DNA of 48,398 nucleotides from positions 1 through 48,398 of the IMG/VR virus record IMGVR_UViG_3300021375_000044. One strand, 5' to 3'. Below are positions 1 through 48,398 of this stretch, one piece after another. Under the pieces are notes generated by a model, which saw only the letters and a program-made list of their open reading frames with translations, ran no database searches and was not told where the DNA came from. The translations under genes were made by a program, and so were the position numbers. How positions within the stretch are numbered: position 1 is the first letter of the stretch; the number at the start of each line of letters is the position of its first letter. This stretch comes from a virus.

Positions 1-2
1 AA

Positions 3-125
3 ACTCGTATCGGTACACTAGAGAAGACAGTACAAATGCAAGCTGTCTCTCTAGGACGTATTGACGAAAACATTAAAGCTATTCGTAACCTTGTAGAGAG
101 AATGGCAGAACAAGATAATAAATGA
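3..125 (+). CDS. C-terminal end of a small coiled-coil protein (partial)
   Basis: An open frame enters from the left edge and stops at TGA 123-125, giving about 40 residues that end in MAEQDNK. The visible part is a charged amphipathic helix with hydrophobics spaced like a coiled coil (IGTLEKTVQMQAVSLGRI). The stop overlaps the ATG of the next gene as ATGA, so the two are translationally coupled. The N-terminal part lies outside the window. It could be a tail-associated or membrane-anchored small protein; function is unknown. Confidence 0.6.
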   Translation, partial: TRIGTLEKTVQMQAVSLGRIDENIKAIRNLVERMAEQDNK

Positions 126-676
126 AACTCTTACTTATATTACTTACCCTACTAATCGGTAGTATAGCACATGCCGATGATGATGTTATAAAGACTGACA
201 CCAATAGTACCATAACTTCTAATGGCTCTATGGACACTACAATCAATAGCCCACCACCATCAGCTATATCTCCACAGATAAGTGCAAGTAACTCTGACTT
301 ATGTACTGTAGGTGTAGCAGGGGCGGTACAGACACAGATACTGGGTATCTCAGCAGGTCGTACAGTACGTGACATGAACTGTGAGAAGCTAAAGAATGCT
401 AAGACTATGTATGACATGGGCATGAAGGTAGCCGCAGTATCCGTAATGTGTCAAGACGAAAGAGTGTTCGATGCTATGATGAATGCAGGTACACCATGCC
501 CTAAAGATGGATTAGTTGGTGATCAAGCTAGACTAGCATGGGACATGGAAGCAGTCAAAGAAGAGATCGAACGAGATCAGAACAATGTAATCAGAAAGAT
601 GTTTGATGAGAACAGTGAAACTAAGATTGGCTTGGGTGTTATCTTTAGTACTCTTGCCTTCTTACTCCTACTCTGA
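122..676 (+). CDS. Exported phage protein with signal peptide and C-terminal membrane segment
   Basis: A 184-residue protein. Residues 1-18 (MKLLLILLTLLIGSIAHA) form a clear signal peptide. A Ser/Thr/Asn-rich stretch follows, then the motif PPPSAISPQISASNSDLC, a Cys-containing domain (further Cys in DMNCEKL, VMCQDE, TPCPKD) and a hydrophobic C-terminus (GLGVIFSTLAFLLLL). I recall the PPPSAISP motif in proteins of marine cyanophages and pelagiphages, where it has no assigned function. The topology suggests a periplasmic domain tethered to a membrane. The 3' end overlaps the next gene by about 70 bases in another frame. It begins a run of exported proteins ending at 3261. Confidence 0.85.
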   Translation: MKLLLILLTLLIGSIAHADDDVIKTDTNSTITSNGSMDTTINSPPPSAISPQISASNSDLCTVGVAGAVQTQILGISAGRTVRDMNCEKLKNAKTMYDMGMKVAAVSVMCQDERVFDAMMNAGTPCPKDGLVGDQARLAWDMEAVKEEIERDQNNVIRKMFDENSETKIGLGVIFSTLAFLLLL

Positions 677-1475
677 GCCGTACACTTACGGTGCTACAAG
701 TAATGCAGCATCTAATGCATTAAGTTGGGTTATGGATTCTATCTTACCTAGTATCGGTGGTGTAGACATTAATGGATTACTCTATAGATACACTACAGTA
801 AAAGACCCAGATGCTGACATGAAGGTACATGTAGGTAATCATAACGTAAGTGGAGATGGTTATACATTTAGAGAGACTGATGACTGGTCTGGCGTACCCG
901 GAAATACTATTGTTAAGTCTTTCCCTCTTTCAAATATACCAGCATCACAATGGGGTACTGGGTTTGTTGAAGTTGAAGGTGAAGGAACTGTTAAAGATGC
1001 TGTGGTAATATACAACTACAGACTAGACAAGTGCTACGATCCACAGTCTGACCCTACCTGTGCAGGTTATGTAAAGCCTATGCCAGTAATACCAGAGGTT
1101 ATAGTCTATGATGCACTAGAAGATGATGCAGTTGTAGATACACTAGAAGCTGAAGAGTTTCAGTATGACGAAGATGGTAAACTTATATTAGATGAAGAAG
1201 AGGAAGAAGAAGAGACACGTATAGAGATGGGATTAACTGCCTCTGCTAATGCTCTTACACTATTCAAGGCTCAAAATCAAAGCGATATAATACTAGCCTT
1301 AAACAAACAAACTAATATCAATATGTATTACAATGCAAAGATAAACGGCGGTACACTAAACGATGCCGCTGGATTAAAAGATGGAACTATACCCGACAAC
1401 AAGAAAGCCCTACGAAACAATTTAGCACAACAAGTACTACATGAAAAAATGGTAGACATGCAGTATAACAAATGA
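606..1475 (+). CDS. Exported acidic protein, function unknown
   Basis: About 289 residues from ATG 606. The start is chosen because it yields a textbook signal peptide (basic MRTVKLR, hydrophobic LAWVLSLVLL, cleavage after SYSYS). The mature N-terminus continues EPYTYGATSNAASNALSW. Residues around 195-205 contain a run of eight Glu (DEEEEEEET region), then a more neutral C-terminal third. The first 71 bases overlap the end of the preceding gene in another frame, so both genes encode hydrophobic helices from the same DNA. No enzyme motif is visible. Position suggests it works with the neighbouring exported proteins at the host envelope; that is inference. Confidence 0.8.
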   Translation: MRTVKLRLAWVLSLVLLPSYSYSEPYTYGATSNAASNALSWVMDSILPSIGGVDINGLLYRYTTVKDPDADMKVHVGNHNVSGDGYTFRETDDWSGVPGNTIVKSFPLSNIPASQWGTGFVEVEGEGTVKDAVVIYNYRLDKCYDPQSDPTCAGYVKPMPVIPEVIVYDALEDDAVVDTLEAEEFQYDEDGKLILDEEEEEEETRIEMGLTASANALTLFKAQNQSDIILALNKQTNINMYYNAKINGGTLNDAAGLKDGTIPDNKKALRNNLAQQVLHEKMVDMQYNK

Positions 1476-1483
1476 GGATCACA

Positions 1484-1972
1484 ATGAAATATTTAACAGC
1501 ACTACTATCACTTTGTGCATTACCAGCGTTTGCTACTGTAGATATTACAGGAAGCGTAGCCGCCAAGTGTGTTATTCAAGCAGATAAAGCTGGTGTATAC
1601 GGCAACCCTATTGCCAGTAAGTTAAGCACAACACCTTCAGATGGTGGTGTATTACCTGTAATTAGGATTGATGTATCTATTGCAGACTCATACACTGCAA
1701 ACATAACTCACCCTACATCCTTTAGTTCTTCACCGAACCTTACAGATACACTTGCGTGGACAGGTAGTACCACTGTAACAAAGATGTCTGTGTCAGGAAT
1801 GTCAGCTTACAATGGTGCTAAAGTAATGGTAGGCAATACATCTAAATTTAATCTTACACTAGCAGGATCAGCATGGTTCTCTACCGCATCATCTGCTGTA
1901 TATGGTTCAGCTAAACCGTTTCCGGGAGGTACATACACTGCAGTTGTACAGGCTACCTGTATTGCTAAGTAA
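1484..1972 (+). CDS. Secreted beta-rich protein resembling a fimbrial subunit
   Basis: A 162-residue product from ATG 1484, chosen over an upstream in-frame start because AGGA sits 7 bases before it. MKYLTALLSLCALPAFA is a signal peptide with cleavage before TVDITG. The mature protein is small, rich in Ser, Thr, Gly and Val, and has one Cys near the N-terminus (AAKCVIQ) and one at the end (VVQATCIAK). This pattern, with the terminal GTYTAVVQ strand, recalls spore-coat-U/pilin-like subunits of chaperone-usher systems. I saw no receptor-binding domain. The next gene looks like an Ig-fold partner. The pilin assignment is tentative. Confidence 0.75.
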   Translation: MKYLTALLSLCALPAFATVDITGSVAAKCVIQADKAGVYGNPIASKLSTTPSDGGVLPVIRIDVSIADSYTANITHPTSFSSSPNLTDTLAWTGSTTVTKMSVSGMSAYNGAKVMVGNTSKFNLTLAGSAWFSTASSAVYGSAKPFPGGTYTAVVQATCIAK

Positions 1973-2348
1973 ACTAATCATAGCGTTTATGGGTTGGGCT
2001 ACTGTTGTTTCTGCACATGAAATGACACCAGCCTACCCAGTACTAAAACCTACTTACGTAGCAGGTGTAGTTAAAGCAGAGATGTCTTTGTTTAACTCAA
2101 GAGAAGATGTAGAGTATTATCAGATAGATTTGTTTGATTTAAACTTTACAAACATACCATTCTCGTCTAAGTATAGGATCATTAAAGTAGGTTATAAAGA
2201 ACGTAAAGATTTTATTGTGTATATACGTGAGTTAGATTTAGATGAAGCTACATATATTTGTACTACATCAAAGGTAAAAAAGAAAACACAGTCAAGAACA
2301 TTGGTTGTCTCTAGGATATGCTCACGTATTGATGGTGTACCAGCATGA
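1962..2348 (+). CDS. Exported Ig-like protein, possibly chaperone-like
   Basis: I choose the TTG at 1962 because it gives a neat signal peptide (MLSKLIIAFMGWATVVSA, cleaved before HEMTPAYP) and overlaps the preceding stop by only 11 bases; an ATG at 1902 would add a non-signal extension. The mature protein of about 110 residues contains the beta-strand-like stretches MSLFNSREDVEYYQIDLFD and YRIIKVGYKERKDFIVYI and Cys pairs (YICTTSK, SRICSRI). I recall HEMTP-type proteins from marine phages. The strand pattern resembles the first domain of PapD-like periplasmic chaperones, and it follows a pilin-like gene. Function is not proven. Confidence 0.7.
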   Translation: MLSKLIIAFMGWATVVSAHEMTPAYPVLKPTYVAGVVKAEMSLFNSREDVEYYQIDLFDLNFTNIPFSSKYRIIKVGYKERKDFIVYIRELDLDEATYICTTSKVKKKTQSRTLVVSRICSRIDGVPA

Positions 2349-2761
2349 GATTAGCATTAGCTCTATGTGTCGTAGCTAGTTCAGCATTAGCTGAGAGTAA
2401 CAACCTAGCTCTAACACTACCTAACCCACCAATGAACTATCAATCAGATAGATTTAGGGCAGGTAACTTAGACTGTAGTAATGCTGTAGGTGGTGGTGTA
2501 AACTTAGAGTTTGGTGTTACAGGTGTAGTCAATAATGTAGGTGGTACATTTAATCCATCAAGTTTTTCACACCAGAGTAAAGATGTAGGATTGTATGCCC
2601 GTGTTGTTATACCTCTTGATAAACCTAAGTCTCGTATTAATTGTGACGACTTATATCAGGTAGAGTTAGCCCAACGTAGACTAGAGATACAACAACTACG
2701 TAATGAGCTAGAAGCATTGAAGAACCTGCAACAGTCAGGTGGTATGGACTTTGAGAACTAA
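2345..2761 (+). CDS. Exported protein with beta domain and C-terminal coiled coil
   Basis: A 138-residue protein overlapping the preceding stop by 4 bases. MRLALALCVVASSALA is a signal peptide. The mature part has a Gly/Val-rich region with alternating hydrophobics (VNLEFGVTGVVNNVG, VGLYARVVIPL), two Cys (NLDCSN, RINCDD) and a C-terminal heptad region (LAQRRLEIQQLRNELEAL). It may be a periplasmic or outer-membrane-associated multimer. I recall similar proteins in marine podoviruses and myoviruses without known function. Spacing places it in one operon with the exported cluster. Confidence 0.8.
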   Translation: MRLALALCVVASSALAESNNLALTLPNPPMNYQSDRFRAGNLDCSNAVGGGVNLEFGVTGVVNNVGGTFNPSSFSHQSKDVGLYARVVIPLDKPKSRINCDDLYQVELAQRRLEIQQLRNELEALKNLQQSGGMDFEN

Positions 2762-3261
2762 TGGTAGATTTAACTAACGTTGAAAGCCTAGCTGACAGAG
2801 AAGTAAAAGCTGGTGGTGTAAAACTAACAGCAGGTTCAGTACTAGCAATCATTGCTTTCTTATCTACAGTAGTTGGTGGTTTGTACGGTGGCTTCACTTT
2901 ATATCAAAAGATAGAAGAAGTTGCAGGGTTAGACTTAACAGCATATCAACAACAGATGGATGTCATGGATGCTAAGGTATCAGGTATATCTGAGAAGGTT
3001 GAAGAGAGTGTAGAGTACACTAGAGATATTAAGAATGGTCTAAAGGATGATCTGTTACGAATAGAACAACAGACAGATCGAGTAGAAGATATGGTACGTG
3101 ATAATGAAGACAAGGTACGTTCCATGATAGACGATGCTGAAGTAAGGTTCGAGAATCAACGAGAACGTGTAAGAGTATCACAGTCTTCAGCAATGAAAGA
3201 ACTAGAAGATAGACTCAATGCTAAACTACAAAGAGCCTTAGATAACCCTTTAGCTGACTGA
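2761..3261 (+). CDS. Membrane-anchored long coiled-coil protein
   Basis: A 166-residue product whose ATG overlaps the preceding TAA. One transmembrane helix lies at about residues 25-48 (GSVLAIIAFLSTVVGGLYGG). The remaining 115 residues are a highly charged coiled coil (IEEVAG to the C-terminus). No catalytic motif is visible. The architecture fits a scaffold or spanin-like rod from the inner membrane, or a partner of the preceding exported proteins. It lacks the lipoprotein partner expected of a two-component spanin, so I leave it unnamed. Confidence 0.8.
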   Translation: MVDLTNVESLADREVKAGGVKLTAGSVLAIIAFLSTVVGGLYGGFTLYQKIEEVAGLDLTAYQQQMDVMDAKVSGISEKVEESVEYTRDIKNGLKDDLLRIEQQTDRVEDMVRDNEDKVRSMIDDAEVRFENQRERVRVSQSSAMKELEDRLNAKLQRALDNPLAD

Positions 3262-3287
3262 ATTAGCTTGACTTTTTAGTCGTTTTG

Positions 3288-3297
3288 AGTTTAACTA
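3288..3297 (+). repeat. AGTTTAACTA motif ahead of the acyltransferase gene
   Basis: The 10-mer AGTTTAACTA occurs just upstream of the ATG at 3303. Related copies lie in the divergent control region (32520-32529 and 32630-32639 as TAGTTAAACT, 32575-32584 as AGTTTAACTA). Being short and AT-rich, chance recurrence is possible. A shared regulator or promoter element is the alternative. Confidence 0.35.
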
Positions 3298-3302
3298 TAG
3301 TA

Positions 3303-3719
3303 ATGGAAATAGATAATAATAAAGCTTTAGCAGATGGGCTTAAGTTATTTAGACAAAGTAAATGGCACAGAGTATATAATGTAGATGATATCTACCGATA
3401 CTTAGTAGCTCCAATTAAATATAATCGTATTCGTATATACTATCAAGCTGATAAACCCATAGGATTAATAACATGGTGTTGGTTAGATAAAGAATCAGGT
3501 AAAGACTTCTTGAATAACGAGTACTATATTACAGAACAAGATTACGTAGCAGACAATAAAGAAGAGCTTTGGGGTATAGAGTTTATAGCACCTTACGGTC
3601 ATACAAGACAAGTCATGACTATGTTACGTAAAGAGTACCACAATACATACCCAAGAAAAGAAAAGATCAACTGGCGTAGACTGCATGATCCAGCCACCAG
3701 ACATATCAAGAAAGTTTAA
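3303..3719 (+). CDS. HlyC-like (RTX toxin-activating) lysine acyltransferase
   Basis: A 138-residue protein from ATG 3303 (an upstream TTG is in frame but less likely). It aligns by eye with HlyC: SKWHRVY matches the SPLHRNW region with catalytic His, KPIGLITWCWL matches YPVAYCSWANL, EQDYVADN matches EDWTSGD with catalytic Asp, and FIAPYGH matches WIAPFGD. His22 and Asp80 correspond to HlyC His23 and Asp92. Enzymes of this family move a fatty acyl chain from acyl-ACP to internal lysines of a protein, making it membrane-active. No RTX toxin is encoded here; the next genes encode large virion proteins, which are candidate substrates. Length is somewhat short for the family (about 170). Confidence 0.75.
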   Translation: MEIDNNKALADGLKLFRQSKWHRVYNVDDIYRYLVAPIKYNRIRIYYQADKPIGLITWCWLDKESGKDFLNNEYYITEQDYVADNKEELWGIEFIAPYGHTRQVMTMLRKEYHNTYPRKEKINWRRLHDPATRHIKKV

Positions 3720-3722
3720 ATT

Positions 3723-5801
3723 ATGAGCAGACATCTTTATAACCCTTTTATGCCAAGTGTTCACTTCCGAGATCAGGCTGTTTTTGGTGGAGGAGGTAGT
3801 GATGATGGAGGTGTTCAACAACCTGCTCCTCAGGTGTTTAAGTCCTCTAAGCCTGAACTAGCCGGTCAAGAGTATGCATCGCAGGAACTACTAAACCAAG
3901 CAGAAGCCGTAGTAGATAAAGACAATGCGGCAATAGCTTCGTATAAGAGTGCTATAACTCAAGCTATATCCTCTACAGATATACAAGGTACAGATGAGAT
4001 AGGAGGAATACAACGTAAACTCCAGTCCATACAAGCTGTAGCTAAACCTGCAGTTACTTACAACTCAGAACAAATTACTAATGCTTTTAATGAACAAGTA
4101 AGATCTCTAAATGCTAAGATGCAAAGTGCTCAGCAGGTAGGTCAAACTGAAGTAGAAGCAGGTACTCGTAGTTTAGTTAAGAAAGCTGTAGTAGATCCTG
4201 CATCTCTTACTACTACGGCAGAGGTAGCTGAGCTAGATCCTAACACTGCAGGTGCTACTCTATCTCAACAGACAGGTCAACTTTCCTCCGATGTATCAGC
4301 TACACCAACTGCAGACGTAGCACCCACAGCGACAGCGGTAGGTGTAGACCCTATCACTACAGCTACAGCTACTACAGGAGCTACTCAGCCGGCTGTTACA
4401 GCGGCTACAGAGGCCGCAACTGCGGCTCAAGGTCAACTGACACCACAAGCTATACTAGAAGGTGCTACAAAAGATCCTACGACTACTGACGTTAAAGACT
4501 TAACTGCGGCACAAGGTACAGCTACAGTAATGAATAACCCTGTACAACGTGAGATCCAAGCAGGAGAGATTGTCTCAGGTGCGGCTGATGCGGCTAAGGC
4601 GGCTACGTTTACTGAACAGATTCAAGCGGCTACAGCTACACCTTCTGATCAAGCTACAGTTAAAGGTCAACTAGATACTCTCATGCAAGACTTTGAGGGT
4701 GGAGCTACACCTACATGGGCGGCTGGAGCTATGCGTAATGCTAATGCACAGATGGCGGCTCGTGGCTTAGGTGCATCATCAATGGCAGGGCAAGCTATTA
4801 TACAAGCGGCAATGGAGTCAGCTATACCTATAGCCGCACAGGATGCTCAGATTGTAGCCGGGTTTGAGATGGCTAACTTGTCTAACCGTCAGGCTAGAGC
4901 TATGCTTGCCGCTGAACAAAGAGCCGAGTTCATGGGTATGGAGTTCACACAAGACTTCCAAGCAAGAGTACAAAACTCTGCTCGTATCGGTGAAATAGCT
5001 AATATGAACTTTACTGCTGAGCAACAAATAGCTCTAGAGAACTCACGTAGTGCTAACTCTATGAACTTAGCTAATCTAACTAATGCTCAAGCTATGGTGA
5101 TGGGACAAGCGGCGGCTATCTCTGCATTAGAACAACAGAACTTATCTAATCAACAACAAGCGGCTGTACAGAATGCACAGTCTTTCTTACAGATGGATAT
5201 GTCTAACTTAGATAATCGTCAACAGACAGAGATGTTTAAGGCTCAGTCCGTAATACAGTCTATCTTTACTGATCAGGCGGCAGAGAATGCGGCTAAACAG
5301 TTCAATGCTTCATCAGAGAACCAGACAAAACAATTCATGGCTAACATGCAAGCACAAGTACAACAGTTCAATGCATCTCAGATGAATGCTATGGAACAGT
5401 TCGCTGTGACTGAAGAGAATGCTATGTCTAAGTTTAACGTAGACATGATGAATCAGAGAGATAAGTTTAACGCTACAAATCAGCTTGTAGTGTCTCAAGC
5501 TAATGCACAGTGGAGACAGAATGTAGCCACACTAAATACAAACAATCAGAACCTAGCTAACCAAGAAGCGGCTAAGATCTCTAATGCTTTTACTGCATCT
5601 ACTATGGATCAGATATGGCAAAGAGAACGAGATCTAATGTCTATGGCTTGGAAGTCATCAGAGAGTTCAGCAGATAGAGCTAACAATATTTTACTTACAC
5701 AAATGACAGTGGATGCACAGAAAGAAGCATTAGCATTACAAGCTAAAGCTGAGAAGAGTAGTGCGTTTGGTAGCTTCTTAGCCTCTATAGTTTTTGGTTG
5801 A
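3723..5801 (+). CDS. Large Ala/Gln/Asn-rich virion protein with 22-residue repeats
   Basis: A 692-residue protein. The N-terminus contains a Gly stretch (FGGGGSDDGG), and residues about 150-300 are an Ala/Thr-rich low-complexity region. Residues 385-626 form eleven consecutive 22-residue units, the first seven or so starting NLSN, EFTQ, NFTA, NLTN, NLSN, NLDN, DQAA. A hydrophobic C-terminus follows (FGSFLASIVFG). The 2x11 periodicity indicates a long right-handed (hendecad) helical rod. Position before the transglycosylase protein suggests an ejection or internal core protein, or a tail needle-like rod. Ala-Ala pairs are almost always written GCG-GCN or GCC-GCN. Confidence 0.85.
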   Translation: MSRHLYNPFMPSVHFRDQAVFGGGGSDDGGVQQPAPQVFKSSKPELAGQEYASQELLNQAEAVVDKDNAAIASYKSAITQAISSTDIQGTDEIGGIQRKLQSIQAVAKPAVTYNSEQITNAFNEQVRSLNAKMQSAQQVGQTEVEAGTRSLVKKAVVDPASLTTTAEVAELDPNTAGATLSQQTGQLSSDVSATPTADVAPTATAVGVDPITTATATTGATQPAVTAATEAATAAQGQLTPQAILEGATKDPTTTDVKDLTAAQGTATVMNNPVQREIQAGEIVSGAADAAKAATFTEQIQAATATPSDQATVKGQLDTLMQDFEGGATPTWAAGAMRNANAQMAARGLGASSMAGQAIIQAAMESAIPIAAQDAQIVAGFEMANLSNRQARAMLAAEQRAEFMGMEFTQDFQARVQNSARIGEIANMNFTAEQQIALENSRSANSMNLANLTNAQAMVMGQAAAISALEQQNLSNQQQAAVQNAQSFLQMDMSNLDNRQQTEMFKAQSVIQSIFTDQAAENAAKQFNASSENQTKQFMANMQAQVQQFNASQMNAMEQFAVTEENAMSKFNVDMMNQRDKFNATNQLVVSQANAQWRQNVATLNTNNQNLANQEAAKISNAFTASTMDQIWQRERDLMSMAWKSSESSADRANNILLTQMTVDAQKEALALQAKAEKSSAFGSFLASIVFG
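4875..5600 (+). repeat. Eleven 66-bp (22-residue) coding repeats
   Basis: Within the 692-residue protein the reading frame divides into eleven 22-codon units without gaps. Units 1-6 begin with a helix-cap motif such as NLSN, NFTA, NLTN or NLDN. Units 7-9 show an 11-residue sub-period, seen as QFNAS, QFMAN, QFNAS, QFAVT, KFNVD, KFNAT. Sequence identity between units is low at DNA level, so this is an ancient protein-level repeat rather than a recent tandem duplication. Confidence 0.8.
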
Positions 5802-5829
5802 TAATAGGTAACTTAAAGGTAAATAAATA

Positions 5830-6768
5830 ATGGCATATGGTGGTAAGAATACTCGTAGTTCAATAGCAGATGAGATAGCGGCTGAAATAGAATCAGACAT
5901 GACATCTTCTGTATCAGCTACTAAAGGTAGAGGTTTCTCTTTAGGTCAAAGAATTACTGCTGACACACAGGCTGAAGTGAATAAGCTAAAGTCAGACGTA
6001 GACAAAGGATCTAAAGCAGGTGTTATAAGAAGTAGGAAAGACAAAGAGGATGACTCTTCTAGTCTAGCATCTGAGCTATTTGGTTTTGCTAAGAGTTGGA
6101 TATCTGAGTTAGGTAGCGACTCTAAAGAGAACACAGTGTCTACTGTAGGTAAAGCTTCTGGTATTATTCCTGATGAGACTAAGGTATCTTACAATAAAGA
6201 GACAGACGTAAACCCTAAAGTTGTAAGTGGTGAGTTAGAAGAAGAGTCATCTGCTAACTCTTTCTTTATTAGACCTGCATCCACAAAAGACTTTAGTAAA
6301 CAAGTAGCAGGGTTAGTTAAAGCATCAGGTGATGACGAGTTTCCTGAAGCTGTAGAGATGTTTGCTGAGAAGTTTGATATAACGCCTAACGAAGTGTACG
6401 CAGTTATCAATGGCGAGAATAAAGACTGGGCTTACAATAAGACAAACAAAGGTGGCTACAAAGGATTGTTTCAAATAGGTAAGACAGCCGCAGAAGAAGC
6501 AGGTATAGACTATGGATCTATAGCTAACAAATCCCCTACAGAACAACTTGCTTTGTATGATACGTACTTGACTAGATGGAACTACGATAGTAGTATTCCT
6601 TTAGGTTTGTATCAAGCCGCACCCGGCTTAGCATCTAACTTAAAAGATCAAAGTGATGATACAATAATCTATGCTAAGGGATCTCCTGCATGGAAGAAGA
6701 ACAAAGGGTGGCGTAGCGCAGATAATGGAGCTATCACCAAAGGTAGCATAATTAGCTACTACCAATAA
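5830..6768 (+). CDS. Internal virion protein with lytic transglycosylase domain
   Basis: A 312-residue protein. Residues 1-150 are polar and low-complexity. Residues about 170-312 carry a soluble lytic transglycosylase-like fold: VYAVINGENKDW with the likely catalytic Glu196, then GGYKGLFQIG, the usual second motif, then a Tyr/Leu-rich helix. Such domains locally open peptidoglycan during DNA ejection, as in the T7 internal core protein gp16. It follows the repeat-rich virion protein and precedes other putative ejection proteins. A lysis role is less likely because a GH108 endolysin sits elsewhere, next to a holin. Confidence 0.8.
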   Translation: MAYGGKNTRSSIADEIAAEIESDMTSSVSATKGRGFSLGQRITADTQAEVNKLKSDVDKGSKAGVIRSRKDKEDDSSSLASELFGFAKSWISELGSDSKENTVSTVGKASGIIPDETKVSYNKETDVNPKVVSGELEEESSANSFFIRPASTKDFSKQVAGLVKASGDDEFPEAVEMFAEKFDITPNEVYAVINGENKDWAYNKTNKGGYKGLFQIGKTAAEEAGIDYGSIANKSPTEQLALYDTYLTRWNYDSSIPLGLYQAAPGLASNLKDQSDDTIIYAKGSPAWKKNKGWRSADNGAITKGSIISYYQ

Positions 6769-6789
6769 TTCAAAAAGGTATATAATATA

Positions 6790-7368
6790 ATGGCACTATT
6801 AGCACCAATTCCCGGTCAATCTTTAACTGATGAACCTAACAACTTTGCGTGGGAGAGGCCTCCTGAGATAACAGATCCAGATGAGGCTGTAGTGTTTCAC
6901 TTGGATAGACTGTCAGAGAAACCTATAGTAGATTCAGTTCTACACTTATTACAGATGGGCTTCCCTGTAGATGTACTAACTCGTAGTATTCTTACTGGTG
7001 CAGTAGGTAGCGGTATGCATAGTATTGATGTTAGCTTACTTATATCTCCTGTTATAGAAGAAGAGATAGCTTACATGGGTACTACTGCAGGTGTTAAGTT
7101 TAAGAATACCTTTGGTAACGATGAGACAGACGATGAGATACAAGAGAAGAAACTCAAAGATGTCATTATGGTTAGGTTAGAAGAAGAGCTAGGTAAGGGT
7201 GACGAAAGTTTTATTCGTGAGACTACAGAGGCCTTAGGTTCATCTCAAGAGTCAGCCTTAGAGACTATGCAAGAGGACACTACTCCTGAGCAAGAAGAAC
7301 AACAACAAGAAATAATGGATGATAAGCCTATTGATAGAGGCCAAGGTCTAATGAGCAGAGGTGTATGA
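6790..7368 (+). CDS. Conserved marine-phage virion protein, function unknown
   Basis: A 192-residue protein starting MALLAPIPGQSLTDEPNN. I recall the opening IPGQSLT and the internal LHSIDVSLL-type motif (here GSGMHSIDVSLLISPVI) from a protein family spread through marine podo- and myoviruses. The middle is helical and the last 50 residues are acidic and Gln-rich. It ends with MSRGV and is separated from the next start by one base. Likely a structural or assembly protein by position. Confidence 0.8.
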   Translation: MALLAPIPGQSLTDEPNNFAWERPPEITDPDEAVVFHLDRLSEKPIVDSVLHLLQMGFPVDVLTRSILTGAVGSGMHSIDVSLLISPVIEEEIAYMGTTAGVKFKNTFGNDETDDEIQEKKLKDVIMVRLEEELGKGDESFIRETTEALGSSQESALETMQEDTTPEQEEQQQEIMDDKPIDRGQGLMSRGV

Positions 7369-7369
7369 T

Positions 7370-8905
7370 ATGAGTTTTGCAACAGGGTTTTTTAGTACAG
7401 CGGCTGATAGAGTTACAGCACGTAAAGAATACATAAGAGATAAAAGAGCTAAAGATCGTGACTACCTCATGACTTACGGTACTCAGGCTGTTAAGAAGAC
7501 AGAAGAAGAAGCCAACAAAGCTATTACTATAGGTAAGCTTTTAGAAGGCAGAGGTATGACTCAAGAGAATATAAACTTTGTAGTAGATACATCAGGGCCT
7601 CAAGGTTTAGCTATCTTGTACAACACTATAAAAGACTTCAAGCCTAACGAGTTAAGTACGAAACAACTTAATGAGTACGTAAAAATGGCAGAAGACTATA
7701 GACCTAGCGGTACTACATACGATGACATGATTAGGAAGTCCTTCGGTCTGTATAAGAATGGTGTGACAGACAACCCAGAGAAGAACGAAGAGAGAGGCAT
7801 ATGGTCTTTCTTAGGTCTAGATGCAAATGCGGCAGACTCATCTATGACAGACTCTTACATAGGCGGTTACTCAGGGTACGACTTAAAGCGTATCATGTCA
7901 ACGTCTGCGCCTTCCTTGAAAGGCCCTCTACCTGTAGATAGAAGCTTGTTGCCTAAGGTATATAGCCCTACTGAAAACAAAGAGATGTTTAATTATATGG
8001 AAGATCAAATATTAAACATAGCACGTAAAGCTTCTACTGTTAGTGGGGATGAGTATGCAAAACTACCGGATGAAGATAAGGAATTTATTGCTAAGATAAA
8101 GTCATTAATAAAGGTTGAGGATACTAAGGGGCTACTTAGGTTATTACCTGACACAGCACAGGCCGTACTGGATTATGAAAAAATGTTCCCCGGTGGGTTA
8201 ACTAATAACTCATTCTGGACTACAAAGTATATGGACTTTAGTTTTGGTGATGATGTAAAGCCTATGGTTACAGGAGAAGATACATCCCTACAACCTAAAA
8301 TACGCCCTACTAATCTAATGAAAGGCCTTAGCTTAGAGGATCAATACAGTGCATTAACAAGTGGAGAGGAGGATGCCACCCCTTTCTCATTACTACCTGA
8401 ATTTGAAAACGCAGAAGAAGCCCAGAAAAGTAAAGACTTAAAAGCCGGTGATTATGTTATCATAGGAGGACAACTAACTACCGTAGGTCTTTCTTCTGAT
8501 AAGGAAACTGATACGATAACTAGTGTAGCAATAGCACCAGTGTCTGACTCTGAACTATCAAAGACTTTAGAGACTATCATGAAGAAGTGGGATGAAGAAA
8601 ATCCTGAACCTTCAGGCAGAGCAAAGGTAGGACATAACCGAAAGAGAGAGCAGTATTACATAGATCAAAGAAAGCTATTACTAGAAGGACAAGCTCAAGC
8701 GGCTGATGTATCAGAGGCAACAGGTTCTATAGTCGATACAGATCAAGAGGCGTTTGATAAAGAGATACAAAAACAGGTTGCCGAGAGACTTCTATTAAAA
8801 CCAGACACAGACCCTGACGACATAGCAACGGTAATAGCACATAGAGTCAGAAGGACTAATCCAAAATGGAAAGATCTAAAGCCTAGTAAAATAGAGAAAG
8901 ATTAA
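7370..8905 (+). CDS. Putative internal virion protein, 511 residues
   Basis: The ATG at 7370 is preferred to the GTG at 7361 because GAGG lies 8 bases upstream and overlap with the previous gene is avoided. The N-terminus (MSFATGFFSTAADRVTARKEYIRDKRAK) is a basic helix; the rest is mixed charged helix without enzyme motifs. Residues about 360-395 (KAGDYVIIGGQLTTVG and following) look like a small beta unit. Located between virion genes, it is probably part of the internal core or the tail. Confidence 0.75.
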   Translation: MSFATGFFSTAADRVTARKEYIRDKRAKDRDYLMTYGTQAVKKTEEEANKAITIGKLLEGRGMTQENINFVVDTSGPQGLAILYNTIKDFKPNELSTKQLNEYVKMAEDYRPSGTTYDDMIRKSFGLYKNGVTDNPEKNEERGIWSFLGLDANAADSSMTDSYIGGYSGYDLKRIMSTSAPSLKGPLPVDRSLLPKVYSPTENKEMFNYMEDQILNIARKASTVSGDEYAKLPDEDKEFIAKIKSLIKVEDTKGLLRLLPDTAQAVLDYEKMFPGGLTNNSFWTTKYMDFSFGDDVKPMVTGEDTSLQPKIRPTNLMKGLSLEDQYSALTSGEEDATPFSLLPEFENAEEAQKSKDLKAGDYVIIGGQLTTVGLSSDKETDTITSVAIAPVSDSELSKTLETIMKKWDEENPEPSGRAKVGHNRKREQYYIDQRKLLLEGQAQAADVSEATGSIVDTDQEAFDKEIQKQVAERLLLKPDTDPDDIATVIAHRVRRTNPKWKDLKPSKIEKD

Positions 8906-8908
8906 TAG

Positions 8909-11900
8909 ATGAACGAGTTTACCTTTACTCCAGTTGATCTAGGGCTTGATCCTATCAGCGTGGAAGAAGAAGAAAAACCAGAGTCTAGCGGAAAGTTTAC
9001 TTTTACTCCTGTATTCACAGAACAAAAAGAAACCAAAACAGAACCTGTATCTCAAACCATACAAGCTTTACAACCTACGTCTAGCGCAGAGACTATCAAT
9101 GATCTGATGCAAGACAATAACTATGCTGTTGTAGGTAACTACATGAAGCAACGCTTTGGCATGACAGAAGACACACATGGTAGGCAAGAAGTTATAGATA
9201 GCTTTGTAAACCACATGAGGAAGTTTAACTTTGGTCAGTCAGTAACGACAGGCACAGAGTTAGCCTACCTAAACAAAGCAGAAGAAGCTAATAAGTTAGC
9301 CGCAGGTCAAGCCTATCAACTGTTTGACAACATGAAGGGTGCATTCTCTGAAGAGTATTCCTTTGCACAAAAGGCTGACGCAGTAGGCGACTATGCTCGT
9401 GCTCTAATAGTAGATCCTGTTAACGTTTTATCTCTAGGCTTTGGTAAGTTAATCACTGGTGGTGCTACTAAAGTTGCGGCTACCTTAGCTAAAGATGCCG
9501 TGATAAAGCAAGTAAAGCAGGAGCTAGGTAAGAAGGTTCTAAAGAATGCCGCATCTAAAACAGTTCAGGCTCAAGCCCAACAAATAGAACGCCGTATTAT
9601 AGGTAAGATAATAAAAGGTGAGAAGGTTAGAGGTGTAGCTAAAGGTGCATTCGCAGAAGGCGTTAAGAAGTCTACTAAGAAAGAGATACTTGCTGTTACT
9701 GCTTTTGATTCTGCTTCTGCTGTTACTATAGATGCAGTATATCAGAAAGCTTTACAACAAGGCGGAGTGCAGAGTGACTACAACGTTGTTCAAGGTGCTG
9801 TTACAGGCATAGGTGGTGTATTCGGTGGGTCATTAGCTTATGGTCTAAGTATACTAAATAAAGCTCCACACACAGAGGAGTCTTTACCCTTAGCTATGAG
9901 CTTCTTTGACAATGCCGCTGTAGCTGAAGCTAATGCTGTTAAGTTAGCACGTACTACTACTCTTAAATCTAATAAAGCTACACTTAAAAGTATGAATGCT
10001 AAGGCTTTGCAGAAGGCTATTAACAAGAGTGCTACTGCCTCTGAACGTTGGGCTAAGAAAGTACTTAAAGGAGATACTATACGTAGGTTAGGTGATTCTG
10101 TAAGTGATCCTTATAGATCTAGATTTGCCTCAGCTTTTTTTACAGGAGGACAAGAGGGTAACGTAAAGTTTAGTGGTATAAAAGAAATACTACAGGACTT
10201 TAATATACAGTTAGCTAATGAAGAAACGGATAAGTTTGCTAATTTTACGGACTTCTTAACCGAGACTATATTAAGCTTACCAAAAAGTGCTAAGAAAGAA
10301 GTAGAAACCTTATACAAAAATACAATGGCTAGGCTTCCTGAAAATCAAGGGCTTACTTTAGAAGAAGCTATGAATAAAATGGCAAGTGACATGAGTAGTT
10401 GGGGAAGAGATGGGCAAGCAATAGCCCAACTAAAGAAAGACTTAATGCTTGCCCCAGACAAAACACCCTCACAGAAACTTAATACTGTAGTAGACGATAC
10501 GCTTGACCCTACGCCAAAAACAATTAGAGATAAAGTAGTAGATGGTACGAGTAGTATGCAACAGAACCTTATACGTATGTTGATTACACATCCGGGTACA
10601 ACTGCATTGAACGTAGTTGGTTGGGCTAATGCTACAAGTATGCAGTCTGTAACTGATATACTAAGAGGTGCTCTTTATGGAGGACGTTCTGTAGCTGAGA
10701 TGGCTATTGGTAGAAATACAAATGCTACTGAGTTTGCTAACAAGTCTAAGCTTATGTTCACACTACAAAAACAAAAAGCTATGAACTTAGTAAATCCTTT
10801 TGCTACACAACAATCTGCATTAGACTTCTTAGCGGCTAACCCTAAAGCACAAAAAGAATTGTTTAGGTATATGTCAGGTGGTATAGAGTTAGATGATGTT
10901 TACAAACAAATAGGTATTAGAATAGATGACTTAGGTAAGCCCGGAGTAGGAGAGAAGGTGATGAACTTTGCTCAGACTATGTACGGTGTTAAAGCTCAAG
11001 ACATGTACACTAAGACGCAAGAGTTTATGTATGCATTAGATAAACAAATACGTATTAAGTATGGTAAGACTTACTCTGAGTTCTTAGAAGATCCTGACTT
11101 ATATAAGACAATGAAGGGTGACACTTATGCAGAGATACAAACTATAGCTGTAGAAGATGCATTACGTAATGTATATGCTAAACCCTTTGGTAAGAACCCT
11201 AAAGGATTGCTTAGCTTTGGTGCTAAGGTTATAGAAGATATGCGTAAGTATCCTGTCGTAGGTGCAATGATTCCGTTTGGTCAGTTCTTTAACAACACAT
11301 TAGGTCATATGTTTGATCACACAGGCATCAGTCTTGCACATAAATATGCGGCAGGTACTACTCGTGATCCCCTAGAGCTTATTACTAAGTCAGCCATAGG
11401 TCTATCTCTCATAGGTGTAACAGCGGCTCGTGAGTATGATAATATGGAAGAAGGTTTAGCTTGGTTTGAAGAACGTAGGGATGATGGTTCTATACGTAAC
11501 CGTATGTATGACTTTCCTTTTAGTTTCTACAAAGCAATGGGTCGTATGGGTGCACACTATTACAGAGATGGAGAAGTGCCTGAGGATTTAGTAAAAGAAT
11601 TAGTAACACTATTCGGGCCGGGACAACTTACAAGACAGTTAGGCGATTCAGCTAAGATATCTTTTGACTTATTAGTAGATGCAGCTTCACAAGAAGATGG
11701 TGCAGTTAGAGACGCACTAGGTAAACTAGTACAAGACACAGCTTCTATGTATCTTAGCGGTTACAGTCGTCCGTTTGATCCTGTGAACACAGCTATAGCT
11801 TTAGGTAGAGGTGAAGGCTTTGTAGCAGTAGATCGTAACCAAGGATCTAAATGGCTTAACAACTCTACAAGATACGTTGATCAGATATATACTGCCCTTA

Positions 11901-12457
11901 GTGGTGCAGAGTTAGCACCTGAGAAGTTTAATGCATTGACTGATGCTAGAGGCATAGCACCTATAGGGCGCATCTTTGGTTATAGAGAAAACCCCGGACA
12001 GACTCATATACAAAAGATGTTTAACCAAATAGGTAAACCACAATGGCGTACTGAGATTAAGTCCTTCATACCTGAGACACAGAATCATATTAACAAGATA
12101 GTATTTCATTTCTTAGAACAACAAGCTGAGTACGCCTTAGCTACACCTGCTTGGAAGAATGGTACAAACAAACAACGTAAGGAACTATTAGGTGAGGTTC
12201 TTAAGAAGGCCAAGAAACAAACAACAGGTTTACTTGAGCGTAGCCTAGCACCAGAAGATAGCCGTACCAATAAGTTGTACAAGATAAGTAAGAAGGGTAG
12301 TGGTGTAACTAAAGAAGACGTAGACAAAGCGTTAACAAAGTTAGACATAGACGTAGACATAACAGAGCTAGACGAGAATCAACTAGACTTCTTAATGTAT
12401 TACTTGGAAGCACAGAAAGATGAAGTTAAAAAGCTTAAGATGTTAGGCACTAGATAA
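8909..12457 (+). CDS. Giant internal virion / ejection protein, 1182 residues
   Basis: The longest gene in the window. The N-terminus carries two copies of a short peptide, EFTFTPVDLG (residues 3-12) and KFTFTPVFTE (29-38), joined by an acidic linker. Residues about 170-320 alternate basic helices with Gly/Ala-rich, possibly membrane-active segments (VVQGAVTGIGGVFGGSLAYG). The rest is largely helical with no catalytic motif that I recognise. Size and position resemble the large ejection proteins of podoviruses. It is the last gene before the terminator and so ends the rightward virion operon. Confidence 0.8.
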   Translation: MNEFTFTPVDLGLDPISVEEEEKPESSGKFTFTPVFTEQKETKTEPVSQTIQALQPTSSAETINDLMQDNNYAVVGNYMKQRFGMTEDTHGRQEVIDSFVNHMRKFNFGQSVTTGTELAYLNKAEEANKLAAGQAYQLFDNMKGAFSEEYSFAQKADAVGDYARALIVDPVNVLSLGFGKLITGGATKVAATLAKDAVIKQVKQELGKKVLKNAASKTVQAQAQQIERRIIGKIIKGEKVRGVAKGAFAEGVKKSTKKEILAVTAFDSASAVTIDAVYQKALQQGGVQSDYNVVQGAVTGIGGVFGGSLAYGLSILNKAPHTEESLPLAMSFFDNAAVAEANAVKLARTTTLKSNKATLKSMNAKALQKAINKSATASERWAKKVLKGDTIRRLGDSVSDPYRSRFASAFFTGGQEGNVKFSGIKEILQDFNIQLANEETDKFANFTDFLTETILSLPKSAKKEVETLYKNTMARLPENQGLTLEEAMNKMASDMSSWGRDGQAIAQLKKDLMLAPDKTPSQKLNTVVDDTLDPTPKTIRDKVVDGTSSMQQNLIRMLITHPGTTALNVVGWANATSMQSVTDILRGALYGGRSVAEMAIGRNTNATEFANKSKLMFTLQKQKAMNLVNPFATQQSALDFLAANPKAQKELFRYMSGGIELDDVYKQIGIRIDDLGKPGVGEKVMNFAQTMYGVKAQDMYTKTQEFMYALDKQIRIKYGKTYSEFLEDPDLYKTMKGDTYAEIQTIAVEDALRNVYAKPFGKNPKGLLSFGAKVIEDMRKYPVVGAMIPFGQFFNNTLGHMFDHTGISLAHKYAAGTTRDPLELITKSAIGLSLIGVTAAREYDNMEEGLAWFEERRDDGSIRNRMYDFPFSFYKAMGRMGAHYYRDGEVPEDLVKELVTLFGPGQLTRQLGDSAKISFDLLVDAASQEDGAVRDALGKLVQDTASMYLSGYSRPFDPVNTAIALGRGEGFVAVDRNQGSKWLNNSTRYVDQIYTALSGAELAPEKFNALTDARGIAPIGRIFGYRENPGQTHIQKMFNQIGKPQWRTEIKSFIPETQNHINKIVFHFLEQQAEYALATPAWKNGTNKQRKELLGEVLKKAKKQTTGLLERSLAPEDSRTNKLYKISKKGSGVTKEDVDKALTKLDIDVDITELDENQLDFLMYYLEAQKDEVKKLKMLGTR

Positions 12458-12459
12458 AA

Positions 12460-12492
12460 GAAAAGGGCGACACAAGCCGCCCCTCTTATTGT
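12460..12492. terminator. Bidirectional rho-independent terminator
   Basis: GGGCG (12465-12469) pairs with CGCCC (12478-12482) around an 8-base loop. On the minus strand the stem is followed by TTTTCTTTT, a good U-tract; on the plus strand by CTCTTATTGTTATTT. It lies between the ends of two convergent genes (12457 and 12492). Confidence 0.8.
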
Positions 12493-12695
12493 TATTTAAC
12501 TCCGTGCCTCTCAGCACATTGCCTAGCCCACAGATACATACTCGTGTAGGCCTTTAGACAGTGATCTCTTTCAGTGCTCTCCCATAGATTGTCACATAGT
12601 AACACTTCCATACTCTCCATATGATCAGTCAACACATTCAGGAATGCTGTTCGTCTTGACTTGATGTGTTCTTGTGCTTCTTGTTCTAGTTTCAC
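12492..12695 (-). CDS. Small helical-hairpin protein; weak resemblance to Acb2-type sponges
   Basis: A 67-residue protein from a GTG start, last gene of the leftward operon. Two predicted helices are joined around WESTERDHCLKAY, followed by LWARQCAERHG. The pattern S-x-E-R-D-x-x-L-x-A...WA resembles, to my eye, the second helix of Acb2/DUF7681 cyclic-nucleotide sponges common in phages. The match is short and unverified; an unrelated helical protein is equally possible. Confidence 0.55.
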   Translation of the reverse strand: MKLEQEAQEHIKSRRTAFLNVLTDHMESMEVLLCDNLWESTERDHCLKAYTSMYLWARQCAERHGVK

Positions 12696-12706
12696 AGGCT
12701 TTCTCT

Positions 12707-13186
12707 CTAGGTTACTGCATCTTCTAATGCACTTATTGGTAGGTTATAACAGTTAGACTTTACAGTGAAGTTATTACTAGGATCTACATCACCCTTCTTC
12801 AAGTAAGTAGCATCCTTATAATATGCACTCTTAGGATACACACCTAAGAACCACGCTGTGTGTAGATCTTTATGTACACGTACAAATGCATAGTAGTCAC
12901 ACTTCTGTTTCGTATTAAGTTCAGCTACTGAGCACTCATAGTAACGCTTGGGTGGTACAGTAGTTCGTTTAGTCTTTACATCAACAGTGTAACCATTGTC
13001 TAACTTAAGGTCGTAGTCGTATGTGTTCTCTTCACTACCACCCATTATAAGACGAGCAACTTCTTCGCCTAAGAATCCGGCGACACTACCCTGACCTCCT
13101 GTGATACTGTTGTTTAGTCTGCCCATCTCAGTAGCCTTAGCACGAGCCTTATTAACCATGTCTTTGGATACGGTTATTTCTTTCAT
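12707..13186 (-). CDS. PD-(D/E)XK-type nuclease-like protein
   Basis: A 159-residue protein. GFLGEEVARLIMGG is a helix with a conserved Glu. The stretch YDYDLKLDNGYTVDVKTKRT supplies the D-(x)n-DxK signature of the PD-(D/E)XK fold (Asp of TVDVK and Lys two further on). A Tyr-rich beta core follows (CDYYAFVRV, TAWFLGVYP). Family members cut or process DNA, often in recombination or host DNA degradation. It overlaps the next upstream gene by 4 bases. Confidence 0.7.
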   Translation of the reverse strand: MKEITVSKDMVNKARAKATEMGRLNNSITGGQGSVAGFLGEEVARLIMGGSEENTYDYDLKLDNGYTVDVKTKRTTVPPKRYYECSVAELNTKQKCDYYAFVRVHKDLHTAWFLGVYPKSAYYKDATYLKKGDVDPSNNFTVKSNCYNLPISALEDAVT

Positions 13187-13629
13187 GCTATAACTAACTC
13201 CGCAGATGTGTAAGGGATGTGAAAGAATAACTCACCCTTTTGTATGTATCTACCCTTAGCTTCAGCTAAACTTTCCTTAGTGAGTAGTGTATCCTTTATG
13301 CGCCATACTTGCTTCATGTCCTCACGAAAGACATAGAAGTTTAGCACACCATTAACACCTTCATACTTATCTAGTAAGCGTTGCTTACGTTCGGGGATAC
13401 GAATATCAGTCCAATGTGTAGGCCAATCTTCCTTCCAAGCTACTTTGACTTCAGCCTCGTTGAAGTATGTATATCCATCTTTCTGAGAGACGACATCAAC
13501 AAAATAGTTTTCTTCGGTATTAATTATAGTATGACCTTTTGATTCTAATATCTTAACTAGTGTATCTTTAGCTTTCTTATCGTAAGCCTCATACAATGCA
13601 CGGTTAAACTGTTTTCTTACTGCTGTCAC
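13183..13629 (-). CDS. Second PD-(D/E)XK-like protein, function unknown
   Basis: A 148-residue protein from GTG 13629, overlapping the glutaredoxin gene by 26 bases. ENYFVDVVSQ followed by FNEAEVKVAWKEDWP resembles a D...ExK nuclease core. WTDIRIPERKQRLLDKY is a conserved-looking amphipathic segment after it. It is more basic than the following nuclease-like gene. Whether it is catalytically active cannot be judged from sequence alone. Confidence 0.65.
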   Translation of the reverse strand: MTAVRKQFNRALYEAYDKKAKDTLVKILESKGHTIINTEENYFVDVVSQKDGYTYFNEAEVKVAWKEDWPTHWTDIRIPERKQRLLDKYEGVNGVLNFYVFREDMKQVWRIKDTLLTKESLAEAKGRYIQKGELFFHIPYTSAELVIA

Positions 13630-13852
13630 TTAGGTATTCCTTTAGTTCTGTATAGCCCCCAAGATGAGTGCCATCTGGTTTAAATATTTGTGGTACTGTA
13701 GTATAACCTGCTTTCTTCATTAATGCTAGTAACCATTTGCTACTAGATGATTGTACGTTGTATGTTGTTACCTGACTTCCTGCAACACCTCGTAGTAATT
13801 GTAACGAGGCATCACAGAAGTTACATTGATTTCTAGTTATTACTATCCACAT
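13604..13852 (-). CDS. Glutaredoxin-like protein (RNR reductant)
   Basis: An 82-residue thioredoxin-fold protein. The active site CNFC is at residues 9-12 after a beta strand (WIVITRNQ). The cis-proline segment TTVPQIF and the glutathione-binding GGYTEL motif are present. It sits directly downstream of the ribonucleotide reductase gene, whose C-terminus has a redox-active Cys pair, so its likely job is to keep that reductase reduced. Confidence 0.9.
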   Translation of the reverse strand: MWIVITRNQCNFCDASLQLLRGVAGSQVTTYNVQSSSSKWLLALMKKAGYTTVPQIFKPDGTHLGGYTELKEYLSDSSKKTV

Positions 13853-15759
13853 TAAACGAGATCTACAATCTCACAGCTATCTCCACTACATGCTAGTGTC
13901 TGACTTCCTGCTGTGTTGTCTTCTTGTTCATACTCAGATAGCTTATCCCAATCAATTGATGAAGGCATAGACCCTAGTAGTTCTAAGTATGTCTTCTCAT
14001 CTACATCCTGATAAGGTGCTTGCTGATATGTGTGTTCATTGAATGGTAGGAATGATACACCTGACATTTCATCGAAGTGTTTGTATACGAATGCACCTAC
14101 CTCAAACCATTCGTTGTTCTTTACATTGATAGTAACAGATGGTTTATGTTCACACCATGATCTTTGATAGGCTAACCACATCTCTAGCTGTTCTATAGCT
14201 GACATGTCTGCAGTAACTGTTGCACCCTTTGGAGCTTTCATAGGGAAGCTAAACACGGTAGTCTGGTCAGGCTTCATTACGTCTGGCTCATTAGGTATAC
14301 CCTGATCCATCATGAACTGTGTCAACGGGTCTTTGTTGTCTCCACGTACAGTGCGAATATAATAGGCTGAGTGACGAGCGTGTATGCCACTGCTAGAGTC
14401 AACCAGTTGGCTGACAGTACCGCTTGGTTTAACACAGCTGATAGCAGTACTGACAGGGATATCAAGGCGTTCAGCCCACTTAGCATTAGTAGTAACGGCG
14501 ATTTGTTTGAGGTGCTCAAGAGTTTTCTCCAGTCCTTTGTTAGCTTTTGTTGTTAATGGATTATCCATAATACCTGTCATAGAAACACCGAGTAGTCTTT
14601 CTTCTTCAGTGTTGTTCTGCCAAGCCTTACGTAAGTATGGGAACTTAGTAAATGATGATTGTATTGTACCTAAGATAGTAGCAATACGTACCTTACGTTC
14701 TAAGTCTTCTGTACTATCAGTAGCTCTTACAACTACCTCAGTTAAATTACAGAATTGATTAGTCCGTAAAATTATTTCGCTACATGGATTAGTTCCGAAC
14801 TCAAAGTTAGGGTCACGTCTACCATTCTTAGCAGCTTGTTTCTTAGATGCTTGCCTGTTGAAGATACCACGTTCACCTGAACCTGACTCAACTAATGCCA
14901 TCCACTCACGCATAAATGATAGACTGTCAGGCTTCTCAGTGTATGACACAGAGTTGTTAGCCAATGCTCGTTGTGGATCATTGTCCCACCATGAACCTGA
15001 CTTAGCATGTCTCATACGATCATCAGATAGATTAGATAGTGAGATCATAGCTGATCTACGAACACCACCTACCACTACTACTTCACCAATCTTACACATG
15101 ATGTCGTGACACTCTAGTGACGATAGCTTACGTCCTTTAGCATCTTTGAATGTCTTGATTACAAAGTTAAACAGATCAATCAAAGGCATCGGACCTGATG
15201 CTCTACCACCAAATGTCTTTAGCTTTGCACCTGCAGGTCGTACCTTAGACACATCCCACTTAGGTATCTCACCACTATATAGTAGAGCAATCATCTGACG
15301 TAGTGACTTAGCCCAACCTTCTTTACTATCCTTAACTACAATAGTAGTTTCACTGTCGTACATAAGTTCAGGTACTTCAGGTAGCTTACGTACTGACTGA
15401 CGTTCAACTGAGAACCCAACACCTGTACCACAAAGAAGTATAAACATAGCTTCATCAAATGCTTTGATATCATCTACTGCTAGATAAGAACAGTTATAAC
15501 CTGCTGTATTGTCACGAGCTAAAGCTGGACCAGCTGTCATCAATGCCCTCATAGAAGGCATTACTTCTAGTCCTAGTATAGCTTGTTCAATTTCAGCTAT
15601 CTGCTTAGGCTTATCACCTAAAGCTGGACGTACTAAGTTCTTCATGTAGCGATCTACTGTCTCACTCCACGTCTCTCTACGCCCTTCATCATCAAGCCAA
15701 CGTGCATAACGTGACTTGTGTATGAATGATTGATAATCTGTTGGTAGTGTGTTGTTCAT
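13852..15759 (-). CDS. Class II (adenosylcobalamin-dependent) ribonucleotide reductase
   Basis: A 635-residue monomer-type enzyme that converts ribonucleotides to deoxyribonucleotides for phage DNA synthesis. NPCSEI (324-329) contains the thiyl-radical Cys326 and catalytic Asn324 and Glu328. Cys90 (AGYNCSYL) and Cys337 (NQFCNLTE) form the substrate-reducing pair. Cys624 and Cys629 (CSGDSC) near the C-terminus are the shuttle pair. The closing GVSFLPFNEHTYQQAPYQ motif matches Lactobacillus-type triphosphate reductases. The gene overlaps the MazG-like gene by 4 bases and abuts the glutaredoxin gene. It needs host or environmental B12. Confidence 0.93.
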   Translation of the reverse strand: MNNTLPTDYQSFIHKSRYARWLDDEGRRETWSETVDRYMKNLVRPALGDKPKQIAEIEQAILGLEVMPSMRALMTAGPALARDNTAGYNCSYLAVDDIKAFDEAMFILLCGTGVGFSVERQSVRKLPEVPELMYDSETTIVVKDSKEGWAKSLRQMIALLYSGEIPKWDVSKVRPAGAKLKTFGGRASGPMPLIDLFNFVIKTFKDAKGRKLSSLECHDIMCKIGEVVVVGGVRRSAMISLSNLSDDRMRHAKSGSWWDNDPQRALANNSVSYTEKPDSLSFMREWMALVESGSGERGIFNRQASKKQAAKNGRRDPNFEFGTNPCSEIILRTNQFCNLTEVVVRATDSTEDLERKVRIATILGTIQSSFTKFPYLRKAWQNNTEEERLLGVSMTGIMDNPLTTKANKGLEKTLEHLKQIAVTTNAKWAERLDIPVSTAISCVKPSGTVSQLVDSSSGIHARHSAYYIRTVRGDNKDPLTQFMMDQGIPNEPDVMKPDQTTVFSFPMKAPKGATVTADMSAIEQLEMWLAYQRSWCEHKPSVTINVKNNEWFEVGAFVYKHFDEMSGVSFLPFNEHTYQQAPYQDVDEKTYLELLGSMPSSIDWDKLSEYEQEDNTAGSQTLACSGDSCEIVDLV

Positions 15760-16073
15760 CTGTTGTCTCCTGACCCTTTAATTTTGTTTCTGTCTTGGCG
15801 GCTTGTAAGTTTTTCTATATTTATATCTGCTATTTCATCTAAGTTATAACCTATATCGTTAGCAAGAACAGCTACGTACCACATTACATCACCTAGTTCT
15901 TTAGCTACTTCATGCCTATTAAAAACATTATCACGTACTTGCTTCTTAACTTTGTCGGCTACCTCTCCTGCCTCACCACAAAGACCTAGAGCAGGGTATA
16001 ATACCTTGTGTGTTGCAGGATAGATTGCAAAACTTGCCGCTTTCTTTTGGTACTCCCTAAATCCTATAGTCAT
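15756..16073 (-). CDS. MazG-like nucleotide pyrophosphohydrolase
   Basis: A 105-residue all-alpha NTP pyrophosphohydrolase. YPALGLCGEAGEVADKVKK gives the EAGE metal-binding motif, and KELGDVMWYVAVLAND gives the second ExxD motif. Phage MazG-like enzymes hydrolyse dNTPs or NTPs and have been proposed to alter host nucleotide or alarmone pools; which substrate applies here is unknown. It lies immediately upstream of RNR. Confidence 0.9.
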   Translation of the reverse strand: MTIGFREYQKKAASFAIYPATHKVLYPALGLCGEAGEVADKVKKQVRDNVFNRHEVAKELGDVMWYVAVLANDIGYNLDEIADINIEKLTSRQDRNKIKGSGDNR

Positions 16074-16243
16074 AACTTTTCCTTCACTATTAAATTATTA
16101 ATCATTACATCGTCTATATCATAGAAAGTATCTACAATCAAATCATAAACGTCTTCTATATGTGAATCATCGTGTGATCCTAATATATTATTATCTTCAT
16201 CTATCTTTAAAGAAAACGAAATGCTAAATGTTCTATGAGTCAT
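16070..16243 (-). CDS. Small acidic protein, unknown
   Basis: A 57-residue product, MTHRTFSISFSLKIDED to the C-terminus NNLIVKEKL. It overlaps both neighbours by a few bases (ATGA-type junction with the MazG gene), as real genes in this operon do. The composition is rich in Asp and Ile. No motif recognised. Confidence 0.65.
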   Translation of the reverse strand: MTHRTFSISFSLKIDEDNNILGSHDDSHIEDVYDLIVDTFYDIDDVMINNLIVKEKL

Positions 16244-16391
16244 CTTCTCTATCCTCGCAAGGTAAATACACTAAGACATCTGAGTGACATCTAGGACAGG
16301 TAAGGTTTGTAACCATAGACCACTCTTCTTCGTCTACTATATCTTCATCCCCACCCCATATCAACTCAGATTCACAGTGATAGCATCTCAT
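16233..16391 (-). CDS. Small zinc-ribbon protein
   Basis: A 52-residue product with CYHC near the N-terminus (MRCYHCESELIWGGDED) and CPRC at about residues 32-35, a standard four-Cys zinc ribbon. The centre is acidic. I recall similar small ribbons in many marine phages. Function unknown; nucleic-acid or protein binding is likely. It overlaps genes on both sides. Confidence 0.75.
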   Translation of the reverse strand: MRCYHCESELIWGGDEDIVDEEEWSMVTNLTCPRCHSDVLVYLPCEDREDDS

Positions 16392-16657
16392 TTATGCTTC
16401 TCCTTCATGGCCTCAACCATACGGTTCATATACCACTGAGCCTTGTGTGTATCTTCAACAGGGTTGCCTTTGTAAGAAGCTCTGTGGTTGTACTTAGTGA
16501 CGTTACCTTTGCAGTAAGCAATGAATCCTTCTAAGCCTAGCACTTGTCTAATATAATCAATGCACTCTATGCCACCTTGATTGTAGTGAGCAGGTCTTTC
16601 TACTGGATCAAATACTTCTTGTTCTTTTATTACAGAAAAGTCTTTCCATTTAGCCAT
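16388..16657 (-). CDS. DUF3310 protein (T7 gp1.7-like)
   Basis: An 89-residue protein with the DUF3310 signature RPAHYNQGGIECIDYIR, then GFIAYCKGNVTKYNHRASYKG and KAQWYMNRM. T7 gp1.7, a family member, is a nucleotide kinase acting on dGMP/dTMP. Conservation of the HYN and KY...HR residues suggests the same fold. It is placed with the nucleotide metabolism genes. Confidence 0.88.
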   Translation of the reverse strand: MAKWKDFSVIKEQEVFDPVERPAHYNQGGIECIDYIRQVLGLEGFIAYCKGNVTKYNHRASYKGNPVEDTHKAQWYMNRMVEAMKEKHK

Positions 16658-16992
16658 TATGCATTACCCTTTGTCTTAGTAAACTCATTAAAGTTTATTA
16701 CTTCACCTGTATTCTCATCTTTTATTTCTTGGTTTTCAATCTCATTCATGAGAACCTGTTGCCTGTGATCCATTACTGTATCATAAACATAATCGTCGTA
16801 GTTCATAACATCTATTGCTGAAGTAAACATACTGGCTACATGGACGAGATCTCTTAGAACATGTTGCGGTAGTGAAAAATCATCACCTACTACTATACCT
16901 GTAGTCACGTTACCATTCCAATCTTCTATATCCTTAGAGGAAGCAGGTCTTATTATTACGGCAATCTCATCATCGTCTAATGTGTAGGGCAT
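16657..16992 (-). CDS. Hypothetical early protein
   Basis: A 111-residue acidic protein (MPYTLDDDEIAVIIRPASSKD, middle LPQHVLRDLVHVASMFTS). The central helix and the MNYDDYVYDTVMDHRQQ segment are distinctive, but I cannot name the family. The gene is separated from the endonuclease I gene by one base and abuts the DUF3310 gene. Confidence 0.75.
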   Translation of the reverse strand: MPYTLDDDEIAVIIRPASSKDIEDWNGNVTTGIVVGDDFSLPQHVLRDLVHVASMFTSAIDVMNYDDYVYDTVMDHRQQVLMNEIENQEIKDENTGEVINFNEFTKTKGNA

Positions 16993-16993
16993 A

Positions 16994-17449
16994 TTACTTT
17001 CTTCTTTCTGTCTTGAGGACTATACGATCTAACTTAGTACATTGTCCTTTCTCTTGCAACCATTCTTCTGGAATAATTCTATGCGCCCACTTGAATCCGT
17101 TCTTCTCACACCACTCAAAATTTCTTTGCTTAGCACCTTTGTTTATCTTAGCTTTAGCGTTACTAAATACAAAGCGTATGTCTAGCTCTGGGTGTTGTCT
17201 TTTTATTTCAAGATGCTTGCGTCTGTCATCAGGATCAAACTTTCCTTTGGTTTCTATTATGATACCATTGTCTAGCTCAAAGTCTGGTGTGTATGTACGA
17301 TAGCGTAGGTCTTCCCATTCTATCTTTAGTTTCTCGTAACGTACTTTCTTTTGTCTAGTCTTGAGAAAAAGAACGGCCTCTTCCTCAAGGCCGGACTTAT
17401 ATTTACTAGCATTGTGCCTACGTCTGTAGCCCTTTGCAAACCTAGTCAT
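16994..17449 (-). CDS. Endonuclease I (T7 gp3-like Holliday junction resolvase)
   Basis: About 151 residues from ATG 17449; an in-frame GTG at 17467 would add six residues, but GAGG is better placed for the ATG. SGLEEEAV supplies the N-terminal catalytic Glu; YTPDFELDNGIIIETKGKFD supplies Asp, Glu and Lys of the PD-(D/E)XK site. The C-terminal half (RFVFSNAKAKINKGAKQR, CEKNGFKWAHRIIPEEW) is highly typical of T7 endonuclease I. It resolves branched DNA before packaging and helps degrade host DNA. Confidence 0.92.
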   Translation of the reverse strand: MTRFAKGYRRRHNASKYKSGLEEEAVLFLKTRQKKVRYEKLKIEWEDLRYRTYTPDFELDNGIIIETKGKFDPDDRRKHLEIKRQHPELDIRFVFSNAKAKINKGAKQRNFEWCEKNGFKWAHRIIPEEWLQEKGQCTKLDRIVLKTERRK

Positions 17450-17648
17450 CAGACGGTGCTTCCTCACCTGTCAATAACTGTTTGAGTTCAGCTATCTTAA
17501 CTTTAAGCATAGCATCTGTACACTGTGCATTTAACTGATGGCCTTCTGTGACCCTTTGTAAATGTTGTACAAGATTAAGGACATTCTTTGCCTCATCTGT
17601 AAAGTCTTCAATAGTATATTCTACTTCATCTAAAGTAACAGTTGTCAT
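17442..17648 (-). CDS. Small protein resembling DUF6447
   Basis: A 68-residue helical protein (MTTVTLDEVEYTIEDFTDEA, then LQRVTEGHQLNAQ). The VTLDxxEY...DFTDEAK opening followed by two helices resembles a small phage family I remember as DUF6447. It overlaps the endonuclease gene by 8 bases and the exonuclease gene by 4. Function unknown. Confidence 0.75.
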   Translation of the reverse strand: MTTVTLDEVEYTIEDFTDEAKNVLNLVQHLQRVTEGHQLNAQCTDAMLKVKIAELKQLLTGEEAPSDD

Positions 17649-18502
17649 TGTGTTTCTTCCTTTATGTATGTGTAATTAACGACAGGTTTTATGGCGGCTT
17701 GACTTACAAGAGATTCTCTTTCTTGTAGATTAGGCCAACATTTCTTTTTATGATCACACCAGTTACAAGTTTTGTTTAGCTTCATATTACCACTAGGTTT
17801 TCTACGGTATGTTTCTTCCTCTGGTTCAAAGCATCTAGCAAACGGCTCATCATTATTTATATAGTCTACCGTACCCTTTATAGTTTCTAATACTGTTTCA
17901 CTATCTGCTTCTTCTGCAGGTACGTACTTGAACTGACCATTAACTTTGTTGATAACCCACCAACCACCTACCTCTTTGCCTGAGGCTTTTGCATAACCTA
18001 CAAGTTGAGCTACGTAGCCGAAGTCATCAGCATTCTTTAATGTGTTATAGTCAGTAAACTTATTATCATAACCCCAAGGCGTAGTAGATTTAACGTCATC
18101 TACTTTGTCGTCTAGGATCATGTCATACTCACCCTTGATAGAGACATCACCTAGATCTAAGGTTACGTTGTCGTTGTCTTTAAAGTCTACCTTAGAGGCA
18201 CGTAGTATCCCCTTGAAGATAGCCTCTGACCAATCACCCATCAACATGTTAAGCATGAAGGATGTTGGTTTGTTTTCTTCAGTCTCTGGATCATTCTTAG
18301 CAAACCATAGCTGACATCTAGGCTTACCTATATTAGACATACGTAATCTAAATGCGTCACGAGGGCCACCATTGAACTGTTTGTGTAAAGAGGTAACCAC
18401 ATCAGCGGCTACCTGCTCTATTATTTCATCACTCATAGATGCCTTACCTTCTATAGCAGAACGTAAGAAAGAGTGTACTGATAACTCAGCAGGGTGGATC
18501 AT
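17645..18502 (-). CDS. RecB/Cas4-like PD-(D/E)XK exonuclease
   Basis: A 285-residue protein. IKGEYDMILDDKVDDVKSTT carries Asp of motif II and the D-x-K of motif III, followed by the QLVGYAKAS helix. One Cys near the N-terminus (RCQLWF) and a C-terminal CNWCDHKKKC triad form the four-Cys set that holds an iron-sulphur cluster in Cas4/AddB-type nucleases. In podoviruses this position is usually held by the gene 6-type exonuclease used in recombination and host DNA breakdown. It lies beside the unknown protein at 18499-19362 and near the polymerase. Confidence 0.85.
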   Translation of the reverse strand: MIHPAELSVHSFLRSAIEGKASMSDEIIEQVAADVVTSLHKQFNGGPRDAFRLRMSNIGKPRCQLWFAKNDPETEENKPTSFMLNMLMGDWSEAIFKGILRASKVDFKDNDNVTLDLGDVSIKGEYDMILDDKVDDVKSTTPWGYDNKFTDYNTLKNADDFGYVAQLVGYAKASGKEVGGWWVINKVNGQFKYVPAEEADSETVLETIKGTVDYINNDEPFARCFEPEEETYRRKPSGNMKLNKTCNWCDHKKKCWPNLQERESLVSQAAIKPVVNYTYIKEETQ

Positions 18503-19362
18503 CCCTCGAACTCTTTAACTTCTACGATAGATCCTACTAACTCTGCATCTTCAGAAGACATAGATGAGTTAACTATTTCATCATGCTTACTCTCTACCCA
18601 TGTGTTAGTATTAGTAATCCAATCAAGGAAAGACTTTAGTGTATGACTATCCTCTGGTTGGTAAGGAACTTTTATACCTAACGAAGGAACAATAACAGCA
18701 TACTTGCCACCACTATTCATGTCACGCTTGGCACTACCTAGATTAAGTGTGTGCTCTACAGGTGTAAGTTTCTTAGCCATGATCTGAGCTAAGGCGGAAT
18801 CAATAGCTTTGTTTGACTCAGTATTCCTTGAGTCCATTACGAATGGGATCTCTTCATCGTGACCCTTCACTGCATTGCCTTGCTCATCAATAGGTTTGTC
18901 TAACTTTACCATACCGAGCATAACTTTTGTACGCTTTACGTCACGTATCACTGACTTTGTTTCTTCTGGTAAAGCTTTAAAGTCTTTGATGTAACCTGAT
19001 GGCCTACCACAATTATGTCTGCCTGATGTATCCTTCAAGTCTACATTCAGATTTCCCGAAAGTAATGTCTTGTGCATAGTGTTTGCACCTGCATCCCATC
19101 GTTGCCATTGCATACGCTGAGAGAATAATCTCATTGTAAGTGTCTTACTATATACAACTTCACCGTCAGGCATTGTAACTTGGTAAGACCCAATAGGCAC
19201 AACGATCTTCTCGTCTCCCTCTGAATCTTCTACGGTAATAGCTGAGTGTATTTGTTTAATACGTGCCAGTGTGGATTGAGATCCGCCTGTTGATGTTGAT
19301 ATGCCCATAGCTTCCGATAAGGACATTCCTTCTATGTTTAATGTTTGTAACTGTGTGCTCAT
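18499..19362 (-). CDS. Conserved protein of the replication module, possible ssDNA-binding protein
   Basis: A 287-residue protein of unrecognised family. Residues 40-125 are beta-strand-rich (KIVVPIGSYQVTMPDGEVVY, TMRLFSQRMQWQRWD), with aromatic residues suitable for single-strand stacking. The C-terminus ends in acidic VEVKEFEG, as in phage ssDNA-binding proteins. Being between the polymerase and exonuclease genes makes an SSB-like role plausible, but this is inference from position and composition only. Confidence 0.75.
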   Translation of the reverse strand: MSTQLQTLNIEGMSLSEAMGISTSTGGSQSTLARIKQIHSAITVEDSEGDEKIVVPIGSYQVTMPDGEVVYSKTLTMRLFSQRMQWQRWDAGANTMHKTLLSGNLNVDLKDTSGRHNCGRPSGYIKDFKALPEETKSVIRDVKRTKVMLGMVKLDKPIDEQGNAVKGHDEEIPFVMDSRNTESNKAIDSALAQIMAKKLTPVEHTLNLGSAKRDMNSGGKYAVIVPSLGIKVPYQPEDSHTLKSFLDWITNTNTWVESKHDEIVNSSMSSEDAELVGSIVEVKEFEG

Positions 19363-19409
19363 AACTTTTCCTTTATGTATGAGGGTTTCTGGGATGCTAA
19401 GTTATAGCG

Positions 19410-21488
19410 TCAAACGTCCTTTGTGTCAAGCCAATTCGGGCCTATCTTAGCTTCTAATAATAAGGGTACATTCATCTTAACCTTATAATACTTATAGATG
19501 ATCTCATTCAGATCCATGTTCAGGGTATTGATGATCTCTATCACCTGATCCTTCTCGTATGGATGTATGTCTATCACCATTGAATCATGCACACTGTTGA
19601 CTACCTTAGATCGCATAGACATAAGCCTATCCTCTAACTCTAGTAGTACTACAGGTACACAATCACCAGTGGCAAACCCTTGCACCGGATAGTTCTTTAT
19701 CATGGTGAAGTTAGTGGGCATACCATTGGATCTTCTCTCTGTGTTAGGGAAAGCATACTGCCTACCACCAACGTTAGTAATCTTCTGAAAGCGTATGGCC
19801 TCATCGCCTAACCTCTTGTGCCATGCCGCTATACCTGTGTACTTCTTAATGAAGTGTTTGTAGTACGCCGCCTCAGAAGGGCTTCTACCGTACCCTGTAG
19901 CCCCGAAGAGAGGGGCAAAGGTATGTGCCTTAGCATCTTGCCTAGAGGTAGGTTGACCTGCTTCTGTGATAATCCTAGCAGTGTAACTGTGTACGTCAAA
20001 ACCTGTAGCTATCTCTTTCATGGCTGTATAATCTTGAGATAAGAATGCGGCTACACGAAATTCTAGCTGAGCAAAGTCAGCCTCCATAACGTAGCCACCC
20101 TCCCATCGAGACACGAACACCTTCTTAACAGGGAACGTACCACCTCTCGGCATGTTCTGCATGTTAGGGTTACGCCCTGAGAACCTACCTGTACTGGTGA
20201 TGTGTTGGGTTAGACCTACGTGTAGGAAGCCATCCTCTTTTGTGAATACAGATATACCCTCAACAAAACTAGACAGGTAGCTACTAATAGCGGATAGACG
20301 TTTAAGATCTCCTAAGAAGTCAAGCGCACTGTCCATACCATTAGCTCTAGCAGTACCCATCAAAGTATCCAAGTTATCCTTGCCTGTACTAAAGCCGTTA
20401 GCACTTACCCACTTCTTTGAGGGAGGCATGAAGCCTAGCCCTGCCATCTGATTAGTCTCCTTAAGTTGATAGCCTCTAGCCTCGCAAGGCTTACACTTGT
20501 TAGGCCTAGCAAACTTAGTACCATCTTTCTTGATACGGTACACACTACCCTTACCCTTACACTCAGGACAGGTGAACGCTGTAGTCTTCCGTATCATTGT
20601 ACTGTTACCGTTAACTTTAAACTTATAATCTCTTTCTGACATGACATGATCAAACAGTTCTACCCACCTTTTCTTATTGATAGGCCTCCTACTGTATACA
20701 ACCTCTGACATCTGAGCAGGGCTATTAAGATTGATAGGTGTGTCACCCATGAGGTTACGTACCTTGATGCTTAGCCTACCTTCAATCTCTGCCTTCTCTT
20801 CTTCGAACTGCTTACGTACTTCTTCTAAGGCTTTCAAGTCTACCTTGATACCTGACGAATACATACGAGATAGTGCCAAGCATACCTTGAATGTTATGTC
20901 TCTTATGTTACGTAATGATTCACTCTCAGGTTGAGCATAGTCTGACTCAATGTCTAAATACAAAGCACGAGTAGTAGATAGATCACACTGTAAGTAATAT
21001 GTAAGTTCCTTGAGAGGTATCTCATTTGTATTGTAACCATCCTTAAAGTATTTCTTTAGAGTGTCATCCTTCTGGAAGTCTAGCTTACGTCTTATCGCAC
21101 ACTCACCTAACGCCAGTGACTTCTTCTTGAAAGCCCCAGTGTACGTCATCTCAATGTGATTGCCTCTCATCAGTACATACTCAGCTAACATGGTATCATA
21201 TATAAGACCGTCATACTTGAACCCACTCTCCCATAGCCAAGGCATATCGTGTTGCCCATTGTGTAGGATTAGTAGTGTTGTTCTATCTAGATAATCTTGT
21301 AGTGCTTTAGCTTGACTACCATCATAGTCATTAGCTTCAACGTGATCAAAGTTATATATGGCTTGCTTACCTGATACAACTTCCTGTACGCCTACTTGTA
21401 CTAACTTGTTGCTTGCCTCGAAAGGATCGAGGTGCATCTTGCCACCCCTGTGTGTGACTGTGTTCTCTACATCAAGAACTAATTCCAT
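19410..21488 (-). CDS. DNA polymerase I (family A) with DnaJ-like zinc insertion
   Basis: A 692-residue replicative polymerase. The 3'-5' exonuclease comprises LDVEN (Asp6, Glu8), LHNGQHDMPWL (Asp81) and YYLQCDLSTT (Asp169). The insertion at about 300-340 has CPEC (307-310) with KGKG, and CKPC (332-335) with GY, like half of a DnaJ central domain. The polymerase motifs follow: MEADFAQLEFRVAAF (A), RQDAKAHTFAPLFGATGYG (B) and NSVHDSMV (C). This zinc insertion marks HMO-2011-type phages. AGGAG lies just ahead of the ATG. It acts with the adjacent helicase and primase. Confidence 0.95.
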   Translation of the reverse strand: MELVLDVENTVTHRGGKMHLDPFEASNKLVQVGVQEVVSGKQAIYNFDHVEANDYDGSQAKALQDYLDRTTLLILHNGQHDMPWLWESGFKYDGLIYDTMLAEYVLMRGNHIEMTYTGAFKKKSLALGECAIRRKLDFQKDDTLKKYFKDGYNTNEIPLKELTYYLQCDLSTTRALYLDIESDYAQPESESLRNIRDITFKVCLALSRMYSSGIKVDLKALEEVRKQFEEEKAEIEGRLSIKVRNLMGDTPINLNSPAQMSEVVYSRRPINKKRWVELFDHVMSERDYKFKVNGNSTMIRKTTAFTCPECKGKGSVYRIKKDGTKFARPNKCKPCEARGYQLKETNQMAGLGFMPPSKKWVSANGFSTGKDNLDTLMGTARANGMDSALDFLGDLKRLSAISSYLSSFVEGISVFTKEDGFLHVGLTQHITSTGRFSGRNPNMQNMPRGGTFPVKKVFVSRWEGGYVMEADFAQLEFRVAAFLSQDYTAMKEIATGFDVHSYTARIITEAGQPTSRQDAKAHTFAPLFGATGYGRSPSEAAYYKHFIKKYTGIAAWHKRLGDEAIRFQKITNVGGRQYAFPNTERRSNGMPTNFTMIKNYPVQGFATGDCVPVVLLELEDRLMSMRSKVVNSVHDSMVIDIHPYEKDQVIEIINTLNMDLNEIIYKYYKVKMNVPLLLEAKIGPNWLDTKDV

Positions 21489-21501
21489 AGTCTACTCCTT
21501 T

Positions 21502-22734
21502 CTATGCTAAGTACTGTGACCTAGCTCCATCTAATGTGCATGTAATCTTACCATGCCATCCTCCTTGTAGCTTATTCTTAGCTATAACTAAATACCTTTG
21601 CGAATCATCTGCGTCATCTGCCGTGTCAGCTAGTACAGGGTTCTTAGATATCAACACCATCAAGTCAGCCTCAGCCGCCTTGCCTGTCTTAGATCCTTCA
21701 AGCATAGACTGATCAGGGTTGACCATACCTTCTGCGGCGGCAGACAACTGAGACATCCATATGATAGCACAACTGTATTGCTTAGCTATGTTACGTGCAT
21801 GAATAGCCGCATTCTTAAGGTACACATCTGACTTGTCGCTACTCTTAACGGCAAACTTATCTCCCATATCTAATACAACAATGTCAGGGCGATAGGCTTT
21901 GATGATAGCCTCTACCCACGCCATATCCTTACCGGTACTGTCATACAGATTGATCTGCTCTCGTACTGGCTCGTAACGTGTGGCGGCTAGGGCATAGTTA
22001 CCCTTGACCTCTTCCATAGATAAACTTGATGCGGCACTAAGATACCTAGCACCTACACGTTCATATGATTCCTCATTACAAAGTATTAAACACTTAGCAC
22101 CCTGAGATGCAAAGCCATTAGGCGCACCCAACAGAGATGCATGGAAGCTTGTCTTACCTGTGTTAGGTCTAGCACCTACTATAACTAAGTGACCTCCACT
22201 GATACCTTCTACCTGTCGTGATAGGCTAGGTATATTAAACTTCCATTGAGACTGTATAGCATTAGCCTTGAGTAGATGGTCTATAGTTATATCACCAAAC
22301 TCTATGTTAAGGTTAGGTGTGAAGTCATCCTGATATTTCTTTACTAAGTTACGTAAAGGCTCAAGGCTATCAAGCGATCCATTGACGTAATCAAATCCTA
22401 TGTTAGCTACCTGATTACCTAACACCTGTTGAAATAGCTTAGACAATACTTCATCAGCTATGTCTTGGTTCATAGGTTGCTCACGAGCTACACGTTTAAA
22501 CAAGTCATTGTACACCTGCTTAGTAGCAGTAGTCATGGTGCTATTGTTAGCAAAGAACAAAGCCTCTAGCTCTGATGCAGTCAGGCTACGGTCATACGTA
22601 GCCATAGCGTAGTCTAGTGTCTGCTTCATCTTGCGAACATCTTTACTGAACAACTCATCAGGGCATCGTATACCCTTGTTGTTATCGTAGAACTCTTTGT
22701 TCATCAAAGTCCTAATGAGTGCGAGTTCCATCAT
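21502..22734 (-). CDS. DnaB-type replicative helicase
   Basis: A 410-residue RecA-fold helicase. The N-terminal 150 residues form the primase-interacting helical domain. Walker A is GARPNTGKTSF (187-197), Walker B is DIVVLDMGDKF, and IIWMSQLS is the sensor strand with Gln. KTGKAAEADLMVLI and NKLQGGWHG complete the hexameric helicase motifs. It overlaps the primase gene by 23 bases, and the SD sequence for its ATG lies inside the primase gene, so translation is coupled. T7 carries the same two activities fused in one protein. Confidence 0.92.
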   Translation of the reverse strand: MMELALIRTLMNKEFYDNNKGIRCPDELFSKDVRKMKQTLDYAMATYDRSLTASELEALFFANNSTMTTATKQVYNDLFKRVAREQPMNQDIADEVLSKLFQQVLGNQVANIGFDYVNGSLDSLEPLRNLVKKYQDDFTPNLNIEFGDITIDHLLKANAIQSQWKFNIPSLSRQVEGISGGHLVIVGARPNTGKTSFHASLLGAPNGFASQGAKCLILCNEESYERVGARYLSAASSLSMEEVKGNYALAATRYEPVREQINLYDSTGKDMAWVEAIIKAYRPDIVVLDMGDKFAVKSSDKSDVYLKNAAIHARNIAKQYSCAIIWMSQLSAAAEGMVNPDQSMLEGSKTGKAAEADLMVLISKNPVLADTADDADDSQRYLVIAKNKLQGGWHGKITCTLDGARSQYLA

Positions 22735-23518
22735 TTATCATCTCCTTTAATCTATCTTGATCTGTGTCTAACTTATATTTTATGTCGTCGTCAAGCCTCA
22801 ATGCCTTAACTGTTTTACCTGTCCATGCTTCTACTTCTCTCTTATAAGCTAACGTCTTCGTCATAGCATCGGGGTCTAACCCTATGATAACCTTATAGAA
22901 ATCTCCAATGTGTTCCATCTGTGCCAGACCTAATGACGTACCTAAGATAGCTAAGCCTGTAGTGTTAGGAGATATCTGAGCTACAGCTACGGCACTGATC
23001 ACATCCTCTACTACTACGCATACACCATTGGGTGTACCTAGTACACGTTTATATACAGAGGCATTACCTGTGTACCTGTACCACTTAGGTATAGCTCCAT
23101 CCAAGGCACGGCCTACTGCATCTACTACCACACCTTTATCATGTATAGGAAAGACTGCACGTCTATCTTTAACGTCATACAATACATCCTCGTTGGTTAG
23201 ATCCCATCGCTTACAGAACTTGTGTAGTAGTGTGTGCTCTAAGGTAGGGTTAACGACATACTCAGGGTAGGCCATAGGTTCTAACTCTTTGCGTATAGGT
23301 ATGTCTCTATTTTGCATATGGTTACGTACCTCTAAGGCAGTCATGCCTGTAGTAACTGCACCACGTACACCACACCCTAACTTATAACAGTTGTACACTA
23401 CGATACCACCATCCTTAGATGCCGTGAATGTGTTGTTACCATGACAGTTAGGACAAGACATGCGTGTAGTCTCACCCTCACCTAGACATAGCCCATCTAC
23501 AAATTCTTTTATATTCAT
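22712..23518 (-). CDS. DNA primase (zinc finger plus TOPRIM)
   Basis: A 268-residue primase. Cys22, Cys25, Cys44 and Cys49 (CPNC...CYKLGC) form the template-reading zinc site. A TOPRIM-like core follows: VCVVVEDVISAVAV with the catalytic Glu, and VIIGLDPDAMTK with the DxD metal site. Size and order match the primase half of T7 gp4. It sits between the recombinase and helicase genes with short overlaps on both sides. Confidence 0.9.
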   Translation of the reverse strand: MNIKEFVDGLCLGEGETTRMSCPNCHGNNTFTASKDGGIVVYNCYKLGCGVRGAVTTGMTALEVRNHMQNRDIPIRKELEPMAYPEYVVNPTLEHTLLHKFCKRWDLTNEDVLYDVKDRRAVFPIHDKGVVVDAVGRALDGAIPKWYRYTGNASVYKRVLGTPNGVCVVVEDVISAVAVAQISPNTTGLAILGTSLGLAQMEHIGDFYKVIIGLDPDAMTKTLAYKREVEAWTGKTVKALRLDDDIKYKLDTDQDRLKEMINDGTRTH

Positions 23519-24423
23519 TTGTTGTTGCTCCTCTTGTTCAGTGCATTGCTTGCACCCTTCAATGTATTAACTAAGTAAGGCTTAACACTCTGTGGATTAC
23601 TGTGTCCACTAACCTGCATGATACCTAGTGTATCTACACCTGCCTCAACCATCTCAGTTATACCTGTCCTACGCAAGTCTAATGCAGTCAGATCTTTAGA
23701 TAGCTTAGCTTCCTCTTTAACTTCATTCACTAACCTGTGTATGTCAGTTGAATGATACGCTGTGTAGACACCATTGTAAGGCTCAGGGCGAGGTGCTACG
23801 TAAGGTTGGAAGCCGAAGTCAGTCTCTTGTTGCACTAACATACTACATAGTGTGTCACTGATAGGTAGATGCACATCAGCCCTACGTTTACTTTGCTCTA
23901 AGTCTAAGCGTTGTGCTTTTAAGTCAAGGTTGTTCCATGTAAGTAGGCGCATGTCACCTACACGTTGCGCCCACTCGTATGCCATGTGTACAATCAACCC
24001 AATGCTACGCCATTCCCAGTTACTGTAAGCTGTATCTAAGAAAGATGTCACTTCTTCTTGAGTCCATTTAACTTTACGTTTCTTCTCCTTGGTACGTTGA
24101 AGTAAGGATACAGGATTACTAAGCAATGCCTCGTGTCGTATCGCTGTATTGAATACGATACCTAGACATGTAGCTATGTAGTTAGCCTGACGTACACCCT
24201 TACTCTCTAACCAAGTATCATAACCTAATGTTATATGTTTAAACTTCAGGTCTTTTAGTTTGATGTTACCTATAGCTTTATTGTTCTGCACCTTGGTAGC
24301 GCAAGCATGACGCAGATTTAAATCATAGTCATACTTGCTACGCTGACTTAAAGCAGAATACTTAGGTGTTCGCATGTAGTATTCACACGCATACTCAATA
24401 GTATTACTGGGTTTAAGTTCCAT
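23515..24423 (-). CDS. Tyrosine recombinase (integrase family)
   Basis: A 302-residue protein with an N-terminal SAM-like core-binding region and a C-terminal catalytic domain. Arg154 (EWAQRVGDMRLL), Lys179, Arg251 (LDLRRTGI), His274 (VSGHSN) and the nucleophile Tyr283 (VKPYLV) are all present. The box II His of HxxR is Leu248 here, a tolerated change in some members. It could integrate the phage or resolve concatemers. I see no tRNA-like attachment site beside it, so lysogeny is not shown. Confidence 0.88.
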   Translation of the reverse strand: MELKPSNTIEYACEYYMRTPKYSALSQRSKYDYDLNLRHACATKVQNNKAIGNIKLKDLKFKHITLGYDTWLESKGVRQANYIATCLGIVFNTAIRHEALLSNPVSLLQRTKEKKRKVKWTQEEVTSFLDTAYSNWEWRSIGLIVHMAYEWAQRVGDMRLLTWNNLDLKAQRLDLEQSKRRADVHLPISDTLCSMLVQQETDFGFQPYVAPRPEPYNGVYTAYHSTDIHRLVNEVKEEAKLSKDLTALDLRRTGITEMVEAGVDTLGIMQVSGHSNPQSVKPYLVNTLKGASNALNKRSNNK

Positions 24424-24435
24424 TCGTTCTCCTTT

Positions 24436-24525
24436 CTAAAGTATACCACTACCTACTCCGAAGAGTACATATAGTACTATTAGTATTACTACCCATTTTA
24501 CTAATGTCTCAAACCATATAAGCAC
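24436..24525 (-). CDS. Possible 29-residue membrane peptide
   Basis: GTG at 24525 opens a frame encoding a single transmembrane stretch (LVKWVVILIVLYVLFGVGSG) and fits exactly between the flanking genes, ending just before the SD of the recombinase gene. No other frame fills the gap. The start lacks a strong SD and is GTG, so this is a moderate call. Confidence 0.4.
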   Translation of the reverse strand: MLIWFETLVKWVVILIVLYVLFGVGSGIL

Positions 24526-24527
24526 TA

Positions 24528-24827
24528 TTAGTCTGTCTCATGGTAGTAATACGCCTTGTCATCATCTGGTAGTACACTATCAGCCCAACTCCATACGTCC
24601 CCGTTATCTTGAACCTTAGCTCTGAAGTTAAAGAGGTGGTCTATCTCATTGCTCTTGTGTCTAATGTCTCTTAGTGCACTGAGATCTACATCTAGTGTCT
24701 CGCCTACGTCATTCAACATGTTGTTGATTGCGTTATACAAATCTAAAACCTTTACTGTATCATCCTTTGTTAAGGTTATGTATCTCTTCTGGCTAAACTT
24801 CTTTTCTGGTCGTGTATGATTCTTCAT
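24528..24827 (-). CDS. Hypothetical early protein
   Basis: A 99-residue protein. The N-terminus is basic (MKNHTRPEKKFSQKRYITLT), the middle helical (TVKVLDLYNAINNMLNDVG), and the C-terminus acidic, ending YYYHETD. Well spaced SD (AAAGGAG) ahead of the ATG and a 4-base overlap with the gene before it. No recognisable family. Confidence 0.75.
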   Translation of the reverse strand: MKNHTRPEKKFSQKRYITLTKDDTVKVLDLYNAINNMLNDVGETLDVDLSALRDIRHKSNEIDHLFNFRAKVQDNGDVWSWADSVLPDDDKAYYYHETD

Positions 24828-24967
24828 TTGTTATTCTCCTTTAGGTTAACTTCTATGTCTTTAAGTAGTTGTTTCATTTCTGTATCGTCACTCATGTCTG
24901 AACGAGCAAAGCTTTGCTTTACCATCTTAAGTAATCTAAGTTCTAGTGTTGTACTGATAGGCATCAT
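24824..24967 (-). CDS. Hypothetical 47-residue protein
   Basis: Starts ATGATG right after GGAGG and overlaps the preceding stop; stop overlaps the next ATG. The product begins MMPISTTLELRLLKMVKQSF and ends VNLKENNK, a short amphipathic helix. SD strength and both junctions support it as a real gene. Confidence 0.65.
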   Translation of the reverse strand: MMPISTTLELRLLKMVKQSFARSDMSDDTEMKQLLKDIEVNLKENNK

Positions 24968-25230
24968 ACACCTCCATCTATTACAACGAAGCGAGACTCA
25001 GTGCCTCTGGTTTCGTAAGGGTTGAGTAGTACGTGTCGTAAATCTTGTTGTAGTTCTGAATCCATGTTGGATAGATCTGTACGTACTGACTTCTCTGATA
25101 TCTCAAAGTCATACTTAGGGTACACTCGTTGTAGTATTTGTAGCATTAGGTTAGCACCCTGAGGTGTCTTACATGTAGTGATCCTACATAGCTTGTCGTT
25201 GTATGTTACGCATAGATTGTATTTAGTCAT
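24964..25230 (-). CDS. Hypothetical early protein
   Basis: An 88-residue protein (MTKYNLCVTYNDKLCRITTC onward, ending SRFVVIDGGV). Three Cys in the first 20 residues, no zinc pattern. Preceded by a good SD (AGGAGACAAGCAC). Function unknown. Confidence 0.75.
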   Translation of the reverse strand: MTKYNLCVTYNDKLCRITTCKTPQGANLMLQILQRVYPKYDFEISEKSVRTDLSNMDSELQQDLRHVLLNPYETRGTESRFVVIDGGV

Positions 25231-25244
25231 GTGCTTGTCTCCTC

Positions 25245-25415
25245 TTAAAACAATTTGGATAGTGAAAATATAGCAAGGGAAAAGATATATCCCATGCCGA
25301 TGAAAGCAAAGCCTACAAATATAATTGTAGCTATCTTAGCTATGATGTCGTCACGTCTGTCTTTACGTGCTTGTACTGTTACTGGTTTACTTTTGTAATA
25401 AGGTTTGTTCTTCAT
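25245..25415 (-). CDS. Small inner-membrane protein, 56 residues
   Basis: Begins MKNKPYYKSKPVTVQARKDR, a basic cytoplasmic tail, followed by one transmembrane helix (IATIIFVGFAFIGMGYIFSL). AGGAG lies 5-10 bases upstream of the ATG, and its own 3' end supplies the SD of the next gene. Topology suggests N-in. Possibly an early host-takeover membrane protein; no family known to me. Confidence 0.7.
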   Translation of the reverse strand: MKNKPYYKSKPVTVQARKDRRDDIIAKIATIIFVGFAFIGMGYIFSLAIFSLSKLF

Positions 25416-25416
25416 A

Positions 25417-25659
25417 TCAATACTCCTCTTGTACTAGGTCATCTAATTCTACGTCATTCTCACAGCTACCGAAGTCTAGCTTGGGTGCAGTATAAAACAT
25501 TATGCCTCCATCAGGCCTCTCAACTGGGTTGCCCTCGTCATCGTGTACTGTGAACACAACGTCCCACAATCGTATGTCTGTAAAGCCTTCCGGTATGCTA
25601 GGCTCATACCATACGAACTTACCGTTCTCATCTAAGTCAGGTACTCTGTCACCACTCAT
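25417..25659 (-). CDS. Hypothetical acidic early protein
   Basis: An 80-residue acidic protein (MSGDRVPDLDENGKFVWYEP start, VELDDLVQEEY end). The beta-like centre IRLWDVVFTVHDDEG is distinctive. Highly acidic small early proteins in phages are often inhibitors of host enzymes or DNA mimics, but nothing here shows that. It overlaps the Mom-like gene by 4 bases. Confidence 0.75.
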   Translation of the reverse strand: MSGDRVPDLDENGKFVWYEPSIPEGFTDIRLWDVVFTVHDDEGNPVERPDGGIMFYTAPKLDFGSCENDVELDDLVQEEY

Positions 25660-26288
25660 TGTATAATCTCCTTCTTTGGGTATGCTTCAGTGCCATAACG
25701 TAGGCACTTGGTTAATAATCTTTTGTCTTTCTTGTTGCCATGCATGTACACATAGCGATGCTTAGCTGATCTGTAGACACGCTTACTCCTGTCACCTGCA
25801 TGGTGTCTAGGATGTTTGCCATTCACTGTAGCTATGTCAGTGCGAGGCTTGGTTGCACCAGTGTATAACCAATTGGTTGCTTGGTATACGTAGCCTACAT
25901 GATCGTGTGCTGTATCAGCATAGCTTACTAATACCTTAGGCTTGGGTAGTAATGCAATAGATCTAGCTACAAGTAAGCTTGCCTCGTTAGGCCTGTTGTT
26001 TACTAGCACTACCCTGTTAAGCTCTAATACTTTAGACTTGTGTTCCTCACCACACACACCCTTGCACAACCAAGGTGAAGCAGGTGAGCCGAAGGTACAT
26101 ATACCTTGTAGTCCTTCCATACCTCTATACAAACCGAAGGCATACGATACGGAAGGCATACGTCTAGCGTAGTGTACGTTGAGTATGAGATCCTTTGTGT
26201 CTTCGTAGGCTATAGGTATCACGAAATAGTTGTGGCTGTAGTGCATGTTATCTGGGCCAACTCCATGTAACTTAATCAAGTTGCTCAT
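25656..26288 (-). CDS. Mom-like adenine modification protein
   Basis: A 210-residue protein matching the Mom family pattern as I know it: LILNVHYARRMP (HY motif), YAFGLYRGMEGLQGI, TFGSPAS, LELNRVVLVNN, PNEASLLVARSI, then VLVSYADTAHDHVGYVYQAT followed by NWLYTG. The Lys/Arg-rich C-terminus (KHRYVYMHGNKKDKRLL) is also usual. Mu Mom is a GNAT-fold enzyme that converts adenines to a methylcarbamoyl form and blocks many restriction enzymes. The expected role is protection of phage DNA. It lies in the early operon beside small unknown genes. Confidence 0.75.
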   Translation of the reverse strand: MSNLIKLHGVGPDNMHYSHNYFVIPIAYEDTKDLILNVHYARRMPSVSYAFGLYRGMEGLQGICTFGSPASPWLCKGVCGEEHKSKVLELNRVVLVNNRPNEASLLVARSIALLPKPKVLVSYADTAHDHVGYVYQATNWLYTGATKPRTDIATVNGKHPRHHAGDRSKRVYRSAKHRYVYMHGNKKDKRLLTKCLRYGTEAYPKKEIIQ

Positions 26289-26487
26289 TAATCATACGAT
26301 TAACCTCCTCGATAGATTCTTCTACGTGCCAACCTCCATTGTTGTGTAGTCCATCCATGATTACAGTAGTATTCTCGTTTGCTCTGGATCTGTGTTCGCT
26401 CATCCTTTGATACACAGTAAAGTTTCCTGCGAGATACATATCTAGAGGTGAACCTCCATGCTTATTCGTTAAGTGTAATTTAATCAT
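26272..26487 (-). CDS. FlbD-like small protein
   Basis: A 71-residue protein. MIKLHLTNKHGGSPLDMYL, then NTTVIMDGLHNNGGWHVEES and IEEVNRMI, match the pattern of FlbD-like phage proteins (MIKLT...I...TxV......V.ES.EEV...I). Function of phage members is unknown. It overlaps both neighbours. Confidence 0.7.
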   Translation of the reverse strand: MIKLHLTNKHGGSPLDMYLAGNFTVYQRMSEHRSRANENTTVIMDGLHNNGGWHVEESIEEVNRMINEQLD

Positions 26488-26702
26488 CTTGTTGTCCTCT
26501 CTTTAACCCATAACCTCTTAAGGATATTCTGTTTACCACCCTTAGCTCCGGTTATTTGTCTGTTCTTTTGTTGTGTCCACTGATCACCCTCTTTATAGGT
26601 TCTCATGTTGAATACTTCACGCATCCTTTTGTTCTCCTCCTTGCATACAGATGCATGAGCTAGTCTTAGTCTATCTTGTACGTCTAAGTTAAGCTTCATC
26701 AT
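26484..26702 (-). CDS. Small basic early protein
   Basis: A 72-residue Arg/Lys-rich product from tandem ATGs at 26702/26699, preceded by GGGAGAGG. VKERTTR is the C-terminus. It contains NRQITGAKGGKQNILKRL, a basic helix that could bind nucleic acid. No family recognised. Confidence 0.7.
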   Translation of the reverse strand: MMKLNLDVQDRLRLAHASVCKEENKRMREVFNMRTYKEGDQWTQQKNRQITGAKGGKQNILKRLWVKERTTR

Positions 26703-26865
26703 CCTCTCCCTTCTTACCTACTATGGCTATAGTATCTTTGTCAATCCGGTGAATAGCTACAGCCTCACAGAATAGTAGTGCTCCATTAGTTTCTGTATGT
26801 ACTAGCACCCTGTTGTCTAGCTGATAATGCCTAAGCATGTGTATTATTAATTCATTAACTGTCAT
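26689..26865 (-). CDS. Hypothetical 58-residue protein
   Basis: Starts MTVNELIIHMLRHYQLDNRV and ends GKKGEDDEA. A helix followed by beta strands (VLVHTETNGALLF, AIHRIDKDTIAIVG) suggests a compact alpha/beta fold. The ATG overlaps the end of the upstream gene and AGGAGGAC lies ahead of it. Confidence 0.7.
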   Translation of the reverse strand: MTVNELIIHMLRHYQLDNRVLVHTETNGALLFCEAVAIHRIDKDTIAIVGKKGEDDEA

Positions 26866-26995
26866 CTTCGTCGTCCTCCTCTGACTCTTCTATGTTAGAA
26901 AAGCATACTACTATGTTACCATCTCCGTGATCCTCAATGTCCATGAAGGAAGCCTCGCCATTGTAAAGCCACTCGTAAAACTCTGATCGTTTCAT
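26855..26995 (-). CDS. Hypothetical acidic 46-residue protein
   Basis: Starts MKRSEFYEWLYNGEASFMDI and ends in a run of Glu/Asp (EESEEDDEDDS), then TAA. The acidic tail is encoded by the same bases that give the SD of the next gene. Function unknown. Confidence 0.65.
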   Translation of the reverse strand: MKRSEFYEWLYNGEASFMDIEDHGDGNIVVCFSNIEESEEDDEDDS

Positions 26996-26998
26996 CTG

Positions 26999-27247
26999 TT
27001 AGTCCTCCATTCCACTTACTACTACGTAGATAACATCCTTGTATAACTCAGGTGACAGATCTAACTGCCGTAAATTATACAACGTATACAATAGCTTATC
27101 AGTAAGTGTTAAGATCTTATGATACATAACTATGATAGCTTTACCAAAGTCCCTGTTGTACGTGTCCTCTAAGTAGAAGATCTTCTCGTCTAACGCTTCG
27201 TTGAGATAGTTTACCATCACTTCATTTGTTGGTGTTATCATTTCCAT
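26999..27247 (-). CDS. Hypothetical helical early protein
   Basis: An 82-residue protein, mainly two helices (EVMVNYLNEALDEKIFYLED, AIIVMYHKILTLTDKLLYTL). SD-like GGAAATG context and a one-base overlap with the upstream gene. No family recognised. Confidence 0.7.
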   Translation of the reverse strand: MEMITPTNEVMVNYLNEALDEKIFYLEDTYNRDFGKAIIVMYHKILTLTDKLLYTLYNLRQLDLSPELYKDVIYVVVSGMED

Positions 27248-27429
27248 TAGTCATTCTCCTTTATATAACAATGCTTTAACTCGTTTGTATCTAAAGCACC
27301 TGTAAAACCATTGCTCTCATAGGTAATGACTATTACATCACTATCCCAATGTACCTTGTACCCATCATTAGTCCAACGCACATTCTTACCTTTAGCCAAT
27401 GCTTTAGTAAGTTCTCTTAACAACATCAT
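27247..27429 (-). CDS. Hypothetical 60-residue protein
   Basis: Opens MMLLRELTKALAKGKNVRWT and continues NDGYKVHWDSDVIVITYESN. A helix followed by a beta meander. GGAGA lies ahead of the tandem ATG. Short proteins of this type are frequent in marine phage early regions; role unknown. Confidence 0.7.
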   Translation of the reverse strand: MMLLRELTKALAKGKNVRWTNDGYKVHWDSDVIVITYESNGFTGALDTNELKHCYIKEND

Positions 27430-27437
27430 TCATTCTC

Positions 27438-27581
27438 CTAGTCTCTATTACCGATTATTGGCGAGTAGCCATGTTCAACATATTTGTCAGATAAGTCTGA
27501 TGCTTCTTGGTATGTTAACCAATCGTCATTTACTTGCTTGCCATCTACCCAAACACTATATGCTTTTCTTGTATCACTCAT
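27438..27581 (-). CDS. Hypothetical 47-residue protein
   Basis: Starts MSDTRKAYSVWVDGKQVNDD and ends PIIGNRD. The central helix EASDLSDKYVEHGYSP follows a beta hairpin, a layout seen in many phage micro-proteins. ATG overlaps the upstream TGA and GGAG lies before it. Confidence 0.65.
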   Translation of the reverse strand: MSDTRKAYSVWVDGKQVNDDWLTYQEASDLSDKYVEHGYSPIIGNRD

Positions 27582-27808
27582 TGTTCATTCTCCTCTTCAA
27601 ATTTAGCTAACGCTTTACGGCATACGATGTCGCCTATCCACGCAGTCTTCTGTGTATTGTCATAGTCAAAGGCTATGCCTTGCATCTCGCCTGTCTTGAG
27701 GTCTAGCTCTATCTCTTCTACGTCTATCTCCCACTCGTCATCACCTAAGTATAGATATACTCGTGTGTCTATATGACTAGCGTATTTAGTTGTTGCTATG
27801 TGTGTCAT
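27578..27808 (-). CDS. Hypothetical acidic early protein
   Basis: A 76-residue beta-rich acidic product (RVYLYLGDDEWEIDVEEIEL). It starts inside the 3' end of the upstream gene (23-base overlap) with GGAGA ahead of it. Function unknown. Confidence 0.7.
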   Translation of the reverse strand: MTHIATTKYASHIDTRVYLYLGDDEWEIDVEEIELDLKTGEMQGIAFDYDNTQKTAWIGDIVCRKALAKFEEENEQ

Positions 27809-28031
27809 CAGTAATCTCCTTTGCTTCCTTGAGTATGTACAGATTGCTTTGTGCCTCTACTATATCTGCCTTAGTCCATAGCCTGTCATCAGCACACTCC
27901 CTGTCATCTGATGATGGCCTGAGAGGATGCGTTACATATACTTCATAGCCCTCTCTCAAACCTTGGGTTGCTATGTACATGTCATACGTTTGTATCTCTT
28001 GTGTACCGTCATCTTTATCTACGATCTTCAT
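27786..28031 (-). CDS. Hypothetical early protein
   Basis: An 81-residue acidic product, MKIVDKDDGTQEIQTYDMYI onward. The DRECADDRLWTKADIVEAQ segment is distinctive, but I do not know the family. It begins one base after the next upstream gene ends. Confidence 0.7.
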   Translation of the reverse strand: MKIVDKDDGTQEIQTYDMYIATQGLREGYEVYVTHPLRPSSDDRECADDRLWTKADIVEAQSNLYILKEAKEITDDTHSNN

Positions 28032-28032
28032 A

Positions 28033-28647
28033 TTATATCTCCATGATTGCTGTTACGTGATAGGCTGACACCGCATCACCTGTAGGTAGGGAAGCATTCA
28101 TGCCACCCTTCTCTGCTACAAAGTTACACCACGTATCCCACCAGTGCTTAGCACCTGACACCTGACACAACTCTATGTACTTACGGATCTTCTTGAGCCT
28201 AAGCTCAGGCTTGATTGTCTTGCTAACTTTTAGTGCAGTCTCAGACATGCCAAGCATACGCACGTTGTGCCTGTCGAGACACGCCACGTTGAAGCCACAC
28301 ATCTGAGCTATGAACCCTGCCTTGACCATGCCTATGGATGGTATCCGCATGAATAGATCTACTACAGCCTGACCTGCATCCACACTGTCCACACCCATAG
28401 TCTCACGGATGTTTACCATCAGGGCATGTAGCTCCTGCTTATGTTGTTGGGCATACAGTATACCCTTAGCTTTGGCACTCGATACCCACTTAGAGTGGAT
28501 GCCTTCCTGCTTTATAGATGCACGTTGAGTATGCACTCTGGATAGGGGCATGTTGATAGTGCATAGAGTAAACTCTATTGTGTCATACAAACCATCTGGT
28601 GATGATATGCTATGATCGGTTATGATTGTGCAGTCACGTTGATACAT
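28033..28647 (-). CDS. HhH-GPD-like (DNA glycosylase-fold) protein
   Basis: The ATG at 28647 is preferred: GGAG lies 9 bases upstream, whereas the ATG at 28662 has no SD. The 204-residue product contains DLFMRIPSIGMVKAGFIAQM, a helix-hairpin-helix, followed by GFNVACLDRHNVRMLGM. The Asp of CLDRHNV sits where endonuclease III-type glycosylases carry the catalytic Asp (VDTHVxR). I recall related unannotated proteins in marine phages. A base-excision or modified-base-sensing role is plausible but unproven. The first palindromic site stands immediately upstream. Confidence 0.65.
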   Translation of the reverse strand: MYQRDCTIITDHSISSPDGLYDTIEFTLCTINMPLSRVHTQRASIKQEGIHSKWVSSAKAKGILYAQQHKQELHALMVNIRETMGVDSVDAGQAVVDLFMRIPSIGMVKAGFIAQMCGFNVACLDRHNVRMLGMSETALKVSKTIKPELRLKKIRKYIELCQVSGAKHWWDTWCNFVAEKGGMNASLPTGDAVSAYHVTAIMEI

Positions 28648-28668
28648 TGTGATAGTCTCCATTGTTGT

Positions 28669-28690
28669 GTCGTCGGACGATCCGACAACG
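28669..28690. promoter_or_regulatory. Palindromic early-region site 1
   Basis: The core GTCGGACGATCCGAC is at 28672-28686: 6-bp arms GTCGGA/TCCGAC around CGA. Sites 1-4 are identical over 22 bp. On the minus strand it is preceded by TATAAGTAATC, overlapping the stop of the upstream gene, and followed 8 bases later by the GGAG of the HhH gene. It could be an operator at a start site or an RNA hairpin in the leader (9 pairs, one G-U). Confidence 0.8.
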
Positions 28691-28691
28691 A

Positions 28692-28868
28692 TTACTTATA
28701 TGTAAATATAAATTCTTTGAGGGTAGCATCATCAGCGTTGCGATAATATTCCCACATGTCATCAGCTACTAAGCGTCTGAGTACAGAATGATCTTGCTTG
28801 TCTACCCAGTCTATGATGGCTTGCTCAATAAGATCTTCTTTCTTCTTTTTAATACCTATAGTACCCAT
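28692..28868 (-). CDS. Hypothetical 58-residue protein
   Basis: Starts MGTIGIKKKKEDLIEQAIID and ends KEFIFTYK. A basic N-terminus, then amphipathic helices with WVDKQDHSVLRRLVADDMW. The TAA stop abuts palindromic site 1, so the gene closes the upstream transcription segment. Family unknown. Confidence 0.7.
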   Translation of the reverse strand: MGTIGIKKKKEDLIEQAIIDWVDKQDHSVLRRLVADDMWEYYRNADDATLKEFIFTYK

Positions 28869-28881
28869 TTGTCAATCCCTC

Positions 28882-29085
28882 CTACTGCCAATGGTGTGTC
28901 CAGTGATAGTCAAGTATAGCTTCCATAGCTTTATCCCAACCTGTTACGTCATGCATAGTGAAGCAGTCACAGTTGTACTTCTCCCTAAACCTATGGTCAT
29001 TCTCGAATACATTGAAGGTAGCCTTACCATTCCATGTGTATGCATGACCGCCTATTAATATCTCTACGTCTAATGGTTTAATCAT
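28882..29085 (-). CDS. Hypothetical 67-residue protein
   Basis: ATG 29085 is chosen (MIKPLDVEILIGGHAYTWNG) because it overlaps the upstream stop as ATGA; longer upstream extensions overlap the zinc-ribbon gene throughout. One Cys pair (YNCDCFTMH). The C-terminus is His/Trp-rich (DYHWTHHWQ). No family recognised. Confidence 0.7.
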   Translation of the reverse strand: MIKPLDVEILIGGHAYTWNGKATFNVFENDHRFREKYNCDCFTMHDVTGWDKAMEAILDYHWTHHWQ

Positions 29086-29282
29086 TTCTCTTCTCCTATT
29101 TCTTTTAAGTAATGGTACAAGAAGTACTCCGGTATCTCTACCGTTGTACTCCTGTAGTCGCACTCCAAACATCTGCGGCTTCGTCGCCTCGTTAGAATGC
29201 CATTCCTAGTTAAGTGTTCTCGTGTCTCATACACCTTCATCTTCTTGATACAGGTAGGGCATACTTCTACTACGTGTTCCAT
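29082..29282 (-). CDS. Zinc-ribbon protein with Arg patch
   Basis: A 66-residue protein with CPTC (8-11) and CLEC (38-41), and RRRSRR directly before the second pair. The layout is like the zinc ribbon of NrdR or other nucleic-acid-binding ribbons. It could bind DNA or RNA. The lack of an ATP-cone domain excludes NrdR itself. Confidence 0.75.
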   Translation of the reverse strand: MEHVVEVCPTCIKKMKVYETREHLTRNGILTRRRSRRCLECDYRSTTVEIPEYFLYHYLKEIGEEK

Positions 29283-29283
29283 G

Positions 29284-29628
29284 CTAGAAGTTACCGAACT
29301 CTATGTTTCTAGCTACAACCCTACCATCATTCTTGATGTGACCATTGCTTATGTCTATGATGTAGTGTCCGTTGTCCCACTCTTCTTTGTACTTCTCCAT
29401 AGCAGGACGTACACCTACAGACAGACCACCTTCCACCTTGCTACAGATGTGAGCTATCAGTCTAGCTGTAGCATAGCTAACATCAGACTTACGCATTTTA
29501 GATGATGCACCTCTTACGAGTTGTGTCACAGTGTTGGGGCTACCATTCCAGTGTAGGTATATGTAGCACTCTGATTCCTTGCCTGTGTAGTTGTCGCTTA
29601 TTACTTCAAGTGTTGCTCTATTTCCCAT
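29284..29628 (-). CDS. Conserved marine-phage protein, unknown
   Basis: A 114-residue protein. MGNRATLEVISD, then CYIYLHWNGSPNTV, resembles a family I have seen in marine phages opening MGNR...YLHWNGSP. Central helix SYATARLIAHICSKVEGG; beta-rich end. Function unknown. Confidence 0.75.
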   Translation of the reverse strand: MGNRATLEVISDNYTGKESECYIYLHWNGSPNTVTQLVRGASSKMRKSDVSYATARLIAHICSKVEGGLSVGVRPAMEKYKEEWDNGHYIIDISNGHIKNDGRVVARNIEFGNF

Positions 29629-29891
29629 TAGTTATCTCCTCTATATCCTGCAGGTAAAGTTGGATCTAAGTGATCCTTGATGATAGTCTCCATGTCCTCA
29701 ATAGCTTTGTCTATCTCGGTACGCTTGTACTTCACGCCACTAATCTGTGAAGCTTTAGCCATTAGTTTAGTCTTAGTCAGATGACGTGCCGGCTTGAGGC
29801 CAATACGTATCATCTTGAGTGCCGCTTTGAGGAACACTGCTTGCACCTCATCACGTCCGGGATCTTCTACTGTAAAGTGTGTGTCTTTCAT
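29628..29891 (-). CDS. Hypothetical basic early protein
   Basis: An 87-residue basic helical product (FLKAALKMIRIGLKPARHLT, KTKLMAKASQISGVKYKRTE). Possibly nucleic-acid binding. GGAGAATAAC precedes the ATG. No family recognised. Confidence 0.7.
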   Translation of the reverse strand: MKDTHFTVEDPGRDEVQAVFLKAALKMIRIGLKPARHLTKTKLMAKASQISGVKYKRTEIDKAIEDMETIIKDHLDPTLPAGYRGDN

Positions 29892-29894
29892 TTG

Positions 29895-30221
29895 TTATTC
29901 TCCTTTACATTTACTACTAAATGAAACAGAGGTAATCTTTTCTAGAACTACAGTATACATCCCAAGGTAATCACCATCTTTATCTTTATTGCCGTTTTTA
30001 TCTTCTAGCCTGTCACAATCTACATAGTTATAATCTTCATATGCTTCATAATCAGGGGTACTACCTAAGAATTCTTCTAGTTCTGCTTTGGCAAGGTCAA
30101 TAGTTTCAAAGTGTCCTAATGTGAAACCGTGAGTGTTATAATAATGTTCGTCATAACCTTCAGTATCATCACTCCATTTATATATTGACCCATCTTCTAC
30201 AGTTAATTTATAATTAGTCAT
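29895..30221 (-). CDS. Hypothetical acidic early protein
   Basis: Start set at ATG 30221 (MTNYKLTVEDGSIYKWSDD), which has AGGAG upstream; the longer frame would begin inside palindromic site 2. The 108-residue product is Tyr/Asp-rich with a duplicated-looking acidic helix (AKAELEEFLGSTPDYEAYED). First gene after site 2. Function unknown. Confidence 0.7.
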   Translation of the reverse strand: MTNYKLTVEDGSIYKWSDDTEGYDEHYYNTHGFTLGHFETIDLAKAELEEFLGSTPDYEAYEDYNYVDCDRLEDKNGNKDKDGDYLGMYTVVLEKITSVSFSSKCKGE

Positions 30222-30249
30222 TTTGTATTCTCCTATTGTTTGTGTCACC

Positions 30250-30271
30250 GTCGTCGGACGATCCGACAACG
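30250..30271. promoter_or_regulatory. Palindromic early-region site 2
   Basis: Core GTCGGACGATCCGAC at 30253-30267, identical to site 1 across 22 bp. On the minus strand it is preceded by TATAACTAATC, nearly the same as TATAAGTAATC at site 1, and followed 16 bases later by GGAG of the gene starting at 30221. It is intergenic. Confidence 0.8.
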
Positions 30272-30281
30272 ATTAGTTATA

Positions 30282-30596
30282 CTAAACCCATTCAGTTAGT
30301 TCTACCCCATCAGGTACAGTAATGCCGTACTGTTCTTCGAACAAAGGGTCAGCTTGCTTGAGTGTCATATTTCTTAACACCTCACGTATATAGCTATCAC
30401 CCATGTCAAAAGATCCATACGTATGGTCAGACTTAACAGCCACAAACCATCTAGCGAATCGGTTCTTCTCTTCATTAGCCGGTGTTTGGTACGTCTTAAG
30501 CAATCGTACCTCAGTGTCACCGAATGCACCGAAGCCCTGCCATATAGCATAAGGGTTCTCTTTAGTGCGTGATTTTCCTAGTAAATTCTTAGCCAT
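30282..30596 (-). CDS. Hypothetical early protein
   Basis: A 104-residue product (MAKNLLGKSRTKENPYAIWQ; IWQGFGAFGDTEVRLLKTYQ). Looks like a small mixed alpha/beta protein with several aromatic residues. It overlaps the upstream gene by 8 bases and ends just before site 2. Confidence 0.75.
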   Translation of the reverse strand: MAKNLLGKSRTKENPYAIWQGFGAFGDTEVRLLKTYQTPANEEKNRFARWFVAVKSDHTYGSFDMGDSYIREVLRNMTLKQADPLFEEQYGITVPDGVELTEWV

Positions 30597-30771
30597 TCTG
30601 CATCTCCTTTAAGTGTTCCATAGTTATTCTACAAGCCAAGTTCCAAGCCATCATAGAATATGTGTAAGCGACAATTCTTTCTTCCGTATTCAGCCTATCT
30701 ATGATAGCTATAAAATCTTCCATGCTATCTGGTGTGTGTACCAATCCAGTTGGTTCAATAGGGTTATTCAT
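30589..30771 (-). CDS. Hypothetical 60-residue protein
   Basis: MNNPIEPTGLVHTPDSMEDF onward, mostly helical with WNLACRITMEHLKEM near the end. ATG overlaps the upstream stop by 8 bases; GGAG lies ahead. First complete gene after site 3. Unknown function. Confidence 0.7.
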   Translation of the reverse strand: MNNPIEPTGLVHTPDSMEDFIAIIDRLNTEERIVAYTYSMMAWNLACRITMEHLKEMQNG

Positions 30772-30967
30772 TATTAGTCTCCGTTGTTAGTGTCGTCGGA
30801 CGATCCGACAACGATTTAATATTTGTCTTACTATCAAGGCCGATCCCATCTCGTTTGTCAATGGCTCTGGTTCTGTTCATCGACAACATCTGCCTATGCC
30901 ATGTGCTACGCCATCGCTTGTCGCCACGTCTGGCTAGTCGGTCACGTTTTGACACCCCATACGTCAT
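30764..30967 (-). CDS. Small Arg-rich protein containing site 3
   Basis: A 67-residue very basic product (DRLARRGDKRWRSTWHRQML). AAGGA lies before its ATG and ATGA coupling joins it to the upstream gene. Palindromic site 3 lies in its last codons, where it encodes LSDRPTT. That makes this the one site inside a gene. It may be nucleic-acid binding; family unknown. Confidence 0.65.
   Translation of the reverse strand: MTYGVSKRDRLARRGDKRWRSTWHRQMLSMNRTRAIDKRDGIGLDSKTNIKSLSDRPTTLTTETNNE
30792..30813. promoter_or_regulatory. Palindromic early-region site 3
   Basis: Core GTCGGACGATCCGAC at 30795-30809, 22-bp match to sites 1, 2 and 4. On the minus strand it is preceded by AATATTAAATC and followed 9 bases later by GGAG for the gene at 30771. 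It lies within the 3' end of the Arg-rich gene, so the conservation is not explained by that protein. Confidence 0.8.
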
Positions 30968-31266
30968 GATAGATCCTTATATTTAATGAAGCGAGGGAAG
31001 GCTTCTTTGTAAACGCCATGCTCTTTGTAATACTCTTCATTGTCTTTCCAATGCTTGTAAGCACCTGCCTCTATGTCAAATGTCATCACATCACGTAGGC
31101 CATACTTCACACCTAAGAAGAAAGCATCAAAGCATTTATAATTATAGTGATACTTGTACTTTTCAAAGCTTTCATCTGGCTCTCCAGTAATCCTATAAAA
31201 TCCTGCTTTGATGTGATCAAAGATAGACCCCATGTCTTGAACAAATTGTTCATCTCCTATTCGCAT
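30964..31266 (-). CDS. Hypothetical early protein
   Basis: A 100-residue product, MRIGDEQFVQDMGSIFDHIK, then FEKYKYHYNYKCFDAFFLGV, rich in Phe, Tyr and Lys. AGGAG lies before the ATG. First gene after site 4 and the terminator upstream of it. No family recognised. Confidence 0.75.
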   Translation of the reverse strand: MRIGDEQFVQDMGSIFDHIKAGFYRITGEPDESFEKYKYHYNYKCFDAFFLGVKYGLRDVMTFDIEAGAYKHWKDNEEYYKEHGVYKEAFPRFIKYKDLS

Positions 31267-31295
31267 TTTAATCTCCTATTTAACTACGTTAAGTC

Positions 31296-31317
31296 GTCGT
31301 CGGACGATCCGACAACG
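31296..31317. promoter_or_regulatory. Palindromic early-region site 4
   Basis: Core GTCGGACGATCCGAC at 31299-31313, 22-bp identical to the other three. It stands between the terminator after the candidate regulator gene and the next gene (ATG 31266), with AGGAG 19 bases downstream on the minus strand. Upstream context AAAACGTTG differs slightly from sites 1-3. Confidence 0.8.
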
Positions 31318-31323
31318 TTTTAC

Positions 31324-31340
31324 TGTTTGTATTACAAACA
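31324..31340. promoter_or_regulatory. Separate 17-bp palindrome
   Basis: TGTTTGTATTACAAACA has perfect 8-bp arms around one central base. It sits 7 bases from site 4, between that site and the terminator hairpin. Size and symmetry fit a repressor operator; no second copy was noticed. Confidence 0.5.
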
Positions 31341-31362
31341 AAAACAAGCCCCGTAGGGCTTG
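31338..31362 (-). terminator. Rho-independent terminator after the regulator-like gene
   Basis: On the minus strand CAAGCCC pairs with GGGCTTG around a 4-base loop and is followed by TTTTTGTTTG. It ends (or attenuates) the transcript of the gene at 31398-31991, so genes below need a new promoter or readthrough, consistent with a function for site 4. Confidence 0.7.
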
Positions 31363-31397
31363 CAATAAGATGTGAAGTAAGCTTCGAAGGGCTTAAG

Positions 31398-31991
31398 TTA
31401 TGATTTCTTGTAGAGCTTTGTAAGCTCTTTAGTGAAGGTAGCTTTGCTAAACCCTGCCTCGGTCATGATCTGATGTACTAGCTTTGCTAGGTCAAGTTCA
31501 GTCTTAGGTTTCGGTATAGCTTTGCTATTGTCTTGCTTCGGTTCAGCTTTAGCTGTTGAGGCTTTCTTTCCTTTGGAAACATTACCTGCTGAACCAACCT
31601 TAGTCTTGGGTTGGTCTGAAGCTTTGACCCTCTTTCTGATGGCTGATACTCCTAGAGTATCGAAGAGACCGTTCTTGTTTAACTTCTGGATCTTGATCCA
31701 GTTAGCGGCGATGAAGATCGTATCTGATCTGTCTTGCTTTGATATTCCAGCTAAAGCTGAAGAGGCTATAGCCTTACCGAAAGATATATTATCTTTATGC
31801 AAACTACGAACTTGTAACAGTATGTTACCCAATTCTCTGTAGTAGTCCAGTTGTTGCTCTTGCAACAAGTATAACTTGTCATAGATCTTTGCGCCATGAT
31901 CAAGAGCTTCAGTTATACTGAAGGTACTTTTACCCAGTTTCACTGTACCTGAAACTTCGATTTGTGCTTTTAACTTCGTTACATTAGTCAT
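31398..31991 (-). CDS. Candidate early regulator (DUF3102-like DNA-binding region)
   Basis: Start set at ATG 31991 (MTNVTKLKAQIEVSG); the longer frame adds a non-conserved hydrophobic stretch. In the 197-residue product, DYYRELGNILLQVRSLHK plus FGKAIASSALAGISKQDRSD and IFIAANWIKIQKL resemble DUF3102-type proteins (LGxxLLxVRxxH..F..WL...GIS..TA...). That fold is a ParB-type helix-turn-helix. A Lys/Ala-rich linker and a C-terminal helical domain (HQIMTEAGFSKATFTKEL) follow. As the first leftward gene with its own terminator, it may bind the palindromic sites; not demonstrated. Confidence 0.7.
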   Translation of the reverse strand: MTNVTKLKAQIEVSGTVKLGKSTFSITEALDHGAKIYDKLYLLQEQQLDYYRELGNILLQVRSLHKDNISFGKAIASSALAGISKQDRSDTIFIAANWIKIQKLNKNGLFDTLGVSAIRKRVKASDQPKTKVGSAGNVSKGKKASTAKAEPKQDNSKAIPKPKTELDLAKLVHQIMTEAGFSKATFTKELTKLYKKS

Positions 31992-32037
31992 ATCAATCTC
32001 CGATTGTAGTTGGCTTGATTGCCGATTTGATGAGACC

Positions 32038-32066
32038 AATAGGACAGATGCCAAACAAATTGTCAA
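32038..32066 (-). promoter_or_regulatory. Possible leftward early promoter
   Basis: On the minus strand a perfect TTGACA (32066-32061) is followed, 17 bases on, by CCTATT, a weak -10. It is 45 bases or so before the ATG at 31991. A competing candidate is a perfect TATAAT on the minus strand at 32251-32246, but without a good -35. Confidence 0.4.
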
Positions 32067-32105
32067 CAACTTTTGGTGTGCATTATGCGCAAGGAAAAGC
32101 GGAGA

Positions 32106-32127
32106 GTGGTCGGATCGTCCGACAACG
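32106..32127. promoter_or_regulatory. Palindromic site 5 (variant)
   Basis: Core GTCGGATCGTCCGAC at 32109-32123 has the same 6-bp arms as sites 1-4, but the central triplet is TCG instead of CGA while the right flank AACG is kept. It lies about 115 bases upstream of the candidate regulator gene. Confidence 0.7.
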
Positions 32128-32475
32128 GCCTGATTTTTGGGACTATGGGGTAGGCTATTTTGTCCCTCTAAAAGAGGGGTAGGGGTTTAGTGCATGAAGC
32201 TTTGCTTTTTGTGTCCTCCTGCCTAATGTCATGCATAATCTGGGCATTATAGGCATATCCGGATAGATAATCCGTATAAAAGTGTAACGTTTTCAAGGGC
32301 TTAAGCCTAGCAAGCACGCCTTATAGCACATATCATGCCTTATCATGCCTACCCCGGCGAGGGCCACCCCCCATCCACCCGTATACGTATATGTACTCCT
32401 ACACAGAAGTGGATTTTAGAATGGCAAAAGCTGTACACAAAGTGTTACAAACTGTAATATTTCGTGAAGAGGGGG

Positions 32476-32503
32476 TTGACATAGGCACAAAAATGGTTAT
32501 AAC
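32476..32503 (+). promoter_or_regulatory. Rightward sigma-70-like promoter
   Basis: TTGACA (32476-32481), 16-bp spacer, TATAAC (32498-32503). No gene starts within 350 bases, so it would give a long leader through the AT-rich repeats, or act in origin priming. Confidence 0.55.
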
Positions 32504-32519
32504 TGACCGCAGGGAAGCG

Positions 32520-32584
32520 TAGTTAAACTATAAGTTACAATATAAAGTTACAATAAAAAAATATCTTACTATAAAGTTTAACTA
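32520..32584. repeat. Inverted repeat TAGTTAAACT / AGTTTAACTA
   Basis: TAGTTAAACT at 32520-32529 and its exact complement AGTTTAACTA at 32575-32584 flank an AT-rich stretch with two copies of AGTTACAATA. A third copy, TAGTTAAACT at 32630-32639, touches the strong promoter at 32646. It could be a regulator site or origin repeats. Confidence 0.5.
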
Positions 32585-32645
32585 ACATTGTTGCATATTA
32601 GTTCTTGGACTTAGGAAAAGTGTCACGTATAGTTAAACTTAGGTG

Positions 32646-32674
32646 TTGACACCATATTTAGAGTAGTATATAAT
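32646..32674 (+). promoter_or_regulatory. Strong rightward consensus promoter
   Basis: Perfect TTGACA (32646-32651) and perfect TATAAT (32669-32674) separated by 17 bp. Expected transcription start about 32681, giving a leader of about 190 bases before the ATG at 32872. It likely drives the lysis and downstream late genes using host RNA polymerase. An AGTTAAACT motif lies just upstream, suggesting control. Confidence 0.75.
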
Positions 32675-32871
32675 AATTTGTACAAGGTTAAGACATTAAA
32701 CGACTTAACTGTTAAAGAAGTTATAACTCTAAGTGTAACTAAAGTACCGTAGACTACTTGATAGACTTGTATTATTGTTAAGTCTCCTCATTTGTCTCCT
32801 CCCTCTTGATAGTAGTATAAACTTTCATTTAGTTTGCGGTACAATTTTACTTTAAATATGTATTGACAATA

Positions 32872-33129
32872 ATGACAAAACGAATAAAACTATATGCAAG
32901 TGAAAATGTACTTGAAGAGTTCTACGATGCGTTAGCTAACAAGGACTCTCGTGCATTATATCGTGTTCATATCCCCAAGAGTGACGTATTTTATGTCCGT
33001 ACTGCCATCGAGAGTGACACCGGAGTAAGGTATACTTTAGACAGAGTAGAACGAGCTATGTATCTAGAGGGTATGTTAAACAAAAGAGACGTACTAGATC
33101 CAAACAGGAAGAGAGACTGGGAAGAATGA
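32872..33129 (+). CDS. Hypothetical first late-operon protein
   Basis: An 85-residue protein from ATG 32872 (MTKRIKLYASENVLEEFYDA); a TTG nine bases earlier is also in frame. Lys/Asp/Arg-rich with RVERAMYLEGMLNKRD. SD is poor. Overlaps the EF-hand gene by 4 bases. No family recognised; regulatory role possible by position. Confidence 0.7.
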   Translation: MTKRIKLYASENVLEEFYDALANKDSRALYRVHIPKSDVFYVRTAIESDTGVRYTLDRVERAMYLEGMLNKRDVLDPNRKRDWEE

Positions 33130-33455
33130 CTAGTTTTGATGAAGTTGACGTAGACAAAAGCGGCACTATAGACAAATCTGAGTGGGAAGCTTTAGAACTA
33201 GAAGACAGACGTAGGCGATTAGACGATGAAGACAGCCAAAGAGACGCACAACGGCGTATGGCGTGGTTCTGCTTAGTTGGAATGTTAGCTTATCCTTTCT
33301 TAGTGTTACTTTGTAGCATTGTAGGAGCAGAACAAGCCGCAGACATTATAGGATCTATGGCATCTATCTACTTTTTATCTGTAGCTGGTATAGTTGGTGT
33401 ATTCTTTGGGGTAACTAACATGAGCAAGAAGGAAGTTAAGGGGAACAACGGATGA
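33126..33455 (+). CDS. Membrane protein with EF-hand motif in the lysis cassette
   Basis: A 109-residue protein. DVDKSGTIDKSE (residues 8-19) is a canonical EF-hand loop with Asp, Asp, Ser, Thr and Glu at positions 1, 3, 5, 7, 12 and the usual Gly6 and Ile8. A charged helix follows, then two transmembrane helices at about 47-68 and 75-98 (FCLVGMLAYPFLVLLCSIVG; YFLSVAGIVGVFFGVT). It precedes the holin-like gene and overlaps it by 4 bases. It may be a holin, antiholin or calcium-responsive lysis regulator; which one is unknown. Confidence 0.8.
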   Translation: MTSFDEVDVDKSGTIDKSEWEALELEDRRRRLDDEDSQRDAQRRMAWFCLVGMLAYPFLVLLCSIVGAEQAADIIGSMASIYFLSVAGIVGVFFGVTNMSKKEVKGNNG

Positions 33456-33808
33456 TGGGCTTAAACTTAATCGGTCAAGTAGCTAATCTTGCTGGTACAA
33501 TGATAGAAGGCAAGACTGCAGTTAAGAAAGCTGAAGCTGAAACTAAGATGAAGATAGCCACCGGTGAGATTGACTGGGATATAGCGGCTATGAAAGCTAC
33601 AGAGAACAGTTGGAAGGACGAATGGATAACTTTATTGTTTAGTATCCCGTTAATCCTAGCATTCTGTGGTGATTGGGGCAATCAGATCGTACAAGCAGGG
33701 TTTACTGCCCTAGAGATTATGCCAGATTGGTATCAATACTCTTTGGGTGGGATCGTTAGTGCCAGTATTGGTATGCGTGGTGTAAGTAAATACTTCGGGA
33801 AGAAATAA
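33452..33808 (+). CDS. Holin-like membrane protein
   Basis: A 118-residue protein. A charged amphipathic N-terminal half (EGKTAVKKAEAETKMKIATG) leads to NSWKDEWITLLFSIPLILAF, a transmembrane helix, then a second hydrophobic helix (YSLGGIVSASIGMRGV). This pattern matches phage holins of the GTA/DUF3154 type as I know them. Located directly before the endolysin, with a one-base overlap. Confidence 0.78.
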   Translation: MMGLNLIGQVANLAGTMIEGKTAVKKAEAETKMKIATGEIDWDIAAMKATENSWKDEWITLLFSIPLILAFCGDWGNQIVQAGFTALEIMPDWYQYSLGGIVSASIGMRGVSKYFGKK

Positions 33809-34317
33809 TGAAACAGAACTTTGATGAATGCCTACACATGTTACTGGAACACGAGGGAGGATTCGTAAATCACCCCAAAGACCCCGGTGGCATGACTAAT
33901 CTTGGTGTAACTAAGAGAGTATACGACGAATGGATAGGCCGAGAGTCTACCGAAGAAGAGATGCGTGACTTAACGCCAGACGATGTAGGCCCGATCTACA
34001 AGAAGAACTATTGGGATAGAGTAAAGGGTGACCATTTACCTTCCGGTGTAGATTGGTGTGCGTTTGATTGGGCAGTTAACTCAGGTTCAGGTAGACCAGC
34101 TAAAGCTATTCAACGAGCAGTAGGAGCTACAGCGGATGGAGCTATAGGGCCACAGACATTAGGTCTTATATTAGAGAAAGACCCTAAGTATATTATTGAT
34201 TACGTATATCACGTAAGGCAAGGCTTCTATGAAGGCTTAGATACGTTCAAGACATTTGGTCGTGGCTGGACTAGGCGAAACAAAGAAACACTAGAGCAAG
34301 CATTGAAGATGATATAA
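33808..34317 (+). CDS. Endolysin, GH108 muramidase
   Basis: A 169-residue peptidoglycan hydrolase. EHEGGFVNHPKDPGGMTNLG contains the catalytic Glu of the EGGF motif (Glu16) and the family's DPGG...NxG signature. WCAFDWAVNSGSGRPAKAIQ and GATADGAIGPQTL form the second half, the peptidoglycan-binding 3 region. It cuts host cell wall at lysis after holin opening. No signal peptide is seen, so holin-dependent release is expected. Confidence 0.92.
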   Translation: MKQNFDECLHMLLEHEGGFVNHPKDPGGMTNLGVTKRVYDEWIGRESTEEEMRDLTPDDVGPIYKKNYWDRVKGDHLPSGVDWCAFDWAVNSGSGRPAKAIQRAVGATADGAIGPQTLGLILEKDPKYIIDYVYHVRQGFYEGLDTFKTFGRGWTRRNKETLEQALKMI

Positions 34318-34592
34318 TGGTAGATTACAGAGGCGAAAAGTTTTCAGGTTACAATAAACCTAAACGTACTCCGGGACACCCTAAGAAGTCTCACGCAGTA
34401 TTAGCTAAAGAAGGCACTAAGATAAAACTAATTAGGTTTGGTGAGCAAGGAGCTAAAACTGCAGGTAAACCTAAAGCAGGTGAGTCAGATAAGATGAAAA
34501 AGAAGAGAGCATCTTTTAAAGCTAGACATGCCAAGAATATAAAGAAAGGCAAAATGTCAGCGGCTTACTGGGCAGATAAGGCTAAGTGGTAA
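34317..34592 (+). CDS. Lys-rich basic protein (DUF6321-like)
   Basis: A 91-residue basic protein ending SFKARHAKNIKKGKMSAAYW followed by ADKAKW, a motif I associate with DUF6321 proteins of marine phages and algal viruses. No Cys. Probably binds DNA or another acidic partner inside the virion; role unproven. Its ATG overlaps the endolysin stop. Confidence 0.78.
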   Translation: MVDYRGEKFSGYNKPKRTPGHPKKSHAVLAKEGTKIKLIRFGEQGAKTAGKPKAGESDKMKKKRASFKARHAKNIKKGKMSAAYWADKAKW

Positions 34593-34777
34593 TGACTAAA
34601 CCTAAATCAAAAGTAAACCAAGCAGGTAACTACACTAAGCCTACGATGCGTAAGAACTTGTTCAATAAAATTAAAGCAGGAACTAGCGGTGGTAATGCAG
34701 GTCAATGGTCTGCACGTAAGGCTCAGATGTTAGCTAAACAATATAAAGCGGCAGGTGGAGGTTACAAGAAGTCATGA
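34592..34777 (+). CDS. Lys-rich small basic protein (DUF5872-like)
   Basis: A 61-residue product from ATG 34592 (TAATG overlap). TMRKNLFNKIKAGTSGGNAG then QWSARKAQMLAKQYKAAGGG matches the typical end of DUF5872-like proteins. Basic and glycine-rich. It belongs with the two neighbouring Lys-rich genes. Confidence 0.75.
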   Translation: MTKPKSKVNQAGNYTKPTMRKNLFNKIKAGTSGGNAGQWSARKAQMLAKQYKAAGGGYKKS

Positions 34778-35220
34778 AAGCCCCACAGAAATCACTCAAG
34801 AAGTGGACGAAAGAAGATTGGGGAACTAAGAGTGGAAAACCCAGTGGTAAGACAGGAGAACGTTATCTTCCGAAGAAAGCAAGAGAAGCTTTAACTGCAT
34901 CAGAGTATGCGGCTACTACTGCGGCTAAGCGTAAAGGCACAGCGGCAGGAAAACAATTCGTAAAACAACCAAAGAAAATTGCAGAGAAGACTGCAAAGTA
35001 TAGAGCATCAAAGGGTGGACTCACAATGAAAAAAGGTTATCATAAAATGCCTGATGGTACGATGATGAAGGATTCAGACATGAAGAAGAAGTCAGGCTAT
35101 AAGCACGGCGGTATGACTAAAGGTATGAAGGCCTTAAAGAAAGCCGCACCTAAAGTGGCTAAGAAAATGGGTTATAACAAAGGTGGCATGGCTAAATGCG
35201 GTGCATCTTATAAAGGATAA
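34774..35220 (+). CDS. Lys/Gly-rich protein with repeated GGM motifs
   Basis: A 148-residue protein with about 25 percent Lys. LKKWTKEDWGTKSGKPSG, then RYLPKKAREALTASEYAATT, is a DUF5872-like part. The C-terminal half carries ASKGGLTMKKGYH, KHGGMTKGMK and NKGGMAKCGASYKG. Similar GGxx-K tails are found on two other proteins in this window. A histone-like or scaffolding role is possible; there is no enzymatic motif. Confidence 0.78.
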   Translation: MKAPQKSLKKWTKEDWGTKSGKPSGKTGERYLPKKAREALTASEYAATTAAKRKGTAAGKQFVKQPKKIAEKTAKYRASKGGLTMKKGYHKMPDGTMMKDSDMKKKSGYKHGGMTKGMKALKKAAPKVAKKMGYNKGGMAKCGASYKG

Positions 35221-35227
35221 ATAAACA

Positions 35228-35497
35228 ATGAACTTTGAGGACTATAAAGATCCTTTAGAGGAGTGTGGTTATATAGTAACTTCTGAAAACGTCACTACTA
35301 AAATGGGTGATGTACTCGCTGCTTCAGATCCTTATGGTTCTTACTGGTGTACTGATTCTAAGGTACAAGAGATACTATCTTCTGTCGTAACTAAAAAAGT
35401 ACGTGCTCGAACTAAGTCGGGGCATTTCGTAAAGGATGACCCTACAACCCCTGAGAATGAAGCTTGGACAACTAAGACTATAGGAAATAAAAAATAA
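35228..35497 (+). CDS. Conserved marine-phage protein, unknown
   Basis: An 89-residue product (MNFEDYKDPLEECGYIVTSE). The C-terminal KSGHFVKDDPTTPENEAW is a motif I recall from cyanophage proteins. Ahead of a beta-rich virion-like gene. Role unknown. Confidence 0.75.
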   Translation: MNFEDYKDPLEECGYIVTSENVTTKMGDVLAASDPYGSYWCTDSKVQEILSSVVTKKVRARTKSGHFVKDDPTTPENEAWTTKTIGNKK

Positions 35498-35860
35498 ATG
35501 GTTGAAACAGCTTACTCCACAGCTACAGAAGCAGTAACGATAGCATCTACTACTACAGGTGCTAACGCTACTCTTGTGTATACATGCCCTGCATTACATG
35601 ATGCAACAGTGGACTTACTTCATGTAGCTAATAACAATAACTCATCTAAAAAAATATACTTACAGTTTTATCATCAAGACGATACCACTTATCATTATGT
35701 ATTAAAGAATCATACTATAGCAGGTAACTCAGCAGAAAATGTATTTGGTGCTGGTGTATTACATCTTCATGCAGGAGATAAAATTGTTGCCTATGGTGAA
35801 ACAGCTAATACTATGGAAGTCTTAGTGTCTTGTAGAGAATTTTATAGTCCTAACCGATAG
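35498..35860 (+). CDS. Beta-rich small virion-type protein
   Basis: A 120-residue protein without Lys-rich regions, alternating hydrophobic strands (VDLLHVANNNNSSKKIYLQF; HLHAGDKIVAYGETANTMEV). Resembles small capsid decoration or fibre-associated proteins in fold-like pattern only. Ends just before a promoter. Confidence 0.7.
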   Translation: MVETAYSTATEAVTIASTTTGANATLVYTCPALHDATVDLLHVANNNNSSKKIYLQFYHQDDTTYHYVLKNHTIAGNSAENVFGAGVLHLHAGDKIVAYGETANTMEVLVSCREFYSPNR

Positions 35861-35872
35861 GGCATAACGGGG

Positions 35873-35901
35873 TTGCATTATTGTGTGTAGTATGATATAA
35901 C
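35873..35901 (+). promoter_or_regulatory. Sigma-70-like promoter for the packaging operon
   Basis: TTGCAT (35873-35878), 17-bp spacer, TATAAC (35896-35901). Located in the 106-base gap before the DUF1127 and terminase genes. The same TATAAC -10 occurs in the promoters at 32476 and 45591. Confidence 0.65.
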
Positions 35902-35929
35902 TATATATGTATAACTAGTTTCCGGTAAG

Positions 35930-35946
35930 CTACAAATGTCTTGTAG
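35930..35946 (+). other. Leader hairpin
   Basis: CTACAA and TTGTAG pair around ATGTC in the leader of the DUF1127 gene, ahead of its SD (TGGAG). No U-tract, so not a terminator. It could stabilise or regulate the transcript. Confidence 0.4.
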
Positions 35947-35966
35947 TATCACACTGGAGAACTAAT

Positions 35967-36131
35967 ATGTTTAAAACATTTTCTAAATGGCTTAAAGCCT
36001 TACACGACTCAATACAAAGATCACAACAAGCTAGGGCTGATTTGTGGTTACTTACACATCTAACAGATAGAGAATTAAAAGATATAGGTATCGCAAGATA
36101 TGATATCAGACGGAGAATGAATGGCTCGTAA
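35967..36131 (+). CDS. DUF1127 (YjiS-like) small protein
   Basis: A 54-residue product with TGGAG before its ATG. The C-terminal half (THLTDRELKDIGIARYDIRR) is the DUF1127 core: L-x-D-R-E-L-x-D-I-G-I-x-R-x-x-I. Bacterial members are short Arg-rich proteins, abundant in alphaproteobacteria and involved in stress, phosphate or RNA turnover in the cases studied. It overlaps the next gene by 11 bases. A phage copy likely came from a host and may adjust host regulation; that is inference. Confidence 0.85.
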   Translation: MFKTFSKWLKALHDSIQRSQQARADLWLLTHLTDRELKDIGIARYDIRRRMNGS

Positions 36132-36498
36132 TCTTACAGAGAACCAACAAAAGTTTCTGGAAGTCTTATTTGAAGAGGCTTCCGGAGATGCGGCTATGGC
36201 TAAGCGATTAGCAGGTTATAGTGATACAACGCCTACTAGATCTATTACGTCAGCACTAAAGGATGAAATCTTTGATGCTACTAAAGAGTATATGTCTAGG
36301 TTAGGGCCTAAGGCGGCTATAGCTTATGGCTCAGCTTTAGATGACCCTACACAGTTAGGCGTTAAGGAAAGGATGATAGCTGCAGGTCAAGTTCTTGATC
36401 GTTCTGGCTTAGTGAAGACCGAGAAAGTTGCAGTAGAGTCTAGCGGAGGTCTATTTATATTACCACCAAAGGATTCCTCACAAGGCGATGAAACATAA
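36121..36498 (+). CDS. Terminase small subunit (predicted)
   Basis: A 125-residue protein (MARNLTENQQKFLEVLFEEA) with TENQQKFLEVLF...AAMAKRLAGYSD, the HTH-like recognition region typical of terminase small subunits, then a helical oligomerisation segment and a tail (VESSGGLFILPPK). Two genes before the large subunit. It binds the packaging start and recruits TerL. Confidence 0.78.
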   Translation: MARNLTENQQKFLEVLFEEASGDAAMAKRLAGYSDTTPTRSITSALKDEIFDATKEYMSRLGPKAAIAYGSALDDPTQLGVKERMIAAGQVLDRSGLVKTEKVAVESSGGLFILPPKDSSQGDET

Positions 36499-36913
36499 GA
36501 CTGACTTTCAGAAAACTGAATTGGGCTATTGGATGCTACCAAAGCCCTCTCATATTAAAAGATGGGAACGAATCCCACGATTATCTAAACGAACTGTACC
36601 CTTTGGCTACCGTATAGACTCAGAGGATGATAGATGGTTAGAACCTATTGCTACAGAGTTAGAGTTATTAGAACTTGCAAAGAAACACTTAAAGCAATAC
36701 AGTTACCGAGAAGTATCTGCTTGGTTAACCACACAGTCGGGTAGAAAAATAACTCATGATGGACTTAAGAAGCGTATAGATGTCGAAAGAAAACGTAAGT
36801 CACTTGCTAAAATTAAACGCAAGCTTGCCCTCTGGCTCGAAGAAACGAAAGCGCAGTACGAAGCCCTCGAAAAAGAAAGACTCGGTTACTACACCTACGA
36901 CGAAGATAGTTGA
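36488..36913 (+). CDS. Protein with HTH-like region, overlapping TerL
   Basis: A 141-residue product. LLELAKKHLKQYSYREVSAW, then LTTQSGRKITHDGLKKRIDV, resembles a recombinase or HTH-type DNA-binding helix pair. The last 45 codons overlap the N-terminus of the terminase large subunit in another frame. It may be a second small packaging subunit or a DNA-binding cofactor; family unknown to me. Confidence 0.7.
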   Translation: MKHKTDFQKTELGYWMLPKPSHIKRWERIPRLSKRTVPFGYRIDSEDDRWLEPIATELELLELAKKHLKQYSYREVSAWLTTQSGRKITHDGLKKRIDVERKRKSLAKIKRKLALWLEETKAQYEALEKERLGYYTYDEDS

Positions 36914-38369
36914 GCAAGAGCCTGTACACACTGTACCAGCGCAAGTAGCACCAGCCCCATTCGATGTAGAGTATGCCCAAGACGTAGTATTTCAACCCAA
37001 TCCCGGCCCACAGACACAATATCTAGCGGCTAGTGAAAGAGAGGTACTATATGGAGGGGCAGCCGGAGGAGGGAAGAGCTATGCCACACTAGCAGATCCT
37101 CTTCGTAACCTAAACCATAAAGACTTTAGTGGCCTACTTGTACGCCACACTACAGAAGAGTTACGTGAGCTTATACAGAAAAGCCAAGAGTTGTACCCTA
37201 AAGCTATTCCGGGTATTAAGTGGTCAGAGAGAAAGTCTCAATGGACTACACCTCAAGGCGGTAGATTATGGATGTCTTACTTGGATAAAGACACAGACGT
37301 TATGCGTTACCAAGGACAGGCGTTTAATTATGTAGCTTTCGATGAGTTGACTCAATGGAACAGTCCCTATGCGTGGAATTATATGCGTTCACGTTTACGT
37401 AGTGCATCACCTGAATTAGGTTTGTACATGAGGGCTACCACAAACCCCGGAGGGCCGGGACATGCTTGGGTCAAGAAGATGTTTATTGATCCTTCTACAC
37501 CTAACAAACCTTTTTGGGCTACAGATATAGAAACAGGTGAAACTCTTTCTTATCCTAAAGGCCACAGTAAAGAAGGTGAACCGTTATTCAAACGTAAGTT
37601 TATTCCTGCTAGTTTGTTTGACAATCCTTACTTAGCTGATAGTGGAGACTACGAAGCCATGCTTCTATCTTTACCAGAGCATCAGCGTAAGCAGTTACTA
37701 GAGGGTGACTGGGATATCAATGAGGGTGCGGCTTTCCCTGAGTTTAACCGAAAGGTACACGTAGTAGCCCCTTACGATATACCTAATAGTTGGGCTAAGT
37801 TTAGGGCTTGCGATTATGGTTACGGTAGTTATACGGGTGTTGTATGGTTTGCTGTAGCACCAGACGAACAGTTAGTTGTTTATAGAGAGATGTATTGCTC
37901 TAAGGTTACAGCTACAGACTTAGCAGATATGATATTAGATGCTGAGTCAGATGATGGTACTATAAGGTATGGCGTATTAGACTCATCCTTGTGGCACAAA
38001 CGAGGCGATACAGGGCCTAGCCTTGCAGAGCAAATGATAATGAAAGGTTGTAGGTGGCGGCCTTCAGACAGATCTAAAGGCTCACGTATAGCCGGTAAGA
38101 ACGAAATACATAGACGCTTACAGATAGATGAGTTTACTGAACAACCTAGACTAGTGATATTTAATAATTGTACTAACCTTGTAGCTCAGCTACCTAGCAT
38201 ACCACTAGATAAACGAAACCCCGAAGACGTTGATACACACGCTGAAGATCACCTGTATGACGCTTTAAGATATGGTATAATGACCAGACCTCGTAGTTCT
38301 TTATTTGACTATGACCCTGCAACATCAAGATCAGGCTTCCAATCGTCTGATCCTACATTTGGATATTAA
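36780..38369 (+). CDS. Terminase large subunit
   Basis: A 529-residue packaging motor. Walker A is GGAAGGGKSYA (92-102) and Walker B is YVAFDELTQW. The nuclease domain carries FRACDYGYG, YGVLDSSLW and HAEDHLYDALRYG. The ATG at 36780 is the only ATG before the ATPase core, so the first 45 residues (Lys-rich, SGSKKRKRSTKPSKKK) lie over the preceding gene. It translocates DNA through the portal and cuts the concatemer. Confidence 0.93.
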   Translation: MSKENVSHLLKLNASLPSGSKKRKRSTKPSKKKDSVTTPTTKIVEQEPVHTVPAQVAPAPFDVEYAQDVVFQPNPGPQTQYLAASEREVLYGGAAGGGKSYATLADPLRNLNHKDFSGLLVRHTTEELRELIQKSQELYPKAIPGIKWSERKSQWTTPQGGRLWMSYLDKDTDVMRYQGQAFNYVAFDELTQWNSPYAWNYMRSRLRSASPELGLYMRATTNPGGPGHAWVKKMFIDPSTPNKPFWATDIETGETLSYPKGHSKEGEPLFKRKFIPASLFDNPYLADSGDYEAMLLSLPEHQRKQLLEGDWDINEGAAFPEFNRKVHVVAPYDIPNSWAKFRACDYGYGSYTGVVWFAVAPDEQLVVYREMYCSKVTATDLADMILDAESDDGTIRYGVLDSSLWHKRGDTGPSLAEQMIMKGCRWRPSDRSKGSRIAGKNEIHRRLQIDEFTEQPRLVIFNNCTNLVAQLPSIPLDKRNPEDVDTHAEDHLYDALRYGIMTRPRSSLFDYDPATSRSGFQSSDPTFGY

Positions 38370-38371
38370 GT

Positions 38372-40492
38372 ATGAACCCTAGTGATTTTGAAGACGACTA
38401 CGAAGAGAATATTGAATCTGCGGATTCTTCATACATTGAAGATGTAAAGGAGAAAGAGTTAGAATCTGATCCTTCTGTAGGTAATATTATAGGTTTTATA
38501 AACGAACGTTTCACTAAAGCTGAAGATGCAAGACGTGTAGACGAAGACAGATGGATGAAGTCCTACAGGAATTACAGAGGCTTATATAGTCCTGATGTAC
38601 AGTTCACTGAAGCTGAAAGATCTCGTGTATTCGTAAAAGTAACTAAGACTAAAACTCTAGCCGCTTACGGGCAGATAGTAGATGTACTATTCGGTAACAA
38701 TAAGTTTCCTATTAATGTAGATCCTACTACTTTACCTGAAGGTGTAGCTGACTCTGTACACTTTAACTTAGATCCTGCGGCTGATGAAGCTACAGACGAA
38801 CTAAAACAAACCTTTGCTCCTTTCTCTACAGAAGAGTCTAGACTACAACCGGGCGAGACAATGCAACAGTTGTCGGAACGTCTAGGTGGTATGGCTAACA
38901 AACTAGAGCCTGTAATGGATAAACTAGTTGAAGGGCCGGGAACTACTCCTTCTACTGTAACAGTGCGTCCTGCACAAGTTGCCGCTAAGAAGATGCAGAA
39001 AAAGATACATGATCAGTTAGAAGAAAGCGGAGCTAACAAACAGCTTCGCTTAGCCGCATTTGAATGTGCCTTATTCGGTACAGGTATAATGAAAGGCCCA
39101 TTCGCTACAAACAAAGAGTACCCTCGTTGGGATGACGAAGGTAACTACGATCCTGTAATCAAGACTGTACCATCTACGAGTAACGTTTCTATATGGGACT
39201 TCTATCCTGACCCTGATGCGGCTAACATGGATGAAGCTGAGTACATAATCGAAAGACACAAGATGTCACGCTCACAACTAAGAGCACTCAAAGGTCGTCC
39301 TTTCTTCCGTGACAACTCTATAGACACAGCTATTAAGTTAGGTGAGTCCTACGAGAAGAAGTGGTGGGAGCAAGTCATGGAGGACGATGAGCAAGGCTCT
39401 AAAGCAGAACGCTATGAAGTAAAAGAGTTCTGGGGTTTTGTTGATCGTGAAGTACTAGAAGATCATGACCTTAAGATTCCTAGTGAGTTAAAAGATTCAG
39501 AACAAATAAACGTAAACCTATGGTCGTGTAACGGTCAAGTTATTCGTATGGTTATGAATCCTTTTAAACCTGCTCTTATACCTTACTATGCCGTGCCTTA
39601 CGAGATCAATCCTTACAGCTTCTTTGGCGTAGGTATTGCAGAGAACATGGATGACACCCAGACATTAATGAATGGCTTCATGCGTATGGCTGTTGATAAT
39701 GCTGTACTATCAGGTAACTTACTGATTGAAGTAGACGAGACTAACTTAGTTCCGGGACAAGACCTATCGGTATATCCGGGCAAAGTCTTTAGGAGACAGG
39801 GTGGTGCTCCGGGTCAAGCTATCTTTGGCACTAAGTTCCCTAACGTCTCAGGTGAGAACATGCAGTTGTTCGATAAGGCAAGAGTATTGTCAGACGAATC
39901 AACAGGATTCCCTAGCTTTGCTCACGGTCAAACAGGTGTGTCTGGTGTAGGTCGTACAGCTTCAGGTATCTCTATGCTTATGTCAGCGGCTAACGGTTCT
40001 ATTCGTACAGTTATTAAGAACGTAGATGATTACCTATTGAATCCTTTAGGCAAAGCTTTCTTTAGTTTTAATATGCAGTTCGACTATGATCCTAGCATCA
40101 AGGGTGACTTAGACGTAAAGGCTCAAGGTACTGCTTCTCTCATGGCTAACGAAGTCAGATCACAACGACTAATGCAATTCTTACAAGTTGCACAGAATCC
40201 TACTCTAGCTCCGTTTGCTAAGATGGACTATATCATTCGTGAGATTGCTATAAGCATGGACTTAGATCCTGACAAGGTGACAAACTCTATGGATGATGCG
40301 GCAATACAGGCTGAGATACTTAAAGGCTTCCAAGCTCCTCCTGAGCCTACTGATCCAAATGCACCACCTACAGCACCTCAAGGACAAGCTCCTACAGGCC
40401 CACAAGATATGACTGGTGGCGGCGGTGGTAACATAGGTGTAGGTGCGGCGGCTACGCCCGGAGAGCCGGGATTTAGTGGGAACGTACAGTAA
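38372..40492 (+). CDS. Portal protein
   Basis: A 706-residue protein following TerL. The N-terminal acidic region leads to RRVDEDRWMKSYRNYRGLYS and an extended central domain. NPYSFFGVGIAENMDDTQTL is a typical portal stem/clip motif, followed by PSFAHGQTGVSGVGRTASGI. The Pro/Gly-rich C-terminal tail (DPNAPPTAPQGQAPTG) is common in podovirus portals. It forms the dodecameric vertex for packaging and ejection. Confidence 0.88.
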   Translation: MNPSDFEDDYEENIESADSSYIEDVKEKELESDPSVGNIIGFINERFTKAEDARRVDEDRWMKSYRNYRGLYSPDVQFTEAERSRVFVKVTKTKTLAAYGQIVDVLFGNNKFPINVDPTTLPEGVADSVHFNLDPAADEATDELKQTFAPFSTEESRLQPGETMQQLSERLGGMANKLEPVMDKLVEGPGTTPSTVTVRPAQVAAKKMQKKIHDQLEESGANKQLRLAAFECALFGTGIMKGPFATNKEYPRWDDEGNYDPVIKTVPSTSNVSIWDFYPDPDAANMDEAEYIIERHKMSRSQLRALKGRPFFRDNSIDTAIKLGESYEKKWWEQVMEDDEQGSKAERYEVKEFWGFVDREVLEDHDLKIPSELKDSEQINVNLWSCNGQVIRMVMNPFKPALIPYYAVPYEINPYSFFGVGIAENMDDTQTLMNGFMRMAVDNAVLSGNLLIEVDETNLVPGQDLSVYPGKVFRRQGGAPGQAIFGTKFPNVSGENMQLFDKARVLSDESTGFPSFAHGQTGVSGVGRTASGISMLMSAANGSIRTVIKNVDDYLLNPLGKAFFSFNMQFDYDPSIKGDLDVKAQGTASLMANEVRSQRLMQFLQVAQNPTLAPFAKMDYIIREIAISMDLDPDKVTNSMDDAAIQAEILKGFQAPPEPTDPNAPPTAPQGQAPTGPQDMTGGGGGNIGVGAAATPGEPGFSGNVQ

Positions 40493-41733
40493 TGGGAGCA
40501 CTCAGTAAACTCATAGCTAAAGAGTTAAGCTCTGCTTTAGGTATAGCTGATAACCCTAAGTATAACCCTGCGTTTAAAGATAAGTCTAAAACTAACATGA
40601 GGGCTTTACAAACACTAGAAGATGAACAAGACTTTGGTGATGATTTAGGTCAGTATATACCTGATGATAATGATATGCCTACTGCTGAAGAGTTTTATGA
40701 TGTCTATGGAGATGATAATCCTAATGCATTATATGATATGCAAGATATATTTGACACTGATGATCCTGATTATGTAGACTTGGTGTATGGAGATTTAGAT
40801 GGAACAAAGACAACCTATTCTAACAAGACAAATTTAACAACTTTTTATAGCCCTTTAATGTCTGCTCTTGACGAAGCACCTATATCCGAAAAAGGGACTC
40901 TAGGTAAAAACATAAATGCTTTTGTGCGTAAACGTGCTCCTAAGATGAGTAAAGGTGAGTTAGATTATACAGGAGATTTTTTAGAGCCTAATAAAAAGTA
41001 TACTAGAGAGCAAGCTCAAGATGCGGCTTACGATAAAGGTTTTACTATAGAAGCAAATGTAGGATCAGTTCAATATCAAAATATGCAGAGGCAAGATATA
41101 AATACTTTGTTTAATCCTGAGTATGGTTATTTTGAAATAACATTAGATCTAGAGCGCAATACAAACAAATCTAAAAAGATAGACTTAAAAACACACCACT
41201 CTAATAATACTATAGCTCATGCTAGGATAGGTCATTATGCTACTCAAGATGATCAATATTATTTAATAGAAGAGCTTCAAAGTGATATGTTACAAAAGAA
41301 CAGTAACGTTAAAGATCTGCCATTAAAGAAAAATAAAGATTATATACGAAATTTATTACAGGCTACATTTATCTTAGCTAAAAAGAACGGCATAAATAAA
41401 ATAGTAATGCCTCCCGTAAAAAGACTTAGAGATCCTAGAGTAGATGATTTACGTGCTTCTTCTAAAGATGAGGGAGCAAAGGTATTTAATGAAACCTACA
41501 ATATAGCTTTTAAGAAAGCCTTAAAATCCTTTCAGAATGAGTATCCTAGTGGTACAATTAAGACAGGAGAAAGAGAACTTCCTTACTATTCCGCATACTT
41601 GCCATCAAAAGATAAACGCACTGAAGTAGGTTTTGAAATAGATATAACAGAGTTAGACCTAGATAATCTTGTACCTCGCTTCAACGAAGGTGGCTTAGTT
41701 AAGAAGCCCGGCTTAATGCAAAGACCCTCATAA
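40492..41733 (+). CDS. Polyvalent-type protein with EELQSD domain, unknown
   Basis: A 413-residue protein. The N-terminal third is acidic and low-complexity. Residues about 245-350 carry HARIGHYATQ, YYLIEELQSDMLQK and LQATFILAKKNGINKIVMPP. These resemble the EEIQSDW domain repeatedly found in large polyvalent proteins of phages and mobile elements. The end, NEGGLVKKPGLMQRPS, has the GG-K tail seen in other virion genes here. Lying between portal and scaffold, it is likely packaged or structural. Confidence 0.7.
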   Translation: MGALSKLIAKELSSALGIADNPKYNPAFKDKSKTNMRALQTLEDEQDFGDDLGQYIPDDNDMPTAEEFYDVYGDDNPNALYDMQDIFDTDDPDYVDLVYGDLDGTKTTYSNKTNLTTFYSPLMSALDEAPISEKGTLGKNINAFVRKRAPKMSKGELDYTGDFLEPNKKYTREQAQDAAYDKGFTIEANVGSVQYQNMQRQDINTLFNPEYGYFEITLDLERNTNKSKKIDLKTHHSNNTIAHARIGHYATQDDQYYLIEELQSDMLQKNSNVKDLPLKKNKDYIRNLLQATFILAKKNGINKIVMPPVKRLRDPRVDDLRASSKDEGAKVFNETYNIAFKKALKSFQNEYPSGTIKTGERELPYYSAYLPSKDKRTEVGFEIDITELDLDNLVPRFNEGGLVKKPGLMQRPS

Positions 41734-41927
41734 TGCAAATAAAGAAACTAGTAAACGACAAACCCTTATGGGATTCTTTCTGTGAAACTCTTGATGCTAA
41801 GATAGCTCAGACACACAAGAAGATGGAACAAGTTACAACTACAGATGAAATGTTTCGTTGTCAAGGCGAGATAGCAGGACTACGAAAACTTAAATACTTA
41901 AGGGATGAAGTAAATGGCAACTCCTAA
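41733..41927 (+). CDS. Small helical protein
   Basis: A 64-residue product, MQIKKLVNDKPLWDSFCETL then IAQTHKKMEQVTTTDEMFRC, a short coiled-coil hairpin. ATG overlaps the upstream stop (TAATG) and its end overlaps the next gene by 14 bases. Similar small helical proteins follow the portal in other podoviruses; function unknown. Confidence 0.75.
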   Translation: MQIKKLVNDKPLWDSFCETLDAKIAQTHKKMEQVTTTDEMFRCQGEIAGLRKLKYLRDEVNGNS

Positions 41928-44601
41928 ACTAAGACCTGAAGGATTAGGTATACCTAAAGAAAGACAGAAAGACGGTAGCACTCTTGAGTTTATTAATACA
42001 AGAGGTAGACCTAAACCTAGACCTAAAGATCTTATGAGTGATGAACCTCGTACCGTACCTGACTTTATGGAGAGTCAATATAAATTAAATGGAGAGACTG
42101 TAAAGTTAGATATTGCTAGGACGGCTAATCCTGTATCTATGTTAGGTCTTATTAAAGGTAATACATTTAAACTTATTGATGAAGACCCGATGAATTATAC
42201 AGGTCTTTACTACCCTAGTAGAGACGATAAAGAGGGAGGTTATTTTGAGGGTGAAGGTGCAGGAAAGCACATGTCAGATAATTACCCAGAGCAAGATACT
42301 TTAGAGATAAATGATATTGCTTTTTCTGGCGTAAAAGGGCCTGAAGACTCTCTAGCTCCTGTACATGAACTTATGCATAGAGGCTTAGAAGAATTACGTT
42401 TAGCCTACCCTGAAGAGGATGCATCTAAAATAATAGGGGAAGAAGCCGCTTTTGTATTACACTATGATCAGCCTGATGTAGAACATGTTTTACTAGAGGC
42501 TATGCTTGAAAGTAGAGGTCATAGACATAAAGATCAACACAAACATAGATATAGGCATGTTAGCAATTTAAATGATACAGACGTTACGTCTATATACCAA
42601 TCTATTACTCCTATATTTGAACTATCAAATACTCTATTAGAAGAGAGAGGCTATAAGCCCGAACAAGTCATGTCAGAACTAGCAGAAGAAGAAGCTGGTA
42701 GAATGAAAAGATATGGTCAAGACTTCGAACAGCCTAACTTATGGAATAAACTAAAAACAAAATTGGGTTTCGCTATCGGCGGCCTAGCAACAGAAGAAAC
42801 CCCAAGGAGCAACTCAATGAGCAGACAAATGGAAATGGCATTAACTGGTGGATCTAATGAAGTAGACCCAGTAAGCGGAAACGAAGTTCCTCCGGGATCT
42901 TTACCTGAAGAAGTGCGTGATGATATAGACGCTAGACTTAGTGAAGGTGAATATGTTGTACCTGCAGATGTCGTTCGTTACTTTGGTGTGAAGGTCTTCG
43001 AAGACATGCGTAATGAGGCTAAGATGGGTCTATCTCAAATGGATGCAGATGGACGTATAGGCGGAGAGCCTATGCCAGCAATGCCCACAGAAGGTGGTAT
43101 GGAAGGTATGCAAGACATAACAGAAGAAGACTTAGCCGCACTAGAGCAAGCTATGGCTACGGGTGTAGCTGATGGTGGCTTGATGGATAAGTTAGCTACT
43201 GCCGCTAAGAGTGACAAGCTAATCAATGCTCGTATGAATGCTAAAGGTATGTCTGTAGGTTATAAAGAAGGGGGTGCAGTTCAAGCTCCTCTTAACACTA
43301 ACCCTACAAGAATAGATGCACTTATAGATAAGTTTATGGTAGCGGCACAGAATAGCCCAGCGTTAATGCAAGAGCTTGCTAGTAGAGGTGTTACACTAAA
43401 TACGACTGGTGCTAATCTAAACCCTCAACAGATGCAGTCAGCTAACAGGCAAACTGAAAGAGCTTTTAATACAGGTGGTGCATTAGGTTTTACTCCTAGT
43501 AACTACGGCTTAGGTTTCTCTGTCTTTGGTGGAGGTGCAGGAGCAGGGACTTCTCCCGTACAAGAGATTGAGACTATAATGGTAGAGTATCATAACCCTA
43601 CTACAGGTGATACTATGATGATAGCTCATGATAAAGCTACTAACCAACCTACACAAGTTGTACCTGCAGGTTATGTAATAAAGACAACAGCAGTTGCTCC
43701 GGTTGATCCTGTAGATACAGTAGCACCTAGAGAAAACAGAGATGAGGATACTCGTAGTGCCTCTCAGAAGCTACTAGAAGAATCCATGAAAGATACTGAT
43801 TGGATGGAAAGATATGACTATAGTAGCCCTGAAGGTCTTTATCAGACTACCAAAGCGGCTATGGAAGCTGAGTTAGAAGAACAAGCTGGTATTATAAAGT
43901 TTATTGGTAAGTTTGATAAGTCAGGCTTTATTACTAATAGAAATGAAATGATGATACTAGGGCAGACTAACGCACACATACGTATGTTAGAAAAGCAAGG
44001 TCAGACATCTCCTGAAGAGATTGCAGAACTTAAGGAACTAGCCGCACAATATAAAGAAGCAAATGGATTAGATGGTTTTGCTATGGGCTTAGTAACTAAC
44101 GGATGGGGTTTAACAGACGTAATTAAAGATACTCTAGGAGATGATCTATTTGCTAATACTACATCTTCAAGAACTAGTGTTGGTACTTCTTTTGATCCTA
44201 TAGCTTCAAGAGAAGCACAAAGAAACTTAAGTGCTGATAGAGATAGAAAAGTCAGCAAAGCAGAATCAGACAGAATAACTAAAACTGTTGCCGCTATGAA
44301 GAACAAAAGCGGTAAGGCTACAGTAGATTCGTCAAGAAGTCGTACAGATTCTAGTGGTAAAAGGGCTGGCGATGTAGGTTACGAGAGTGCCTTAGCTAAA
44401 AGAGCTAGACTAGCTAGAGAGAGTAGTTCTAGCCCTGTTCGTAAAACAAGCTCAAATAATAATTCTAATAATAGAAACACTAGTTCTAATAATTCCGGTT
44501 CTAAATATAGCGCAGGTAAAGGACGAACCGGTAATAGCAAAACAGATTGGAGCAAGCCCGGAAAATATAATAAGGGCGGCTTGATGAAGAAGAAAAAGTA
44601 A
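41914..44601 (+). CDS. Large multidomain virion protein with zincin-like motif
   Basis: An 895-residue protein. Residues 151-155, within APVHELMHRGLEE, form an HExxH zinc-protease-type motif, followed by EEAAFVLH and a His-rich segment (HRHKDQHKHRYRH). Residues about 330-360 hold EGEYVVPADVVRYFGVKV, a motif I recall in virion-associated proteins of marine phages. Later parts are Gly/Ala-rich, then Ser/Arg/Asn-rich, ending NKGGLMKKKK. It may be a head-associated scaffold or maturation factor. Protease activity is only suggested by one motif. Confidence 0.75.
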   Translation: MATPKLRPEGLGIPKERQKDGSTLEFINTRGRPKPRPKDLMSDEPRTVPDFMESQYKLNGETVKLDIARTANPVSMLGLIKGNTFKLIDEDPMNYTGLYYPSRDDKEGGYFEGEGAGKHMSDNYPEQDTLEINDIAFSGVKGPEDSLAPVHELMHRGLEELRLAYPEEDASKIIGEEAAFVLHYDQPDVEHVLLEAMLESRGHRHKDQHKHRYRHVSNLNDTDVTSIYQSITPIFELSNTLLEERGYKPEQVMSELAEEEAGRMKRYGQDFEQPNLWNKLKTKLGFAIGGLATEETPRSNSMSRQMEMALTGGSNEVDPVSGNEVPPGSLPEEVRDDIDARLSEGEYVVPADVVRYFGVKVFEDMRNEAKMGLSQMDADGRIGGEPMPAMPTEGGMEGMQDITEEDLAALEQAMATGVADGGLMDKLATAAKSDKLINARMNAKGMSVGYKEGGAVQAPLNTNPTRIDALIDKFMVAAQNSPALMQELASRGVTLNTTGANLNPQQMQSANRQTERAFNTGGALGFTPSNYGLGFSVFGGGAGAGTSPVQEIETIMVEYHNPTTGDTMMIAHDKATNQPTQVVPAGYVIKTTAVAPVDPVDTVAPRENRDEDTRSASQKLLEESMKDTDWMERYDYSSPEGLYQTTKAAMEAELEEQAGIIKFIGKFDKSGFITNRNEMMILGQTNAHIRMLEKQGQTSPEEIAELKELAAQYKEANGLDGFAMGLVTNGWGLTDVIKDTLGDDLFANTTSSRTSVGTSFDPIASREAQRNLSADRDRKVSKAESDRITKTVAAMKNKSGKATVDSSRSRTDSSGKRAGDVGYESALAKRARLARESSSSPVRKTSSNNNSNNRNTSSNNSGSKYSAGKGRTGNSKTDWSKPGKYNKGGLMKKKK

Positions 44602-44637
44602 TAACTAAAAGACTATCCTATAAAACTATAAGGCTAC

Positions 44638-44651
44638 CCGGCTTAGGCCGG
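44638..44651 (+). other. GC-rich hairpin before the scaffold gene
   Basis: CCGGC pairs with GCCGG around TTAG, 23 bases before the ATG at 44674. No U-tract follows. A processing or stabilising hairpin in a polycistronic message is more likely than a terminator. Confidence 0.4.
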
Positions 44652-44673
44652 CCCCAACATAAAGGAATATAAT

Positions 44674-45576
44674 ATGCCTGAATTAGAAACAGTAGAAACT
44701 CCTAAAGTAGCAGGGTTTGTTGATCCTAACTACACCAATAAAGCTAATAGGAGACGTATCGAGCAAGAAGAAGCAGAGCTAGACAAGCTCATGAAAGGGG
44801 AACAGAATGAGGAAGATACTTCAGAAGATCAAGAACCTGATGGTGAGACTCAAGAACTTAGTGATGAATCTGATAAGAAAGATGAAACGTTAAGTAGTGA
44901 AGAACGTACATACAAGAAACGTTATAGTGATTTACGTGATCATCTAAACAAACAGTCTGCGGAGATCAAACAGCTACAGGCTAAACTAGAGAATGCTGAA
45001 ACAAGCGGTACTCTTAGGCCACCTAAGTCAGACGAAGATATTGAGGCGTGGGCTAATGAGTTTCCTGACATTGCGGCTATAGTAGAAACTATTGCATCTA
45101 AGAAAGCAGAGGAACGATTCTCTGGTGCTGAGGCAAGGCTACAAGAGATTGATCGGATTAGCGAAGAAGCTACTCGTAGTAAGCTAGAACAAGAAATCAG
45201 AGCCATACACCCTGACTTTGATGAACTACGTGATAGTGATGCTTTCCATGACTGGGCTAAGAAAGAACCTAAATGGGTCAAAGATGCTCTATACGACAAC
45301 TCTGAAGATCCTGCATCAGTTGCTCGTGTAATAGATTTATACAAGATGGCTAAAGGTTTAGATACTAAGTCTAAAAAGAAAGCCACTAAAGCGGCGGCTT
45401 CTGCAGTAGTAACTAAACGTTCTACTAAGCCTGACTCTAATGATATAGCCGGACACTTTAGCGAGTCTCAGGTACACAAGATGACAGCAGATCAGTACGA
45501 AAAGAATGCTGATGCTATCATGGAAGCAATACGTGCAGGTAAGTTCACCTACGATATGACAGGTGGCGCACGATAA
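44674..45576 (+). CDS. Scaffold protein
   Basis: A 300-residue protein directly upstream of the capsid gene. Very acidic N-terminal 75 residues (EEDTSEDQEPDGETQELSDE), a coiled coil (YSDLRDHLNKQSAEIKQLQA), then helical segments, an Ala/Lys-rich linker, and the C-terminal DQYEKNADAIMEAIRAG, FTYDMTGGAR. This layout is usual for podovirus scaffolds, which template procapsid assembly through the C-terminus. Confidence 0.85.
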   Translation: MPELETVETPKVAGFVDPNYTNKANRRRIEQEEAELDKLMKGEQNEEDTSEDQEPDGETQELSDESDKKDETLSSEERTYKKRYSDLRDHLNKQSAEIKQLQAKLENAETSGTLRPPKSDEDIEAWANEFPDIAAIVETIASKKAEERFSGAEARLQEIDRISEEATRSKLEQEIRAIHPDFDELRDSDAFHDWAKKEPKWVKDALYDNSEDPASVARVIDLYKMAKGLDTKSKKKATKAAASAVVTKRSTKPDSNDIAGHFSESQVHKMTADQYEKNADAIMEAIRAGKFTYDMTGGAR

Positions 45577-45590
45577 TTGCAAATAAAGTA

Positions 45591-45618
45591 TTGACATCTA
45601 TGGTGTATCTAGTATAAC
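45591..45618 (+). promoter_or_regulatory. Promoter for the major capsid gene
   Basis: TTGACA (45591-45596), 16-bp spacer, TATAAC (45613-45618). It directs a leader of about 235 bases to the capsid ATG. A dedicated promoter fits the need for high capsid output. Confidence 0.7.
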
Positions 45619-45815
45619 TATAGGTGTCTTTAAAGAAATAGTAAGCCTCACTGTGTGACTACCTTACTATCTAAGACACTATCTCACTAAGTCTAAACAT
45701 ACCAATAATAAGACCTACCTGAACAAGTATAGGCCCGTGTATCTTTAACATCGTGACTGATCCTTACGAAGTAAAGCCTACATGCACCCTAGAAAGTACA
45801 GCCTCTTATAGGTTC

Positions 45816-45843
45816 GTTTAGCTTACTTAAAACTAAGCCAAAC
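45816..45843 (+). other. Stem-loop in the capsid mRNA leader
   Basis: GTTTAGCTTA pairs with TAAGCCAAAC (one A-C mismatch, 10-base arms) around CTTAAAAC. It ends 8 bases before the capsid SD (GGAGG). Hairpins placed like this often protect phage mRNAs from decay or set ribosome access. The rest of the 45597-45861 leader shows no gene or tRNA. Confidence 0.5.
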
Positions 45844-45861
45844 ACCCAATGGAGGATTATA

Positions 45862-46935
45862 ATGGCATTTGCAGTAGCAAGCGGATATACAAACTTACCG
45901 AATGGTAACTTTAGTTCCGTAATTTATTCAAAAAAAGTACAACTTGCATTCCGCAAGTCCACAGTTTGTGGAGACATAACTAACTCTGATTATTTCGGTG
46001 AGATCGCTGCACAAGGCGATACAGTGAAAATTATAAAAGAGCCTGAGGTAAGCGTATCAGCTTATGCTCGTGGTACAACAATAGCTGCACAAGATCTTGC
46101 AGACGCAGACTTCTCTCTAGTTGTAGATAAAGCAAACTACTTTGCATTTAAAATCGACGACATCGAAGAAGCACACTCCCATGTTAATTTCATGGACATG
46201 GCTACAAACCGTGCGGCTTTCCGCTTGGCTGATCAGCATGACCAAGAAGTATTGGGTTACTTAAGTGGTTACAAACAGTCTGCTCTACATGCTAACGCAG
46301 GTGCAGTAAACAACGTAGTAAATGGTACTAAAGCTAATACAGCGGCAGGTACAGACGAATTACTTGCAGCTAACAAGCTGAAAAAAGGTGACTTCGGAAA
46401 CATTACTACAACTTCAGCAGGGGAACACTCTATCCCAGTTGCCGCACGTTTACCCGGAGCAACTGCTTTACCAACAGCATACGTATCACCAGCAATGTTG
46501 ATTTCACGTATGGGTCGTTTGTTAGATCAGAACCAAGTAGACACTGCAGGTAGGTGGCTTGTACTTGATCCTATCATGATGGAAGTCCTTCGTGATGAAG
46601 ATTCACGTCTGTTTAACGCAGACTTCGGTGAGTCAGGTGGATTACGTAACGGTCTAGTCTTGAACAACTTCCACGGCTTCCGTGTATATACTTCAAGTAA
46701 CTTACCATCAGTAGGTACTGGTGCAGGTACAACAGGTACAGCTAACCAGAATGCTAACTACGGTGTTATCGTAGCTGGTCATGACTCAGCAGTAGCAACT
46801 GCAGAGCAAATCAACAAAACAGAAACATATCGTGATCCAGATTCATTCGCTGACATCTGCCGTGGTATGCATCTTTACGGGCGCAAGATCTTACGTCCAG
46901 AAGCGTTGATCACAGCTAAATATAACTTAGCATAA
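45862..46935 (+). CDS. Major capsid protein
   Basis: A 357-residue protein with strong SD and its own promoter. TKIIKEP-like beta segments (GDTVKIIKEPEVSVSAYARG), KANYFAFKIDDIEEAHSHVN in the P-domain position, and ARLPGATALPTAYVSPAMLI support an HK97-fold coat protein of the podovirus kind. Codon use is different from neighbours, with more GCA/GCT-GC pairs, as expected for a highly expressed gene. Forms the icosahedral shell on the scaffold. Confidence 0.9.
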   Translation: MAFAVASGYTNLPNGNFSSVIYSKKVQLAFRKSTVCGDITNSDYFGEIAAQGDTVKIIKEPEVSVSAYARGTTIAAQDLADADFSLVVDKANYFAFKIDDIEEAHSHVNFMDMATNRAAFRLADQHDQEVLGYLSGYKQSALHANAGAVNNVVNGTKANTAAGTDELLAANKLKKGDFGNITTTSAGEHSIPVAARLPGATALPTAYVSPAMLISRMGRLLDQNQVDTAGRWLVLDPIMMEVLRDEDSRLFNADFGESGGLRNGLVLNNFHGFRVYTSSNLPSVGTGAGTTGTANQNANYGVIVAGHDSAVATAEQINKTETYRDPDSFADICRGMHLYGRKILRPEALITAKYNLA

Positions 46936-46948
46936 TAAAACACTTTGA

Positions 46949-46975
46949 GGGGGCTGGCTTTATGTTAGCCCCTTT
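46949..46975 (+). terminator. Rho-independent terminator after the capsid gene
   Basis: GGGGCT (46950-46955) pairs with AGCCCC (46967-46972) around 11 bases, followed by TTTACGTACATTT. The U-tract is short, so some readthrough into the tail genes is likely. Confidence 0.65.
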
Positions 46976-47005
46976 ACGTACATTTAAAATCTCGTAGGAA
47001 TTAAC

Positions 47006-47716
47006 ATGACGACTTATATAAACCTAGTGAATGAATTACTTCGTCGTCTTAATGAAGTCGAGATTAGTGAGGTTGATTTTACTTCAACTAAAAACGTACA
47101 GTCACTAGCTAAAGATGCTATTAATTCCTCTATACGTGAAATACTACAAGACGCACAAGAGTGGCCTTTTACTTTAGTAACGTATCAGCAGACTTTATCT
47201 TCTGGTACTAGTACGTATGACTTTCCTTCTGACTTCTCAAAAGCAGACTGGGAAACCTTTTATTTAACAAATGCTGTGTCTGCCTATCCTACACAACTAC
47301 CTAGTATCTCTTATGAAAGTTATGTAGCAGATGTAAGAAGTTTAGATGATGTAGCTGGTACAGGTGGCTACGGTAAACCTACTACTATATATAAAACACA
47401 AAGCACTAAGTTTGGAGTTACACCTCCTCCCGATGCTTCGTATGTTATAGAGTATAGCTACTGGAAGTTCCCTACAGACTTAACTTTAAGTAGTGATGTT
47501 TGTATTATACCAGATAGATTTAGACATGTAGTACTTGATGGTGCTATGATGTACCTTATGCACTTTAGATCTAATGAACAATCGGCTCAGTTACACGCAG
47601 ATAAGTTTAAGAAGGGTATAAAGACGATGAGAAGATTGCTAGTAGACAGTAAAGATTACTTAAGTTCTACAGTAATAAACCGAATGGGAAACTCTTTTTA
47701 TAAGAATAGTGTTTAA
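47006..47716 (+). CDS. Head-tail adaptor / tail tubular protein A-like
   Basis: A 236-residue protein after the capsid gene. The N-terminus (INLVNELLRRLNEVEISEVD, KNVQSLAKDAINSSIREIL) and WPFTLVTYQQTLSSGTSTYD resemble the gatekeeper adaptor family (T7 gp11 type). It bridges portal and tail nozzle. Its stop overlaps the next ATG (TAATG). Confidence 0.8.
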   Translation: MTTYINLVNELLRRLNEVEISEVDFTSTKNVQSLAKDAINSSIREILQDAQEWPFTLVTYQQTLSSGTSTYDFPSDFSKADWETFYLTNAVSAYPTQLPSISYESYVADVRSLDDVAGTGGYGKPTTIYKTQSTKFGVTPPPDASYVIEYSYWKFPTDLTLSSDVCIIPDRFRHVVLDGAMMYLMHFRSNEQSAQLHADKFKKGIKTMRRLLVDSKDYLSSTVINRMGNSFYKNSV

Positions 47717-48398
47717 TGGCAGATAAACTCAGTACATATTTATCTGTTTGTACAGGAGGGTTGATCACTAACGTTGATCCCCTAACTCAAGCCTCAGGTT
47801 TGTCTGGTAGTGCTATACGTATGATAAACTATGAACCTGCCCTAGCTGGTGGGTATCGTCGTATTAGTGGGTATGCTAATGACTACGGTACAGTTCCCGG
47901 TACAGGTGCTGTACTAGGTGTAGCAGTAAATGGTAACTTAGACGATGGTATATTTGCATGTAGAAAACCTACATCTGGACATGATTATTTATATAAATGG
48001 CAAAACTCTAACTCCTCTTGGGTAGCTATACCCGAAGCTGGTAATCCTGATATGACTAATGTTAGTAGAATAAGGTTTACTAGCTTTAACTGGTCAGGCG
48101 AAGTACTACTTCTAACGGATGGTGTAAACCCTGCATCTACATATAATGGTACTGTTTACGCACAGATAACACATGCACAAGCTCCAAACAATCCTAAGTA
48201 CTCTGAAGAGTTTGCATCTCATATATTCTTGTGCGGTGACTCCTCTGAACCCTATAATATATACTTTAGTGCTCCACTAAACTATTCTGATTTTAGTCCT
48301 GCTAACGGTGCTGGTGTTATTAATGTAGGTTATACTATAACAGCAGTTAAAAAGTTCCGTAACCAGTTATATATCTTTGGTGCTAATAATATTAAAAG
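47716..48398 (+). CDS. Tail nozzle / tail tubular protein B-like (partial, 3' end missing)
   Basis: An open frame from ATG 47716 runs off the window after 227 codons. MADKLSTYLSVCTGGLITNV and YEPALAGGYRRISGYANDYG, followed by repeated beta-propeller-like strands (VAVNGNLDDGIFACRKPTSG, VKKFRNQLYIFGANNI), fit the nozzle protein of podoviruses (T7 gp12 position). The remaining tail genes lie beyond the edge. Confidence 0.75.
   Translation, partial: MADKLSTYLSVCTGGLITNVDPLTQASGLSGSAIRMINYEPALAGGYRRISGYANDYGTVPGTGAVLGVAVNGNLDDGIFACRKPTSGHDYLYKWQNSNSSWVAIPEAGNPDMTNVSRIRFTSFNWSGEVLLLTDGVNPASTYNGTVYAQITHAQAPNNPKYSEEFASHIFLCGDSSEPYNIYFSAPLNYSDFSPANGAGVINVGYTITAVKKFRNQLYIFGANNIK

Follow-up and report, generated by a model that had tools for sequence, protein, structure and literature searches.

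What are the near-identical palindromes that punctuate the early genes of an HMO-2011-type phage, and what recognizes them? We addressed this question for IMG/VR virus record IMGVR_UViG_3300021375_000044 over its positions 1 to 48,398 (the window; 48,398 nucleotides). The window is HMO-2011-type: its DNA polymerase matches that of CRP-207 at 67% and that of HMO-2011 at 55%, its terminase and coat proteins match those of CRP-207 at 79% and 59%, respectively, and replication and structural genes of the HMO-2011 group are present. The available excerpts of the literature call HMO-2011-type phages dominant and widely distributed in the ocean (PMC9038755). An integrase is present in many of them, and integration into the host is described for CRP-3 (PMC9038755, PMC6918029); the excerpts searched describe no repressor, operator or DNA repeat for these phages. 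Based on the sequence, we suggest that five palindromes in the window are most likely landing sites of a previously undescribed protein whose gene, here called the head gene, opens the same operon. We put the probability that they are DNA operators for this protein, serving an autoregulated repression of the early region, at roughly 0.7. A named protein with predicted sites would make early control, and possibly a lysis/lysogeny decision, testable in HMO-2011, CRP-1 and CRP-345; the pairing of one gene with a palindrome that differs by lineage makes its product a candidate master regulator for related phages.

The palindrome array in the window

Five palindromes of the form GTCGGA-N3-TCCGAC lie within the leftward early operon at 28.7 to 32.1 kb, where approximately none are expected. 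The features are as follows.

32106 to 32127, no strand: head site; core in the opposite orientation to that of the other four sites; lies about 115 nt before the start codon of the head gene
32061 to 32066, minus strand: TTGACA, proposed -35 element of the head (early operon) promoter, by sequence match
31398 to 31991, minus strand: head gene, 197 aa; opens the leftward early operon; proposed palindrome-binding regulator
31296 to 31317, no strand: palindrome site, first after the head gene; 19 nt to GGAG; downstream gene replaced among relatives
30856 to 30861, minus strand: TTGACA, proposed -35 element upstream of the site at 30792; at -51 in the corresponding locus L129
30792 to 30813, no strand: palindrome site within the 3' end of ORF 30764-30967; 9 nt to GGAG
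30250 to 30271, no strand: palindrome site; 16 nt to GGAG; downstream gene replaced among relatives
28669 to 28690, no strand: palindrome site; 8 nt to the GGAG of the 209-aa gene
28033 to 28662, minus strand: 209-aa gene with MYQRDC close to its start; palindrome in front of it

As the first-pass annotation of this DNA had stated, the 22-mer GTCGTCGGACGATCCGACAACG is identical at 28669, 30250, 30792 and 31296. The gaps to GGAG on the transcribed strand (8, 16, 9 and 19 nt, respectively) agree with the 8 to 19 nt it had given, and the site at 30792 does lie within the 3' end of a gene. The fifth site, at 32106, had been described as a variant with the central triplet turned round. This site is real, but its description has to be amended: because the opposite strand carries the 15-bp core without any mismatch, the "turned" triplet is an inverted core, accompanied by an unchanged orientation of the TTG flank and one changed flank base. 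Searching for the 15-bp core with ≤3 mismatches returned 10 strand-matches, i.e., five places each on both strands, compared to a mean of 0.22 and a largest value of 2 in 100 dinucleotide-preserving shuffles. Similarly, GTCGGANNNTCCGAC is present at five places in the window and the backwards-read version of the pattern at none.

Co-occurrence of palindrome arrays and head genes in relatives

Several lines of evidence connect the palindromes to the head gene. First, querying IMG/VR with the head protein, and with the palindrome left out of the query, yielded 62 loci, which are related and not independent. Using lineage-specific palindrome consensuses with ≤2 mismatches in crops of 2.3 to 8 kb, at least two copies of the lineage palindrome are found near the head gene in 61/62 loci and at least three in 53/62, compared to 8/62 and 4/62, respectively, in reversed sequences; L342 has no site in its 2.4-kb crop. 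The conservation of the core in close relatives that the first-pass annotation had proposed as a test is present. A de novo finder, which groups palindromes by spacer and would split a family with a variable spacer, detected a family of at least three palindromes in 54/62 loci, and in crops of at least 4 kb it detected at least three in 41/41 and at least four in 37/41. In control phage crops, the corresponding counts were 10/129 and 1/129, and at least three palindromes were found in 2/30 controls with a G+C content of up to 50%. Because the finder's largest family is not the lineage palindrome in seven loci (L126, L342, L354, L357, L362, L363 and L367), the 54/62 may include other palindromes, and the consensus count is the cleaner of the two.

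Second, the association extends to cultured phages. HMO-2011 (TAGTCCG-N4-CGGACTA) and CRP-1 and CRP-345 (YGTCCAA-N2-TTGGACR) have arrays of their own together with head genes that are remote homologues; those of CRP-1 and CRP-345 were missed by the narrower profile A1 and found by the broader A3. All three cultured phages with a head gene have 4 to 5 copies in the 8-kb stretches, while the eight cultured relatives with no head gene in the parts searched have no palindrome family of more than two copies in theirs (0/8). Three further genomes carry arrays beside which no member of the head family was recognized: G002 (55.6 kb), which counts against the operator reading, has six sites and no detectable head gene, G003 has four copies and a 202-aa ORF at the first site, and G025 has five copies and, at the first site, a 271-aa ORF that gave no match in a whole-record search with profile A1.

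Third, the palindrome differs by lineage. GTCGGA-type arrays accompany head proteins that are 38 to 100% identical, TGTCGAA-type palindromes occur with L350-L373 and L378, and TGACGGAATTCAGTCA palindromes with L374-L377. Half-sites measure ∼6 to 10 bp, spacers are 2, 3 or 4 nt depending on lineage, and there are usually 3 to 6 copies per early region searched (10 to 11 in one lineage). Two TGTCGAA loci also contain loose GTCGGA matches (two in L359, one in L370), a number within the reversed-sequence background.

Fourth, protein and spacer differ together in a natural chimera. Residues 85-197 of the L131 and L130 head proteins are conserved (identical at 108/113 and 110/113 positions, respectively), while residues 1-84 have diverged (48/84 and 45/84). 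All five chimera sites have a 4-nt in place of the 3-nt spacer with unchanged arms. The L130/L131 chimera offers a ready test of a regulator and its operator set changing specificity together.

Outside phages, the longer motif form AGTGTCGGANNNTCCGACAGTA was found in three bacterial genome contigs (two Clostridioides, one Cyclobacteriaceae). These are not likely hosts, and a host regulon was rejected. In a separate search of contigs, those with a single 15-mer among the matches listed were counted as background, since many occurrences of a 15-mer are to be expected in the collection searched.

DNA dyads, RNA hairpins and promoter-like elements

The first-pass annotation had left two explanations side by side, operators for one regulator or RNA hairpins controlling processing or translation. 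If the palindromes acted as hairpins in 5' leaders controlling translation, processing or stability of early mRNAs, one would expect compensatory changes to preserve their stems. The sense strand is able to form a stem (9 pairs in the window), 76/144 sites with a later start codon end ≤40 nt from a start preceded by a Shine-Dalgarno (SD) sequence (9.5% for random positions), and leaders from site to start are often conserved (97 to 100% at the first site after the head gene) although the following gene is not. However, the halves change independently. In the two best sampled clades, 24/63 and 36/68 distinct sites have unequal halves and, thus, a broken stem, while compensated changes occur in 1/63 and 0/68. 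Identical halves are as frequent as expected or less so (39 observed vs 39.7 expected, n=63; 32 vs 36.5, n=68). Independent variation of the half-sites without compensation favors DNA dyads and argues against RNA hairpins. Moreover, many sites lie within coding sequence or >100 nt from a start, and in 27000-33500 Rfam yielded nothing at its gathering score; one match inside the head gene has E 0.019 and 20.2 bits, compared to a gathering score of 53.5. As the arms do not covary, RNA hairpins are rejected as the main reading and appear improbable overall. Intrinsic terminators were also considered and rejected, the window palindromes having no following T run on either strand. One observation points the other way: deviations in the GTCGGA clade affect the upstream half more often than the downstream half (7th base T,C in 24 vs C,T in 8), a polarity that a simple dyad does not need and that would count against operators.

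The closeness of 76/144 sites to SD-preceded starts counts for operators as well, and the sites are also spaced in a promoter-like manner. Among 13 distinct sites counted as head sites, 11 have an exact TTGACA 50 to 75 nt downstream of the site start. Among distinct near-start sites, only 18/72 have one 20 to 75 nt upstream, and in the bins from -75 to -25, TTGACA occurs 18 times in sense and once in antisense orientation. Five loci (L129, L131, L326, L327 and L344) have CATAAT ∼28 to 35 nt after the palindrome centre. The co-occurrence, the chimera spacers and these -35 distances favor the operator branch of the first-pass annotation, and the protein of 31398-31991, which it had named as the one for a binding test; binding itself we infer.

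The same protein and sites could instead serve an activator or a two-way early/late switch, a variant nested within the operator reading. Activators also sit upstream of promoters, as do the head sites relative to TTGACA, and the position of CATAAT past the palindrome centre would suit one. By contrast, sites past the proposed start points, in the head gene and in other genes better suit a block of initiation or elongation, and we consider activation unlikely, though less so than hairpins.

The head protein as candidate regulator

We suggest that the head protein binds the palindromes as operators, probably as a dimer with one subunit per half-site (TGTCGGAC). Recognition of the half-site would fall to the region of residues 85-126, and the distance from one half to the other would be set by the N-terminal part (1-84), which has a long helix at 26-62 in the model. 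Of the operators, one would lie upstream of the head gene's own TTGACA promoter; others would coincide with further proposed early promoters or follow them closely, and would stand directly before SD sequences. Inside head genes, 22 palindromes are present in 18/30 representative loci (one to three per gene; none in the window), 21/22 of them at 67 to 84% of the protein length. The peptides that they encode differ by clade (DGPSD; VE-S/T motifs), and these sites, too, may be operators. By blocking both initiation and elongation, the bound protein would reduce early-region transcription and regulate its own gene; coordinated control of early genes is a fair inference.

The protein has no credible family in Pfam, PHROGs, NCBIfam or PDB sequence searches, and Foldseek gave no match at E≤0.001 for a first model against PDB or a second against BFVD. 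The best BFVD rows (S4S2E1, 205 aa, and A0A2D0YMK0 of Vibrio phage JSF9) have E 5-6e-3; a DUF3102 protein appears at rank 41. Comparing the early region with cultured phages by megablast gave no match, nor did tblastn with the head protein and with two divergent relatives; CRP-345 gp01 matches itself and CRP-1 only. In 84,980 bacterial and archaeal genomes, where one peptide pattern matched nine stretches, no relative was confirmed.

The head protein is mostly helical, and several dispersed palindromes adjoin its gene, which together recall centromere-like or nucleoprotein systems of the ParB/KorB kind that serve to maintain prophages or plasmids, to pack the genome or to silence genes over long range. 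With the second model, VIA-align placed KorB and P1 ParB DNA-binding domains at ranks 2, 4 and 8, at Z of just 3.6 to 4.2 (8qa8, 4.2; 1r71, 3.9; 2ntz, 3.6) and tied with unrelated rows. However, the G[AE]RRxR CTP-binding motif is present in 0/52 head proteins, no ParB-type Pfam match was found, and hhalign gives a ParB/KorB identity no support: the head profile matches the ParB-family protein of plasmid R751, which we take to be KorB, no better than 28 other R751 proteins. We regard this as the least probable of the alternatives. KorB of plasmid RK2, a ParB-family protein, is described in the available excerpt as repressing over long range from dispersed OB operators near and far from promoters (PMC11790492). 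The dispersed palindromic operators, as sequence, and perhaps a weak fold resemblance are shared; the CTP-binding motif and sequence similarity are not.

By analogy, the best reading is a system that would work like the stoperators of cluster A mycobacteriophages, although its protein family is unrecognised and its sites are symmetric. The cluster A repressor (L5, TipsytheTRex) is described, in the excerpts available, as using one site in many copies, placed in promoters and in short intergenic gaps, with site motif and repressor lineage-specific and diverging together (PMC6550527, PMC9283540). Its binding stops both initiation and elongation of transcription, as we would predict for the head protein. 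Here, too, several copies of one site lie in promoter regions (assigned by -35 match only) and short gaps, and the motif differs by lineage. Stoperators, however, are 13-bp, asymmetric, monomer-bound and mostly oriented with transcription, whereas our sites are inverted repeats with cores and flanks in both orientations. The cluster A repressor is a monomer with HTH and Stoperator domains; searches with the head protein gave no Pfam, NCBIfam, PDB sequence or clear fold match. Cluster K mycobacteriophages have SAS and ESAS elements. In the excerpt available, these repeats directly precede the starts of non-structural genes, about half of them have inverted repeats on the upstream side of the SD, and the inverted-repeat consensus changes from phage to phage within the cluster (PMC3203893). 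The window repeats likewise sit just before starts, and their inverted-repeat consensus varies between phages. SAS is 13-bp, asymmetric and includes the SD, each ESAS half measures 17 bp and the spacer varies, and the binder is not known for either; here, half-sites are shorter, the array is tied to a gene, and GGAG lies 8 to 19 nt beyond the repeat in the window and within a few nt of it in some relatives, and is not part of a common repeat.

More tentatively, and at somewhat under even odds, the head protein would represent a new regulator family present in a large part of the HMO-2011-type phages and their relatives, in which a few palindromic operators would run the whole early region. Separable parts, N-terminal for spacing and C-terminal for the half-site, would permit a one-step specificity shift with all operators following. 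Many members would have in-gene operators, and promoter-operator-SD units would double as seams for early-gene exchange. If so, the head protein may be the missing immunity repressor of integrase-bearing members.

Alternatively, the palindromes could be kept mainly as such seams, i.e., as recombination cassettes. At the first and third sites after the head gene, upstream flanks are 71 to 100% and 93% identical and leaders 97 to 100% and 84 to 100%, respectively, while the following gene is at the level of unrelated sequence (0.53 to 0.61; baseline mean 0.55, maximum 0.60) in 9/10 and 3/3 pairs. The gene is also replaced in 3/6 pairs at the second site, but in none at the fourth. Seams alone leave the co-occurrence with one gene, the in-gene sites and the concerted spacer difference unexplained, and exchange may simply follow from operators being shared; we consider them about as improbable a primary role as hairpins. 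In T4-type phages, PeSL cassettes, each a promoter with a terminator hairpin, recur ahead of early genes at places of gene replacement. Both the repetition of regulatory units in front of early genes and the replacement of genes there are shared; the window palindromes differ in having no T run and in that sites also occur inside genes. At the last site of the window array, the 209-aa gene is also preceded by a palindrome in L217, L223, G001, G007 and G008, where the proteins are 71 to 77% identical.

Early palindromes and the gene at the head of the operon

The window, a 48.4-kb IMG/VR virus record, belongs to an HMO-2011-type phage. DNA polymerase identity is 67% with Roseobacter phage CRP-207 and 55% with HMO-2011, and the helicase, primase, integrase, terminase and coat genes match as well. 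The leftward early operon and its surroundings contain the following features.

28669, 30250, 30792 and 31296 (starts): palindromes identical over 22 bp
32106-32127: fifth palindrome (head site), ~115 nt ahead of the head gene's start codon
31398-31991 (-): head gene, 197 aa, first gene of the operon
32080-32090: copy of a second conserved inverted repeat near the head site, GCATWATGC, surrounded by CTTTTCCTTGCGCATAATGCACACCAAAAG
25656-26288 (-): Mom-like DNA modification protein in the early region (PHROG 1384, E 2e-50)
31614-31652 (-): sub-threshold match to Ocean-VII RNA within the head gene (E 0.019; 20.2 bits against a gathering score of 53.5), probably due to chance

All five palindromes have the form GTCGGA-N3-TCCGAC, and the chance expectation is ~0. 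The array reported in the first-pass annotation is thus confirmed, including the four identical copies and the GGAG 8-19 nt beyond the end of each. The fifth site does differ from these, as had been noted; the difference is an inverted core, not a turned central triplet. Based on sequence comparison, we estimate a probability of roughly 70% that the palindromes are operators bound by the head protein.

Several observations bear on this reading. First, a search of IMG/VR with a head-protein profile (A2), which is independent of the palindrome, yielded 62 loci, and at least two lineage-consensus sites (≤2 mismatches) are present in 61 and at least three in 53 of them, against 8 and 4 in the reversed sequences. 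A de novo repeated-palindrome finder returned a family of at least three copies in 54/62 loci, a count that may take in other palindromes because the largest whole-locus family is not the lineage palindrome in L126, L342, L354, L357, L362, L363 and L367, compared to 10/129 control crops, i.e., other phage contigs from pattern matches from which known array contigs had been removed beforehand, and of which only 30 have a G+C content ≤50% (two of these 30 reach three copies). Except for L342, the consensus scan finds two to four lineage sites in each of these seven loci. Among crops of at least 4 kb, the finder detected such a family in 41/41 loci, and at least four copies in 37/41 versus 1/129 controls.

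Second, the palindrome consensus tracks the protein lineage. GTCGGA arms accompany head proteins of 38-100% identity, TGTCGAA-N2-TTCGACA is found in loci L350-L373 and L378, and TGACGGAATTCAGTCA in L374-L377; loose GTCGGA matches in two TGTCGAA loci (2 and 1) lie inside the background level. A second window protein, mostly terminase (~67-75% identity), is also matched in 20 of 29 divergent loci (L350-L378), so that these relatives fall within the same phage group. Conservation in close relatives, on which the proposal of a coordinated early-gene control system had hinged, is evident: the head protein is 99-100% identical in six loci, five of which have all five sites, while the sixth, a 5.5-kb contig (L126), has two. 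Farther relatives have palindromes of the form TAGTGTCGGA-N3-TCCGACAGTA and similar forms. Nine whole phage records (G001-G009), chosen because they bear the motif so that their counts are selected for it, contain 5, 6, 4, 5, 5, 3, 3, 5 and 4 copies of GTCGGAN{3,4}TCCGAC. In one lineage (L344, L345, L346 and L349) the palindromes number 10-11, roughly double the common count, and extend 5-6 kb past the head gene.

Third, among 1,877 ORFs, HMO-2011 gp74, CRP-1 gp01 and CRP-345 gp01 match a broader head profile (A3) with E-values of 4e-6, 5e-8 and 7e-10, and no other ORF reaches E ≤1; hhalign supports the homology (probability 97%, E 2e-10). With a narrower profile (A1), HMO-2011 is the only match among seven whole records. 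HMO-2011 has five copies of its own palindrome, TAGTCCG-N4-CGGACTA (with variants), and CRP-1 and CRP-345 have four each of YGTCCAA-N2-TTGGACR. A head gene was not detected in the searched parts of CRP-207, CRP-603, CRP-2, HTVC033P, CRP-3 (first 9 and last 8 kb), CRP-235, CRP-738 and CRP-212 (first 9 kb of each of these three), and palindrome families never exceed two copies in the 8-kb stretch of each of these eight. An exact or near copy of the lineage palindrome also lies within the integrase gene of CRP-1 (6867; gene 6092-7129) and CRP-345 (7078; gene 6219-7343), and within the integrase match of L284 (7380; match 6800-7705).

DNA dyad, RNA stem and site position

The alternative that the palindromes act as RNA hairpins implies paired halves. 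Among distinct sites with ≤2 mismatches (chance matches ~4/83 and ~1/79 before removal of duplicates), unequal halves would break a stem in 24/63 sites of the GTCGGA clade and 36/68 of the TGTCGAA clade, and both halves are altered alike in only 1/63 and 0/68. Halves are identical in 39 and 32 sites, where permutation predicts 39.7 and 36.5. This is the pattern of one half-site present in two independent copies rather than of a stem. In the GTCGGA clade, the seventh base deviates in the upstream half at 24 sites versus the downstream half at 8, a polarity that counts against a plain dyad.

Position was assessed for 147 sites of 32 representative loci. Of the 144 that have a later start, 76 end ≤40 nt from a Shine-Dalgarno-preceded start codon, as against 9.5% of random positions taken from these regions. 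The head site precedes the head gene by ~125-150 bp in the GTCGGA clade and the predicted start codon by ~160-520 bp in other loci where it was found; upstream of the head gene in L350, L351, L355 and L358, no site was found. The 13 distinct sites counted as head sites include that of L356, which actually falls inside the head gene; an exact TTGACA occurs 50-75 nt past the site start in 11 of the 13 and at 48 nt in one more. TTGACA also lies 20-75 nt upstream of 18/72 distinct near-start sites, with 18 sense matches versus one on the other strand in bins -75 to -25; -10 matches are weak (mean best sigma-70 score 8.08 of 12 near sites, 7.50 in controls). With a TTGACA at -51 and a 17-nt spacer, transcription would start ~15 nt before the site; at some loci, start point and site would overlap. 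The GCATWATGC repeat, which follows the head site in L129, L131, L326, L327 and L344 and precedes it in L330, L331 and L340, may be part of a promoter or a binding site for a further factor.

Head genes themselves contain 22 sites in 18/30 representative loci. All but one of the 22 fall at 67-84% of the protein length, the exception lying near residue 47; the window head gene contains none. These in-gene sites encode different peptides by clade, as expected if the DNA rather than the peptide is kept.

A natural chimera and gene exchange behind the sites

Two related loci, L130 and L131, have head proteins 79% identical to that of the window, with two and three sites, respectively; in 5/5 of these the arms are unchanged and the centre is 4 nt.

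Identical residues between the window head protein and those of L131 and L130
Residues: L131; L130
N-terminal, 1-25: 12/25; 9/25
N-terminal, 26-62: 22/37; 22/37
N-terminal, 63-84: 14/22; 14/22
C-terminal, 85-126: 40/42; 39/42
C-terminal, 127-160: 34/34; 34/34
C-terminal, 161-197: 34/37; 37/37

In the simplest reading, the N-terminal part, with a modelled long helix (26-62), would set the distance between subunits, and region 85-126 would read the half-site. The two loci may belong to a single lineage, and the spacer change may thus reflect one event. Despite its 4-nt centres, L131 shares 96% identity with L129 over the 120 nt upstream of the first site after the head gene and 97% over the leader; for L130 the values are 71% and 100%.

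At some sites, early genes are swapped behind conserved leader units. In pairwise comparisons of L129, L125, L130, L131 and L155 (unrelated 200-mers: mean identity 0.55, maximum 0.60), 9/10 pairs have unrelated genes (0.53-0.61) downstream of the first post-head site, with leaders 97-100% and upstream flanks 71-100% identical. Genes behind the third site are unrelated in 3/3 pairs, whose leaders are 84-100% identical; the corresponding counts are 3/6 for the second site and 0/3 for the fourth.

Proposed mechanism and arrays without a detected head gene

We suggest that the head protein is an autoregulating repressor, a dimer of which would block early promoters and obstruct elongation at the dispersed operators. 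Our probability for the operators covers binding, and repression is only somewhat favoured over activation; the alternative that the same protein acts as an activator at the same sites therefore sits inside that estimate. Among known systems, the stoperators of cluster A mycobacteriophages most resemble the array in their working (PMC6550527, PMC9283540) and cluster K SAS/ESAS share the position before start codons (PMC3203893); however, some features that define each of these two systems are absent here. A relation of the head protein to ParB/KorB is a lead only. In passages of open-licence papers naming HMO-2011, where absence is not proof, palindromes are mentioned only in the CRISPR sense; open-licence searches and passages of the two main papers on HMO-2011-type phages gave no description of this system.

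Two observations count against the proposed mechanism. Structure comparison of models of the head protein gave no recognised fold, and one phage record, G002 (L276 16240-17180), has six operator-like sites with no head gene detected where relatives have one. Repressor-less relatives of temperate phages can arise by deletion, and G002 may perhaps be a natural form of this kind with the head gene deleted. In another record, G003 (L278), four copies of GTCGGACTAGTCCGAC lie at 364, 2171, 2477 and 3441, and a 202-aa ORF of uncertain homology to the head family (2747-3355, -) occupies the head position. An apparently unrelated phage contig, G025 (L322/L323), has five copies of GTCGGATNATCCGAC at 18773, 19702, 22156, 24515 and 28092; the first lies where a 271-aa ORF begins, just ahead of the likely start codon.
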